Of a stretch of 64,000 nt of DNA, positions 1-64,000 are shown piece by piece (position 1 is the stretch's first letter; every line of letters starts with the position of its first letter). The position numbers and the translations under genes are program-made. Origin of the DNA: Hydractinia symbiolongicarpus (taxonomy: Eukaryota > Cnidaria > Hydrozoa > Anthoathecata > Hydractiniidae); NCBI RefSeq assembly GCF_029227915.1, contig NC_079888.1, positions 18,514,001-18,578,000 on the forward strand. The letters run 5' to 3'. The notes beneath the pieces are model-generated. The model made no database searches. It worked only from the letters and a program-made list of their open reading frames with translations, and had not been told where the DNA came from.

Positions 1-402
1 CTGTATCCAAATTTACCGAGTGCAACCGTACAAGGCGATATGCAGGATGAAGGACAGGTCTTTAGGGCAAGCTGGTCTCCGGAACGCCTCTAAACGGTTA
101 CGTCTTAAATCCAAAAAACTTAAGAGTATAAGACTGCTTGCAGAAGCGAAATTAAACTCTATCGTCGATCTTATTTCGAAGGCAATGGAGAATGGTATAA
201 TCAGCGAATAGGAATATAGCCTGATTAGCCGGGAAAAGGAGAGGTATATGCTGCTGAAGGAACAGATGCGGCAGCGCTTTAATAGGATAGTAAATAGTAT
301 TAACGAACAAGAGCGTGCCCAACTAGTTGCCAGAGGTGGAGAGGAAGGGAGACAGGACGTTTTCAAAAAACTTCAATCTGTGCAGTATGCGAGCGGTACC
401 TA
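1..402 (+). pseudogene. Coiled-coil-like protein, 3' part, one in-frame TAG
   Basis: The frame is open from the window edge to a TAG at 209-211, continues open for a further 63 codons and ends with TAG at 400-402. The product is Lys/Arg/Glu-rich and helical (for example LLAEAKLNSIVDLISKAM, then EKERYMLLKEQMRQRF). The in-frame TAG sits between acidic residues where a GAG would fit, so a single point mutation is the simple explanation. The 5' part lies outside the window. I do not recognise the family with certainty; similar small helical proteins occur near mobile elements in invertebrates, from memory only. It lies in the same decayed neighbourhood as the USP fragment. Confidence 0.4.
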
Positions 403-472
403 GAGTCCCCACCTGAGTATGAGCCTTAAATATATTTCATAGGCCTATAAGACCTATAAATTATATGGTTTT

Positions 473-867
473 TTAATCCTCACCCAGCAACCATTCCTTT
501 TTGAATTCCTTGTATCGACATTCTGTAATATGTACCTGAGGGTAGTAGTTTTTGCCTTGTACATAGACCGATGAAATAGCCAGAATGGCACTGGCTTGGC
601 AAGGTTCATCATACGGTATCGGCATACCGTAAAATTTTGTCGTGATTTTGTCCTTGTAACATTTGAGTTTAGCGTTCACATAACTAGAGCTACCACAAGG
701 TCCCATGTATGGTAGCCTATAATATACCGTTGATCCTTACCCCCGTTAGCAGGAATGACACCCGACACTGTCAGGTAGTCCACGTTGATGTCGTTGATGT
801 CTGTAAAGGTAGTAGCAAATGAGTAGAATAATTTAGGTTTGACAAGCTCATTTTCAAATTTCAGCAT
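473..867 (-). pseudogene. Unrecognised protein, frameshifted
   Basis: Two overlapping minus-strand frames read as one degraded protein. The first (867 to about 700) begins MLKFENELVKPKLFYSF and runs to YIIGYHTWDL. The second (706 to 473) has GPCGSSSYVNAKLKCYKD and ends KEFKKEWLLGED. They overlap near 676-706, consistent with one indel. Composition is protein-like rather than repeat-like. No motif I can name. It may belong to the same older mobile element or gene cluster as the flanking helical protein and USP, which is inference. Confidence 0.35.
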
Positions 868-1798
868 TTTGTTTATTGTATATTTCGAACGACGTCAGAG
901 AATTACATGTCATTGTACATACGCAACCTCCCCATTATATGTGATATATTTATGGTAGCAGTACCAGCAAAGCGTCTTATCCCTTACAACGAACCTCCGA
1001 CCACAGGTGCATCTATCGTACGCATCCAATATACTTTCACAGTCGTTACAATATTCCATTTATTTATCACAGCTACAAGGACGATCATCTTCTAGGGCAT
1101 TAAGATGATCACATGGGTCTTGAATCCTCTGCTTATTATACTTTTCTCTCTCCAATTCTTGTACGCGTGATAAGGCTAAAGTGGCAGAGAGAAACTGGTA
1201 CCGGGTAGGAAGGTCATGAATACCATACTTTTAAAGCTATATTGACAGTTATAGTATCTTACAACCAGGGATGTAATATAACGTTTCAAACCAACCCTAA
1301 AAATTCCTCTTGCGTCAGATCAACCCCAAATCTTTTGAGACGTCTCCAGTCCGGGGCAGGCCTTCCTTTATAAGGTTATTGTTAACGCTGTAGAGCAAGT
1401 CAAACTCATAGATAATTCTTCCCATAGAGGCGTTCACAAAGTTAGCGACAGCCATCCAGAAGTTCTTATTCAATTATGAGCCAGCAAAACCATATAGATG
1501 TCATAAAATATCCTTTGTTCCAGCTAGTAAACGTCTTCCCACCAAAAAGTGTTAAAAAATTCAAGGAATCCTTAACCTGGCCTTTTATTGGAGATTATTG
1601 TCAGACTTAGATACCTTATCTTGCTGTAACTCAACTTTATGTTGAAGTAGGAGCTAGGGGATTTTGTTCCGAAACAGTTAGAATCTGCCTCCGTCGCCTC
1701 GGCTTTTCTAACATGTCTGTGCGTTCCACTCTAAAATCTCTTACTGAGTCATCTATGCGATCGTCGTTGTACATCTGGCTATCTCGAGATTCTTTGTC
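868..1798. other. No confident gene; possible decayed coding on minus strand
   Basis: Short frames only. A minus-strand stretch around 1330-1480 translates to protein-like text (FWMAVANFVNASMGRIIYEF) with stops either side, suggesting another relic of the same decayed block. No RNA gene or terminal repeat seen. Confidence 0.3.
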
Positions 1799-2309
1799 TT
1801 GGATTCATCCTGGCAGGGATCCACAGCATACCGCTCAATTTATACCAACTGTTTCAAAGAAATCAACAAGTCACAAGCAACTTCGACCAGTAGCTTTAAG
1901 GACACGAATCCCCAAGGCGTAACAAAGAGCTCCACTACCTTGCCTGCACAAGAATCACTAGGCAGCAACAGCGGCTTGCTAAATTTGGGCAACACATGTT
2001 ACATCAATTCCATCTTGCAATGTTTTTATGTGTTACCCGCAGTCGCTACAGCCATCTCTGCAAATGATTCCAATATGGCGATAGGTAAAAGTTTTGTAAG
2101 TATTCTCCGCCAATTATCCTCCTCCAAGGTTCCAGTGAACACTTCTTCATTTCTAAATGCATTAAAAGGCCATGTTTCTAATGCAAGGGGCGCTGCTTTT
2201 AATCAGTTCTCTCAGCAAGATGCCCTAGAGATTCTTGAGTATCTCATGCCAGAGTTGGCCACAGCCTTTCCTTACTTTACTAGATTATTCAACACTGGTG
2301 TAAAAATCT
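1799..2309 (+). pseudogene. Ubiquitin-specific protease (USP), N-terminal half
   Basis: The frame carries the USP Cys-box GLLNLGNTCYINSILQCF at about 1973-2026, with the catalytic Cys in GNTCYIN, followed by the QQDALEILEYL helix typical of the family (around 2213-2245). USPs cleave ubiquitin from proteins. The frame is open, without introns, up to the left end of the KDZ transposon at 2310, where it runs into transposon sequence and stops at 2333-2335. The rest of the gene resumes at 16206. The exact start is uncertain: the frame opens with TTG at 1799, and no upstream ATG or promoter is convincing. Lack of introns suggests a retrocopy or a captured gene. Confidence 0.8.
2303..2309. repeat. 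Left target-site duplication of KDZ element
   Basis: AAAATCT, repeated at 16206-16212. The base before it (A) does not match the base after the right copy, so 7 bp is the supported length. The reconstructed empty site reads GTGTA-AAAATC-TACAC, itself a palindrome around the insertion point. Confidence 0.8.
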
Positions 2310-2422
2310 CACCCTATTCGGTAAACTGTATATGATAGTTATCCCGCTCCGCTGTAAAACGGAGAACGATAAACGGCGCACTCCGTTGTTGCGCTGTTGC
2401 TCCAGCGATAGCGGAGAGCGAT
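2310..2422 (+). repeat. Left terminal inverted repeat of KDZ element
   Basis: Begins CACCCTATTCGGTAAACTG and ends GCGGAGAGCGAT. It is richer in CpG than the surroundings and contains internal GGAG/CTCC palindromes. Pairs with 16093-16205. Confidence 0.9.
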
Positions 2423-2461
2423 GCTTATCGAAGGTTTTGCTATTTGCCTATGAAATAAAAA

Positions 2462-5400
2462 ATGGCGGCGTCGTTGCGAGAAAAAGAATTCAACGTTGAT
2501 ATTTTTACTATTTTAAATCATCAAAATGAACACGATGGTAATAATAAAAAGGAAGATATGGATGCTGGAGTCAATGCAAAAGAAATGTACAAGCTTAAAT
2601 TTGAAGGTCTTGTGCGAATTTGTTTTTTTTAGCTTGCTTTTTCTGTTTGCTAGCTAGCTAGCAGCTAGAGCTACATATCCTAGCCATAATAGCTAGCTGT
2701 GAGCCCTTATCCTCCTTATTCCACGATATCTAATCAGCTGCAATGTGACATGGTTACAGCCCTTTTTAGCTGGTCAGCTGACTAGCTATGCTATATAGAT
2801 GAGTTCCAGCAGTGTGACGTCATTTGTTTACTTTTTGGCGGTAAAGCTCTAGGGCTCTGGCATTCAGAGCTTGCTGAAGAGAGGTTTTTTCCTGTGCATT
2901 TCTTCTCGCGGAAACGTCATTGAGGTTTTCAACTACTATCGAGTGTAGATTGATGCCTTCTGATTGAATAAAAATAACCTCGCTTCACCTAGCGTCCCCA
3001 TCCTTTTTCCTGCCACCCAAATGGAAAGCCAAAGAACTTCCTGCTGAAAATGTAAGCAATGGAATTCATCTAGCTATAGCTATATCATCAGTCAAAGGCT
3101 TGACTGTTCTGCATCAGCCAGAGGACATATCCCCAGTAGTATATTGATTTAGGAGCCTTCAAAAATTTATCTTGGGCCCCATTAACAAGATTTTGTCCGT
3201 TAAGGTCTTCACCTCTTAACGGATCCTCCCCCAAAAAACTGAAATGATTCGCTGGTTTACGACAATATGCTCTTCCTACTAGCTCGTGATGTTGAGACTG
3301 TGCTGCCATCTTGATGCCTTCTAAAACATTTTGGGGTTGATTATAATGCTCTGACATTTTCAGTCAAGTTATAGAACAATAAAAAATGGTTTTTAATGGA
3401 CAATATCCTATTATCAGGGCCCAAAATATTTTTAGAAGGCCCCTTTGCTAAAGCGCAGGTATCAATAGGTAGTAGCTATAGCTAGCTAGCTATAGCTATG
3501 CTGATAGTTGTGGAAGTCATTTTTGAAGCAGTCTGTTTTGCAGGGAATTAATCAAATTTAAAACATATATAGCTATACCTTCCGCTCCCAAATAAGTTAA
3601 TCTCAAAACGTTCATAACATTATTACTACTGAACAAAAAATCATTTGTTTCGCAAATCAAATTGTAAAAACTAGAAATTTAACCTTAAAGATAGTGTGTT
3701 TCCCAACTTCGTTCAGTTCTCCACCATATCGAAATGGTTATATACTTGTTCAAACTTATTTAGGATATATATATTTATATATACTCCAATTGTGACCAAT
3801 TTTGACGATGTTACTACGTTGCTCAGGGGTGCGCTACATATATGAAAAATCGGAGCTATAGGGGTTTTAACACGCTATATATGCCCCTGTATATGCTTTT
3901 AGTAACTTTATTTCAGATTTAGCATTAAATCCAACGACAAAACCTGAAATGTTACTGGCGTTGACAAAAAACTTCCCTATGAGTCCCCTATTAAAATTTC
4001 CCTATGACTCCCCTATTAAAATTTCATCATTGTCCGACGAGGAACAAAGTGAGGTCAAAATTACTTTGATGTTTGCCGCTTTTCACTCTAGCTCTTTTTC
4101 AAGATAGTGATCGAATTTGCATTCAAGTTTTATTTTTTATATGCTCTCTTATAAATGCAAATGGGAAAAAGGGATATATTTTCTTAAACTATGTTATAAG
4201 TAAAGTCAATGAGCTATATCAGGACAAGATAGAGAAACTATCACAAGAACAAATTCACCATTAATAATCATGAAATGATGGTCTTTTTAATATTTCAGAA
4301 TAAATTGCATAAGTCTAACAGCTAATTAAGAAATTACTAATTATAACCTGAGAAAATTAAATGCAGTCTCAAAGAAATACTTAATTTCTAATTTTACTAG
4401 GCAGAGTGGTTGCTGTACTTGGACATTGAAGTGCTATATTTAGACTCTGTTGGCTGCTTTTTCCCCTTATTCTTTTAGATACTTGGCTTGAACGTTTGTT
4501 GAACTCAGTGGATAACTATTTCGTACTTTAAAAGACAGTAAGGCAGTATTTCCTCATGTTAGGTTATCCTGTAGGTTAGGTTTTCAATTCATTTCACCAT
4601 TTTTTGCCTAAAATTTGTAATGAATCAACTTACATCGACTTTTATAGGTACATAATTCTTTTTCATGATATGTCAAGTAATCCAGCAAATATTTATTTTG
4701 TGTAGATGTTTGGAATCATATCAGGTGCACAGTTGCTCCAGTTTTAAGTGGAAAATCTCAAAGGAAAAGAAAGGTTCTGAAAAAAGTAAAGGAGGGTATT
4801 CAGGTGGGTTTTTATAAAGATTGCTGTTTTTAGCAAACCTTTTTTAAAAGTATTTATTTGTACAACTGGCTGCTGTATAACTATATTGCATTTTTTTCTG
4901 CAGAAAAAAGTGGAGAAAATGTTTGAAACTGACGTAGATGGAAGTGAGACGATCAAACATATTGAGAGTGACCTATACGAACGATTTCAGGTGTGTAAGC
5001 AGATCTTCAGATATGTTATAATATGATTTAAGAATTTTATTAGACATAGAACCTCAGGTTTTACAAGTAGCATGCGTTTAAATATAGCTGTGCTTTAGGT
5101 TCGGTTGGAGTTGATAAAGTACATGAAAGGACAAGAGGGAAGTGAATCTGTTGTCAGCGGCTGCTATCCCTTACCGGAAAGAAATAAAGTAATGTTTTTT
5201 CTGTGATATAGTATTTATCTTTTTACATTTTCTTAACTTACAGTTTAAAGTACATTCTTCTTAGCTTGATGGACAAGATGAATGTGATGCCGATAGTCAA
5301 GAAACAAAAAGCTCTGAAACTGATGAAGTAAATAAATTATTTCCTTTGGTTATTTTTGGGTCTCTTGCCATTTACCTTAAATGTGCCTCGAGATTTCCCT

Positions 5401-6639
5401 TGTGTGTATATGCTTACAAACCTTAAAATATGGCAAAAAATATAAATAAAGACCTTGAAAAAAAATTTAATTTAATAAAATTTTATAAAAATTGACACAC
5501 ACAAATTAAATTGTTCTGTCTATCATAAGGTATAGGTCTTGTGTTATTTTTAGCTTTCCAATGATGTCCCACTAAGAAAGAAGAAAAAATGGTCGTACAT
5601 GCCTACAAAACAAGACGAACTGGTAGAAAAACTGGATGGCGCCAATAAGCGGTTGACGAGACTAGAAAATTTAACATCAACATTGAGCTATCGGATCCAC
5701 GAATTGAAAGAAAAAAATGCGTCGCTGCTGCTAAGAAATGCCGAATTCACAAGGTTAAAGCTGGTAGAACAATTAGGCATGAATCGATCAGTACAAATGG
5801 TTGATGCGTCCTTGTTTGCGAGTCGCTTTCATACAGGAGATCCACTATTGCAAGAGGAAACCCCTTGCATTCTAGATTCAGCGTTCATTTCTACGCTGAA
5901 AATAACAGATTTTTGTGAAGGTGTTTTTGCTTCTACTAAAAGGGCTATGTTCGATGACGGAGATACTGTGATATTGAAAACGTTTTCAAAAGATTGTCGT
6001 CAAAATAACATTAAAAATGTTGCCCATGTAAGTCACGAGCACCGGATTTTGAAGTTTATTGGTCGGCACGAAAACCTAGTGAGCAGCATTGGAGTCGTGC
6101 ATTTCGATCAATCGTATTATTCCGTGCTTCATTACGTTGCTGGTTAGACTCTTGATCGCCATTGGAAATTGGGTTTTCCAGACATTTCTTCAACTTCAGT
6201 TTTTAAGCGAATTCTGACAGGCGTTGCAAGCGGAATTAGCTTCTTGCATAGTAAGGGTGTGTTACACAACCATATCGTTGCAGACAATGTAATTCTTCAC
6301 GGACAGGATTTGTTTCCTATTCTGATAGGATTCAGTTTTGCTTGTCGTGCAACATGTGTTAGGAACAGTTGCGTAGATGTGATCAAACTGTTTCCAGATA
6401 AAGCGCATTTAGCACCAGAGTTATTTCAGGGTTGTCCTGTGTCGTATAGTACGGACATATTTAGTTATGGGAAACTCCTCGATAACTATTTGAAAAATAT
6501 GTCTGTCATGGATGACAAAGCGCGAGATAAGTTGGAATCCTTCTCGATACAGTGTATGGATTGGAGAGCGCCTCATCGATTACCGCACAAATTTCTTTTC
6601 AGGAGAGTGGGCTTGCTTCTGACGGAACTAGGGTACTAG
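2462..6639 (+). pseudogene. Pseudokinase-like multi-exon gene carried by the KDZ element
   Basis: Probable exons: 2462-2606 (ATG, MAASLREKEF), 3917-about 4053, then 4706-4803, 4904-4990, 5099-5188, 5265-5327 and 5554-6639, all with AG/GT borders. The last five join in one frame. A helical stretch at 4073-4262 (DSDRICIQVLFFICSL) looks coding but is out of frame with 3917-4053. The last exon has a coiled-coil segment, then a protein-kinase fold: VILKTF with the N-lobe Lys, HEHRIL for helix C, HNHIVADN in place of HRDxKxxN, IGF in place of DFG, LAPEL for APE. Both catalytic aspartates are absent (His and Gly instead), so no phosphotransfer is expected. A single in-frame TAG lies at 6145-6147 at the hinge. 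It resembles a kinase family (LHSKGxLHND type) that I recall as abundant in cnidarians. Either decayed or, less likely, a truncated functional product. Confidence 0.65.
2630..3916. other. Probable first intron; AGCT-rich, no clear gene
   Basis: Tandem AGCT/TAGC tracts at 2650-2700 and 3470-3500. A minus-strand frame at 3088-3357 (89 codons, MSEHYNQPQNVLEGIKMAA) is protein-like but has no splice or motif support. Confidence 0.35.
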
Positions 6640-7553
6640 TTCCATAAGATTGATAGGCAAAGATAAAAATATTTTCAACTGTAAATTGTATTTCCTTCTT
6701 CCAATTTCCCTCATGCACCCACCAAGTTTGAAAAATGATAAATAGTGGATAAAATTAAGTCTATACCTTAAGGGAAGAAATTTTGGTGGGAAAAAATTTG
6801 GTGAAAAGTTAACTTGGCGGAATTGACGGAGAGGGAAAAAAATAATTTTGGCGGGAATTTATTTGTGCGGGCGGCGTCAATACCACCAAATTTTCTTCCC
6901 GCAAAAAGATTTCTTCCCTTGGAAGTTGTAATTTTTCGACTTTCTTCTCTTTCCAAACTGCAGTACGTCCAGAAATTGACGCAAGTACGCGAAATTACTT
7001 TAATCAGAAAATTAGATGTGGGTGGCCATTCTGCTGTGTCAGCACATTAACGCGGGTTAAGACAAGGATATTAGAAACAGTATATTTATCCTATGGAGGC
7101 ATTCTCGGAGCCATTATTTTTTGTATGTATGGATTAGTTATGATATTTAAAAAAGCTACATTCGCAATTGTCGTTCGATATCGAATTCGCAAAAATAAAT
7201 ATCGCAAAACCACAACCTCGAACCCAGGGCCTGTAGCGTTTATTTGATATGATATCAAAAAAACGCTACAGGCCCTGGGTTCGAGGTTGGCAAAACCATA
7301 TTTTCTCAATGAATCAAAAAAATTAAATCTAGCAATAATATATACAGCGTTAAATATCCTGTTAAGGTACTTGTTCAAGCTCGACCTTAGTCAGGGATTT
7401 TTTCTTAGGGCGGGGAAATCAAAAGGACAAAGGGTGGAAAAATTACGCTGGGTCTCAAACGAATTTTCTGCGGTCGGAATACTGATCGATAAATCCGCGA
7501 AAGTTTCTTAGTAATGAACAACAATAATAGCTTTTTCTCTCCTTTTTTGACAA
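6640..7553. repeat. Intergenic inverted-repeat clusters inside the KDZ element
   Basis: Two nested structures. At about 6770-6920, AAGGGAAGAAATTTT and its complement near 6905-6920 bound a GGCGGGAA-rich 150-bp unit like a miniature element. At 7213-7288 lies a perfect hairpin (separate entry). No gene is supported; the frames here are compositional. Confidence 0.45.
7213..7288. repeat. Long perfect hairpin
   Basis: CCTCGAACCCAGGGCCTGTA and onward is followed after a short loop by its exact complement ending CCCTGGGTTCGAGG; arms are about 23-26 bp. The loop itself contains TTGATATGATATCAA. Related CCTCGTTCCCAGGGC ends occur at about 36409-36424 and 55087-55103, suggesting a dispersed family. 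Confidence 0.8.
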
Positions 7554-8719
7554 TTAAACGTTACTAAGAAAATATTCTTCTAAATCAGGCTTTGGTAAAT
7601 TTTCCGCCACTTCCCATGTTGGAGAACGATAGCCAATCCATTTAACCTGATATTCTCTCCGATCATTGACCTCTCTGTGAGTCATTATAAAGTCAATGAA
7701 ACCTTCGTTTTGGGCAGACTTATCCAAAACTTCTCGAAGAGTCACAACCTTTCCAGATTTGTTTGGAACATTGTCCACTAAATTAAGTGACTGGGTATTT
7801 ATATCAAGCTCTTCGCGTTGAATGGCCTCTTTAGATTTTCGCTTTCTTCCATTAAATTCACGCACAACTGTTTTCTCAGACCCTACATTATCTTTTGAGC
7901 TATGCGGTTGTTCAATTCGCTCTAGCTCCTGCTCCTGTTGGTTTAAATTGACCGTTTCGGATGACTCGGCAATGCAACTTGAATTAGTTGTATGGTTTGT
8001 TATAATTGGAACTAAACAAGAAGTATGGTGCATTTTAATTATTTTCTAATCAGCAGTATATATCACAGAAATAATAAAAAAGACCAGCGTAAAACAGCGA
8101 GAAGAAACTTAACCATGATAACAGATGTTTTACCAGTGAAAGATATGTGTTGCATATTCTCTTTTAATATTTTTAGCTCGACTTGGGAACAATTGCTAGG
8201 CTTTTTAAACATAAAACCGGCCGGTAACCCATTTACTGTTACGTGACCATTATCGACTTGTTTGTAGGGAACTGTTGTACGCTTATCACGTGATGCCAAA
8301 TCTATAATAGGAAGAGAAAACTAATGTAATTGAACACTAGAAGCAGATTACAAACCTCTTTTTAAATAAGTAAAGCAAAGCGGCGTACATATTTTTTGAT
8401 TCAGTTCCAAGGTTACTTCTTTTCTTAAAGATGTTGTTTCTATGGTTGCTTCAACCGGTACACCTAGTATAATAAATTTGAAGAAAGAAAATAATGAAGC
8501 TAATCGAAACATGGATTGTAGCGCATTTAAAAAATCACACTGGCGAATTGTAAACAGAAGGCTGTGCTTACTCATTATGTGACTGGCGAACTTCCATTCC
8601 AAATCATTTTGAGAGTCAACAAAATCAATTCCTTTTTGACTCCCGTATACAGTGACTTTATTTCCCGTTCTTTCTGTGTCCATATCCATTATAACGATAT
8701 CCATTCCGATGGATTCCAT
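7554..8719 (-). CDS. Chromodomain protein, 311 aa, four exons
   Basis: Exons (minus): 8719-8572, 8463-8356, 8301-8114, 8045-7554; all borders are GT/AG and phases agree, giving 311 codons plus stop. The C-terminus is a chromodomain: FIDFIMTHREVNDRREYQVK, then WIGYRSPTWEVAENL, the aromatic/EYxVKWxGY..TWE pattern that binds methyl-lysine tails or related partners. The middle has VTVNGLPAGFMFKKPS, which recalls the GTF2I-type repeat (GLPxGxxFKxPS), a weak resemblance. A basic GRKRKSK stretch could be a nuclear signal. The start is the first ATG after an AG at about 8729, so a 5' exon may be missing. It follows the homeodomain-HMG gene on the same strand by about 100 bp. Nuclear chromatin role inferred; function unknown. 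Confidence 0.75.
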
Positions 8720-8826
8720 CTCTCTACACTAAATAGTAAAGTTTTACGATTCAATATTCTGTTATCCCTAATCTCATATTGTTGAAAATATAGTAAAAAT
8801 TACGAATTCTTAGGTGGTAAAATATT

Positions 8827-9659
8827 TCAAGTTCCGGAATATTTTAATTTAATAACATTTTTTGGCACGTTCCATGTAGACAGTTGACGCATCAGCTCCT
8901 TAAAAAACAAAGTTTTTGTACTAACAATTTTTTCAATTTTTTCCCTCATTCTGCGAACAGCCGACGATTGACTCTGTTGAGATAAACTTGAGAAATTTGG
9001 CTTCTCAACTGTAGAAGCTTGGGCGTTATAGGTTTTCCTATCTTCTTCCGGTAACGCCGTCCAGGCTTTATTCATATCCGCCATTTTGTTGACTGGATTA
9101 TCTAAACAACAAAAAACTAGCGAGTATTATGTACTTATAATATTTTCAGTTTATAGACTTACTAATCTCATTTTTAGCTTCTCTTCTTTTCAAACTCAGT
9201 TGGATGCGTACTATAATAATGGCTGGCAATAATATGTCAATAAGATGATACAACGATATAAAATAAGTATTGACAACAAGCTAAACCTTTCATATATTGT
9301 TTACGAAACATGTCAAAGCCAGAAGGTTTTCTTTCGGGTAGTTTTGTCGACTTTACTTGTGGAGGTCTTCTCTTGCTATTAATCCAATCCTACACCAAAA
9401 AGAAAAACAAGGTCAACTTTGTAATCATAATAATGGTATTGCCGTAATTCTGTTTTTTAAATGTACCAAAAAGTGTTTCGACAGAACAAACCTTGATTTT
9501 CGATTCACTTAGGCCTGTTTTCAATACCGCTTGCTCTAACAAAGATCGCGCCAACGTATTGTCACTTTTATAGCTCTTCATTCCAGCTTCATAAAGTTCT
9601 TCGAGGACAGTGACTTGTTCTGGGGTCTTTTTTACTAGCTTTCTCTTATTTTCAGCCAT
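8827..9659 (-). CDS. Homeodomain-like + HMG-box protein, 181 aa, three exons
   Basis: Exons (minus): 9659-9492, 9389-9287, 9101-8827; borders GT/AG, phases agree, total 182 codons with stop. Residues about 5-67 form a homeodomain-like three-helix unit: TPEQVTVLEELYEAGMKS, then LARSLLEQAVLKTG, then LSESKIKDWINSKRR. The recognition helix keeps Trp48, but homeodomain Asn51 appears to be Ser. It leads at once into an HMG box: RKPSGFDMFRKQYMK, DNPVNKMADMNKAW and LPEEDRKTYNAQA. The tail is helical and ends LSTWNVPKNVIK, which loosely echoes a chromodomain end. A DNA-binding nuclear protein is expected. I know no standard family with this short fusion. The intact frame inside a transposon suggests it is kept by selection or inserted recently. 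Confidence 0.78.
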
Positions 9660-11304
9660 GTTCTACTGTTTTTTGAACTACGATGATAATTATCAAACAT
9701 ACACAGTTGGCTATTTCCAAAAAATATAAGATCAGTTGGGATGAATCGGAACAAAAACAGTTTTGACATAGCAGTCAGTTAACTCACCCCTACAAAATGT
9801 CGCGTGTATTTGATTTCGTTACTGCAAAGTATGTGGAGTATGTAAAGCACAATTTGTGGGTATTGTTACCCGAACTAGCAAAAATATGAGCGTCTGGAAT
9901 ATCTTACCAGAATTTTTTTTTTTTTGCTTTTCCCTCGACAAAATTTTCAGCCTGCGACATTTTGTCCGCACAAGTTTACATAATTGCATAAAGCCGGAAA
10001 GAAAAAAACTTTATTTTCATAAAATTCGACGAAATATGATGATTTATTATGAACTGTGAAATATAATTTCGCGAAAATTCATTCAACCGCGAATCGCGAT
10101 TCTCTTTTTTGAAAATCTAGTTTTTTTACATTACCAGATTGACAGAAACTTCTGGTTACATCACAAACCCTTATACAAGCGCTAATTTTTATCTTATGCA
10201 ATCAAGACTAGCACCTGCCGTAAAATGAAATTTTTCAGAAAAATGTCAGAACACACAGCTCAAATTGATCCGAAATTTATATTCACAGCACTGTTCCTTT
10301 CACTGGACTTGACATCGAAATAGACAAATAACTGCCGTTAAAAGAAATCATGTCGAAATTGACACTGTAGCTCGACCCGATCTCAGTGAGACATGTCAGA
10401 ACACAGCACAAAGTGACCCGAATTTCTATTACGCAGCACTAGTCATCTCTCTGGGACTAATATCGGAAATGACAAATAACTACCGTTAAAAGAAATCATG
10501 TCGAAATTGACACTGTAGCTCGACCCGATCTCAGTGAGACATGTCAGAACACAGTACAAAGTGACCCGAATTTCTATTACACAGTTTTCTTAAAAACAAA
10601 AAAACAACAAGATAAGACCTACTTACTAATTTTAGCTTGTGTTAATTTAGCAAGACAAATTTACGCATTTTTTATAAGAACAATGAACTTGGAGAAAGTT
10701 TCTTACTTTTTTACAAACATTTTTTTTGATTATTTGTTTAACGTCCCTGGAAACAAATCCATGTAGATCCTGCAATGTTTTTAACTATTTCTTCGATAAA
10801 TTTAGGCTACGCTAAATTAGTACACGTGGATGCCATGGGAACGAGAGAAAACGGGACGAGCATTAAAATGTATTCCAGCGACACAAATTACAAAGTAAAC
10901 TTGCAATATATAAGACAAAGGAAGCATTAGTAACTTTTTTTTATGACATCACATAAATACCGCGTCCGTACAAAGTAGAAGTGGACATATCTAACCTACT
11001 TATTAATATCATTAAAAAATCTGTAAAATCTGTAACAGATAAATATTTGTTTTACATATTCTATAAATCTGTAACAAAATTTAACAGAGGCGCAAAATTT
11101 ATATTCTATATATATCTTAAATGAGGTGATTACTTAGAAGAGCCAAAGCTTTCGAAACACAATTTCAAGCTGTGATAGTCAGATGGTTACAAGGAATTAT
11201 ATTGCTATCCATGTGTCACCAAGTAATAATAGCAAAAGAAAATATAATAAATCAATTCTGTAAAAACACTAACAAATATATATATCGAAATATGCAGTTA
11301 CAGG
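9660..11304. other. Intergenic part of KDZ element with direct repeats
   Basis: No supported gene. A 31-codon plus-strand frame near 9798 (ATGTCGCGTGTATTTGATTT) ends before a GT and could be a first exon, unsupported. A 148-bp direct repeat lies at 10242-10585 (separate entry). Confidence 0.4.
10242..10585. repeat. About 148-bp tandem direct repeat, 2.3 copies
   Basis: ATGTCAGAACACAG starts near 10242, 10393 and 10541, each followed by AAAGTGACCCGAATTT-like text and, later in the unit, GAAATTGACACTGTAGCTCG. Copies two and three are nearly identical. Confidence 0.85.
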
Positions 11305-14300
11305 TCATGGGTTTTCTTCATCAGATTCATCTGAAGATTGTCCATCGCAATAAACAGTCACATCAAAATCATCTTCGAGATTGTTGCTTTCGACATCCAT
11401 AAATAGTTTCTGCATATTTTCTACTGTATTTCGTACATAATTTAGTTTTTCTATAACAAAGATTTTTTTTGGAGAATCGTTATTATAAATAGCAGTAGCC
11501 AATGAGGATTCCATTTCTCTATAGTAGTTTAATACGTGCTGCATTTCCGTACGAACAATTTGAAGCTCCTCGGTAGCACGACACTTGCGCAGGTAAAATT
11601 GTACGCACGTACTTTTTACTGATGCAGGAATGTTATGTGAAGTGTTATTAACCTAAAATAAAGTGTCCGTAACAAATTAAAGAACTCGTCATTTTTTTAC
11701 CATGCATAATTTTTAGAGAATTACCTGATCAACCGTAGTAGTGTTTAAATATATCCTGGAATTGACGTCCAATGCATCTTTATACAACACATCTTCGTAC
11801 ACACCACATTCTCTGTTCGTCTGATTTAACGACTCAACTAAATTCTTTAGGTCATTGCAGATTTTATTGATTTGCACTGATAAACGATTGCATATCGAAG
11901 AACCATCTATCAAAGTTAAGTAAAATAAATCAACAAAGAATAAAAAAACAAAGATTGTACACATATTTCATCGGGCTGATATAAATTTATAGTTTACCTG
12001 CATATCGTTTCTTTAAAGTCAGTAACATTAACCTTTCAGTTGCACGAGTATGTAAAGTATCCAAAGTGGTTTTTACAGCATTCTGAACGAATTTGCGATG
12101 ATGATACGTGTACTGATTTGAGGTTATACTCCAACGATCGTTTACATCGTGCTTTTTTTCGAAACTCGAAAGACCAGATTCCAACCTAAATAACAATAAC
12201 AAAAAGCCATCTAAGAACGAAACAAAAAACTACCGGATGGTTAGTGTGTTGTGGCATAAACTAAATGTTCACATACCTGTTTAGTTTTATCCTATGTCTC
12301 GCAGTATCAGAAACACTACTACTTAACAGGAGTAATGTATTTTCGTTATTCAGCTCTTTAATTTTAGTATAATATTTGAATTCCCAACCAACCTCTAAAG
12401 ATAACAATTTCACATTGTATAACAAATCAGTTAATCAAGTTCTTCCTTTAACAACAAATAAGTGTAAGTGTAACAAATAAGTACCTTGCTCTACAACACT
12501 TTTCCATTTAATTTTAGACTCTTCCTCCAACTTCCATGAGTGTATAACCTCGTCTGTGATATTATCTAAAAACGTTAAGTTTCAAGAACTCTCACATTCT
12601 TTCAGATTTGCCAACAAATAAAACCAAATGTATCCCATTAACAACTCTATTCTCACGAAACACGATTTTAAGAAAATATGTCACCTAGGTTTAAACACAA
12701 AGTTTGGATTTCTGCAGAACTAGTCTGATAGACAGCATTGGCTTTTTGATACCAGCCCACAAGTGTTTTCCCTAATGAACACAAGTAATTCAAAAATACA
12801 ACAACTAAATGCTAAAACTTCTTGATCACTTACTTAAAATTTCACAGGTTTTGTATATACAATATTATAATTAAACAATATATAGATACATGCGTACCTA
12901 ATATTTCTAACTTAGTCATTGTAAAATGATTTAAAGCATCACTCAAAAAGTCAACACGGTGAGCTGAAGTCATCTCTTTCGTGATTTTTGAAAACGATCT
13001 CAAATAGGACCAGAGTCTTTCCATCAGTTCCCCATCCATTAAACCAAAACCTTCCATTCTACGGATCGAATGTTGTACCTAACAATGAAAATGTGGAAAA
13101 CGGTTACTATTACAAAGATTCTGTATGTCAGTTGTCAAAGTAATAATAACAATAACAACAATAACAACAACAACAAACACAACAATAATGAAAAAGAAAC
13201 AAACCTGACAAGAACTTTTGTGCCCATATGCGTGAAATACTGGTATCCCTAATTTGAATTTGGGGTATTTACTTAACGTTCCTTTTTTCTAAAATATAGA
13301 TCAATATATACTGTTCAACATATATGTTTCAAGCTAAACCAGAATGCATATAGAAAACGAATAACCTACAGTTAAATGTTTCTTCAACAGACAGGCAATA
13401 TCATACATAATATGGACGTCAATATCTTTACCCAACACTTCAGCTAGGATTTTATTCATCATTAATACCGCATAACCAATTCTAATCATATGAAAAGAAA
13501 ATATCATTGAATATTCTATAATAAACAACATCGCAGACTGAAAATTATTTTGTCCAAGAAATATTTTTGTGTATATAGTTTACATTAATAGAAAGTTTAT
13601 GCAATATATAAAAAGACTACTAACCTCTCGCCATGTCGCATGTTAAGAAAGAGCTTTGGAATTTCATGCCGACAAGATACACCAAAAACACCTGTCACAC
13701 TAAGCTTTGAACTTTTTCTTTTTGAACGGATACGGTTCCCTGCTTGAAAGTTATTACATTCCTAAAGTGATTTCAGACTTTATTACAACGAGGAAGTTTT
13801 GGATTAAATTAGGGTGATGAAGTGTATCTCACCTTATTTTCCACAGCTTTGTCATCATAGCTAGACATGAATGTGTCAACTTCGTCATCTTCAATAAAAT
13901 GATTTTTGTCATTGTTTGGGGTATTCTTTGATTTTGATGCAGAGCTTTTTAAAACAAGTCCAAAATTAGCATCCATGCAATAGAAAACACTCCCAGCATC
14001 CTAAAAGCATTACAACAAAATTACCAGAGTATATAAAAAAGAAATACAAAAATATCCATAAATGACAAGCTGCCATACTATTGGACATGCTGGACATTGG
14101 TTGGGTTTTTTTCCTGTTAAGTCTGAAAACCATAGATCCCTCAACTGTCGCTGGAATTGACGGTATTGGTCAATGGAGTCTGTTTGCATAAAACGTGTTA
14201 ATACGCGTTTCTAGAAAAAAATTATGAACTATATAATATAATTATAACAAGCCCATTGCTGCTAAATTAAACAATTTGGCTCTCTTCTGACAATAAATAG

Positions 14301-15691
14301 GCTTTCTTATTAAAAAAGGTTTTGTTGTTAGTCCTAACCTATAAATTCAAACCTTAAACTTACCAGAGTTTGGTTATGCATACCAGTTTTCCATGACATT
14401 CCATCAATAAATGAAGTGAAAGAAATTTTACCCTCCATTTGCAATGCAACGAATTGGTCCAGCAATTTTATTGAGATGGCAGTAGAAGGTTTAGTAGGTG
14501 TTGATGGCCATAAATCATACTTTAACAACTTCGAAAATTCAGATTCACATGTGCAGAACCAGACTTCACACTGATGGAGACAACCTATAAGTTCAGAATA
14601 TAAGGGCTTATCCAACTGCTAACTGTACAAATAGAGCACTCACATCATAGTCACATGTATATATTACCTTTTTCTGAAACAATTGTTATTACTCGAAAAT
14701 ATTTGTTTGAACAGGAATAACAGTGAGCATCGTGTAATTCGTTGTGAAATGTATATGTCATCATGTCAAAGTTTGGCTATGAAAAAATAAAACATCACAA
14801 GTATATATATAATATATATAAATCAAATATATATATATATACATATAAACACGAACTTTAAGTTAAAACTTTAAGTAGCAAAAATGAATGTAATTTTTTC
14901 TTGAAAACAAAACATAAAAATAATATATATAATATATATATAAGTTTTTTTAGAGTGAATGCAGATTTTTTTCACAATGCCAAACCCTCCTGAAAGCGCC
15001 TGCACTTTTTACAATGTTTATTCTATTTATATGTAAAACTGTCACATCTTATTATCCAGGAGGTTAACATTACACACATAACATCAAGCGCATAGCTGAT
15101 AAGCATGGCAAGTTTGGTAAGGACTAGTTACTAGCTAAATGGCGCAACTTGCTTCACTTGCAGGCTCTGTATAGCTTATATATATATACACACCTTTAAA
15201 GTAATTGCATTATGAAATGCAATGTTCTTATGGGAAACGTCTGCACAACCCTGGCAATATGTCGCAAGTGGACCACAGTCTTTGCACCAAACAAGCCCTT
15301 CCTCAAACGACGAATCACATACCGTACACTTTTGAAGAAGCAAAAGGTTGAATTTTTCAGCATAATTTTCACAAATGTTAGAAGTGACAGAACTCCAGGA
15401 ATGTAATTCTTTCTCTTTGTTTCTTTCATAACCGCCACATCTTTTTTTTTTAACTATATCCCCACTCAACAAAAACTGTACATTATCATGTTCTTCAATA
15501 TCAAATTGTTCGGTTTGCACTAAAGGGTCCTCAATAGCACTTGTATTATTTGTTTCTTCTATGGTAGTTATGCTTGCAGAGGAATTGCTTGTCACCGGCT
15601 GAAATGACTTGAAAACACTTCTTGTATAACCGTTTCTGAGAGTTGTGCGAATGATCCGTGACCCTTTCCTGTTAGACTTTGCAAAAGGCAT
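11305..15691 (-). CDS. KDZ-superfamily transposase, about 901 aa, 15 exons
   Basis: Exons (minus, 5' to 3'): 15691-15194, 14776-14668, 14584-14364, 14210-14079, 14000-13833, 13761-13621 (or 13625), 13537-13370, 13288-13205, 13078-12898, 12771-12685, 12565-12485, 12394-12277, 12185-11998, 11906-11725, 11652-11305. Phases agree throughout if exon 6 ends at 13621 (donor GTAGTC); the stronger-looking donor 4 bases earlier would shift the frame. A cysteine cluster lies at about residues 118-160 (KCTVCDSSF, WCKDCG, YCQGCADVSH), like the CxC zinc domains fused to KDZ transposases. Then LWPSTPTKPSTAISIKLLDQ, CMDANFGL (candidate first Asp, about 330), HIMYDIACLL (second Asp, about 469) and GFGLMDGELMERLW (Glu, about 524), the family hallmarks. 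An acidic C-terminus follows. Fifteen introns is unusual for a transposase. It should cut and paste the surrounding element. Confidence 0.85.
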
Positions 15692-15692
15692 A

Positions 15693-16092
15693 ATATCTTA
15701 CTGCTATAATAATTCAAGCAAAACATGGAGATGAGCTGATGAGCTAGATAGCTAGCTGCAACACTTGCCTTCCACACTGAACTGACTAAACATTGAACAG
15801 GGGTGGGGGCTAGCTGCTAAAAACAAACAGTACAGAGGTAGTCTAAAATTTGGCTGACAACCATTCAACATAACTACAACACTATTTGTAGTGCTGTTAC
15901 AAGGAAAACACTCTCAGAACTGCTAGAAAAGTGATTTGTCTCAACATATTTTGTCCAGGATTGTGGTGGTCACGTTGGTTTGGCCATAGTGATGTTTGGC
16001 GAAGCAACGCAGCCAGCCAGAAAAATAAATGCACCACTATTCACCACAAAAAGTAATGCACCAACAACCAGCGTTCCATGCAAACGGCAAAT
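15693..16092. other. Non-coding 5' side of transposase to right TIR
   Basis: Contains the presumed promoter of the minus-strand transposase. No TATA box is convincing. AGCTAGATAGCTAGCT tract near 15745. No other gene seen. Confidence 0.4.
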
Positions 16093-16205
16093 ATCGCTCT
16101 CCGCTATCGCTGGAGCAACAGCGCAGCAACGGAACGCGGGGTTTATCGTTCTCCTTTATACAGCGGAGCGGGATAACTATCATATACAGTTTACCGAATA
16201 GGGTG
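16093..16205 (-). repeat. Right terminal inverted repeat of KDZ element
   Basis: Inverted copy of 2310-2422: 113 bp, 7 mismatches clustered in the middle, ending CCGAATAGGGTG. Followed by AAAATCT at 16206-16212. Confidence 0.9.
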
Positions 16206-16785
16206 AAAATCTACACTACTTGCAGCGCTAACAATAATATTAGCACCTCTGAGCAAGTAAGTCCATTTCTTCAACTGCCCTTGACATCGACTGTACAATC
16301 TTCAATAGATAACGTTTTGGAGAGCGAAGAATTGTCAGGTGTCAACTCGTACTTCCGTCACTACTGCAATAGTTACCAAACTGCAACAGTTGAAAAAGAG
16401 GTCACAGAGCGCAGTTCAATTTTGGTTCTGCAATTAAAGCGCTTTACCTATAACAAAGGTCTTGTGTCTAAGGTGTGTTATCCTGTCACATCTTACCCGG
16501 GCACCGTTTCTATACCTATCACTGTAGACAGTGAAGCTCTTGTCGCAAGAACTACAACTTAAGGGCTGTAATTAACCACTCTGGAAATTTGAACAATGGC
16601 CATTACACTACTGTTGCTTATAACAACGTGCATCGCAAGCTGTTTCATTGCAACGACAGAGCAGTGGTCCCTTGCAAACAAAGCTTGCTTAATGGTGTAC
16701 AACTTTACATCCTTTTCCTTGAAGAGCTTAGGAAAAATTGCAGTCAGCACCACAACTTCCAGCATATGTCAGCAAGGGGGTTTGA
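16206..16785 (+). pseudogene. Ubiquitin-specific protease, C-terminal half, frameshifted
   Basis: Continues the USP of 1799-2309 across the transposon: the reading frame resumes IYTTCSANNNIS. SSILVLQLKRFTYNK is the conserved USP LQLKRF strand, and at 16610-16640 the His-box NNGHYTTVAYNNVH carries the catalytic His, followed by HCNDRAVVP. The frame shifts by one base near 16545 (a TAA appears at 16559-16561 in the first frame while the His-box is in the next), so the gene was damaged independently of, or after, the insertion. It ends in a low-complexity TAT/ATT tract at 16790-16830. Confidence 0.78.
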
Positions 16786-16985
16786 CTATTCTTATTTTTA
16801 TTATTATTATTATTATTATTATTTTGTAGTCTTGTCTTTGGAGAGTGACGACTCCACTTATTACCCCAGTCAAAAAGGAAAAAACAAGAAAATCAGAAAA
16901 CAAAATAAAAATTATGTCAGCAAGGGAGTTTGACTGCACTGGTCTTATCTTTGGAGAGTGACGAATCCACTTCTTACCCTAGTCA
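16769..16985. repeat. Direct repeat with ATT microsatellite
   Basis: GTCAGCAAGGGGGTTTGACT at 16769 and GTCAGCAAGGGAGTTTGACT at 16916 each lead to TTTGGAGAGTGACGA and TCCACTT. A (TTA)n run lies between them. Duplication of about 70 bp. Confidence 0.75.
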
Positions 16986-17248
16986 CACAAGATTGTACAG
17001 AGTAGGACAGATGAAAAGTTATGGATGAAAGAGGAATATGAGTCGATACCCTTGTACCCTTTACAGAAGTCCTGTTCTACTCTCTCTGTCTGTTTGTTTG
17101 TTCAATTTTTGTGCTAATTATCTCCTTGGAAAAAGGAAGAATTGTGTTCTATTATATGAGCATATTCTTTAGAGGAGCAAAACCTCTAGAATTTAAATTT
17201 TAAGACTTAACTGGTCGAGTTTATCATTGTGCGTGCACTTTGTAATTT

Positions 17249-17446
17249 TCATTCTGGCCTTTTCAGCGGCCACAGCGATATTTCATATGCGCTGTCATAC
17301 ACCTTTCGCTCTTCCACATTAGCCAAGCAGCACGCATCTCCACAAAAGTAGCCCTCGTACATGTACTCGCCACCATCGCTCATATTGGCAACCATGTTTT
17401 CCTTGACACGATAAAAGTCAGATTTCGTCGTACTCGCCTGTGTCAC
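17249..17446 (-). pseudogene. Possible coding remnant, unrecognised
   Basis: 65 codons, protein-like (DFYRVKENMVANMSDGGEYM, then YEGYFCGDACCLANVEERK). No motif I can assign and no clear splice sites. It lies between the USP fragment and the pogo derivative and may belong to the older decayed block. Confidence 0.25.
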
Positions 17447-17492
17447 GTAGTTCTACGGAGCACCAGTAACATAGTACCATTTTAATTATATA

Positions 17493-18566
17493 CAGTGGAA
17501 CCTCTAATAACGGTCAACTCCATAAATCGGTCACCTCCTGATAAGCGGCCAGAAAAGAAAATCCCTGCCGAATTCATGGTCAACCTCTTATAAAAAAACC
17601 CTCCATACATCGGCCACCCGCAATCAACGGCCAAACGGCCACTTTCTATTGTCCCAATGTCTAATTTCACTTCTATTAACAGTCAAAAAAATCTTTATGC
17701 AAGCAAATGAAAGGAAAAATAAAAACAATTGTTTTTCTATTTACAATAGGTATATTTCTTAATAATATCTTATGTTTGAAATTTTCTACCGAGGTCAGTA
17801 GCATGTGAAAAGATCTTTTTCGTAACTTGCTCTAGCCACTTTAACGCTTTCACATGTCCCGTTACTTGATATGTTACGGGTATTTCAAGTCCTCAACCAG
17901 CCCTACGATTTACTTTCTTTCAGTACTGGTACATAATATCGTAAATCCAGGCAGTGAAAGGAAGTTTGAAAAAGCCTTGCTCAAACCCAGAGGAGCATGC
18001 CCTACCACATATGAATTACAAATGATGCAGTGACATCAGTAAGCACAGTCGATATACATTCCACGAACTGGAAGGAGAACCTGAGAGAAGCAGAATATTG
18101 TTGCGCGATCGAAGGTGATGACAAGATAGAAACACCAGGAGAATTCGAGGATGATTTTGATATTGAACAACCAGAGTTAAAAATAAAGTCAAGTCAAGCA
18201 GCCTCATCTATTGTAAATGATTTGAACAACTTTTGTGAAACATTAGGTGATGCTGACTTAGTAAGCGCTTTGAATCTTGTCACACTACAACTTGAAACAT
18301 TTAGGCTAAAAAAAGTTTCACAAAAAAAAGTAACGGATTATTTCAGTAAAAATTTGTAACATGATTGTAGATTGTACTGATAAGATACATGTATTTACTT
18401 GTGTTTATTTTGATCATGAATCATTCTTTGAACCCCTCCCACCTCTCCCGACCAGACTTTTTGATAAAAAAGGATATTCATATAAAACCTCCATACATTG
18501 GTCACCTCTAATGCAACGGCCACTAAGCTGGGTTCCCCAGGTTGGCCGCTATTAAAGGTTCCACTG
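17493..18566 (+). mobile_element. pogo/Tigger-like deletion derivative, 1,074 bp
   Basis: Ends are inverted: CAGTGGAACCTCTAATAACGG on the left and, reversed, CAGTGGAACCTTTAATAGCGG on the right (19 of 21 match). CAGTxGAACCT-type ends are the pogo/Tigger style. TA precedes the left end; TC follows the right, so the TA duplication is not perfect. Both subterminal regions repeat CATACATxGGxCACC. The 3' half encodes the end of a transposase (next entry). Confidence 0.7.
18030..18359 (+). pseudogene. C-terminal remnant of pogo-type transposase
   Basis: An open frame of 109 codons, acidic in the middle (DDFDIEQPELK) and ending RLKKVSQKKVTDYFSKNL. The ending with TDYF/TDFF is common at the C-terminus of pogo/Tigger transposases. 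The N-terminal helix-turn-helix and DDE core are missing, so the element is non-autonomous. Confidence 0.5.
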
Positions 18567-18739
18567 TCTACATATATTTCAACAAGGCCGTGTCTTGAAT
18601 ACATCGACCTAGCGTGTCTTTACTGCGCATGCGTTGATTTTTTATAAGTATTAGTATCACTAGGGAATTTCCCCCTGTATGCGCGTAGAATATCATGGGA
18701 AATTGCGCTAGAAAAATTTGGAGTCTTTTATTCTACAGA

Positions 18740-18849
18740 TGACGTCATCACTTATTAGGGACTTTACCCTGCTACGCATGGCTATGGTATGGCATGGTAA
18801 GGACTTTCCCTACTAAGTCTTGGGTGATCGGGGATTTCTTGTGACGTCA
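18740..18849. promoter_or_regulatory. Two perfect CRE-type palindromes TGACGTCA
   Basis: TGACGTCA occurs at 18740-18747 and 18842-18849, 102 bp apart, in a locally GC-rich stretch. CREB/ATF factors bind this octamer. No adjacent start codon is convincing, so function is only a possibility. Confidence 0.35.
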
Positions 18850-18890
18850 CTCTTGTACGCGCACGCGACTGCGCCAGAAGGAACATGTCT

Positions 18891-19715
18891 CTATCTCTCG
18901 CTGCCACCAGCATCAGCAAGAACAATGCAACACAAAAAAATACCATCTACATCATCATCTCTTGCTAAAGAAAGTAATGTATCCTCAGCATTCAACAAAC
19001 TACTGAATGTTAAAACGTATCCCTTTCGATTCTTCTGATTAAAATCCATTTCAAAAGCAATACCATCTTGACATTTTTGCAGTCGAGTTGAAGCATTTCT
19101 CAATTGATATAAGTAGACTTTAGCGGTATAATAATGTGACAGGGGTAAACTTCAGAAAAGTCAGAAACTAAAACTGTATAAGTACAGATCTGTAATCAGC
19201 CAATGCATCGTGTAAAAGTTCACTAAAAAAATACACCATATAATATTGACTCAGCAAATCTTGTAAATACTTCTTGATGACCTACTTTGACTTGGACGTT
19301 CTCAGTCTGTCTCACCATCGTCAATTGTCGGCTCTCCGTAGTTTCAAACTTATTAGAAATATATAACAAATTCAAAGACAGAATCCAATTCTAAATGAAA
19401 GTAACCGACACACACAAAGCTAAAAAATTCAATTTGCACTGCAACACGTTAGAAAACGCTGTCGCAAACACTAACCTGTGTTTGTAACATTGGCATGTGA
19501 GTGCTGAGAGCTTCACCATCATCATCAGACTATTTAATAATGATGAAAAACAAATTCAAGGTTGGAATAATAATAAATGCTTAGCTTAAGAACATGGAAA
19601 GATAACTTCATATAACATTCAACGGTAATGCTAACTGAGACACAGCACTACATACCAATGGAAGGAACGTAGACCGTACATCTGCCTCTCCGGTTGGATA
19701 ATGCTGAAGTGTAAT
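18891..19715 (-). pseudogene. Multi-exon gene remnant, unknown function
   Basis: Three small exons with GT/AG borders join in phase: 19715-19656 (ITLQHYPTGEADVRSTFLPL), 19529-19476 (SDDDGEALSTHMPMLQTQ) and 19347-about 19230 (FETTESRQLTMVRQTENVQV, on to VFTRFAESILYGVFF). A one-base shift then gives SELLHDALADYRSVLIQF, and further on 19103-18891 reads FNQKNRKGYVLTFSSLLNAE. The pieces look like real protein but the frame breaks, so a decayed gene is likely. No family recognised; 5' exons not found. Confidence 0.45.
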
Positions 19716-20304
19716 CTATTCATGGCGGTGGTGTAGCACCGGGTCTGACACAGAACTTTCAAAGGAGAATGACCTATGTGTAGTAAATAAAAAAAAGATC
19801 TTTCTTAGTTTATTTGTATCCCAAAATACTCTTAAAAGCTTTTGTTTAGGCAGCGCCTTCACTCTTCTTGCTGTGCATTTCGCTCTCGTTCTCGCTCTAG
19901 CTTATTGTTCTATCAGTTGTGCGGGATAACGGTTACTCTACCATTATTGCACATGACGTAATGTTTTGATCCATACATAGCCATTTTTATGGGGTCACAG
20001 ATTGCCGTATAAAGTAGATGCATTATATTTTCTTACTGATTGTCTGATTTAATTTTAGACTTAAAATTTTTTCGAGGTCAAAATTTGAAGTTGCTATATA
20101 TAGGACTTGCCGCAAAACTGTTCTCTGAATTCTTCTATGCCAAGCTCTTCGAACGTTTTAATGTTTTTCTGCATATGTGGTTTCAGACTATGAAAAAAGA
20201 ATTCTATATGTTATGACATTCCGTGTGTCTTTTCAACAATGACGTAAACAGAAAACATGTCGGCTAAGTAACGACAATTAACAAAATATGTATATAATAC
20301 ATAC
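19716..20304. other. No gene seen
   Basis: Non-coding. Near 19870-19950 a CGCTCTCG / GCGGGATAAC text faintly recalls the KDZ terminal repeat but is too short to assign. Confidence 0.3.
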
Positions 20305-21235
20305 ATGGTGCAACAAAATTCCGAAAATTATAAGAAGTTGGACCTGAAGCGGTCAGTCCTACTCAGGACACTCCACCAAGAATGCAACATATCATGGCCT
20401 GAATTTTGCTGGAGATATCCGGAACATCCGGAGAGAACAATATACCGCCATATCAAAGGCAAACCAATCGATCGAAGAAAGAAGAGCAAGGGTCGCCCAA
20501 GGAATGTCAGTGACCGAGATGAACGGTCAATAATTAGAACATTAAAGTTGTTACGATTGCGCCAGGCTTCCTTCAGTGCGAAGCACATACGTGAGGAAAC
20601 GAAATTCGAATATTTAAAAATCAATGGCGTACGTAACAATCATTGACCTGAATCTGTGTCATTTTACTTTCGATGGAGTAGATTTCGCACACAGAACTAA
20701 TTCATACACAGAGGCCAGAGCAGTGTTATCAATGGCCTGGAAAAAGCCTGGCGAAGACCTCAAAATTGCAGCTAAGGCTTGTGACTGGAGAAAGTTTCGA
20801 TCAGTTTGTTAAGGACAAATTTCCTGGTAAGTATATAATAATGTTTGCTTTATTGTGTGTTTACATAAGCTTTTGTTTTCCATTTTTAGCTTAAGTCTTT
20901 TAAATACATTTTAGATGTATTTCCCAAGTGTGGTTGCAAGCAGCAAGTGTTTGGCTGCAAGACGAGGACCCCAGACACAATGGGAGAAATTGGCTGTATA
21001 ATGCATGGTATACTGGCACGCTTCCCCGATTTGAACCCAATTGAAAATACATTCCACATCGTACGTAGAAAGTTGAAAGAAGATGCGCTAAAAAAACATA
21101 TCACAAAGTAAAGCTTCGTGGAATTCGTAGAGCGGGAAAAAAAGGCCATCACTGAGTTTCCTATAAACATCATTGATAGAACTATCAGCAGCATGAATAC
21201 CAGAATTATTACGTGATCAAGCAGAAAGGCTAAAG
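20305..21235 (+). pseudogene. Tc1/mariner (IS630-type) transposase pseudogene
   Basis: An N-terminal helix-turn-helix is readable at 20305-20646 (KRSVLLRTLHQECNISWPEF, then RTIYRHIKGK and the GRPRNVSDRDERS linker). Then in other frames DGVDFAHRTNSYTEAR and MAWKKPGEDLKIAAKA (20670-20790), FDQFVKDKFPG (about 20800-20828), and RFPDLNPIENTFHIVRRKLK (about 21020-21080), the PDLNPIEN signature of Tc1 transposases. Several frameshifts and stops, and the segment holding the second catalytic Asp is lost or rearranged. Dead element. Confidence 0.75.
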
Positions 21236-21289
21236 AACAAAGTGGTGATGTATTTTGTTTTTACACTTAGTTGTAAAGTTTATGCTTGT

Positions 21290-21545
21290 TTATTATTATA
21301 TGTACACACGACACGGATAGGACACATTCACCTACGAAAGAGGAAAAACGACACGACACACACGACACGGTTATTTTATATAAATATAATACTATATATT
21401 ATTTTATAAAAAGCAGTGTGTCGTGTATGTCATGTTGTAGTTAGGGGTAAACCTAGCTTCGCACTGTGTTTCTAGCCTGTGTCGTATCTGTGTCCTGTTT
21501 GTGTCGGGTGTTTGTACAGTGACACGAAGTTTCCAGGAAATTTGA
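21290..21545. repeat. ACACGAC-rich degenerate repeat
   Basis: The motif ACACGAC or its complement GTGTCGT occurs many times on both strands (for example 21305-21380 and 21415-21520), flanking an AT core at 21365-21410, so the whole is a loose inverted repeat. Confidence 0.5.
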
Positions 21546-21582
21546 ACACATGTAAGTTGTTTCTAATGTGACCCTCAGTGGT

Positions 21583-21664
21583 AATAAGTCACTGACTATT
21601 TTTAAATTTGACTGAGCTAGTCATAAGTCATTGACTATCTTTGAATTTGACTGAGGTAGTCATT
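21583..21664. repeat. About 42-bp direct repeat, two copies
   Basis: AAGTCACTGACTATTTTTAA and AAGTCATTGACTATCTTTGA each followed by TTTGACTGAG and TAGTCAT. Confidence 0.7.
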
Positions 21665-21796
21665 TTGGATGATTTTGCATAACTGAAATTGCTTTTAAAT
21701 CAACATAAAGCCTGAAATGTCTATTTGTTTACATTTTTGAACCGAGGTGAGGCTGCTACAAATCAGAAACGACACCAAAATGGGGCTGCCTACGCT

Positions 21797-22075
21797 TTAA
21801 TTTGAAATCTGATGCCACACGTATGTTTTTTTTATATATAAATGTCTGTGTTGGTGGGGCACTCGTTCAATAAAAAAGGGTTTCTTTGGTGAGTCTTTGT
21901 TTTTAGCTTTGAACAAAACTTCACAAAATTTCATAGAATATGAACATAATTCAGCTAAGCTCTCCTTCCCCTCGGTAACAAAGTTGATTGGTGCATGCTT
22001 CCTATCAACATTATGAATAGAGAAAGGGGAATGTTTTAAGGGTAGAAGCACTAGTAAAAAACATGTAATGGACAA
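21797..22075 (-). pseudogene. Possible coding remnant next to NTPase pseudogene
   Basis: 92-codon frame, protein-like in part (HNVDRKHAPINFVTEGKESL, then SYSMKFCEVLFKAKNKD). It lies just 3' of the NTPase remnant on the same strand. No family recognised. Confidence 0.25.
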
Positions 22076-22090
22076 AGTCCACTAAAACAG

Positions 22091-22662
22091 TCAATCTTCA
22101 GACACACCGGCCGTAACCATTTTTGCAAAACACTTGGTGCACGGCTCCATATGTTCTGGGTTTTCAAATGGGCGGGTGAAACGTAGTGTAAACCAGCGGG
22201 AGGACGTCATGTCTGTTTCCGCTCATCACGCATATTATATTTACCAATGTATTTAATCTGACCTTTGCTGGTAGCGAAAAAGGGAATTTTGTTATTGCGG
22301 TCTATTGTTAGCTCGGTGGAGTAAATATTCTCGGGTCGTGGCAGGTAAACAGTTTGGCCTTCGAAAAGCAGAAGAAAGTCACTCCATGTGATCATTTCTG
22401 CACTCATCAAGGTCGATCCAACAGTATTTCCCATTAGCTGAATTTACAAATGCGTTGAATAAAATTTCAAGGAGACCCAATAGGAAGGATTTCCCACAAT
22501 TTGTAGAACAAACAAGCAGGACATTGAAATTTTTCTGTTTGCATTTTCGCAGTGCTTGTCTGATAACCCCATTAAAAAAGAAAACGCTGATGTGGTTTTT
22601 GCCCAGAATTTAGTGTGCTTTATCATACCATTTGCCACCACAACCTTCAATACATGACCCAT
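22091..22662 (-). pseudogene. P-loop NTPase (SF3-helicase-like) pseudogene
   Basis: Reading across frames from about 22580 down: VIRQALRKCKQKNFNVLLV, Walker A in CSTNCGKSFLLGLLEI, FNAFVNSANGKYCWI; then after a shift SAEMITWSDFLLLFEGQTVY, PRPENIYSTEL, FFATSKGQIKYIGKYN, DERK; then after another shift DMTSSRWFTLRF and EPCTKCFAKMV to a stop at 22091-22093. A P-loop followed by a W-x-DFLLLxEG and FxATSK strand is a pattern I associate with SF3-type helicases and relatives found in invertebrate mobile elements. Two or more frameshifts: not functional. N-terminal (possibly nuclease) part not found. Confidence 0.6.
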
Positions 22663-24212
22663 TTACGTAATTTTTGCTTATGCTTTATAGCATACGTCAC
22701 ACGAAATATTACCTAGTTGCTATCATTGCTTGCGACAACACAACACAATTTAAGCGTGGGGTTTGATATATGTGTTTCTGCCACCCCACTTTTAATGTCA
22801 CAAAGGTTTTAGAGGGTATTATTTAAACTTTGTTATTTTAAGACTTCTACTCTTCCGAAAATTCCCGAAAAATAGTCAAATAGCCGAAATTGACCCTAAC
22901 GACTTTTAATCAAGCTTTTTTGTAATTTGTTTACATCATGCGACAGCCGTTATCCAGTGTAATAGCACTAAAAAAAATGTGATCTTCTGACCTTCTTGCT
23001 AAAACAATCCTGATTTATTCAAACGGTATACCAAAAAATAGACGTTAGATGAAAAATGATTCTCAACCTGGTGTCCACTGCCAATGACGTTAACATAAAT
23101 GGCGATATAAGAATCTACTCACCAACAAGTTAGTCGCAAATACAGCATCGAAAAAATGTGAATAATTATGAAACTACGCTTTTTTATAAGCAATTTAACT
23201 TTTGGTCTTTTAAAAAAGTACCTTAAAGTTGATAAAAAAGTTTGCTAAAAGAAAATCAAACGGTTTGGAAGATTATTAAAAATCGAACTTTCTTATCATA
23301 AAAAAATTAACAAATTTTTACCGTTACGAATAATCTTATTGCAAACTTTTAAAAACATTGTGCTGTTCTTTTAGCACTTGGCTGAGGCTCTATGTAAAAA
23401 GTTGGATCCTGAAGACCCTTTTTTGATCTTGATTGAATATATGTACACTATATGCTTCTAGCTCTTTTTTTATTTAGTTAAAATTCGTTTAAAAGACTTC
23501 CCATGCATTTTTTTGGCTGAAAAAATCTTGTCGTAAAGTTTTTCCGCTGACATTAAAAATTGCGTCTGAAAGTTTTTTTGCCGAAACATTTTCCTCCGAA
23601 AATTTTAGTTCTTAATGTAACCCACCTAACATTATACAAAGGTAAGTTTAAGAAATCTTAACCTAATCTCCCGCATATTACGTAATCAGAAGGTAAATAA
23701 AGCGAAATTCACAATACTTTTGGCCTCTCAACTTCTGTGAACATATTCAATGTGACGCTGACACCTACTAAACAGTCCTCTTTGCCAAGTACCTCACAAG
23801 GTATACTCTGCAAATTGTTACTCCTTGACAAAGTACAATACAAAATATGAAGCAGTCAAACCCATGAAAAGTGGAATAAATACATTTTACTGATTGGGGG
23901 TTTGTGCTATTGTTGTTGCATCTACCCCGTTGTGTCAAGTGTGAAAATAGTGGGCGTGCGTGTTTATTTATGTGTGTGTGTGTGTATGCGAATTCTTAAG
24001 CGAATAGTGTTTTAAGAAAACAAGGAACCAAAAACTGTTCAAACGATTTGACTGTATTTTGACCAATCGGAGAGTAAAAGTATTTGTTGTGTATATAGAT
24101 ATAGCAAATCAACTATTTACAGGTTTGACTGAATAACGCAGTATATGTTTGATTAATCTAATAAACACTAGTGAGCAGTAGACATAGCGGCTTCATTGCT
24201 AGAAAAGACAAC
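22663..24212. other. No gene seen
   Basis: AT-rich, only short frames. A (TG)n run at about 23970-23990. No terminal repeats recognised. Confidence 0.4.
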
Positions 24213-27200
24213 TCATCATTTGTTCTCAATGATCAAATACGTTGTTGGTTCTTAAATACGTCGTTGATTCTCGATGATCAAATATTTCGTTGGTTCGTGA
24301 AGATCAACTGCGTCGTTGGTTCTCGAAGATCGAAAACGTCGTTGGTTCGTGAAGATCAACTGCGTCGTTGGTTCTCGATGATCTAATACATCGTTGGTTC
24401 TCGATGATCAAATACGTCGTTGGTTCTCGATGATCAAATACGTCGTTGGTTCTCGATGATCAAATACATCGTTGGTTCTCGATGATCAAATACATCGTTG
24501 GTTCTCGATGATCTAATCCATCGTTGGTTCTCGATGATCAAATACGTCGTTGGTTCTCGATGATCAAATACGTCGTTGGTTCTCGATGATCTAATACATC
24601 GTTGGTTCTCGATGATCAAATACGTCGTTGGTTCTCGATGATCAAATACATCGTTGGTTCTCGATGATCAAATACGTCGTTGGTTCTCGATGCTCAAATA
24701 CGTCGTTGGTTCTCGATGATCAAATACGTCGTTGGTTCTCGATGATCAAATACATCGTTGGTTCTCGATGATCAAGTACGTCGTTGGTTCTCGAAAAACA
24801 AAGGCGTCGTTGGTTTTCGATGATCAAATACATCGTTGGTTCTCGATGATCAAATATGTCGTTGGTTCGTGATAATCAAATACGTCGTTGGTTCTCGATG
24901 ATCAAATACGTCGTTGGTTCTCGATGATCTAATCCATCGTTGGTTCTCGATGATCAAATACGTCGTTGGTTCTCGATGATCAAATACATCGTTGGTTCTC
25001 GATGATCAAATACGTCGTTGGTTCTCGATGATCAAATACATCGTTGGTTCTTGATGATCAAATACGTCGTTGGTTCTCGATGATCAAATACATCGTTGGT
25101 TCTCGATGATCAAATACGTCGTTGGTTCCCGAAAAACAAAGGCGTCGTTGGTTTTCGATGATCAAATACATCGTTGGTTCTCGATGATCAAATACGTCGT
25201 TGGTTCTCGATGATCAAATACATCGTTGGTACTCGATGATCAAATACGTCGTTGGTTCTCGAAAAACAAAGGCGTCGTTGGTTCTCGATGATCAAATACA
25301 TCGTTGGTTCTCGATGATCAAATACATCGTTGGTTCTCGATGATCTAATCCATCGTTGGTTCTCGATGATCAAATACGTCGTTGGTTCTCGATGATCAAA
25401 TACGTCGTTGGTTCTCGATGATCTAATACATCGTTGGTTCTCGATGATCAAATACATCGTTGGTTCTCGATGATCTAATCCATCGTTGGTTCTCGATGAT
25501 CAAATACGTCGTTGGTTCTCGATGATCAAATACATCGTTGGTTCTCGATGATCAAATACGTCGTTGGTTCTCGATGATCTAATACATCGTTGGTTCTCGA
25601 TGATCAAATACGTCGTTGGTTCTCGATGATCAAATACATCGTTGGTTCTCGATGATCAAATACGTCGTTGGTTCTCGAAAAACAAAGGCGTCGTTGGTTC
25701 TCGATGATCAAATACATCGTTGGTTCTCGATGATCAAATACGTCGTTGGTTCTCGATGATCTAATACATCGTTGGTTCTCGATGATCAAATACGTCGTTG
25801 GTTCTCGATGATCAAATACATCGTTGGTTCTCGATGATCAAATACGTCGTTGGTTCTCGATGCTCAAATACGTCGTTGGTTCTCGATGATCAAATACGTC
25901 GTTGGTTCTCGATGATCAAATACATCGTTGGTTCTCGATGATCTAATCCATCGTTGGTTCTCGATGATCAAATACGTCGTTGGTTCTCGATGATCAAATA
26001 CATCGTTGGTTCTCGATGATCAAATACGTCGTTGGTTCTCGATGCTCAAATACGTCGTTGGTTCTCGATGATCAAATACGTCGTTGGTTCTCGATGATCT
26101 AATCCATCGTTGGTTCTCGATGATCAAATACGTCGTTGGTTCTCGATGATCAAATACATCGTTGGTTCTCGATGATCAAATACGTCGTTGGTTCTCGATG
26201 ATCTAATACATCGTTGGTTCTCGATGATCAAATACGTCGTTGGTTCTCGATGATCAAATACATCGTTGGTTCTCGATGATCAAATACATCGTTGGTTCTC
26301 GATGATCAAATACGTCGTTGGTTCTCGATGATCTAATACATCGTTGGTTCTCGATGATCAAATACGTCGTTGGTTCTCGATGATCAAATACATCGTTGGT
26401 TCTCGATGATCAAATACGTCGTTGGTTCTCGAAAAACAAAGGCGTCGTTGGTTCTCGATGATCAAATACATCGTTGGTTCTCGATGATCAAATACGTCGT
26501 TGGTTCTCGATGATCTAATACATCGTTGGTTCTCGATGATCAAATACGTCGTTGGTTCTCGATGATCAAATACATCGTTGGTTCTCGATGATCAAATACG
26601 TCGTTGGTTCTCGATGCTCAAATACGTCGTTGGTTCTCGATGATCAAATACGTCGTTGGTTCTCGATGATCAAATACATCGTTGGTTCTCGATGATCTAA
26701 TCCATCGTTGGTTCTCGATGATCAAATACGTCGTTGGTTCTCGATGATCAAATACATCGTTGGTTCTCGATGATCAAATACGTCGTTGGTTCTCGATGCT
26801 CAAATACGTCGTTGGTTCTCGATGATCAAATACGTCGTTGGTTCTCGATGATCTAATCCATCGTTGGTTCTCGATGATCAAATACGTCGTTGGTTCTCGA
26901 TGATCAAATACATCGTTGGTTCTCGATGATCAAATACGTCGTTGGTTCTCGATGATCTAATACATCGTTGGTTCTCGATGATCAAATACGTCGTTGGTTC
27001 TCGATGATCAAATACATCGTTGGTTCTCGATGATCAAATACGTCGTTGGTTCTCGAAAAACAAAGGCGTCGTTGGTTCTCGATGATCAAATACATCGTTG
27101 GTTCTCGATGATCAAATACGTCGTTGGTTCTCGATGATCTAATACATCGTTGGTTCTCGATGATCAAATACGTCGTTGGTTCTCGATGATCAAATACATC

Positions 27201-28426
27201 GTTGGTTCTCGAAAAACAAAGGCGTCGTTGGTTCTCGATGATCAAATACATCGTTGGTTCTCGATGATCAAATACATCGTTGGTTCTCGATGATCTAATC
27301 CATCGTTGGTTCTCGATGATCAAATACGTCGTTGGTTCTCGATGATCAAATACGTCGTTGGTTCTCGATGATCTAATACATCGTTGGTTCTCGATGATCA
27401 AATACATCGTTGGTTCTCGATGATCTAATCCATCGTTGGTTCTCGATGATCAAATACGTCGTTGGTTCTCGATGATCAAATACATCGTTGGTTCTCGATG
27501 ATCAAATACGTCGTTGGTTCTCGATGATCTAATACATCGTTGGTTCTCGATGATCAAATACGTCGTTGGTTCTCGATGATCAAATACATCGTTGGTTCTC
27601 GATGATCAAATACGTCGTTGGTTCTCGAAAAACAAAGGCGTCGTTGGTTCTCGATGATCAAATACATCGTTGGTTCTCGATGATCAAATACGTCGTTGGT
27701 TCTCGATGATCTAATACATCGTTGGTTCTCGATGATCAAATACGTCGTTGGTTCTCGATGATCAAATACATCGTTGGTTCTCGATGATCAAATACGTCGT
27801 TGGTTCTCGATGCTCAAATACGTCGTTGGTTCTCGATGATCAAATACGTCGTTGGTTCTCGATGATCAAATACATCGTTGGTTCTCGATGATCAAGTACG
27901 TCGTTGGTTCTCGAAAAACAAAGGCGTCGTTGGTTTTCGATGATCAAATACATCGTTGGTTCTCGATGATCAAATACGTCGTTGGTTCTCGAAAAACAAA
28001 GGCGTCGTTGGTTCTCGATGATCAAATACATCGTTGGTTCTCGATGATCAAATACATCGTTGGTTCCCGAAAAACAAAGGCGTCGTTGGTTTTCGATGAT
28101 CAAATACATCGTTGGTTCTCGATGATCAAATACGTCGTTGGTTCTCGATGATCAAATACATCGTTGGTACTCGATGATCAAATACGTCGTTGGTTCTCGA
28201 AAAACAAAGGCGTCGTTGGTTCTCGATGATCAAATACATCGTTGGTTCTCGATGATCAAATACATCGTTGGTTCGTGATGATCTACGTCGTTGGTTCTCG
28301 ATGATCTAATAATACATCGTTGGTTCTCGATGATCAAATACGTCGTTGGTTCTCGATGATCAAATACGTCGTTGATACTCGTTTACTTGATAAGCAAATA
28401 CGTCACTTCCTCTCGATAACTAATCG
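24213..28426. repeat. 26-bp satellite, about 160 monomers, higher-order structure
   Basis: Monomer TCGTTGGTTCTCGATGATCA plus AATACG. Monomer types differ at fixed places: ATCAAATACG, ATCAAATACA, ATCTAATCCA, ATCTAATACA, GCTCAAATACG and a distinct AAAAACAAAGGCG type. Ordered blocks recur at exact multiples of 26: +754 bp (29 monomers; 25604 and 26358), +1,950 bp (75; 25188 and 27138), +3,120 bp (120; the rare ATCAAGTACG monomer at 24773 and 27893). Ends are degenerate (GTGAAGATCAACTG types near 24290-24370). Long open frames on the minus strand (up to 141 codons) are a by-product of the monomer. Confidence 0.97.
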
Positions 28427-30041
28427 GAGAAAATTTAATTTCTGCATTAAAAAAACATAAAAAAGTCAGCACAAGATAGTTCAAGTATTGGCGCTATATG
28501 GTTACAAAAGTCATGCATCTAAAAGAAAACAAAATTTCTGTACACGAATATAAAACACACTTTCTTACACATGTTTTCCATGTTTTAACCTACATTTTTC
28601 CATGTTAGAAAAAAGATATGCAATTTTAGTCGTCCTTTTTAGACGGCTGTTATAAAATGAAAATTCCAGGCTATTTCAGGCTTTTTTTAAAAATTCAGGT
28701 TTTCAACAAAAAATAAATATCCTTTTCTAAAAGCCCTAAAATTCCAACGCCACACCTTTGCGCAGGTACTAGAGAAATTGTTTGAGCATTGTTTTCTGGA
28801 AGCTGGAAATTCGGTCGATACTGCATGTTTGCCTTTTTTAAAAACCGTTTCATGTCTAACTACACATTCTTGCTTTTTTAATTTCGAAAATTCAATAGTT
28901 ATCGACGAATGATTTATCAAAAGAGGTCTATTCGTTGATTCATGTGGTACTACAAAATGCACCTTTACTTGTAAAGGAATATTTTTTTTTTTGAGAAATG
29001 TTGTACGAATTGTTGAAATGGAAAAGAGTAATGAAATGAGGTTTTTTTTATTAAAAACAAAAATGATGGAGTTCCAGTTTTTGGTCCAAGAATATCTCTT
29101 CTTTCTTACTCGTTGAAAATTTATCAATGCTTTATGTTTTAAAGGTTTCTTTAAAAAAGAAGCATATTAACGAAATATTTTGAATATACTGAACATGTGT
29201 CAAAAGAGTCTACCATCATTACATTTAACTAAATCTTTTTGTCGCTAGATTAGGAAAAATTCAATAATAAGATGGCTAGAAGTTTTAATCTTAAAAATGG
29301 GATAGGTAGATGTCTGTCACATGGGATACGGCACGAAATCCGCACAAACACAGAGACTCGTAACCACGTAAATCATAAATTTTGTTCTGTACAAGTTGCT
29401 TCTGTTAAAAGTAAGAAGGAAACCAAAAAAAAGTGATACAGACATTTTTGAACCCAATGAGACTGACAATAAATCTTCTGGACGAATTTAGCATTAACAT
29501 TTTCTAATCCATACCAACATGTGGATGGATCCCTTATATATTATTTGGCAATATATCCTATTCAACGCGTTTCGGTTACTTCAACAATAAGGTTAATTTG
29601 AAAGGCTAAGGTATGCGACAAAAAAAGGATTTAAGCCCTAACATTTAGTATAATTTGAAAAACGTAAGATTTTTAGGTTCTTAGGAACGTATGAAGAGAT
29701 AAGGGATAAGGGATAATTGATTGAATTGACAGAAATAGTAACATTTCCACTTTCTTACTGCAAAATGCGATAAATGACTTTTGTTTGATGGACAGGAAAA
29801 TGTGAAAAAAGTTTGAATGTTAACAAAAATTAGCATGTGTATCGCAGCGCAAATATTTTGCAGCTAAAGAGAAGCACCGTAACTTATTCAACAAATTACA
29901 CATTAATGTTATATAAATTACGATAATTTGTTATAAAGATGTCAAAGGAGAAAGTCAACGGTTCTTTTTTATACGTGCGTGTGTCTCGTTCCTTGCGGTA
30001 CCAATATACGTGACAAACGTATACGGGTATTATAATATAGG
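28427..30041. other. No gene seen
   Basis: AT-rich. The longest frame (28687-29127, minus, 146 codons) is Lys/Phe/Ser-rich, without motif or splice support. Confidence 0.4.
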
Positions 30042-30163
30042 CTAGGGCAACACCGTGGAAAAGTCCACAGGGTTGCCTTCCTTTATATATCGAAGTTCGT
30101 GTTCCCGTAACAGGACGCGTCTTTCGCAGACGGACAGACAGACGACGGCTATTATTAAAGAGA
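30042..30163 (-). mobile_element. Non-autonomous Helitron copy
   Basis: Read on the minus strand it begins TCTCTTTAATAATAGCCGTC and ends with a hairpin (CTGTGGACTTTTCCACGG) followed at short distance by CTAG: the TC...hairpin-CTRR layout of Helitrons. Abuts another copy. Confidence 0.6.
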
Positions 30164-30315
30164 CTAGTCGTTAGCCCGTCCATTAAATTTACCCATCGCA
30201 ACAAATTGGATAAAAATATATCGCATTTGATATTCGTGTTTTTGTAGCACATCTTTCTAAATCAGCAGGGGGATGACGCTCAAGGACAGACAAAATACGG
30301 CTATTATTAAAGAGA
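30164..30315 (-). mobile_element. Non-autonomous Helitron copy, head-to-tail with the previous
   Basis: Minus strand: starts TCTCTTTAATAATAGCCG at 30315 and ends ACGGGCTAACGACTAGT at about 30163. Shares GCAACAAATTGGATA with the copies at 45861 and 47751. The terminal hairpin is truncated here. Confidence 0.6.
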
Positions 30316-32846
30316 CCTTTCGTACCACCAATCACTTCGCTTCACTATTCAAGTAATTTACACAACAACGCGACAGTTCACCACCTGCATAAAGAATAAG
30401 AAATTTATCAATGTTGTTTCGCAAATCAACGCTAGCCAGAGGACCCGGTTGCACAAATACAAAAAAGGCGGAAAGTTTAAAGAAATTAAAAATTCAATAA
30501 ACATAAACATAGGTAAACACACTCAAGATTTAAATAAAGGAAAAAAAACGTCCAACAAATATGTCAATGCAAATATAAATAAGATTTAACTGGAAGTTGA
30601 AAAAGTTACATCGTCATATTTGGGGAAGACTGGCCAGGGACTGTTACTGCAACCAACATGTGACTAAAACCGCGGTTTTCAAAGAAACTTGGGCTACTCG
30701 AATCGAATTCGGCTAAAACACAAGTAATCTGACAAGAGTTATACTAAGTCGATAAGTCGGTAAATTTGACAGGAATTTGACAGGAACTTGAATAAGGAAC
30801 CAGCATAGTGAACGTCAATGGGGTTAAGAACCACATTACCTCAAAAACACTTCGAAAGGATGCTGAGTTTTATGATTTTCATTTTGCAATTATACACCGA
30901 ACAATAAAAATTCTATTCATTTTTTATTAATTTCTTTGAAATAAAACAGAAAGTCAGCAAAAAGCGACAATTGTTATTAATATTCTTACACACTTGACTT
31001 GTTTTTGTTAGAAAAGAAAATGTTACGAAGAAATACATCGACAACATGTTTCTTCCTTTAACCAGCGTAAATTAAATCAACGTTACGAATTTTTTTTAAC
31101 ATAATATTTTTGAACCTATTCTGGTCACGTGTTTATAAATTTTGATTTTTTTTTTGCACAGATAGAGAAAGTGAAAAATTGGCAACATCGTCTCTAAGAT
31201 TTCTTTAAGCTTAGTATTAGCGTTATTGTGAATAACTTACACGGAGCCTGGGGACAAATTTTAATTTGGTAATGATTTCAGTTAGTTCTTCATAGACATA
31301 GTTTCAGGAAGTCATAATTAATAATTTAAAATTTTAAAAGAAAACAATGAATTACAATTCAACATTCAAGTCATTCTATTTCTTTCCATTTATTATTATT
31401 TAATTTTCAAATTGAATTTCATGTTCCGTCGTTTGAATATTTTAAAATCTAGATCTTTGCAATTAAATTCTCGCAAATTAGCAGATTTTTGTCATTTTTG
31501 CCGAAATAAGAACCATGAAAAGTTTCGTCTTCTTCAAAATGAACTTCAACATACTTCTCTGGTTGACTCCTTTGCTTTCATTCTGATATTGGACAATCTT
31601 TTTATATTGTAACGCCAAGGATTTCTTATCTCAAGAGACATTTATACGCTTTACAACTCTTCTTTCTTTTCTTCGTTAGGCTCGCTAGCTTACAATTATT
31701 TCATACTATGCGAAAGAACAAAAGAGAAGCCGCATGATTTGGATTATCTCGGGTTATCAACTCAAAGCATCGGAAGTAGTAAACAAAATATTGGAACTTG
31801 GTAACAAATAATTAAAATATTAACTTACTATCCTTTTTGTTCATTTAGCAAAATGTTGTTGAAAACAGAGCAGTTACTTGGCTAATTTTGGCCTAAACTG
31901 ATATATATAGGTTACAAAACCCAATGCAATATTCGCCATGTTCGTTTTGTTCTTTTAAACACTGCCAAATTTTGTTTACTACAAAGCAATCTTAACTCTT
32001 AGACCAAGTTTGGGGTAAAATAGCATTTACTCTGACCATGATACTTCTCATAGTCTTATCAATCAAATCAAAAATTTGCTACAGAATTTGCTGAAGTTTG
32101 AGATACCCTCATCAGCCAATTTCATCTGTTCTTCTGACCCTCATGTTTTTCTTATAGCATCAGGGGGCATAAAGCGCCCACGGCCTCTTTGACTGAGCAT
32201 AACTTCGAAAATTTTGTGACTTTACTTAACTTTTATTAGGTTTTGTAATGAAAAAAACCTTCTTCTTTGAAAATTTTTATACTTTGCGGGGTAAGTATTC
32301 CATTTCTTGGCATAGGGGTCCCAGAAAAAATTACAGATCAGACTTGATATACAGGTATACCAATTTTTTTTTTTTTGGGGGGGGGGGCTTTGACGGGCCA
32401 TTGCTGACGTCAGCTAAATTTCGAAGCCCTTATATCTCCTTAGGCGTTTGTCGAAAACGTATGTATGATCCTGTACATTACTTTGATCAGCTTTTCAACC
32501 TCCACACATTACAGGCAACAGATAAAATAAATTTCGCCTATGTCGTCAGCAAAACATCTAAAACAACCTATTTTACCATTGGTCTTTTGTCTAAGTGGAT
32601 GTTTCCATGGGCCTTATCGATAGTGTGTAATAAACTTATACGTTGCTATGCAAAATTTCGAAGGATCTAGCTAGCTAGCTAGTTCAAAAGGTTTGAAGTT
32701 TATTTATTGGACAGTTCAAGTTAAAAGCGAGGTAAGTAAGTAAATAGAGGAAAGATGACCTTTCTCTTTCTATAACTATGTTAAATTACTGCTAGAGACA
32801 CGTATACCATTGATTGCCTGCAACACAAGCAGGTTAGCGGTAAGTA
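30316..32846. other. No gene seen
   Basis: AT-rich intergenic DNA. Homopolymers T12 followed by G11 at about 32366-32388. Frames at 31412-31612 and 32248-32670 have no supporting features. Confidence 0.4.
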
Positions 32847-32945
32847 GATGGCACCAAATGGACTACATGCGCGGAGTGGAAACTCGAACCTGAAACCGCA
32901 TGGTTACAAGCCGAATGCGCTGCCACTGCACCATCTTCGCTGAGG
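32847..32945 (-). repeat. tRNA-derived SINE head / tRNA-like remnant
   Basis: Minus strand: GCGAAGATGGTGCAGTGGCA (box A like) then GCATTCGGCTTGTAACCATG and TCAGGTTCGAGTTTCC (box B like). The anticodon-arm text CGGCTTGTAACC is kept but the stem pairs badly, so it is not a working tRNA. RNA polymerase III-type boxes suggest a SINE. Confidence 0.45.
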
Positions 32946-34050
32946 AAGTACTTATATCGAATAAACATAGATATCCAATATATGGAGGAAGCTTTTCTGT
33001 TATTTTCAGTTATGCTAATATTTAGCATGATTTAAGTTGTTGTATTTTGTCCTCAGTGATCACACACTTTTCCGCCGCCATTAGATTGATTTTCGTATAA
33101 GTCACTAACGTTGAAGACTAACAGCCGTTTAGTAGCTCCTTTAAGGAGTAGTTGTGAATAATGCTCTAGTACCTGGCAGATGTTCTCTCTATAACTGACA
33201 TTTTTATTGGCTTATAGCGATCACGTGTGCGGGCGTTATTTTTCCCTATCTACTAGCTAAATTGTACACACAAAAAGTAAACAAACTTTCGTGAAATTTG
33301 AAGGCTGTTAAACTTCCAAATAAGATCCAAGTTTCGAACTAACTAATTAATTTAAGCTTTTGGCAGTACGATCAATTTATACTGAACCAACAGTCGTCTC
33401 TGAAAACGAAGTATGCTACGAAGTATGGAAGCAATACCTTCAATAAGTTTGTACAAGCAACATTATGGCTCAATTTAGAAACTCAACGTTTCCAGATTTA
33501 TCACATGTTGAGTTCTTTGAACATGGATAATCAAAGTTATATTCACTGTTCTGCTCGGATAATTAATGCGGATAATGTTTTCTATCATTTGTTATCACTC
33601 ATGGCCATGCAAGTAGCCCTTGTGGCTAAGTTGTTATTGTTCTCAAATAAAAACGAAATTTCGTGGGATCTAAATTTTGGGATTCGCAAGGTTTATTTAA
33701 TAACTTTTCACCAAATTTAATTCCCGCAAAACGAATAATTTTGGTCATCCTCAGAAATTAATTACCGCGAAAAAAAAAATGAGCCAACCACCCATCCGCA
33801 AAATCTACTTCCTTTAAATTTAGTTACTTCAAAGTATATTATGTTCAAATGTTCTCACAAGAGGAGTTTATATTACATCGAGATTGTTTTTCGCTAAGCC
33901 TAGTTTCCATTGTGTTTTATTCTACAGAGATAAAAAAAGCACGAAATCCATCATTCTGTAGCAATAGTCCGTAAATGTTTCATCCACAAAAGTTAAAAAA
34001 AATGCCAATCGCAGCCTGCCGCCATTATATCAGCGTTAATAATCTGGTCA
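32946..34050. other. No gene seen
   Basis: Only short frames; CGCGAAA/TTCGCGG motifs around 33650-33790 belong to a dispersed AT-rich repeat. Confidence 0.35.
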
Positions 34051-34059
34051 CCACGACAT

Positions 34060-34150
34060 AAAGGCGATTTTCCACTAGGCAGTCTAAAACGCGCTGAGCG
34101 TAGGCGGCTTTTGTTTTAAAACAATAGCCGCTTATAAATCCGCTTCGAAT
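34060..34150. repeat. MITE fragment with TTTCCACTAGGC end
   Basis: TTTTCCACTAGGCAGTCTAA, then ACGCGCTGAGCGTAGGCGGC, followed by an inverted AATAGCCGC. The same ACGCGCTGAGCG-GGCGGCTATTG text occurs inverted at 34722-34775. Confidence 0.6.
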
Positions 34151-34558
34151 GTTAATTTTTGATTTCCACTTGTTAAAAGCAACAAAAAGAGCGTGTAAAC
34201 TTTTAAAGGACAAAAAATTGTAAACATGAAAGTTTCTACGTAGAGAATTATTGCTGTTTAAGAAAATAAATCTTCTCAAACTATTGTTGTTGCTGAATGC
34301 AAAAAAAAAAGAAAAAAAAAAAAAGAAGTATACAAAAAGGTTTTGGATAAGACGGCTGTATCAAGAAGGAAAACTAAAAGGAAAATTCAATCTTCTCGTT
34401 CAAGATATGAAATTGTATGACAGTCAACTTTTTTTTCACCCACCAAACTTGAAACTCTTTTATCTTGGGTTGCTCCCTTAATTACGAAACAAAGATGAGA
34501 GAGCCGATAAGTGCAAATGAAAGGCCTTGTGTCACCACAATGAGATATCTAGTCACAG

Positions 34559-34885
34559 GTGGTGTTTTTGATGGCTCTCGCAAAAAGTTGTTTATATCAC
34601 GTGGCCTTGGAGCAGTTTAACTGGATAGCGCTTTGAAAACGCGCGTAAAAGTCGAAGTAGAGTCGACTTTTGAAACCGCGCTGAGAGGACCGCTTTTAAC
34701 GGGTTTGGGACTGAAAAAACAATAGCCGCCACGCTCAGCGCGTTCTGGAACGCCTAGTGGAAATTCGGCTTTGAAAGTCGACTCTACTTCGACTTTCACG
34801 CGCGTTTTCAGAGCGCTATCCAATTAAAACGCTCCAAGGCCACGTGATATAAACAACTTTTTGCGAATGCCATCAAAACTATCAT
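34559..34885. repeat. Large inverted repeat with arms of about 110 bp
   Basis: Left arm from GATGGCTCTCGCAAAAAGTT through TCGAAGTAGAGTCGACTTTT (to about 34671); the right arm (about 34770-34882) is its complement with few mismatches. The core carries a CACTAGGCG / CGCGCTGAGCG miniature element. The sequence can form a large cruciform and could have arisen by nested insertion. Confidence 0.85.
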
Positions 34886-34897
34886 TTTCAATCCAAG

Positions 34898-35295
34898 ATG
34901 GCTGGCGAACACACGAATATGACATGGAGCAACAATCGTAGCGAATTGGAAGCTGCTAGTGCCTTGGTAAGTTACAAAGCCAGTATACTCAAGACACAAC
35001 AAACCATTTAGAAAGTGGAGGAGAATCACAAGATTTAGAGCCCTATAGGCAATATATTGTGGCATTGCAGACGACTCAAACGATGGAATGTGAAAAAGAG
35101 GTGTTACGTCACTTTCACAATCGGTATGGAGTGATAGCTATTGATAGCCAATATATGCCGAAACAACACATTTTAAATGGAAACTCCTATCCGATGTGCT
35201 TTTTATCACGCTGCGATAGTAAATCGCCTAATGGAAACTTAGTATTAGTGCAGTGCGTTTGTGAAATTATACAGAAAGAAATGACGTATTACTAA
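34898..35295 (+). pseudogene. Small gene or remnant, about 130 aa, frameshift or hidden intron
   Basis: ATG at 34898 in AAGATGGC context gives MAGEHTNMTWSNNRSELEAA, then SALV over a perfect donor-like GTAAGT at 34967. In the next frame, from about 34995, HLESGGESQDLEPYRQYIVA continues to YGVIAIDSQYMPKQ, SRCDSKSPNGNLVLVQCVCE and a stop at 35293-35295. The two parts are out of phase with no clear acceptor. It starts a few bases after the large inverted repeat. No family recognised. Confidence 0.4.
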
Positions 35296-37690
35296 AGAGA
35301 AACGTTAATAACAACAACACCTCATGCCGAGAGCTTAACTCTTACAGCATTACTGTGTCTCTTTAAGTTTTACCACGACTTCTGTAAATCATGCCGCTTC
35401 AAAAAGGTGTGCGGAATTTTTTTGTTTTTAAATATTTTTCTTTATTGTGAGAAAAATATAAAAAAAAACAAAAGTTTTCGGCACACCCTTTTGATCAGAG
35501 CAACCCAAGGTTTGTTTTAAAACAGAAGTCGATGAAAAATCACGAGGTTGGAAAATGTTAGATCTCGTGAAAGCAACTTTTTTCTTCTTTATTGCATATT
35601 TATAAAATAGTATATCTGCTGACTCAGCAAATTTAACAATATAAAAAACCTGCCATTATGTGCCTGAAGACTAATATTTCCAGGAATTAACAATGAAAAT
35701 TCGTACGGAAAACACACCGACTGAAAAATCCATATTTTGAACGACAAAAAAGGGTTACTGCCACTTTAAAGTATTTAAATTTAGCGTCGAATAAATTGTA
35801 GAAGCCTAACAAGCTTTGTTTGTGTTTTTATATCCTGTGTGCAGTCTTTTTCACTCCAAAACAGAAAAAATTAAATGAAAAATATTGATAAGTATGAAAA
35901 GTATTAGTAAGTAGTGAGTTCTTCTTTTGGTATCGCTTTCATTTAACAGAGAGAACGTTATTTTAAATGTGGGGAAATTTTTTGGCATTTTCCCTTCACG
36001 CCCAAATTCTTTTTACACGGCCGTAGCAAACAAATCGCGTAGTTTGAACAACAAAATGTGATGAGGAATTCTATAGGGAAAGTTCTTCCATTTTCTAATT
36101 GCAGACTTTTATGTAGATCGGTCCAACTGGTTGCAGAAAAAATAAGTAAAAAAGGATAGTAAGGTACTTTGTGAAATGTAGCAGGCACATGACAAATCTA
36201 AAAAGTGAAAGAAAACTTAGCTAAATCACGTGACTGGTAACTATTTTACAGACGAAACTATACATTCTATTCTCGTCTGTAAATCATGCATCAACTATCA
36301 GAACATTCTCTGGAAGTGAAAAGAAAAATACAAAAGCATCTCACTAGGTTAAATACAGGTTGCTTTCAATAAAATTTAGTAAAGCGTGGTAGAATACCGA
36401 CGTGTCAACCTCGTTCCCAGGGCTTTTTATCTTTCATCGGAGCTGCAAGGGAAAACAGGTTCTAGGCTAGAAGTTGCCCACGTCTACGTTAGATGAGTTT
36501 TTTGACGCACTTAAAACGAATATTAGATTCGTTAATAAGTGTTAGTCGTGTTGGATTTATTGATGCTAATTTGACCCCGTTTTTTTTTTTTTTTATCAAA
36601 CTCACGAAACAAGCCAAAGTCAATTCAGCATTATTTAATCCAGTAATAATCCAGTAGCAATAAATGAAAAGAAGTTCTCGAAGGCCCGATCAAAAATGTT
36701 GTAATATCATTTAGAATTTTTATGGAAAGATGGTTATGCTAGCTAACAGACCTTTTTTGCACCAATGGTGTTTGATACAGACAGCTTACACTGTACTTTG
36801 GAATTGCTTAACCAACTGAATGTAAACAGTTGATAATTTTTTTTGGGGGGGGGTGGAAAATTTCTATAACAATAAACGCAATGAATAAAAAACGTTTCCG
36901 TAATGCCCCCCTCTCACAAGCGTTTATATTTTCGATAAAAATTTACATCAATTTGTCAAGTGAAATAAATATAAAAATTTCTCTTCTATAGACTCTTATA
37001 AAGTGTCACGTTACAAAAAACCTAATAAATATCTCTGATCTTATAAATATATAACACAAAATGTACAATATCATATATTTTCAAATGTTTTCATATTATT
37101 TATATTCCATCAAATTAACACAAAGAAAAACAATAAACAAATTTCACTGCGTGCAACGCGTTTATCAAACGATGAGCAATCGATATACTTTGACTTGGAC
37201 AGGAACTTTCGCGAACTGTAAAAATTCACGAGATTTTAGCATTTTGCGAACACGCACCTCAAAAAAAGGTTTTAATAAAACATTTTGAAAGCATTAGCTT
37301 TTACGAATTAAGGTAATTTTTGTTCGCGTTTATAAACTTTTGCGAATTGTTGCTCTTAAAAAATCTCGTTACTACACTTTCGCGAAAAATTTTGCCCGCG
37401 ACTGCTTTAACACTTAAAGCAACTGGTTTCAATAAGAAAATAATAGTAACAAAAAATAAAAATCTAATACATTATAAGATTAGCCAAAGTCACGTGATAT
37501 CGTATTTGGTCACTTTCTTTTTTACAGCCACGCCCAGTTCTGTGAGGATTTCTTTACAAGCTTCAGTTAGTTCTTCGTTTAATCGAGGTCTTTTTCTAAA
37601 AGTTGAAGTTATACACGTTAAGGCTGTGAACAGCAATCAAATGCAACATTTGGTGGAATGCCATTTAAGCAGTCTAATAGTCACGGCCAA
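35296..37690. other. No gene seen; includes an inverted-repeat hairpin
   Basis: 35404-35491 is a hairpin: AAGGTGTGCGGAATTTTTTT and its inverted copy TTTTCGGCACACCCTT around an AT core. Homopolymer runs at 36580-36595 (T) and 36840-36850 (G). CGCGAAA-type text at 37200-37400. Frames are short. Confidence 0.4.
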
Positions 37691-37699
37691 CAATTCAGA

Positions 37700-38262
37700 T
37701 AGCCATTGTCCAATTCGCTTGCAGGACATTGTAGCATTGACCAAAATTGTCCAATTACCTTCAGGACATTATAGCATTAAACAAAATTGTCCAATTACCT
37801 TCAGGACATTATACCATTAGGAAAAATTGTCCAACTACCTTGCAGGACATTATAGTATCAAGCAAAATTGTCCAATTACCTTCAGGACATTATAGCATTG
37901 AGCAAAATTGTCCAATTACCTTCAGGACATTATAGCATCAAGCAAAATTGTTCAATTATCTTGCAGGACATTATAGCATTAAGCAAAACTGTCCAATTAC
38001 CTTCAGGACATTATAGCATCAAGCAAAATTGTTCAATTATCTTGCAGGACATTATAGCATTAAGCAAAACTGTCCAATTACCTTCAGGACATTATAGCAT
38101 CAAGCAAAATTGTCCAATTACCTTACAGGACATTATACCGTTAGGAAAAACTGTCAAACTACCTTGCAGGACATTATAGCATTGAGCAAAATTGTCCAAT
38201 TACCTTCAGGACATTATAGCATTAAGCAAAATTGTCCAACTACCTTGCAGAACATTATAGAA
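37700..38262. repeat. 40/41-bp tandem array, about 14 copies
   Basis: Unit TTGTCCAATTACCTTCAGGA plus CATTATAGCATTAAGCAAAA; a variant with TTGCAGGA makes 41 bp. The frames across it are repeats, not a gene. It lies just downstream of the 3' end of the minus-strand low-complexity gene. Confidence 0.95.
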
Positions 38263-38435
38263 AAATGTGGCATGAGAATGGGTTAACGAACACAACATTA
38301 CCGCAACAAGTAAAATTGTATTATATATTGCTTTTATTTTTGGGTGATAAAATGGGAGACCTATGACAAAAAAACCCGGGGTCACAAACACTACACTTCA
38401 GTTGCCTGGCAACGGTGGCCACTTCACGTACCTTA

Positions 38436-41400
38436 TTAATAATTTGACTGCAGTTGCGATGTTGGATACGTCATTTCGAAACATCTAAAAGAACAGTAAT
38501 CAATAATGAATATAATAAATCGGTTTGCAAGCATCCTATAGTGACGCGCACAATGCATGCTGGAGTGGCAAGCGCATTACACCCTGTCATATTGAAAGGG
38601 TCAATAAAAAAGATGCAAACTTTTTCTAAGCGATACAGCATTTTGACTAAGGCTTAACAATGCAGTTGTTTTTTGATCTTAATGTACAAAAATAACTTAC
38701 CTCGAGTATCAACGATTTATCTCCGCAACTATCTTCGTCACTAAAAAAAATGTACGCCTACTTAGATAAAGTTACTCTCTGATTATAACGTGCTGTAAAA
38801 CACTAAGTGTATATATACATTTGTAATTTCACCGACTTTTGCCGGAAAATTCCAATTTTTCAAAGATTTCCCTGACGCGAATTTTTTTAAACTGATGTAT
38901 ACGAGACAAGTACCACTACTTTTTTCTCAAACTGCCCGAGAGACACACGTAAACAAAGATCAGTCAGGTCACCGTGCGAATTGTAATTTGTTTTGCTTGC
39001 CTCTTTGTTTGCGTCTGCATAAAACACGAATAGCAGGAACAAAAAAAGTATACCTTGATTTAACTTTATTTAACGAGACATTTTTTTCTGACGTTTCGTT
39101 CGTGGTCTGTGTCTGTTTATTCACATGATTCTCTTGAACACCCTCCGTTGTTTCGTTCGTGGTTTGTGTCTGTTTATTCACATGACTCTCGCCTGCGTAG
39201 CTCCAACCTTTAGTTTCCACCTCTATGGCGGCGTGATGAACTTTCTCATGAATCTCTTTCTCTGCAGTGGCTTTCGGTGCTTTGTGAGAATTTTTTGTTT
39301 TCTCGCTTAAATTACTTATCGGGATGTGAATATCTTTGTCCTTAATGTTTGTTGTCTTGCTGTCCCCTTTCGTTGTATCACTGGAACTCTCAGCAACACA
39401 AGCATAATCTACCTTTTCGTTTTCGTCTTTTTGTTTCTCATCAAAACTGGTCGTTGCATCGTTAAGCTTTTTCATTTTTTTACCAGAACCTTTCGGCTTT
39501 TTATTGAGATATTTCTGTTCCTCTTGGCGATCTTTTTTCTTCTTTTTCTTTTTGGTTTTTTTCGTTATATTATCAAGGTTGTCCACCTGATTAACTGTTT
39601 CACCAGAAAGATCTTTTGCCTTCTTCTGCAGCTTTTTTTGTTTTTTTATTTTAACTTTGGAAGATTTCGTTTTATCGCAAAGATAGTTCTTTGCAAGGCT
39701 AGAAGTTATATCATCGTGGAGACATTCAGTTTCATCTCGCAACCCTTGCTTCTTGTCAATGTTTTTTGTTTCATCATTAATTTTTTTTCTCTTATCACCG
39801 AGATCATTCGTTTCAACGTGAGCACGTTTTGTTTTTGTTTTAGGTTGGCGATTTTTTTTATTCTTCCAGATCCTTTTATCTCTACTTTTAATGATTTTCC
39901 GTTCATGATCGGAGAATCCAGTTTCATCACGAGCATTTTCTGTCCCATTTCGGAACGCTTCTTGGTACATACCGATATTTTTTGTTTCGTCAAAGTTTTC
40001 CTTTTTAATATCAGCATCTTTCGGCTGATCATAAAAATTGGTCCTCTCTTTGGTCTTACTACCCGAATTTTTCGTTTGATCTCTGAGATGTTTTCCTTTC
40101 TCTGCGTGGGCTTTCGTTCTATGATCAATATTTTTCGCCTCATCACGGATATCTTTTGTTGTTTTGTTAATCGTTTTCAATTTGCCGGAATCTTTTGTGT
40201 GAGCTTTGAGAGCTTCTGTTATATCTCGCAACTCTTCCAATTTATCACACACGCTATTCTTTTTATCGTTACTCTCAGCTGACTCGTTACCGGAACTTTT
40301 ATCCATGCAGTTTAAAATGTTTGTGTCGTCCAAAAAATCTACCATTTCATCACCTATGCTTTTAGTTTCATCCGTGAGTTCTTCAGTCGTCTTCTCAAAA
40401 CATTTCGACTTTCTTTGGAGTTGTTTCGTCTCGTTTCGAAACTCTTTCCATTTATCGAGTTGTTTCGTCTCGCTTCGAAACTCTTTCCATTTATCGAGTT
40501 GTTTTGTCTCGCTTCGAAACTCTTTCCATTTATCACGCAAACTATTCGCTTTAATACTTTTCGTTTTTTCAATCGCCTTTTGTGTTGTATAACTCTCGCT
40601 CGTGTTATTGGCGAAATTTTCTGCTTGTCTTAAATCTGTTTTATCAATGCTTTCGAAATTTTTCCTACTAGACCTCTCAGTTGTATTCGTCTGTGTTTTT
40701 GCGATACTTCTAACATTTTCTTTCTCTTGCACTGAACTGCGTTCTCGTTTCGGTTCAGAGCTGGAATTGTTCCTCGTAAAACTTCCCTGTTTACCGGTAA
40801 TAGCGTCAATTTGAGTATTCTTGCAGCTTGGTTCAGTGTTTGAGGTGACACTTTTATCTTTATTTTGGCTGCTTGTACTTTGCACAGTACGAATTAGGTA
40901 TTGTAAGTTTGACTTGATATTCTGTTGAAAGTTTGGCTCAATATTATGTTGTAAGTTTGGCTTGACATTCTGTTCTAAGCTCGGCTTGATATATTGGTCT
41001 AAGTTTGGCTTGATATTAGGTTCTATGTTTAGCTTGATATTTCGACCTAAGTTTGACTTGGTATTGTGTTGTAAGTTTGGCTTGACATTCTGTTGTGAGT
41101 TTGGCTTGGTATCTTGTTGTGAGTTTGGCTTGGTATCTTGTTGTGAGTTTGGCTTGGTATTAGGTTCTAAGTTTGGCATGATATTCTGTTCTAACTTTGG
41201 CTTGACATTCTGTTCCAAGTTTGGCTTGATATTATGTTGTAAGTTCAGATTGATATTTTGTTGTGAGTTTGGCTTGGTATTAGGTTCTAAGTTTGACTTG
41301 ACATTCTCTTCTAAGTTTGGCTTGATATTTTGTCGTGAGTTTGGCTTCGTGTTAGGTTCTAAGTTTGGCTTGATATTTTGTTGTAAGTTCAGCTTGATAT

Positions 41401-44400
41401 TTTGTGGTGAGTTTAACTTGGTATTTGGTTTGAAGTGGGGCTTGGTATTAGGTTCTATGTTTAGCTTGATATTTTGATCTAAGTTTAGTTTGGTGTTATG
41501 TTCTAAGTTTAACTTGATATTTCGTTGTAAATTTGCCTCGATATTAAGGTTTATGGAACCATTCGTACTGCAACTACTCGCATCAATCAGACGGTCATTA
41601 TTTGAAAAATTGTTCTTATTATGGTAAATTTTATTCTGGCTACTATCGAATCCAATATTCTCCTGCCAACATGAACTGACTTCTCGTTGTCCATCGAGAC
41701 CAATACGTTCGTCATCACAGCTGTCACTCTGCTCGTTACAAACATTTTTTTCGACACTCACACAGACAATTTTCTCACTTTTAGAGACGGTTATCCTCTC
41801 ACAATTAGTGTTGACATTCTTATTACAAACTTCAGTTTTTTGCTTCTTTTTCTTACCTTCAACGACATTGACAAACTTTGTCTTCCTAAGATTGCTAGTG
41901 GCAGTTTCATTTAAGAGTTCATATAAAGACTCTTGGTTAGGTTTGATGTGCAAGTCAGGTTGGTTGGTTGTACATGTACTTGTGTTATGACATTTGCCTG
42001 TCTCCGTGCTTCTTTCATTAGTTCTCTTTATAAGAAAACCTGTTTCTGTTTCTAAGCTCTCAGCGCTACCATTCTTACTTCCCGGTTCGTTAACATGTGA
42101 GATGCTATTAAGTTCGCTCAACACAACAAAAGATTCCTCCTGCTCGTTTGAGCCATGTGAAGCTGATGTTACACTTCGAGGTGAATCCGCTGGAAATTCT
42201 CCAACACCGGGCACACTAAACGAATGCGAATATTTAGTATTGAAGTCGTACGATCGTTTTCGGTCACTTTCTGTAACCTTTCGCTGTGGCGTCCATCTTG
42301 CATAACTTTTATGCGATTTGTTATTCCTGGAGAGGTGCTGTGAATCCGAATGTTTTTTTCGTTTTTTCTCGAAAGAACGTTCGCGCGAACGTTCACGACT
42401 ACGAGACCTTTTATGTTTCCGATGTTTTTTTCTTGGGTGACGAGAAGAAAATCTACCTGGCGCCCTTAGCTTCCATGCATTATCGTCTCCGTTCCTAGTT
42501 TCTTCAGCATGGTTAGAACATCCATCTGTACGAGGAGAAAGGGAAGATCTTTGCAAATTAATTATCTTACCACGAATTTTTGATTCTTGAAGCACATCCA
42601 TCGTTGTCCTGTTGTGAGTGTACGTATATTTACTTAAATAAGTGACTGCGTTAGCAGTTTCATTTTCAACGTAATTTGACACGCACTCTCCGCCGTCGTC
42701 TACATGGCTACTGTCAGCTGTTTTATCTCTTACTTTCTGCTTTGCATTATTTACTGACTGACTGAGGTTGTCAGACATAATTTGAAGCTTAACTTGATTA
42801 GCAACAGCATCAACACTGTTATCTATGCTTAAATTCTTTCTGACTGTTTGCTTCCCATCGTTTTGCTTATTTTCTTGCTGAACTCCATTCTTTTGGTTAT
42901 CCGGTATTTCGTTAGAAGTTTCCATGGATGTAAAATTAGGACAAAAAGATTGCTTGTGAGTGGAAGGGTTGTTCATCTTACGCCTACCTTGTTTAAAATG
43001 GCTTTGAGAAGTTATACTTATTTGAGAATTTTTTACTTCAGTGGAAGTAGAGCCAGTGTCAGTTGGGTCTTGGGCGTTCACCGTGTCACACGACCGGCTG
43101 TGCGATCGTTCGTTAGAAGGGCTGGCATCGGATACAGGACTGGTGGATTTCTTTGCATTTTTCGGCGACCGACCACGTTGTCTCTTGTTCAAATAACTCC
43201 AGGGATATTTATATACATTTTCTCCATGATAATCGGCGTACTTGCGAGATACTTTCTCGTGTTTTCGCAGATCATGTCTTTCGACGAAAGGTTTGTATTT
43301 CCGTCGGGAATAATACCTTTCTCTGTCGTGTTCGAAACCAAACCTTTTCACAAACTTGTTGTCCTGTACAGTTTCGCATCTTTTACTCAATCTGCCTCTG
43401 CCTTTTTCATGAAAGTCATACTGCACGTGGCGATGCACCGACGAATTCTCGGCGAAAAAACTCTCACGAGGCGACAAGTTTTCTTTCATGCGATTCTTAT
43501 TAAGCTGCTCACGAAGATCGAAGCACGCGTCGCTGTCACGAAAGCAACTTTCCTGCTTTCCGGGTAGTTGTTGCTGCATTGCTGCGTTTGTGTTGCTATG
43601 AAATCGGTACGGATTCCATTTTTCGTACACATCATGAGAAGGCTGATCCATAATAGGCGGCGAGACAACATCAAATTCAAGACGTTGGCTTACAGTGCCG
43701 CGTTGCTGAAATCCGTGTTGGTTTGGTTCGAATTCGTGTCGACATCGGGGTTGGGGAATTGCAGCCATGTCTAAAGATAGAATAACAATTAAGTAGATAA
43801 ACTGCAAGGAAAATGAAATCTCTTTTTTGGCCAAATGGTCCAACTGAAAATACCGTAACGCCCCAGGGACGTAGTAATTTATATTTAGAAGACTGTAAAA
43901 AATTTGAAATAGGCTAGCATGCTAAATTTTTACCGTTTCGTCAGGGAGCCAGAAATGGGGGGGGGGGGGGCAAAATTGGGCAATCTAGGTAGCAAATTTA
44001 TTCAGTGGCAAATTTATTTGTTGTTTTACTGAGTTATCACTTCTGAATTAATTGCAAGAAAGAAAATATCATCATTCAAAAGAGGATAAAAAGTTGCTTT
44101 GAATAATAGTTGGTTTTCTATTTTGCGAATTGCAGTGGAAGAGATAATTTGTTGTTATTTAAATTTTGCACCTAAGCTTAACTAAAGCCGACTAACGGTA
44201 AAATGATGACAACGTATTCCCAAATAAGCGGTTTTTATATATAGCTTATATGTATATATAATATGAAACACGCATGCCATAGTATATAGAATCAGGCTGG
44301 TAGGGACCGGGTGAGGCAGATGGGGATAACTGCCCGTACCCCTAATAATCTTACCACTTGTTCTTATTCACATGAACGTACACAACTAACAATAAGATTT

Positions 44401-45807
44401 TATAATACATAATTTGCACTGTTTTTAAATCATTTTAAAATTTAAAATTTTCAAAAAATTTTAACCCTGGGAGACTCAAAGATTTTAAGACAAAAAAACA
44501 CGATTTTGCTTTCTACAGGGCTAAGAACACAACTAAAAAGTAAATACGAATTCATTAAATAATTGAACCAGATTTAATGTGTCCTCTACTGTCGTCTGAT
44601 CAACTTGTGCAATTAGTGAAACAGACACTAAAACGATCATTCAGTATCAGATTTAATATGAGCTCTGCTGTCGTTTCATAACTAAAACAATTAGTTCAAA
44701 CGAAGTGCTACAAACATTTCATCTCAATTAAAATCAAATCACGATAAAACTTAAAGCAATAAACATACACTGACTTTAGAGATGAATGATACCTCATAGG
44801 AGTCGATGTCCACCAGCTTCTTGGAGTATAGCTCGCCCTCTAATTGGTAAATTTTGTTTTAAAATAAGTAGAAAACATGTATTCCTTCCTTCTCAATTAC
44901 TTTTTATTTTATTTTTATTTTGGCAACTTCAGTACACATATTCCACTACTAACACGTTTAAGAGATTTTCGTTATTGTTAACTTCACTACTTCATTTACG
45001 TGTCTGTTTTTACGTCAAAGATAATCAATCATTCACTCATTTTCTCGAGTGATCCATTATTCATGTGTTTGTAATAGTTCAGAAATTGTATACAATATTT
45101 TAGCTAGCATATGCAGCTACGTAAGGCAACTTCTTTGTTCAATGCAATTCTTCTAATTGTACATATTTTATCAGTTTGCTCGATAACTACAATTCACTAC
45201 TTATGCAAATATTTAATCGACTCGATTATTTTGTTGTACTTGCTTGTTACCTTATTTGAGCGCATGTGGGTGTTTCCTTCGTGGTATTAAATATTTATCA
45301 ACTTTCGTCGTACAAAAGAAGCCAACGTCATACTGAATGGAGTTCGGCAATTTTCAGTCGGCTCCAAATGACACAAGTTTATATTAAGATACGAAAAAAG
45401 ACATTGTCAATATAGAATAAATAAGAACGTTATATTTCATATGAACGATTTTCAAAATGATACTAAGATTTTATAGCGGACAAAGCTATCTACTTACTTC
45501 TGTTTTTTAAAAAGTGTGAGTGGTCCAAAGGTCCAGCCGGCGGTTCACTGGAGTGTGACGCATGCAAATGAGAAAATTCGTCGCGTCGCAAAGAATCGCA
45601 GAACGTTGGCGGTGTTATCGATGGAATGTTTTGTGGCTGACTTTGTGCTGTGGTAAACAAGTGAGGAAATAGATTGTGCGCCTGTCGCAACTGGTAGTGA
45701 TGTATTGATGAAAACTGTGTTTGCGGAGTTGGATGCATAAACATCTGCGCCGGTTGCGGCGTTATTTGAGGATAGTTCTGCCATGGAAGCATCCTTTCTT
45801 ACCATTT
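38436..45807 (-). CDS. Large low-complexity nuclear-type protein, about 1,687 aa, four exons
   Basis: Exons (minus): 45807-45498 (start ATG 45792, with an in-frame TAA just upstream), 43770-39054, 38740-38701 and a short last exon from 38447 with stop at 38436-38438; all GT/AG, phases agree. The N-terminus is Pro/Gln-rich (MLPWQNYPQITPQPAQMFM). A basic RS-like patch at about 543-575 (KHRKHKRSRSRERSRERS) recalls SR splicing-related proteins. About 835-1055 is an 8-residue repeat (NIKxNLxQ type). Three copies of DKWKEFRSETKQL follow, then degenerate DETKN-type repeats, a poly-Lys run and two HVNKQTQTTNET copies. No globular domain seen. A nuclear, disordered scaffold is plausible; function unknown. 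The open 4.7-kb exon and clean splice sites argue it is expressed. AATAAA on the minus strand near 38335. Confidence 0.75.
40905..41560 (-). repeat. 24-bp in-frame coding minisatellite
   Basis: Within the large exon: unit CTTGATATTCTGTTCTAAGT plus TTGG on the plus strand, about 27 copies, encoding an octapeptide of N-x-K-x-N-x-x-x type. Length stays a multiple of 3, so copy-number change keeps the frame. Confidence 0.92.
43771..45497. other. First intron of the low-complexity gene
   Basis: AT-rich, with G12 at about 43957-43970 and TATATA runs near 44240. No nested gene seen. Confidence 0.55.
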
Positions 45808-45860
45808 CTATAAATAAAAAAAGTCGAGTAATTGTCATCAGTAGAAAAACATAGAGTAAA

Positions 45861-46093
45861 CTAGTCGTGTTACCCCGTGGAAAAATCCACGGGGTCGTCC
45901 GTCCTTTCAATTTACCCGTCGCAACAAAGTGGATACAAATATATTGGACATATATAAGAAATATATAAAGGACGGACGACCACGTGGATTTTTCCACGGG
46001 GTCGTCCGTCCTTTATATATCGCACTTCTTGTTTCCGTAACAGCGCACGCCTTTCACAGACACACAGACAGACGACGGCTATTATTAAAGAGA
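45861..46093 (-). mobile_element. Non-autonomous Helitron with internal palindrome
   Basis: Minus strand: TCTCTTTAATAATAGCCGTC at 46093, and terminal hairpin CCGTGGATTTTTCCACGG followed by CTAG at 45861-45864. GGACGGACGACC-hairpin text is present twice in opposite orientation (45890-45905 and 45975-46015), a duplicated end. Confidence 0.65.
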
Positions 46094-46132
46094 AAAATTG
46101 ATTAAAACCCTATCACTTTTATTGTACTTCTG

Positions 46133-47215
46133 TTAAACGACTGGAGTCGCATTATTAAACACAGTTGTATGAAATAAAGAAACATAAATAAAGAAATAAA
46201 AAAATATATAAAAAATAAAGAAATGAAGGATAAAAAAAACACATTCCACATCACCTTTCGTGAAAATCAATACACACGCGTCTGTAAATTCTTCTTTAGC
46301 TAATCCCAAATACAAATCGATGTTAAAACCAGGCACATAAAAATGTTTCACACACTTTGACATATAAGCCCGCAAGTAGATGTGAAACGCAAGCGAACAC
46401 GAACGACACTTAAACTACCGACAAAAGTTAAATGCATGTGATGTTAATAATAACCACATTTTAATGACTGTAGTCAATAACCATGATAATATCCTGCTGC
46501 TGTTAAAATTAATTAGTATGGTAGAAAAAAATGAAGAAACGTTTTTTTGAATTTTGGGACGTGGAATAGTGCATATTATGAATTTTGTTTTCACATTAAT
46601 AAAAATGTGAGAATATCAATTATATTGATAATAAAATATTTATTTCTCCTTAAAATATTCATTTCAAACTGAGACGGCTTCTTAATCCTTTTAGACAGTT
46701 TATAAACAAATGATTGTTGGCAAATAAAACTAAAAATTAATTGCATCTTAAAGAGAGCACTCCTGTTCCAAAAACTTAAAAACATCTTGAGAGAATTCTC
46801 ATCCTCGAGAAAGAAAATATTTAAACCACAAACGTCACCAATTTTACAATCACAAAGTTTTCTCAAGGAGAATTAGACTAGTCGTTAGCCCGTGGAAAAA
46901 TCCACGGGTTCGCCCGTCCTTTTTATACCGCATTGCATGCGTCTCGCTACTTGCGCAGTTAAGCTACCATTTTGCGTGACAAACAGAATTAATTATAGAT
47001 AATAAAAACTTCTTAGATATGCCTTTGGTAACCAAGTTTTCTGTCTTTAATAATTCTCCTGGTCGACAAATGTCACTTTTAAAACAAATACAGGTCCGTA
47101 TTTTTTCAGGGCCATTAACATTTGAGGAAAAACACGATAAATACGAAGTCAAGTCTTCATAAATAGGGGGTGAATTTTTCGTAGATTTGTTGCTTACTAA
47201 CTCTAAACCTGTCAT
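46133..47215 (-). pseudogene. Cluster of protein-like minus-strand frames, unrecognised
   Basis: Three pieces on one strand: 47215-46964 (MTGLELVSNKSTKNSPPIYE, then GPEKIRTCICFKSDICRPGE), 46866-46591 (KLCDCKIGDVCGLNIFFLED) and 46375-about 46260 (MSKCVKHFYVPGFNIDLYLG, before a GTGATG donor). A Helitron 3' end (46878-46950) lies between the first two. They may be exons or relics of one gene; joins are not clear. Confidence 0.25.
46878..46950 (-). mobile_element. Helitron 3' end fragment
   Basis: Minus strand ends CCCGTGGATTTTTCCACGGG, then CTAACGACTAGT. Only the terminal part is present. Confidence 0.6.
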
Positions 47216-47750
47216 ATTGTGTTTTTGCTAGTTTAGCTTTACTTTAATTCATATACTTGTACTTCTTGTTTAATCACAGCTTCCTCTGTGAAAGTTTGAC
47301 TGTGAAACGTCCGTGTTCTCCCTCAACCAAAAGCTATACCATGTGACATTCCATCCGGGAGAGTCAGGAGTCTTTAAGAGTTAGAAGCAGAAGAAGTATT
47401 TATATATTCTAAACAATCTAGCTTGGTTGCCTACGCAATCATGACAAAAATCCGCCATGTTTCGAGAACTTCATAAACATTGGCTAGTTATATGGCTTTA
47501 ATGCAAAGAGAAAAATTTTTAATTAAACACCTTGTCAAATATTTACACAATCAAAATGCTCGCCGTCAATCTATGAGTCAAAATGGTAACTGTAAGTAGC
47601 GGTAGGCGTGGACTTTTCCGCGAGCTGACAACTAGTCTAACGATGATCAGAAATATCTTTTTTTAGATTACTTGAGATCTCCATGATGCCTGCACTGACT
47701 ACTACACTGGTTACACAATATATAATCAGAAAATGATAATCCTACAAATA
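47216..47750. other. No gene seen
   Basis: Intergenic; no motif recognised. Confidence 0.35.
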
Positions 47751-47906
47751 CTAGTGGTTAGCCCGTAGAAAAGCCACGAAGTTTGTTGGTCACAGCAAAG
47801 TGGATAAAACAATATCGTCTTTGTTATTTTGTAGTTTCAAGATTCCGTGCGTGGTTAACCCCGTTATTAACAGACAGACGGACAACAGCTATTGTTACTA
47901 TAGAGA
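47751..47906 (-). mobile_element. Degenerate non-autonomous Helitron
   Basis: Minus strand starts TCTCTATAGTAACAATAGCT and ends GGGCTAACCACTAG; shares AGCAAAGTGGATA with the 45861 copy. The terminal hairpin is eroded. Confidence 0.5.
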
Positions 47907-48176
47907 TACAAAATTTACCTTTAGCTGTACAATTTTCATTTCTTTTAAAAACAAATCGTAAATATCATGCGAAAGTGAATTAATTATGCATCTCACGGCT
48001 TAAATACATGTACTCCATTGGAGATGTTTTAGCTTCTCACAAGCACACAAAGGTATATTTTATACAAAATTTCTAAATTCCAGAGGAGATAGCTTTTGTC
48101 AATGAAGGTTAGCCTTTTTTCTTCTCCAGGTGTTCTAGTTAAAATACGTGATATATATACGTGGAAATATTTTTTT
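47907..48176. other. No gene seen
   Basis: AT-rich spacer. Confidence 0.35.
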
Positions 48177-48180
48177 TTAA

Positions 48181-49142
48181 GGTGACGGTATACCTTTATT
48201 GTATCAAAAATTGATTTTTTTTATTAGCCATTTATACTAAAGAAGCGACGATCTTTCCAATGGTGAAACTATTAATTTATTTTTCGAAAGGGAATATTGA
48301 CTTTATCCAAGTAACTAACTTTTTTTTCTGATCGGTCTTTCACACCTTAAATTGAATAAGAGTTAAGAGTGAATGTTTTTTTCATCCTCTTGGTATAACT
48401 TTTACAAATATTTTATATTTCCTTTCCGAAAAGAAATGACCATTACATCTGAAAAAAAAACTTTCATTTCTAAAAATGCATGCCATCCTGTTCTGTTTCT
48501 GCGAGTCACGTCAGTCAAGTCAAATGTTAAACGACTTAGAAAGTTCTATGTCTGTGGTATTCTCAGTCACGTCTTCGCGAATAATAAAATTTAAAAGGAC
48601 AACCTTCTGAATATTCATCGCCTGGAAGTGTGAAAGTATCACCATCATTATGAGTATGCTTGAACGGTGTGATATTTTAAAAAATCTTTAAAACACTTTT
48701 TCGTAGTGTTTTTTTTTTTCGTATACCATCTATTACATATCAAATCTCTTTTACAAAACTACAGAAGATCTACAAGGGAGAGCGCTACTGTGCTGTAGCC
48801 AACCTGTTTATCTAAAAGCGATTTTTTTTATTTTTAAAAAATCAATGATTCTCTAGATATTACATCTTAAAGACGAAAGTTTAAGTTAAAAAATGTCTTT
48901 TTTATAAAAAGTAAAATAAATCAAAAACGGGACTTTGTGGAAAAAAATTAAAAAATCGTCGAATGAGATTTGGAAACGAAGTAGTTTTGTAAATGAAGTC
49001 ACTTTTTTGAAGACAGGGTGTGTTTCAAATTATTTTTATATTATTTGATAGGTGGTTGAAAATGCTTTTTGGTGATGCATGAATGAATAAACTTTGATTA
49101 ACTATCGCTGAAAAAATCATGCTCAAAAGGTATACCGTCACC
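48181..49142. mobile_element. TTAA-flanked inverted-repeat element, 962 bp
   Basis: Ends GGTGACGGTATACCTTT and, inverted, AAAGGTATACCGTCACC (17 bp, perfect), flanked by TTAA at 48177-48180 and 49143-49146. TTAA duplication is the piggyBac hallmark, although the ends do not start CCC/CCY. No transposase inside (the frame at 48373-48594 is not recognisable), so non-autonomous. Confidence 0.75.
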
Positions 49143-49284
49143 TTAAACAATTCTAACACTGATGTTACATGCTTCTATTTGATAAAAATCACATTTCCTT
49201 AAAGAATTTTAGTTTATCGCGAAAACGTAAACAAACCCTGAGAACATGCCTGAAATTACCTGACTAAAATTAAAATTACCTAAC

Positions 49285-49360
49285 TAAGAATTAAGAATCT
49301 GCGGGTCATGTCTAATAATTAAGAAGAATTAAGAATCTGCGGGTCATGTCTAATAACTAA
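49285..49360. repeat. Short direct duplication
   Basis: AGAATTAAGAATCTGCGGGT plus CATGTCTAATAA is present twice in a row. Confidence 0.8.
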
Positions 49361-49421
49361 TGCGCAATATGATTAAGAGTGCAGTTTAGAGCAAAAAAAT
49401 ATAAATTTAATATGTGACGTA

Positions 49422-50650
49422 CGGAGTGTGGTTTCTATACGGAGTAATACTCCGTATAGCTGCTATACGGAGTTTGGTTTAGCTATACGAAGTCTGCCAA
49501 CGAATGTTCTTAAAGTGGAAATATTGCAATATATGACTATTTAAAACTATTTCCGTAAAAAAAGGATTATGGCATACAGATTGTGAGATACCGAGAGTAT
49601 GTTATACAGAATTTGCTATGGGGATAATGCAGAATTTGCTATAAGGAATATGCCATACGGAGTATGCTATACGGACTATGCCATACGGAGTGGAGTATGT
49701 CATACGGAGCATTCTATACGGAGTATGCCATACGGACTGTGACATGCTTTATATACGAAGTATGCTATACGGAGTGTGACATGCTTACTATACTGAGTGT
49801 GACAGGCTTAGTATATGGAATGTGAGATGCTTAATATACGGAGTGTGACATGCTTAGTATACGGAGTATGACATGCTTATATACGAAGTATGCTATACGG
49901 AGTGTGACATGCTTACTATACTGAGTGTGACAGGCTTAGTATATGGAATGTGAGATGCTTAGTATACGGAGTGTGCTTAGTATACGTCGTATGACATGCC
50001 TAATATACGAAGTATGCTATACAGAGTGTGACATGTTTGGTACGAACAGAATTCGATGTATTGTTAATGAGTTAAGGTTTACAATGGCTGGTATAAAAGT
50101 ACACAATTTTAAAGTTACATAAAGTCATTGTATGGTTAGTTTTATTGCATATAGAAACATACAAAACAAAGTTATAAAGCTTTGAATGAATATAATGGAA
50201 GCCATAAAAATGAACTTCATACAAAACGCGAATAGTAAACTACATCATACAGTTGGACTGTCGGTAACTCGATCACCGGTTAACTCGAACTTTTATTAGC
50301 TGGAACTGTTATCTACGGTAATTGGTACTCTGCATGCTTGTCTCATAATTTAGACGTTTTTCTTCTTACACAAATTATTTGCTTGTTTTAGGCTCAATTT
50401 TCTAAACTGGAATAGCTCAGAGTAAATTATTAATAAGAATGCTTAGTTTAGACTTCGACGCTCATGCTGCATTCGCTAATGTCTATCCAAACCAGTCTCA
50501 GCATTATACTCTCAAAGCTGTCTGCGCCACTCGCGGCTTTGAGATATTTAAATATTTCCGTCTATACGGATTAAACATGTCGCTATACGAAGTTATACTC
50601 CGTATACGCATGCCTATACGGAGCCGTACTTCGTATAGCTGCACACTCCG
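49422..50650. mobile_element. CGGAGTGTG-ended inverted-repeat element with internal repeats
   Basis: CGGAGTGTG at 49422-49430 and CACACTCCG at 50642-50650; next to each are TATACGGAGT/ACTCCGTATA palindromes (49434-49475 and 50575-50640). The interior 49640-50040 is a degenerate array of TATACGGAGTGTGACATGCT units. No coding. Target duplication not resolved. A GTAACTCGATCACCGGTTAA stretch near 50262 looks like a separate remnant. Confidence 0.55.
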
Positions 50651-50983
50651 AATGGAACAAACATACCATTTTAGTGTGCAATACTATTTTACTGGTGTTG
50701 AACATTAGGCCTGTGTCACACCTATGACGCAGATGCAGAAGCTAATGCAGAAGCGTTTTCAAGCTAACATGAGCATGACTGAAAGTGAAGCAACCATGAA
50801 GCAAATAGTAAAAAACAAAAAAAACACGAACATCATAACAACAAATATGGCAGATGAAAAAACTCGCTGAAGTAGTTAGAAAATATACAATTTTGTATGA
50901 CAAAGCTAAGATAAAATAAAAGATTCCGAGCTTGGAATGATGTTGCAAACAACCATATAACTTGGGAAACCCTATTTTCTAGC
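50651..50983. other. No gene seen
   Basis: Spacer between two inverted-repeat elements. Confidence 0.35.
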
Positions 50984-50986
50984 TAA

Positions 50987-52840
50987 GGGGTCGTCTACAA
51001 ATTTCGTATGATATTTTATACGAATATATACGAATTTAATTGCTTTTAATTCGTATAAAAATCGTATACAATTCGTATAGTGTTAAATAGTTATACGATT
51101 TTTAAAAAATCTAATACGAATTTTATACGATTTTCATACGAATTGTCATACGAATTATATTCTCTTTTATACGATTTTCATACGAATTGTCATACGAATT
51201 ATATTCTCTTTTATACGAATTTTCATACGAATTATATTTCGTTTTTACACTTTTAAAATGCGATCTAACAAAAACACTTCTATCGCCATTTTTCGTTTTT
51301 AAACTTTTAAAATGCGATCTAAAAAAACATTTCTATCGCCGTTTTTCGTTTTTAAACTTTTAAAATGCGATCTAAAAAAACATTTCTATCGCCGTGTTTC
51401 GTTTTTAAACTTTTTAAAATGCGATCTAAAAAAACATTTCTATCGCCGTTTTTCGTTTTTCAACTTTTAACATGCGATCTAAAAAAACATTTCTATCGCC
51501 GTTTTTCGTTTTAAAACTTTTGAAAATGCGATCTAAAAAACACTTCTATCGCCATTTTTCGTTTTTAAACTTTTAAAATGCGATCTAAAAAAACATTTCT
51601 ATCGCCGTTTTTCGTTTTTAAACTTTTAAAATGCGATCTAAAAAAACATTTCTATCGCCGAGTTTCGTTTTTAAACTTTTTAAAATGCGATCTAAAAAAA
51701 CATTTCTATCGCCGTTTTTCGTTTTTCAACTTTTAACATGCGATCTAAAAAAACATTTCTATCGCCGTGTTTCGTTTTTAAACTTTTTAAAATGCGATCT
51801 AAAAAAACATTTCTATCGCCGTTTTTCGTTTTTCAACTTTTAACATGCGATCTAAAAAAACATTTCTATCGCCGTTTTTCGTTTTAAAACTTTTGAAAAT
51901 GCGATCTAAAAAACACTTCTATCGCCGTGTTTCGTTTTTAAACTTTTTAAAATGCGATCTAAAAAAACATTTCTATCGCCGTTTTTCGTTTTTCAACTTT
52001 TAACATGCGATCTAAAAAAACATTTCTATCGCTGTTTTTCGTTTTTAAACTTTTGAAAATGCGATCTAAAAAAAACATTTCTATCGCCGTTTTTCGTTTT
52101 TCAACTTTTAACATGCGATCTAAAAAAACATTTCTATCGCCGTTTTTCGTTTTTAAACTTTTGAAAATGCGATCTAAAAAAAACATTTCTATCGCCGTTT
52201 TTCGTTTTTCAACTTTTAACATGCGATCTAAAAAAAACATTTCTATCGCCGTTTTTCGTTTTAAAACTTTTAAAATGCGATCTAAAAAAACATTTCTATC
52301 GCCGTTTTTCGTTTTTAAACTTTTAAAATGCGATCTAAAAAAACATTTCTATCGCCGTGTTTCGTTTTTAAACTTTTTAAAATGCGATCTAAAAAAACAT
52401 TTCTATCGCCGTTTTTCGTTTTAAAACTTTTAAAATGCGATCTAAAAAAACATTTCTATCGCCGTTTTTCGTTTTTAAACTTTTAAAATGCGATCTAAAA
52501 AATATTTTATTTTGAAACTCATATACGAATTTAATACAATGTCAAACGATTTTCTTTTTTTTAAAACCATACGCATCTAACTAAAATCTCATACGAATTT
52601 TTTGTTAAACTCGTACGAATTTAACTCATACGAATTTAATTTAAAACTCATACGAATTTAATTTAAAACTCATACGAATTTAATTTAAAACTCATACGAA
52701 TTTAATTTAAAACTCATACGAATTTTATACGAATTTAGAAAAATTTCATACGAATTTAATTACTGTATGGCAAAAGAAAATTCGTATAGCATATACGAAT
52801 TTTTTTTATACGAATTGCTACGAGTTTTGTAGATGACCCC
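50987..52840. mobile_element. Harbinger-like non-autonomous element with expanded core, 1,854 bp
   Basis: Ends GGGGTCGTCTACAAA and, inverted, GGGGTCATCTACAAA, flanked by TAA (50984-50986 and 52841-52843). A 3-bp TWA duplication with G-rich ends fits PIF/Harbinger MITEs. Subterminal zones (51000-51240, 52500-52830) are dense in ATACGAATTT and its complement; the core is the 53-bp array. Confidence 0.65.
51245..52510. repeat. 53-bp minisatellite, about 24 copies
   Basis: Unit AAAATGCGATCTAAAAAAAC plus ATTTCTATCGCCGTTTTTCG plus a T/A tail; GCGAT and ATCGC are inverted within each unit. Variants (TTTTTCAAC, CCGTGTTTCG, CCATTTTTCG) alternate in blocks. The open frames across it are by-products. 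Confidence 0.95.
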
Positions 52841-52843
52841 TAA

Positions 52844-53923
52844 CGTACTTGAAATATTTTTGTGGCAGCCACAAAATAGATTTTGGGTGAAGTAGCAAAC
52901 GTCTAAATCCCAAAATCTAATAAAATAACAGCTATAACGACACACAAATAACTATATTTCATAAATAAATATCCATATTCTTTCCTACCAACATTTTTAC
53001 AAGTTTTGGAAAGAAAAAAAGAAGCAAGTTTGAGATGTACTTACTAATAAACATTAAAAAAAGAAATTTTACACATGATAACCAAGAATATTTTACATAC
53101 AACCCTAGCTCCAGCATTTTATAACTTCGTTAATATTTCTTAGAACTTTATAAACATCTGTCATGGGCAATGATAATATTTTTTTCGTAACTTGGTTCGC
53201 TTTTTCACAACATACATCCAACTTCGAACGATGAAGTTTGTTGTGATGAGATGGCGCCAAATTTGATCAAATCTTTATTTTTTTTATCTTTACTCATAAA
53301 TTAGTTAAATAATTTCAGTAATAAAAATAAAAATATTTTCGTCGTGTTTTATTCAACTAATAGCATTTCTGCTATTTTTTGATTGTTAACTTGTGTATTA
53401 TTTTTAATAAAACAGTATAATCATCAAAGCGTAGCCATTGTCAAATGTGTAAAAATACATATAAAATGATTCAGCATTCAAGGGTAAAAGTAGAAACTTA
53501 TACTTTGTAACAAACTTATATGAACTGGGTATAATGTATGAGTATAGTAGAAAGGCAAATTTAGCTATGGAGTACTTGTTTAAATACACCAGCCAAAATT
53601 CTGCTAAAAAAATTATGGTGTATCTCTGTGAGCCTTTTTCTCTCTGATTTTTACGCCCATTATTAAACTGAACTAGGATAACAGCGCCCAGCGTCCGTCG
53701 CGTATAAGACTGACTTTCAGGGGTCCCGCCCCCGCTGTTTGGGTTTGGTGGTCCTGTTTTTGTGTTAATTTAGCCGAACACGGCTGTTTCATCCTGCGAA
53801 ACTTTTGATATCCTAATCGGTACCGGCTTCACTATTTACAGCAGTTCAACTGGCGTAAACTGCGCATTCTTCTGGGCAAAAAATATCCTGGTGTATTTCT
53901 CTGGTGTAACCAACAGGTGTAAA
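52844..53923. other. No gene seen; possible 5' region of next gene
   Basis: AT-rich. 53690-53920 is less AT-rich and directly precedes the ATG at 53924. Confidence 0.35.
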
Positions 53924-55790
53924 ATGAAAATTATACGGCATGACGATCCAGGACTTATATTCAGGTAAGTGATCTGCAAACTTTGGCATTTATTATCGCT
54001 GTGAAATAGGCCGGTGCAAAGAGTTCATAAAACAGTTTTTTAATATCTGTTATCTGCTTCGAACTTTGCAAACAGTGCAATTATATTTGGTAGTATTAAT
54101 ATTAAGTGGTATTAATTACTTTCATTTTCATTATTATAAAATACTTTTATACGACATTTTGGTGGTTTTAAAGTTTGTAGGCGGATACTGACATGTATTG
54201 GAAAAGTATCAGATTTGGATGCAAGAGTTGGGAAGAAAGTGTTGGACTGAATCTCACAAAGACTACTGCATGCTTACTTAACAAAATTTTCTACAGAGTC
54301 TATTTGTAGATGTTTAAGGTAAGAAATTTTATTTGTTATAAATTTAAATACAGAAATAGTTACTCACTTCTGTAATGAGAAGATCAAATACCAGCAGGTA
54401 AAATTTTCAGCATAATTTTTATAAACAGTTTGTTTTGTTTATATTTGAACTTTTATCTTCTATCTTCAATAGATATTTTTATTTAGATCTACTGGAAACG
54501 GGAATTGTTTATACAATTCTGTTTCCATATTTGTTGGAAATGAGATCATTTGCTATCCACTTCGTTTCGATTGAGCTGCGTTAACATTCCAACTTCTATG
54601 CTTCACATATCTATATTGACAAAAAGATTGTGGAGAACTTTCCTGGCAACGAAAGAGAACTTTTTGCATCAATATTTCCTCATGATGTTGCTGATGAATT
54701 TACAGGAAATAAAAACTTAGATAGGAAGTCATGTGTCGGCAGGGAAGCCATTCATAATCTTAAAAACAAAAGATTCTGCTCTTTAATGGATATGCTTGCT
54801 CTTGCAACAGTTATTGGAAAGAATGTTAAAACATTATACTTTATTCGGAGAAACTTTCGCGAGAGAAACTTTCGCAAATTTCGCGTTTTTTGGTCTTTCC
54901 GCAAAACTTTGTCTCGCGAAACTTTCAAAATTGGTCATTCGCGAAAGCTTATGCAGTAGAAACTTTCTAAATTGTCAATTCGCAAAAGTTTATCCACTAA
55001 AATTTTAAAAAAATTTGTTGGATTTAAAAGTTATTTCTTGACTCGCCTTTACTTAGCTCGCCCTCTCAATATAAAAAACAACTGGCGCTGGGAACGAGGT
55101 TGGAATAAACTTAGAAATAAACAAAAGCTATAATGTTTCAAACGTATGTATTTAAAAAAATAAATGAATCAAGGATCTGGACGCCGTTTGCAGAATTGAT
55201 GAAGAGGAGCGGAATGCTTATAACCAAGTTAGTGGCGAAGAAGACGATGACGACGATGCGTGAGAGTCGGAAGAAGACGAGCCTAATAATGTGTTTGATA
55301 TGTTTTGTGATTTTGACGATGAACCTAATTTGTAAATATACCATAAGAAAGGAATCTAATTTGTAAACATACCATAAGAAAGAAAATAACATAGTTAAAA
55401 AAAACACTTCTTTTCTTTTTCTATCATAAGAATTATAGGCCACTTTTTTATGTGAACATAAAAATAAGGTTAAAATCACGAATCGCGAAAGTTTATGTCG
55501 CCAAAATTTTCCAATTTAAAGATTTCGCGAAAATTTCTCCAAAAAATTTCAAGAGTTTTTGGACTCGCTAAAGTTTCTCTCGCGAAAGTTTGACCGAATA
55601 AAGTACCCTCTTGATATGATATCCATGGAAGTTTTAATAATGGATTAAATACCCCAAGAAAAAAAATTTTACATATTCTTGATGTGGTGCCAGTAACGAC
55701 ATGTTCCTGTGAGAAATCTATATCAATGCTACGACGAGGAAAAAGGTGCAATTTTTCCGATGAAAAAACCAAGTCTCCTATAAATTGAAT
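53924..55790 (+). pseudogene. OTU/vertnin-like gene remnant, interrupted by an element
   Basis: First exon 53924-53964 (MKIIRHDDPGLIF then AG before GTAAGT); second from 54487, in phase: RSTGNGNCLYNSVSIFVGNE, the G-D/N-G-N-C-L-Y-N-S motif of OTU-type cysteine proteases and the vertnin-like family. A frameshift or stop near 54575, then NFYASHIYIDKKIVENFPGN on to MDMLALATVIGKNVKTLY. There a 765-bp TA-flanked element is inserted. After it, YPLDMISMEVLIMD continues in frame before a stop, with further protein-like text to about 55790. Decayed copy. Confidence 0.55.
54839..55603. mobile_element. TA-flanked Tc1/mariner-type derivative, 765 bp
   Basis: Ends CTTTATTCGG...AAACTTTCGCGAGAGAAACT and the inverted copy CCGAATAAAG, flanked by TA on both sides; removing it restores the host frame. 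The inside keeps an acidic tail (GEEDDDDDA, stop, ESEEDEPNNVFDMFCDFDDE) that could be a transposase C-terminus. Confidence 0.65.
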
Positions 55791-55805
55791 TTTCTTGACA
55801 GACAA

Positions 55806-57160
55806 CAGTATTTATCTATATTACATTAAAAGTTAAAAAAAATAAAAAATTCCAGTCTTTGATTTCCTTTTCTCGAGTAAAAATTCGAGATATCTGTAGA
55901 AATTAACTTCAGGGGGAAGAAAAATAAGTGAAGTTAACGAATGTTTGAGTTATCCCAGGTTCCAGTTAACCGAAGTTTTTTATGAGAAAGTATTAACGAA
56001 AGTCCAAGGGACCCAGGAAAATGTTTCGAGATAGCGGGTGCTAACTGTATTAATAAATAGGAAAGACGTTACCCGAACGTCATACACATTTTATTTGGAC
56101 TTTATTTGACTCATTTCAGCCATAAGAATAGCTTTGATAATATCTACACACGTATTTTTTGTGAAAATTTATATGCTAGCAAAAATCATTTAGTAGGGTC
56201 TCTGAATGCGGCTAAATTCAGGAACTGAGAAACTATGATAACAGTGGGAAATGTTTTTGGCTCCATTATATCAAACCGGCCTTAAAACAATCATACGAAG
56301 AGTCAAGTCATATACAGAAGTTGTATTTTATGCGAAAAGTACAGATTTAGCCAGAAACCCAGCTGGCACACTCCATCCAAAGGACGTCCTTTACTTCGTC
56401 CTAATTTGGTCTGGAAGTCCAAGACCAAAATCGAACATCCTAAGGTTATTTTTCTTTGGCGATAATGGGATGAACGATGAAAAGACGTGCAGAGGTAGTT
56501 CTCAGGTCCCGGCCTCCCTTAATGTATGCCCATAGGACATATAATGAGAGGATATCCTTTGGACGTTTTTTCGCATTCGTCCACGGGATAACATTTTTGT
56601 GACGACCGTTAAACGTCCGTTGTAGGACGTCTTTTTTAAGTCATAGTTCGTCGTCGTAAGGACGTCGTTTACCGAATGTCGAACGGCAAATTGGTTTTGT
56701 ACGTCCTTAAAACGTCGTTTTCAAGACACCCTCCCGACATCGTTTTTTTACGCTATGTCGCCTACAAGTGAGTCGGTAGTAGTCGTCGCAGATAATTCTT
56801 TTTTTATATATACAAAATAAGACAAAGAAGTCACATCATTGCTTAGTCTGTTTCGAGTGAGCTGATTACGAACACTTATCAAATCTAAAGATAACTTTGC
56901 CCTATCTGTCGGACTTTGGAATTGTTTAAAAACTCTTCTTTATATGGTTGTTAGGGCTGGTGCTAATGGAAACCAAATTTAAGACTTAGGATTTATCCGA
57001 AGTAAATGCTATAGGGTTACCAAATATGGTTTGAGTTTAAAAAAAATGTTCGAATTAAGGAAAGTTCGAGTTATCCCACGAATTATGAGGAGTTTGTTAA
57101 ACTTTAAACAAAAACGACAAGGTGCAACAATGTTCTTTGTTATTGTTAGAAAACGAAAAC
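55806..57160. repeat. Decayed inverted-repeat DNA, no gene
   Basis: 55865-56055: CGAGTTATCCCAGGTTCCAG-type text resembling pogo-type end remnants, seen again near 57060-57090 and 57225-57260. 56385-56760: many GGACGTC/GACGTCC palindromes. Coding not supported. Confidence 0.4.
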
Positions 57161-58129
57161 ATAGCTGCACGAAATGGTGACTAAGCTAAAAAAGACTGCC
57201 CACAAAAGTTTAAAAAAATGTTCGATTTACGGAGTGTTCGAGTTATCTGACGTAATTACAAGGAGTTTTTATAAACTTCTAGGACAGAGAAACAAATTTC
57301 GTCCGATTGCAAGAAAGAAGAGGATTTGTTGCAATCACATGAAATTTCTTTTTTTGTGTTTTCAAAGCCTTAAGCAAAAACAGTCTCTTGGTGGAGTTGA
57401 AAGAAGTTGGGGGTAAAAGACGTGTTATCCTGCATTCCCGCAACATCGTTGTTCACGTCGTTAAAGAGAACAATCTTACTAACAAAAAAAACCTCTAATA
57501 TATCAAACGTTTGAAGCCATTACTCAATAATAGTCTCAAAACCTCAAGAGAGCTTCGATTATTTTAGACTTTTAGATTTTTATTAAGGTTTTTCAATTCA
57601 ATTACGTAATTTGACCTTTGTAGCAATTTTAATTATTTAATGTTTTTAACTGCAAAAAATTTTTTGTATATTTTATTTCTGAATAATGTGTTAGTTTATA
57701 CACGAAATATAGATTTTGATATATTAATTTCGCTATTTTATTTAAGTAATTCGTCCTAGTAAAACGGCTACTTTATTCGGCTTATCCTTTTTACTTTACA
57801 TTCTTAACGTAACAACTGGTAATGGTTTCTACCAAATATTATCGGTAGGCAACATTACCGCAGCATTAAAAAATGCCAGGCCTAAATAAAAACATGAAGC
57901 CGTAGCTAGCTAATTAATGCAAGATCGTTAGTATGGGCTGTGGTAGGTAGGTAGCTAGTAAAAACTTATCAATTAAGAAAAACTTTTATAAGTTGATACC
58001 AAAAACATCCATACCATACACATACACGGTTAGTTCAGAATAACTTGAAGACAAAAATTTTTCTTGATTAATAAATAAGGAATAAGAAAGGGTGGAAATC
58101 AAAATTAAATTGAAATTATACAAAAACGC
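57161..58129. other. No gene seen
   Basis: AT-rich spacer up to the Copia target duplication. Confidence 0.4.
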
Positions 58130-58134
58130 TTGTT
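58130..58134. repeat. Copia 5' target duplication TTGTT
   Basis: Perfect match to 63258-63262. Confidence 0.92.
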
Positions 58135-58387
58135 TGATACTTTTCCCTTTAGACAAGATATTAACTAATTAAAGTAATAACAAATCATAGCTGTGGAGGA
58201 GCTTGAGTTATACCAGTGATATTGTTTAATGGTTACATTGGAGAACATTGTTAATTGCTAATCGTCGGGTTAATGATATTAATAGTGGTGTTATTGAGAG
58301 TTAATTAATTGTTTGTTTTCACTTGGATTATTTGACTGGAGAAATTGTTTTCTGTTCAAGGTAACTAACATTTAATACTAATTTTCA
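58135..58387 (+). repeat. Copia 5' LTR
   Basis: Begins TGATACTTTTCCCTTTAGAC, ends ACTAATTTTCA. Should hold the promoter (U3/R); no clear TATA box is singled out. Confidence 0.95.
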
Positions 58388-58398
58388 TGGTAGCAGAG
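58388..58398 (+). promoter_or_regulatory. Primer binding site, initiator tRNA-Met
   Basis: TGGTAGCAGAG directly after the LTR is complementary to the 3' end of eukaryotic initiator tRNA-Met including CCA. Confidence 0.85.
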
Positions 58399-58402
58399 AA
58401 AA

Positions 58403-61400
58403 ATGGCAACGTCGGTGTCATACAATAAAGCTCCTCCTCTGCTATCCCAAAGTAAGAACTATGAGGATTGGAAGAAATTAATTGGAATTTGGACGGAGCT
58501 TACAACACTAGATAAAAAGAAACAAGGACCGTCCCTTGTACTTACTCTTGATGGGAAATCACAGGAAGCTGCATTGGAACTTCCATCTGAACAAATATCA
58601 TCTGAAGACGGAGTTAAGAATATCTTAAAGAGGCTCGATAAGATATATGCAAAGGATAAACTGACAGAAAAATTTGATGCAATTGAAAAATTTGAGACTT
58701 ATAAACGAACAAAAGAGAAGAAGATTCGAGATTTCTTAACAGAGTTTGAAAAGAGGTACTATAAGATAAAGGCTTACATCAATTACCCAGATGACCTGCT
58801 AGCCTATAGATTATTAAAGGCTGCTAATCTTGACAGTTCTCATGAAAGACTCATAAAAGCAACAATAACAAACTTAGTTTATGATGATGTGAGACAGAAA
58901 TTGATAAAAGTATTTGCCGAAGAATCAATTGATGGTGACTTAGACAGTAGTATGTCCTCCATCAAAATCAAAGCAGAACCATCGTTTTATGCTAATGAAG
59001 CATACCCAGACGAGTGTCAACAATCATCATCAGATGAAGAAGGGATATATTACACCAAACGTAATCTAAATCAAAGATTTGCATCATCATCAAGATACAA
59101 CAAAAAAGGGAATACATGGCGCCAAGATAAACATGCTTCTCGACCCAAAGCAGATGGCACAAGAAAACCTACTAAAAACCCACTTGACAGGAATGGTCGT
59201 GTATCTCAATGTGCGATATGCGAAAGTGTTTTTCATTGGCAACAAGACTGTCCGAAAGAGCAAAATGATACATACATGGTTCATGAAATCGTCCTTCTCA
59301 ACGAAAGCGATAAACCAGGTCAACTCAAACATCTAGTATCAGAAACATGGAATTGTGGCCTACTCGATTGCGGTGCCAGTAAAACCGTTTGTGGGGATGT
59401 TTGGTTAGATCAATACATAAGCTCTCTATCTGATGAAGAAAAGAGGGAAGTAAAACATCACCATAGCAAAAGTTTATATCGCTTCGGAGACGGTGAACAA
59501 GTCCAAGCTTGTGGAAGAGCATCTATTCCTGCTATCATTGGCAACACAAAGGTAAAAATAAATACAGATGTGATACCAAAAGTCCTACCCCTGTTACTAT
59601 CAAAATCATTTATGAAAAGGGCCGATATGATTCTTGACTTCCAGAGTGACACTGCAAAAGCATTGGGAGAAACTGTTCACTTGGCCACAACCTCAAGTGG
59701 ACATTATACCATTCCTTTGACTCGACCGCGTCAAGTAATTGCATCAATCGACAAACCTTATGAATGCAATTTTGTTTTTATCTCAAGGGAAGACAACAAC
59801 ATGACTGTAATCGCTGAAAAACTTCACCGACAGTTTGCTCACCCATCTCTCAATCAACTCATGTCATTGATCAATAAGGCAGGACCACCATGGAACAACA
59901 ATAAAGAATTGATATCAGAAGTAAAAAGAATTGATAAAGAATGTACAACATGCCAAATCTACCGACGATCACCACCTCGCCCTGTAGTAGGATTACCCAT
60001 GGGATCTAAGTTCCTTGAAACCGTTGCGATGGATCTAAAATTCTACGACAAGAAAATCATCCTTCACCTAATCGATCTCTGTACTCGCCTATCTGCTGCA
60101 ACAATAATAAAGGACAAAAACCCGACAACTGTTATTGAAGCAATACTAAAGACATGGATATCTGTTTATGGCTCGTGTGATAAATTTTTAGTCGACAATG
60201 GCGGTGAATTTGCTAACGAAGAGCTCATCAATCTAGCAGAACAATTTGGCATCACAATTAAGACAACTGCCGCGGAATCCCCTTGGTCAAATGGTATTGT
60301 TGAGAGACACAACCAAACACTATCCAACATGCTAGACAAGGTGCTCAATGATACAAGTTGCAGCTTGAATATTGCTCTTTATTGGTGTGTAAATGCAAAG
60401 AATTCACTACATAATGCACACGGTTTTACACCATATCAATTAGCAATTGGAACGAATCCACGTGTACCATCACTAATGGATGACAAGCCACCAGCCTTGT
60501 CAGGAAAACCAGCAACGCAGTTAATGAGACAGAATCTGAAAGCCCTTCACAAGGCTCGAGAAGCATTTATTGCAAGTGAGCACTCAGAAAGAATCAGAAG
60601 GGCATTATCTCACAACATTAGATCTTCAGGAGAAACCAAATATCTTACAGGTGATAATGTTTACTATAAACGGAACGATAGCAACGAATGGAAAGGTCCT
60701 GGTACTGTGCTTGGTCAGGACGGCCAACAAATTTTGATCAAACATGGAAGCTATTACGTTCGGGTCCATCCTTGTCGTGTAAAATTGGTACATGACGGCG
60801 GCTGTGGTTCATCAGAAAAAACGACAGAGGCAGGGGACAACACCTTTACTGAGGAACAACCACCTAGATTTCAAGAATCAGAATCAGAATCAGGATCTGG
60901 TAATGAAAATGAAGATCATTCGTCTGAAAAATCAGAAAATGAAGATCAATCGTCTGAAAAATCAGAGCCTTTAAACAATGATGCACCAGCTCATCAGACA
61001 CAGCCAATTTCTGCTGAAGCACATAGCATGCTGCCGAGGGAGAAGCCGAAATTAAGACCGAATCTTTGTCTAAAGTATAAGGACAAAGGTGGGGAATGGA
61101 AAAAGGCTAAAATCATATCAAGAGCAGGGAAAGTTGGAGGCAAGCATGATGGCTGGTTTAATGTAGAAACAGAAACTGGTATGAAGAGAGCGGTAAACTT
61201 TGCAAACATCAAGGATATTGAAATCAATGATGACCCTTCAGAAGTCACTCTGATCACCAACAGCAGTGAAGTACTGTCACCAAAGTCAAAAGAACTACAG
61301 TCATGGATTAACAATTCAGTCTACATCGAGATACCTAATGAAGGACAAGAAACTATGAGTCTACGATGGGTTGTAACACCAAAGATTATTGATGGCCAAC

Positions 61401-62734
61401 CTTCAGTTAAAGCACGACTTGTGGCACGTGGTTTTGAAGAAGTCCAAAATTTTAAAACAGACAGTCCAACGTGCTCTAAGGAAGGATTGAGATTAGCATT
61501 GACGATAATTTCATCCAAAAATTGGATGTTGAATTCTCTGGACATCAAAACAGCATTCCTTCAAGGAAAGAAGATTGACAGAGAAGTCATTGTTCTGCCG
61601 CCGAAGGAGGCTAATACCAAAAACCTTTGGAAGTTGTCAAAAACGGTGTATGGTCTTGCTGACGCAAGTCGTAGCTGGTACCTAAAACTGCGAAGTGAAT
61701 TAATTCAACTCGGTGGAAAGCCTATTGAACTAGATCAAGGAATATTCATCTGGTCTTTCTTTACATTGATTTTCGGAATATTGGTATGTTTCGTTGATGA
61801 CGTGATTTGGGCAGGAAGTTCTACCTTCGTTAATGTGGTATCAAAGTTGAAGAGTATCTTCAAGACCAGTAGTGAACATATACGACACTTCAAATATATT
61901 GGTATTGACCTCGATCAAAATGAAGATGGAACAATCACCATCAAACAAGCCGATTATATCAATGAGCTAGAGCCAATCACTCTCAGTATGGAGAGAATAA
62001 AATGCTCTAAGGATGAACCAATCAATGAAGTTGAAAGATCTAAAATGAGACAATCAATTGGGAAGCTCAATTGGTTGGCATGTATGTCAAGACCAGAAAT
62101 TAGCTTCACCGTAAACGATGTGTCATCAAGAGTAACAACAGCTACTCTAGCTGATATTAAACTCATCAATAAGACGATAAAGTTCTTGAAATCTCAAGAT
62201 TGCCACATTACTGTGCCAAAACTTACCTTGAATAACCTAAGCATCAAGGTTTTCACTGATGCCAGCTTCAACAATCTCGAAGGAGGTCAAAGTCAAGGTG
62301 GTCATATCGCCTTCTTAACTGATGGTTCAGGAAAATCATCACCAATTTCCTGGAGCTCAAATAAAGTTCGTCGTGTAGTACGTTCAACTCTTTCAGCGGA
62401 GTCACTAGCTTCTGTAGATGGAGCTGACACAGCATTCTTCTTGGCTAAAATGATTGAAGAGTCTTTAGCCGAAAAACCTGAAGTTGCATGTTTAACTGAT
62501 AGTAGATCACTCTTCGAATGTGCTGGTTCAACCAAGACAGTATCAGACAAACGACTCCGAGTGGAAATAAATGCCTTAAGGCAGATGATCAACAACGATG
62601 AAGTCACCCTACGATGGATCGATGGAAAACATCAAATGGCCGATGTGCTGACAAAGAAAGGGGCATCTCCTTTTTCCCTGATGGAAGTTCTCAAGTCAGG
62701 GGATTTAACATCGGTCATTGATGGTGAAAAATAG
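58403..62734 (+). CDS. Copia Gag-Pol polyprotein, 1,443 aa
   Basis: ATG shortly after the primer site; uninterrupted to TAG. Order is Gag-PR-IN-RT-RH, the Copia order. Gag with CX2CX4HX4C knuckle CAICESVFHWQQDC at about 270. Protease LLDCGASKTVCG (Asp about 321). Integrase HHCC zinc motif (HRQFAHPSLNQLM ... CTTCQIYRR, about 475-518) and DDE core: AMDLKF, VDNGGEF and SPWSNGIVERHN. An acidic Ser/Glu linker follows. Reverse transcriptase KARLVARGFEE, SLDIKTAFLQG and FVDDV (about 1130; Phe replaces the usual Tyr of YVDD). RNase H FTDASFNN, SAESLASVDGAD and TDSRSLFE. It copies the element through RNA and integrates the cDNA. All catalytic residues I can check are present, so it is likely competent. 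Confidence 0.96.
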   Translation: MATSVSYNKAPPLLSQSKNYEDWKKLIGIWTELTTLDKKKQGPSLVLTLDGKSQEAALELPSEQISSEDGVKNILKRLDKIYAKDKLTEKFDAIEKFETYKRTKEKKIRDFLTEFEKRYYKIKAYINYPDDLLAYRLLKAANLDSSHERLIKATITNLVYDDVRQKLIKVFAEESIDGDLDSSMSSIKIKAEPSFYANEAYPDECQQSSSDEEGIYYTKRNLNQRFASSSRYNKKGNTWRQDKHASRPKADGTRKPTKNPLDRNGRVSQCAICESVFHWQQDCPKEQNDTYMVHEIVLLNESDKPGQLKHLVSETWNCGLLDCGASKTVCGDVWLDQYISSLSDEEKREVKHHHSKSLYRFGDGEQVQACGRASIPAIIGNTKVKINTDVIPKVLPLLLSKSFMKRADMILDFQSDTAKALGETVHLATTSSGHYTIPLTRPRQVIASIDKPYECNFVFISREDNNMTVIAEKLHRQFAHPSLNQLMSLINKAGPPWNNNKELISEVKRIDKECTTCQIYRRSPPRPVVGLPMGSKFLETVAMDLKFYDKKIILHLIDLCTRLSAATIIKDKNPTTVIEAILKTWISVYGSCDKFLVDNGGEFANEELINLAEQFGITIKTTAAESPWSNGIVERHNQTLSNMLDKVLNDTSCSLNIALYWCVNAKNSLHNAHGFTPYQLAIGTNPRVPSLMDDKPPALSGKPATQLMRQNLKALHKAREAFIASEHSERIRRALSHNIRSSGETKYLTGDNVYYKRNDSNEWKGPGTVLGQDGQQILIKHGSYYVRVHPCRVKLVHDGGCGSSEKTTEAGDNTFTEEQPPRFQESESESGSGNENEDHSSEKSENEDQSSEKSEPLNNDAPAHQTQPISAEAHSMLPREKPKLRPNLCLKYKDKGGEWKKAKIISRAGKVGGKHDGWFNVETETGMKRAVNFANIKDIEINDDPSEVTLITNSSEVLSPKSKELQSWINNSVYIEIPNEGQETMSLRWVVTPKIIDGQPSVKARLVARGFEEVQNFKTDSPTCSKEGLRLALTIISSKNWMLNSLDIKTAFLQGKKIDREVIVLPPKEANTKNLWKLSKTVYGLADASRSWYLKLRSELIQLGGKPIELDQGIFIWSFFTLIFGILVCFVDDVIWAGSSTFVNVVSKLKSIFKTSSEHIRHFKYIGIDLDQNEDGTITIKQADYINELEPITLSMERIKCSKDEPINEVERSKMRQSIGKLNWLACMSRPEISFTVNDVSSRVTTATLADIKLINKTIKFLKSQDCHITVPKLTLNNLSIKVFTDASFNNLEGGQSQGGHIAFLTDGSGKSSPISWSSNKVRRVVRSTLSAESLASVDGADTAFFLAKMIEESLAEKPEVACLTDSRSLFECAGSTKTVSDKRLRVEINALRQMINNDEVTLRWIDGKHQMADVLTKKGASPFSLMEVLKSGDLTSVIDGEK

Positions 62735-62752
62735 ACATTTCACCATTGTTTG

Positions 62753-62756
<4 letters not shown>

Positions 62757-62784
<28 letters not shown>
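62757..62784 (+). repeat. A28 run after the Copia stop codon
   Basis: An uninterrupted adenine tract between stop codon and polypurine tract. Unusual inside an LTR element; may be slippage or a captured poly(A). Confidence 0.9.
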
Positions 62785-62791
<7 letters not shown>

Positions 62792-62981
62792 TTGCAAATT
62801 TATGTTATAATTGTTCTATAGAAATTTGTTATTGAAAAGACGTTGATTTTCGTTGATAGACATCTCGTTGATAGATTGTTGTAAAAGGGACATTGAGATT
62901 GACATTCATTTTCGGGAGATAGCTAACCATGAGACTATGGCCTGATACTGTGAATGCAATTGATACGAATTTACAATCAAC

Positions 62982-63003
62982 GAAAAGAAGAAAAGAAGGG
63001 AGA
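62982..63003 (+). promoter_or_regulatory. Copia polypurine tract
   Basis: GAAAAGAAGAAAAGAAGGGA immediately before the 3' LTR; expected plus-strand DNA primer. Confidence 0.85.
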
Positions 63004-63004
63004 T

Positions 63005-63257
63005 TGATACTTTTCCCTTTAGACAAGATATTAACTAATTAAAGTAATAACAAATCATAGCTGTGGAGGAGCTTGAGTTATACCAGTGATATTGTTTAAT
63101 GGTTACATTGGAGAACATTGTTAATTGCTAATCGTCGTGTTAATGATATTAATAGTGGTGTTATTGAGAGTTAATTAATTGTTTGTTTTCACTTGGATTA
63201 TTTGACTGGAGAAATTGTTTTCTGTTCAAGGTAACTAACATTTAATACTAATTTTCA
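63005..63257 (+). repeat. Copia 3' LTR
   Basis: Same 253 bp as the 5' LTR except T at 63138. Followed by TTGTT. Confidence 0.95.
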
Positions 63258-63262
63258 TTGTT
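63258..63262. repeat. Copia 3' target duplication TTGTT
   Basis: Perfect match to 58130-58134. Confidence 0.92.
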
Positions 63263-63700
63263 AATATGATATGGAATGTTAGCTTATCATTATATATGAC
63301 AATTAAAAAAATTCACGAAGATGTTAATTAACAAATTCTTATACCAATCAAAAAAGCCAGTTGTGCAATAAAATGAAAAAAAAAACACCTTACCTTTTCA
63401 TGGTAAACTCTCCATATAGGTAAAAAAGCAGTTTAAACCTAAGATTGTCTTTAGAGTCAACTGCAGAGCTTTTGTATTATAAAATTAGAGTGCGTGTTGA
63501 TCTTTGTTTTGGGTTGAAAACAAAAACAAAAAATAGTTGCGTTGAATGATTTAGTATGAGTCAAACCATTTTGAAGTTCTCTTCATTTTAGCAATAATTA
63601 TCAACTAGAAGTCAACAATCTGCAAAGTCGACAAAACCGTTGCTGTACACAAGAACAACACAGCAACAATAACAACCACAGATAGTATAACAATCTAAAT
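63263..63700. other. No gene seen
   Basis: AT-rich spacer between Copia and the terminal array. Confidence 0.4.
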
Positions 63701-63704
63701 AATA

Positions 63705-64000
63705 ATATGGAGAAAATATAATTTAGCAGGTTACACAACATTACAACTGGAGAAAATATAATTTAGCAGGTTACACACCATTACAACTGGTGAAAATATA
63801 ATTTAGCAGGTTACACATCATTACAACTGGAGAAAAAATAATTAGCAGGTTACACATCATTACAACTAGAGAAAATATAATTAAGCAGGTTACACATCAT
63901 TATAACTGGAGGAAATATAATTAAGCAGGTTACACATCATTACAACCTGAGAAAATATAATAAGGAGGTTACAAATCATTAAAACTGGAGAAAATATAAT
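63705..64000. repeat. 40-bp tandem array, at least 7 copies, cut by window end
   Basis: Unit TGGAGAAAATATAATTTAGC plus AGGTTACACATCATTACAAC, with small indels. Continues beyond the window. Confidence 0.95.

Follow-up and report, generated by a model that had tools for sequence, protein, structure and literature searches.

Positions 2310–16205 of the window, by which we mean the whole 64,000-nucleotide stretch of Hydractinia symbiolongicarpus DNA analysed here, hold a complete KDZ transposon of 13,896 bp. It is probably a cut-and-paste DNA transposon with a three-gene unit, in which the transposase is accompanied by a chromatin-reading partner and a binding pseudokinase. Ends, target duplications and gene content are read directly in the window, and the set is found at several insertions and is conserved jointly across element families. 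The original prediction, a KDZ unit carrying genes for DNA-binding and histone-reading proteins, is supported by further copies with their own duplications and by a distant second family, family D. Current mobility and the roles of both partners are our inference.

The element and its three genes

The inverted arms (2309–2422 and 16093–16206) are complementary at 94%, and AAAATCT stands on either flank of the element, 7 bp being the sole matching length among the 3–12 bp tested; the complete element with 113-bp inverted ends and target duplications that had been predicted is thus confirmed. When the flanks were fused minus one duplication copy, a single open 303-aa frame resulted; the insertion is in frame, and the fused flanks matched ubiquitin carboxyl-terminal hydrolase (UCH) with 70.3 bits, as against 52.3 and 13.3 bits for each side alone. 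The window was also scanned for Rfam families and tRNA genes, with no matches. The features are as follows, with their basis in brackets.

1748–2302, + strand: interrupted UCH-like open reading frame, outside the element, left part (flank joining, UCH match)
2303–2309, unstranded: target-site duplication AAAATCT, left copy (flank comparison)
2310–2422, + strand: left terminal inverted repeat, starting CACCC (repeat pairing; 30 genomic matches of the end)
2462–2608, + strand: probable pseudokinase exon 1, its start lying ~40 bp in from the left end (gene model, there 2462–2611; copies)
4705–6639, + strand: coiled-coil-like plus pseudokinase gene, exons 4705–4803, 4904–4990, 5099–5188, 5265–5327 and 5554–6639 (gene model, Pfam, relatives)
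7554–9659, − strand: regulator gene, 445 aa, 7 exons, some borders hand-set: 9659–9492, 9389–9287, 9101–8926, 8728–8572, 8463–8356, 8301–8134 and 8011–7554 (gene model, Pfam, relatives)
7554–7700, − strand: regulator chromodomain (approximate), C-terminus (Pfam 9.6e-6; PDB CBX3 2.9e-5)
8134–8301, − strand: regulator exon encoding the greater part of the GTF2I-like repeat (Pfam 2.9e-7; PDB TFII-I repeats 6e-5, by profile 4.7e-6)
9287–9659, − strand: homeodomain-like regulator exons, of which 9389–9287 also contains the start of the HMG-like segment (Pfam, profile)
11305–15691, − strand: KDZ transposase gene, 15 exons (15691 to 11305), 877 aa (gene model, Pfam, gene-finder score)
16093–16205, − strand: right terminal inverted repeat, finishing GGGTG (repeat pairing)
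16206–16212, unstranded: target-site duplication AAAATCT, right copy (flank comparison)
16206–16562, + strand: interrupted UCH-like open reading frame, right part, the domain continuing in a different frame from 16535 (flank joining, UCH match)

The 15-exon KDZ transposase was correctly foreseen, its length now being corrected from 901 to 877 aa. A CxC2 cysteine cluster (residues 182–269, 1.5e-13) precedes the DDE domain, which matches Pfam KDZ PF18758 at residues 325–538 (1.2e-49, profile positions 3–215 of 217). Each gene was scored by a gene finder whose codon models came from the other two, with dinucleotide shuffles as controls. The transposase scored 107.5 against a maximum of 22.2 in 15 shuffles, the unaided finder giving 11 transposase exons in that run; the regulator scored 59.5 (maximum 25.0 in 40 shuffles), its middle exons being missed by the unaided finder; and the kinase region 4600–6750 scored 79.9 (maximum 23.3 in 40 shuffles).

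The homeodomain-HMG protein and the chromodomain protein of the original prediction are best read as one same-strand gene, in which a GTF2I (TFII-I) repeat is encoded as well. A two-gene arrangement was rejected because donor 8926 and acceptor 8728, a splice that we placed by hand, join in phase, and the same junction is read in the relative C2d at ~43% identity. An additional exon at 9163–9210 was dropped, since its neighbours are directly joined in the same phase in the copy C6, whose regulator exon 2 has its own frame change. When the families that had been named were checked by profile, KDZ, CxC and chromo were matched, homeobox and HMG fell below the Pfam cut-off in this copy, and the unforeseen GTF2I repeat was found, as a single stretch per regulator protein. 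The Pfam homeodomain match of this copy (0.0061 for the isolated piece) reached 16.8 bits and that of C2d 22.7 bits against a cut-off of 22.9, with no match in C6; a profile of three relatives matched the MAT-alpha2 homeodomain at 1.5e-5. The HMG box identity is suggestive: the isolated piece gave 0.016 and 16.1 bits against a cut-off of 25.4, 21.4 against 22.4 bits was reached only when the splice was chosen to fit, and the best PDB E value was 0.084. Two structure predictions for the GTF2I exon were of poor quality (pLDDT 55.5 and 50.9) and were not carried into a fold search. An NCBIfam scan of the regulator gave no match.

The third protein is pseudokinase-like, as predicted, and has a coiled-coil-like part besides. 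The catalytic aspartates that active protein kinases require in HRD and DFG are missing in this copy and in five family-D copies: HRD is replaced by HNH here and by HNN (three copies), HHN or HNS in family D, and the DFG position reads GFS in all of these and GLS in the copy C7a. This copy has an in-frame TAG at 6145–6147 that is absent from its closest copies (C14a, C15 and C2a). A 57-nt intron spanning the stop was not adopted because the stretch fits the kinase hinge and C7a has it as an open reading. The 49-aa piece encoded by the probable first exon recurs with 100% identity in C2a, C15 and C14a, and was not found in family D.

Copies and families in the genome

The genome searched was the window's own, that of H. 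symbiolongicarpus (480.9 Mb), in which the 113-bp end matches 30 places. In copies that are nearly identical, the extra genes again lie between these ends, and each such insertion has duplications of its own: five insertion sites of the window's family, family A, match all three genes and carry five different 7-bp duplications, the pseudokinase only partly remaining in C7a. The genome also contains family D, represented by a copy (C11:25155809–25168512) with 113-bp ends, the duplication ACGAAAC and the three genes in the order and orientation of the window; its transposase is 54–56% identical to that of family A in aligned codons. Transposase, regulator and pseudokinase are all matched in 13 clusters, a number that counts C7 twice for one insertion and includes three C2 places, possibly duplicates; six further clusters match regulator and pseudokinase, one matches transposase and regulator, and 50 are KDZ-only, the element being one of many KDZ lineages in this genome. 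An exact 7-bp duplication was present at eight of the nine sites where both ends could be compared (own, C14a, C2a, C15, C7a, which is the same site as C7b, C13d, C11d and C7c) and absent at C8, the comparison being made by eye at C15, C7b, C7c and C8. Flanks were unrelated where compared (no cross-hits among 13 flank pieces from seven copies of both families). Scans of viral, prokaryote and plasmid collections, which may omit the species' own genome, gave no relatives, all but one using short exact patterns.

Copies ~99% identical, at different sites and with intact duplications, point to fairly recent movement. They argue against the element being now immobile, its genes decaying or taken over by the host, as does the absence of this copy's stop from C14a, C15 and C2a. 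Such a fate is suggested by the stop codons that interrupt the pseudokinase both here and in C11, and by the many deleted or interrupted copies; we regard it as improbable.

Copies with the same ends and without the extra genes, named beforehand as evidence against a joint unit, were found in part. C8:21671478–21672895 (ends 93% and 85%) and C7:22025944–22028533 (ends 80–81%, first transposase exons only) lack the extra genes and also the transposase core. At C13:6.26 Mb, one family-D end and the transposase stand with neither partner gene, the copy being ~97% identical to a three-gene copy minus a 6.4-kb stretch spanning both partners. We read these three as internal deletions. Such deletion derivatives, that at C13:6.26 Mb for example, show that a copy can lack the partners, which counts against the three-gene unit, as do the loss of parts of transposase and regulator in C13d and the stop in the C11 pseudokinase.

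Between this copy and C2d, in-codon identity is 54% for the transposase (335 codons), 43% for the regulator (314) and 43% for the pseudokinase (377), dS is saturated and dN is 0.42–0.56. With silent sites saturated and aligned proteins still 43–62% alike between families, selection has kept all three genes. Against C7a, dN/dS was 0.66, 0.41 and 0.47 for the three genes, only moderately below 1, and the closest copies differ by too few changes for a selection test.

Eukaryotic transposons do capture genes, and the loss of partners from some copies would suit passive hitchhiking, in which host genes were captured once by one element and then carried along. The conservation argues otherwise: the two families, 43–56% alike in aligned codons and saturated in dS, share genes, order and orientation. 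Moreover, all six regulator-pseudokinase clusters without a KDZ match have an element end or part within ~2.2 kb of the pseudokinase, and all eight GTF2I matches at E 0.001 lie within regulator copies, although the sensitivity of that search is limited and weak repeats may exist elsewhere, since it missed known ones in C15, C2a and family D. We consider hitchhiking very improbable. Least probable of all is that the partner genes lie in a second transposon nested within the KDZ element. Breaks resembling nested insertions in C15, C2a and C7a, and a hairpin with 9-bp duplications between the partner genes, would fit it, but family D has the same layout, and scanning of selected stretches gave no inverted pair of at least 15 bp beside either partner, while only two pairs of 15–16 bp surround both; this origin was rejected for want of convincing bracketing repeats. 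The three-gene set behaves as part of the element, and "cargo" undersells it.

Proposed roles of the partner proteins

In the three-gene reading, the transposase, with its CxC zinc cluster and KDZ DDE domain, would cut at the 113-bp ends and insert with a 7-bp stagger. The regulator is a putative dedicated DNA-binding, histone-reading partner. By analogy with RAG2, the chromatin-reading partner of RAG1, its most likely job would be to bring transposase and element to methyl-marked chromatin, or to keep them active there. The pseudokinase probably works through binding, as scaffold or decoy, and not through phosphorylation.

There is an appreciable, though clearly minor, chance that insertion targeting is not the regulator's job and that it shields the element against silencing or switches on its promoters; the homeodomain, HMG and GTF2I parts would then bind element DNA while the chromodomain reads a repressive methyl-histone and the genes stay on. 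The probable pseudokinase first exon so close to the element end is in keeping with this, and fungal KDZ and other transposons have repeatedly captured TET/JBP genes, likely as an escape from silencing according to the authors (PMC12730594). On the other hand, no mark-removing enzyme was called among the element's predicted proteins.

Descriptions of cut-and-paste transposons in animals usually consist of a transposase flanked by the ends. Retention of two further genes with the transposase across dS-saturated families suggests that this element may need chromatin reading and a pseudokinase in its life cycle, with a putative regulatory role for the partner proteins. In that case, a hydrozoan would allow the control of a KDZ element to be tested. 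The element also supplies a transposon-borne relative of the GTF2I repeat, in a cnidarian, which bears on the origin of the TFII-I family, some of whose genes are deleted in Williams-Beuren syndrome. We offer as speculation, rather unlikely as it stands, that an animal KDZ lineage has an obligate three-protein system, its chromatin-reading partner steering or protecting it, and that vertebrate TFII-I factors owe their GTF2I repeat to a transposon regulator of this sort, other transcription factors being likewise of transposon origin.

Comparison with known systems

No report of the three-gene set was found in the portions of the literature searched (KDZ/Kyakuja, GTF2I and cnidaria; Iyer et al. 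2014 and Bohne et al. 2012 lie outside this scope), and the KDZ portions name neither partner gene, both of which the window's element has. For Hydractinia, a gene list already includes a "likely KDZ transposase" (PMC9926710). With the KDZ superfamily (Kyakuja, Dileera, Zisupton) the element shares the KDZ transposase domain, the CxC cluster, ends and target duplications, and with fish and Pristionchus Zisupton a multi-exon transposase (PMC9297572). Zisupton makes an 8-bp target duplication (PMC12730594), whereas here it is 7 bp, never 8, at the eight sites with a duplication. The fungal TET-positive Kyakuja have 7-bp duplications, CA..TG termini and a chromatin gene travelling with the transposase, as here; however, the two fungal Kyakuja families described have no terminal inverted repeats (PMC12730594), unlike families A and D with their 113-bp repeats. 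Unlike the TET-positive transposons, the element has no TET/JBP dioxygenase among the Pfam matches of its predicted proteins. Fungal TET-positive IS3EU elements also place a chromatin gene between opposite-pointing transposase and kinase genes (PMC12730594), but this is resemblance only: they belong to another transposase superfamily, make 6-bp duplications and encode an alpha-kinase, in contrast to the protein-kinase-fold pseudokinase here.

Fish Zisupton elements with F-box and CxC7 domains (PMC12062965) likewise join KDZ element proteins to further domains, there an F-box in a fusion and here chromodomain and GTF2I parts in separate genes; recognition of DNA or of chromatin proteins has been suggested as the function of the CxC zinc cluster (PMC12062965). 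The GTF2I-like repeat is shared with the TFII-I family, to which it has been called unique (PMC3493543). Family members have several repeats per protein, five in GTF2IRD1 (PMC3493543), whereas the regulator has one, joined to homeodomain-like and chromodomain parts. In mammalian GTF2IRD2, GTF2I repeats are fused to a Charlie8 hAT transposase (PMC10641963), so that the repeats meet transposon sequence there as well; GTF2IRD2 belongs to the host and is joined to the remains of a hAT element, whereas here the repeat is encoded within the KDZ element.

An inserted element and its boundaries

The one complete element in the window spans positions 2310–16205 (13,896 bp). It carries 113-bp inverted ends (94% match), with CACCC as first and GGGTG as last bases, and is flanked on both sides by an exact 7-bp duplication, AAAATCT (lengths of 3–12 bp checked; no other length matches). 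Removal in silico of the element plus one AAAATCT yielded a single open reading frame of 303 aa, whose match to ubiquitin hydrolase (UCH) scored 70.3 bits, versus 52.3 and 13.3 bits for the separate sides. The restored host frame and raised UCH score demonstrate that the element is a real insertion, and the frame provides an independent reading of the duplication size. The inverted ends and target duplications of the original prediction were thus confirmed.

Features of the window
1748–16930: interrupted UCH-like gene, with a frame change near 16540; this break may predate or postdate the insertion
7213–7289: hairpin in the gap where the regulator and pseudokinase genes converge at their 3' ends; its 29-bp arms pair perfectly, its fold has a z-score of –17 and 9-bp GCAAAACCA lies on each side. 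We regard it as a small non-autonomous insertion
10243–10584: 148-bp tandem repeat in the part of the element that separates regulator from transposase; here the alignments to the other four family-A copies are broken or overlapping
24222–28381: tandem array, 52-bp unit, ~79 copies, containing an open minus-strand 155-aa frame
58394–62734: Copia-type retroelement, single open 1446-aa frame (RVT_2 1.9e-30, rve 6e-8)

A transposase and two partner genes

The transposase lies on the minus strand and has 15 exons, 13 from a simple gene finder and two placed by eye from motifs that we take to be typical of KDZ. Its 877-aa product (901 aa as predicted) matched Pfam KDZ (1.2e-49), CxC2 (1.5e-13) and CxC1 (8.7e-8), in agreement with the 15-exon KDZ transposase originally proposed.

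The separate homeodomain-HMG and chromodomain proteins of that prediction are more likely the product of a single gene, the regulator, encoding 445 aa; the chromodomain stood, and the homeodomain and HMG box are sub-threshold in the window copy. The finder supplied exon 1, a short piece of the second exon and three stretches beyond it; the remaining exons were hand-placed in phase with GT-AG borders, the finder's 8356–8728 was divided into two, and one small exon was later dropped after comparison with a relative. Two Pfam domains exceeded the cut-off, GTF2I (2.9e-7) and Chromo (9.6e-6). Against PDB, all four matches of the GTF2I part were TFII-I or GTF2IRD chains, both with the single sequence (best 6e-5; E ≤0.1) and with a five-sequence profile (best 4.7e-6). 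The chromodomain matched CBX/HP1 chromodomains in 7/7 cases (E ≤0.01; best 2.9e-5), and its aligned W and Y, presumably cage residues, agree with the HP1 pattern. The homeodomain scored 0.0061 in the window copy, 9e-5 (slightly below cut-off) in C2d, a copy of the distant family D, and gave no match in the C6 copy. With a three-sequence profile, eight of 12 PDB matches at E ≤0.1 were homeodomain chains (best MAT-alpha2, 1.5e-5), the other four being designed repeat proteins aligned over 18 residues. An HMG profile matched HMG-box proteins (HMGB, TFAM) in 9/10 cases (E 0.084–0.99).

Pkinase was matched at 3.5e-10 by the C-terminal piece of the third gene, and at 1.1e-20 in C2d. HRD and DFG are standard kinase motifs; the HRD position reads HNH in the window copy and HNN, HHN or HNS in five copies of the distant family D, and the DFG position reads GFS in all six and GLS in copy C7a. 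The catalytic aspartates are absent in both families, which bears out the predicted pseudokinase-like protein.

Copies of the element in the genome

We searched the window's own assembly (480,894,487 bp, 76 contigs, labelled C1, C2 and so on). At least 82 KDZ matches (110/110 candidates scored), 101 regulator exon matches (92/102), 63 pseudokinase matches (71/71) and 30 element ends were found. GTF2I gave at least eight matches (18/18 candidates scored), 8/8 inside regulator copies; this search passed over repeats seen by the regulator search in C15, C2a and family D, and weaker ones may occur elsewhere.

Copies with both ends, with target duplication
Family A, the family of the window copy
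C14a, C14:3630670–3644409, CTACTTT, main parts 99.3–99.6%
C2a, C2:11234336–11249719, GAGAAAG, 98.9–99.8%
C15, C15:7495280–7513386, GTACAGG, 98.5–99.5% in matched parts read, interrupted
C7a, C7:22442451–22471418, TTTATTT, 92–97%, interrupted, pseudokinase partly deleted
Family D, 113-bp ends beginning CACCC
C11, C11:25155809–25168512, 12,704 bp, ACGAAAC
C13d, C13:19986370–19996346, 9,977 bp, AAACATG

A sixth family-A locus, C7b (C7:32253814–32285096), shares the duplication and flank of C7a in inverted orientation and was counted with it as one insertion; more of its pseudokinase remains, with one stop. Two element pairs lie at mirrored coordinates on C7 (22.03–22.47 and 32.25–32.75 Mb), with identical C7a/C7b flanks and duplication, and may reflect either an assembly effect or the duplication of a large segment in inverted orientation. 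Thirteen flank pieces of up to 600 bp, taken from seven copies of both families (C15 left only), showed no similarity to each other. With five distinct duplications, window copy included, and unrelated flanks, family A occupies five sites.

The C13d ends are 54–55% identical, ungapped, to the family-A left end. C11 retains transposase (residues 1–846 matched), regulator (55–459) and pseudokinase (to 402, one stop); C13d has lost parts of transposase and regulator. Three further family-D loci on C2 (27.42, 6.62 and 6.52 Mb) match all three genes; their ends were not found within the 20 kb read. The latter two have flanks in common and could be duplicates of a single insertion. Transposase and regulator run in the same direction, and the pseudokinase faces them, in every family-A copy read and in all five family-D loci.

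Match coordinates (all KDZ matches; one coordinate per place for each partner) were clustered at gaps ≤28 kb. Thirteen clusters held all three genes; among them are two on C7 that represent one insertion and three on C2, at 6.30, 6.52 and 6.62 Mb. Six held regulator and pseudokinase, one transposase and regulator, and the rest single genes (regulator 4, pseudokinase 3, KDZ 50). The 50 KDZ-only clusters mostly align to different parts of the KDZ profile and resemble separate lineages; some have open frames >500 aa, and none matches either partner gene. All six clusters that lack KDZ (C1 has three, C6 has two and one is at C14:1.92) carry a whole or partial element end within ~2.2 kb of the pseudokinase. 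Near-identical regulator and pseudokinase remnants with a partial end and no KDZ match occur at C1 28.44, 30.75 and 31.86 Mb, likely a segmental duplication, and at C1:24.40 and 24.65 Mb pseudokinase and regulator lie 250 kb apart. As expected, other family-A copies hold the same genes between the same ends. An exception among the KDZ-only clusters is a copy at C13:6.26 Mb, read at one end, which matches C11 at 97–99% but lacks the C11 positions 171–6575, where both partner genes lie, and has ~1.4 kb of unmatched sequence at that point.

Constraint, proposed roles and known systems

Between the window copy and C7a, dN/dS was 0.66 for transposase (844 codons), 0.41 for regulator (425) and 0.47 for pseudokinase (174). 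For all such comparisons codons were drawn from tblastn alignments, which favours best-kept parts. Family-D pseudokinase pairs (n = 6) gave 0.28–0.93 on few changes, and the three nearest copies, with 0–11 changes, are uninformative on selection. At saturated dS, dN was 0.318 (regulator) and 0.285 (pseudokinase) against C6, and 0.42, 0.55 and 0.56 (transposase, regulator, pseudokinase) against C2d. We take the family-level values to reflect long constraint on all three proteins. For both partners C6 is nearer to the window copy than family D is, an order that fits joint inheritance.

By analogy with the DDE family, the transposase would make 7-bp staggered cuts at the ends; the 7-bp size itself is observed. 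The regulator unites a TFII-I repeat and a chromodomain with two folds that probably bind DNA, and we favour a role in which it would link transposase or element to marked chromatin. An anti-silencing factor is a close rival to this chromatin-linking role. Since both catalytic aspartates are missing in both families, the pseudokinase likely acts through binding rather than catalysis.

Judged by domain, the element is assigned to KDZ, and by its 7-bp duplication it would not be a Zisupton. A Hydractinia sex locus gene is listed as a likely KDZ transposase (PMC9926710). Fungal Kyakuja shares the 7-bp duplication and CA..TG termini; unlike it, the window element has terminal inverted repeats. Fungal TET-positive IS3EU elements place a chromatin gene in the middle, with the transposase and kinase genes facing each other on either side (PMC12730594), a gene order similar to that of the window element, in resemblance rather than kinship.
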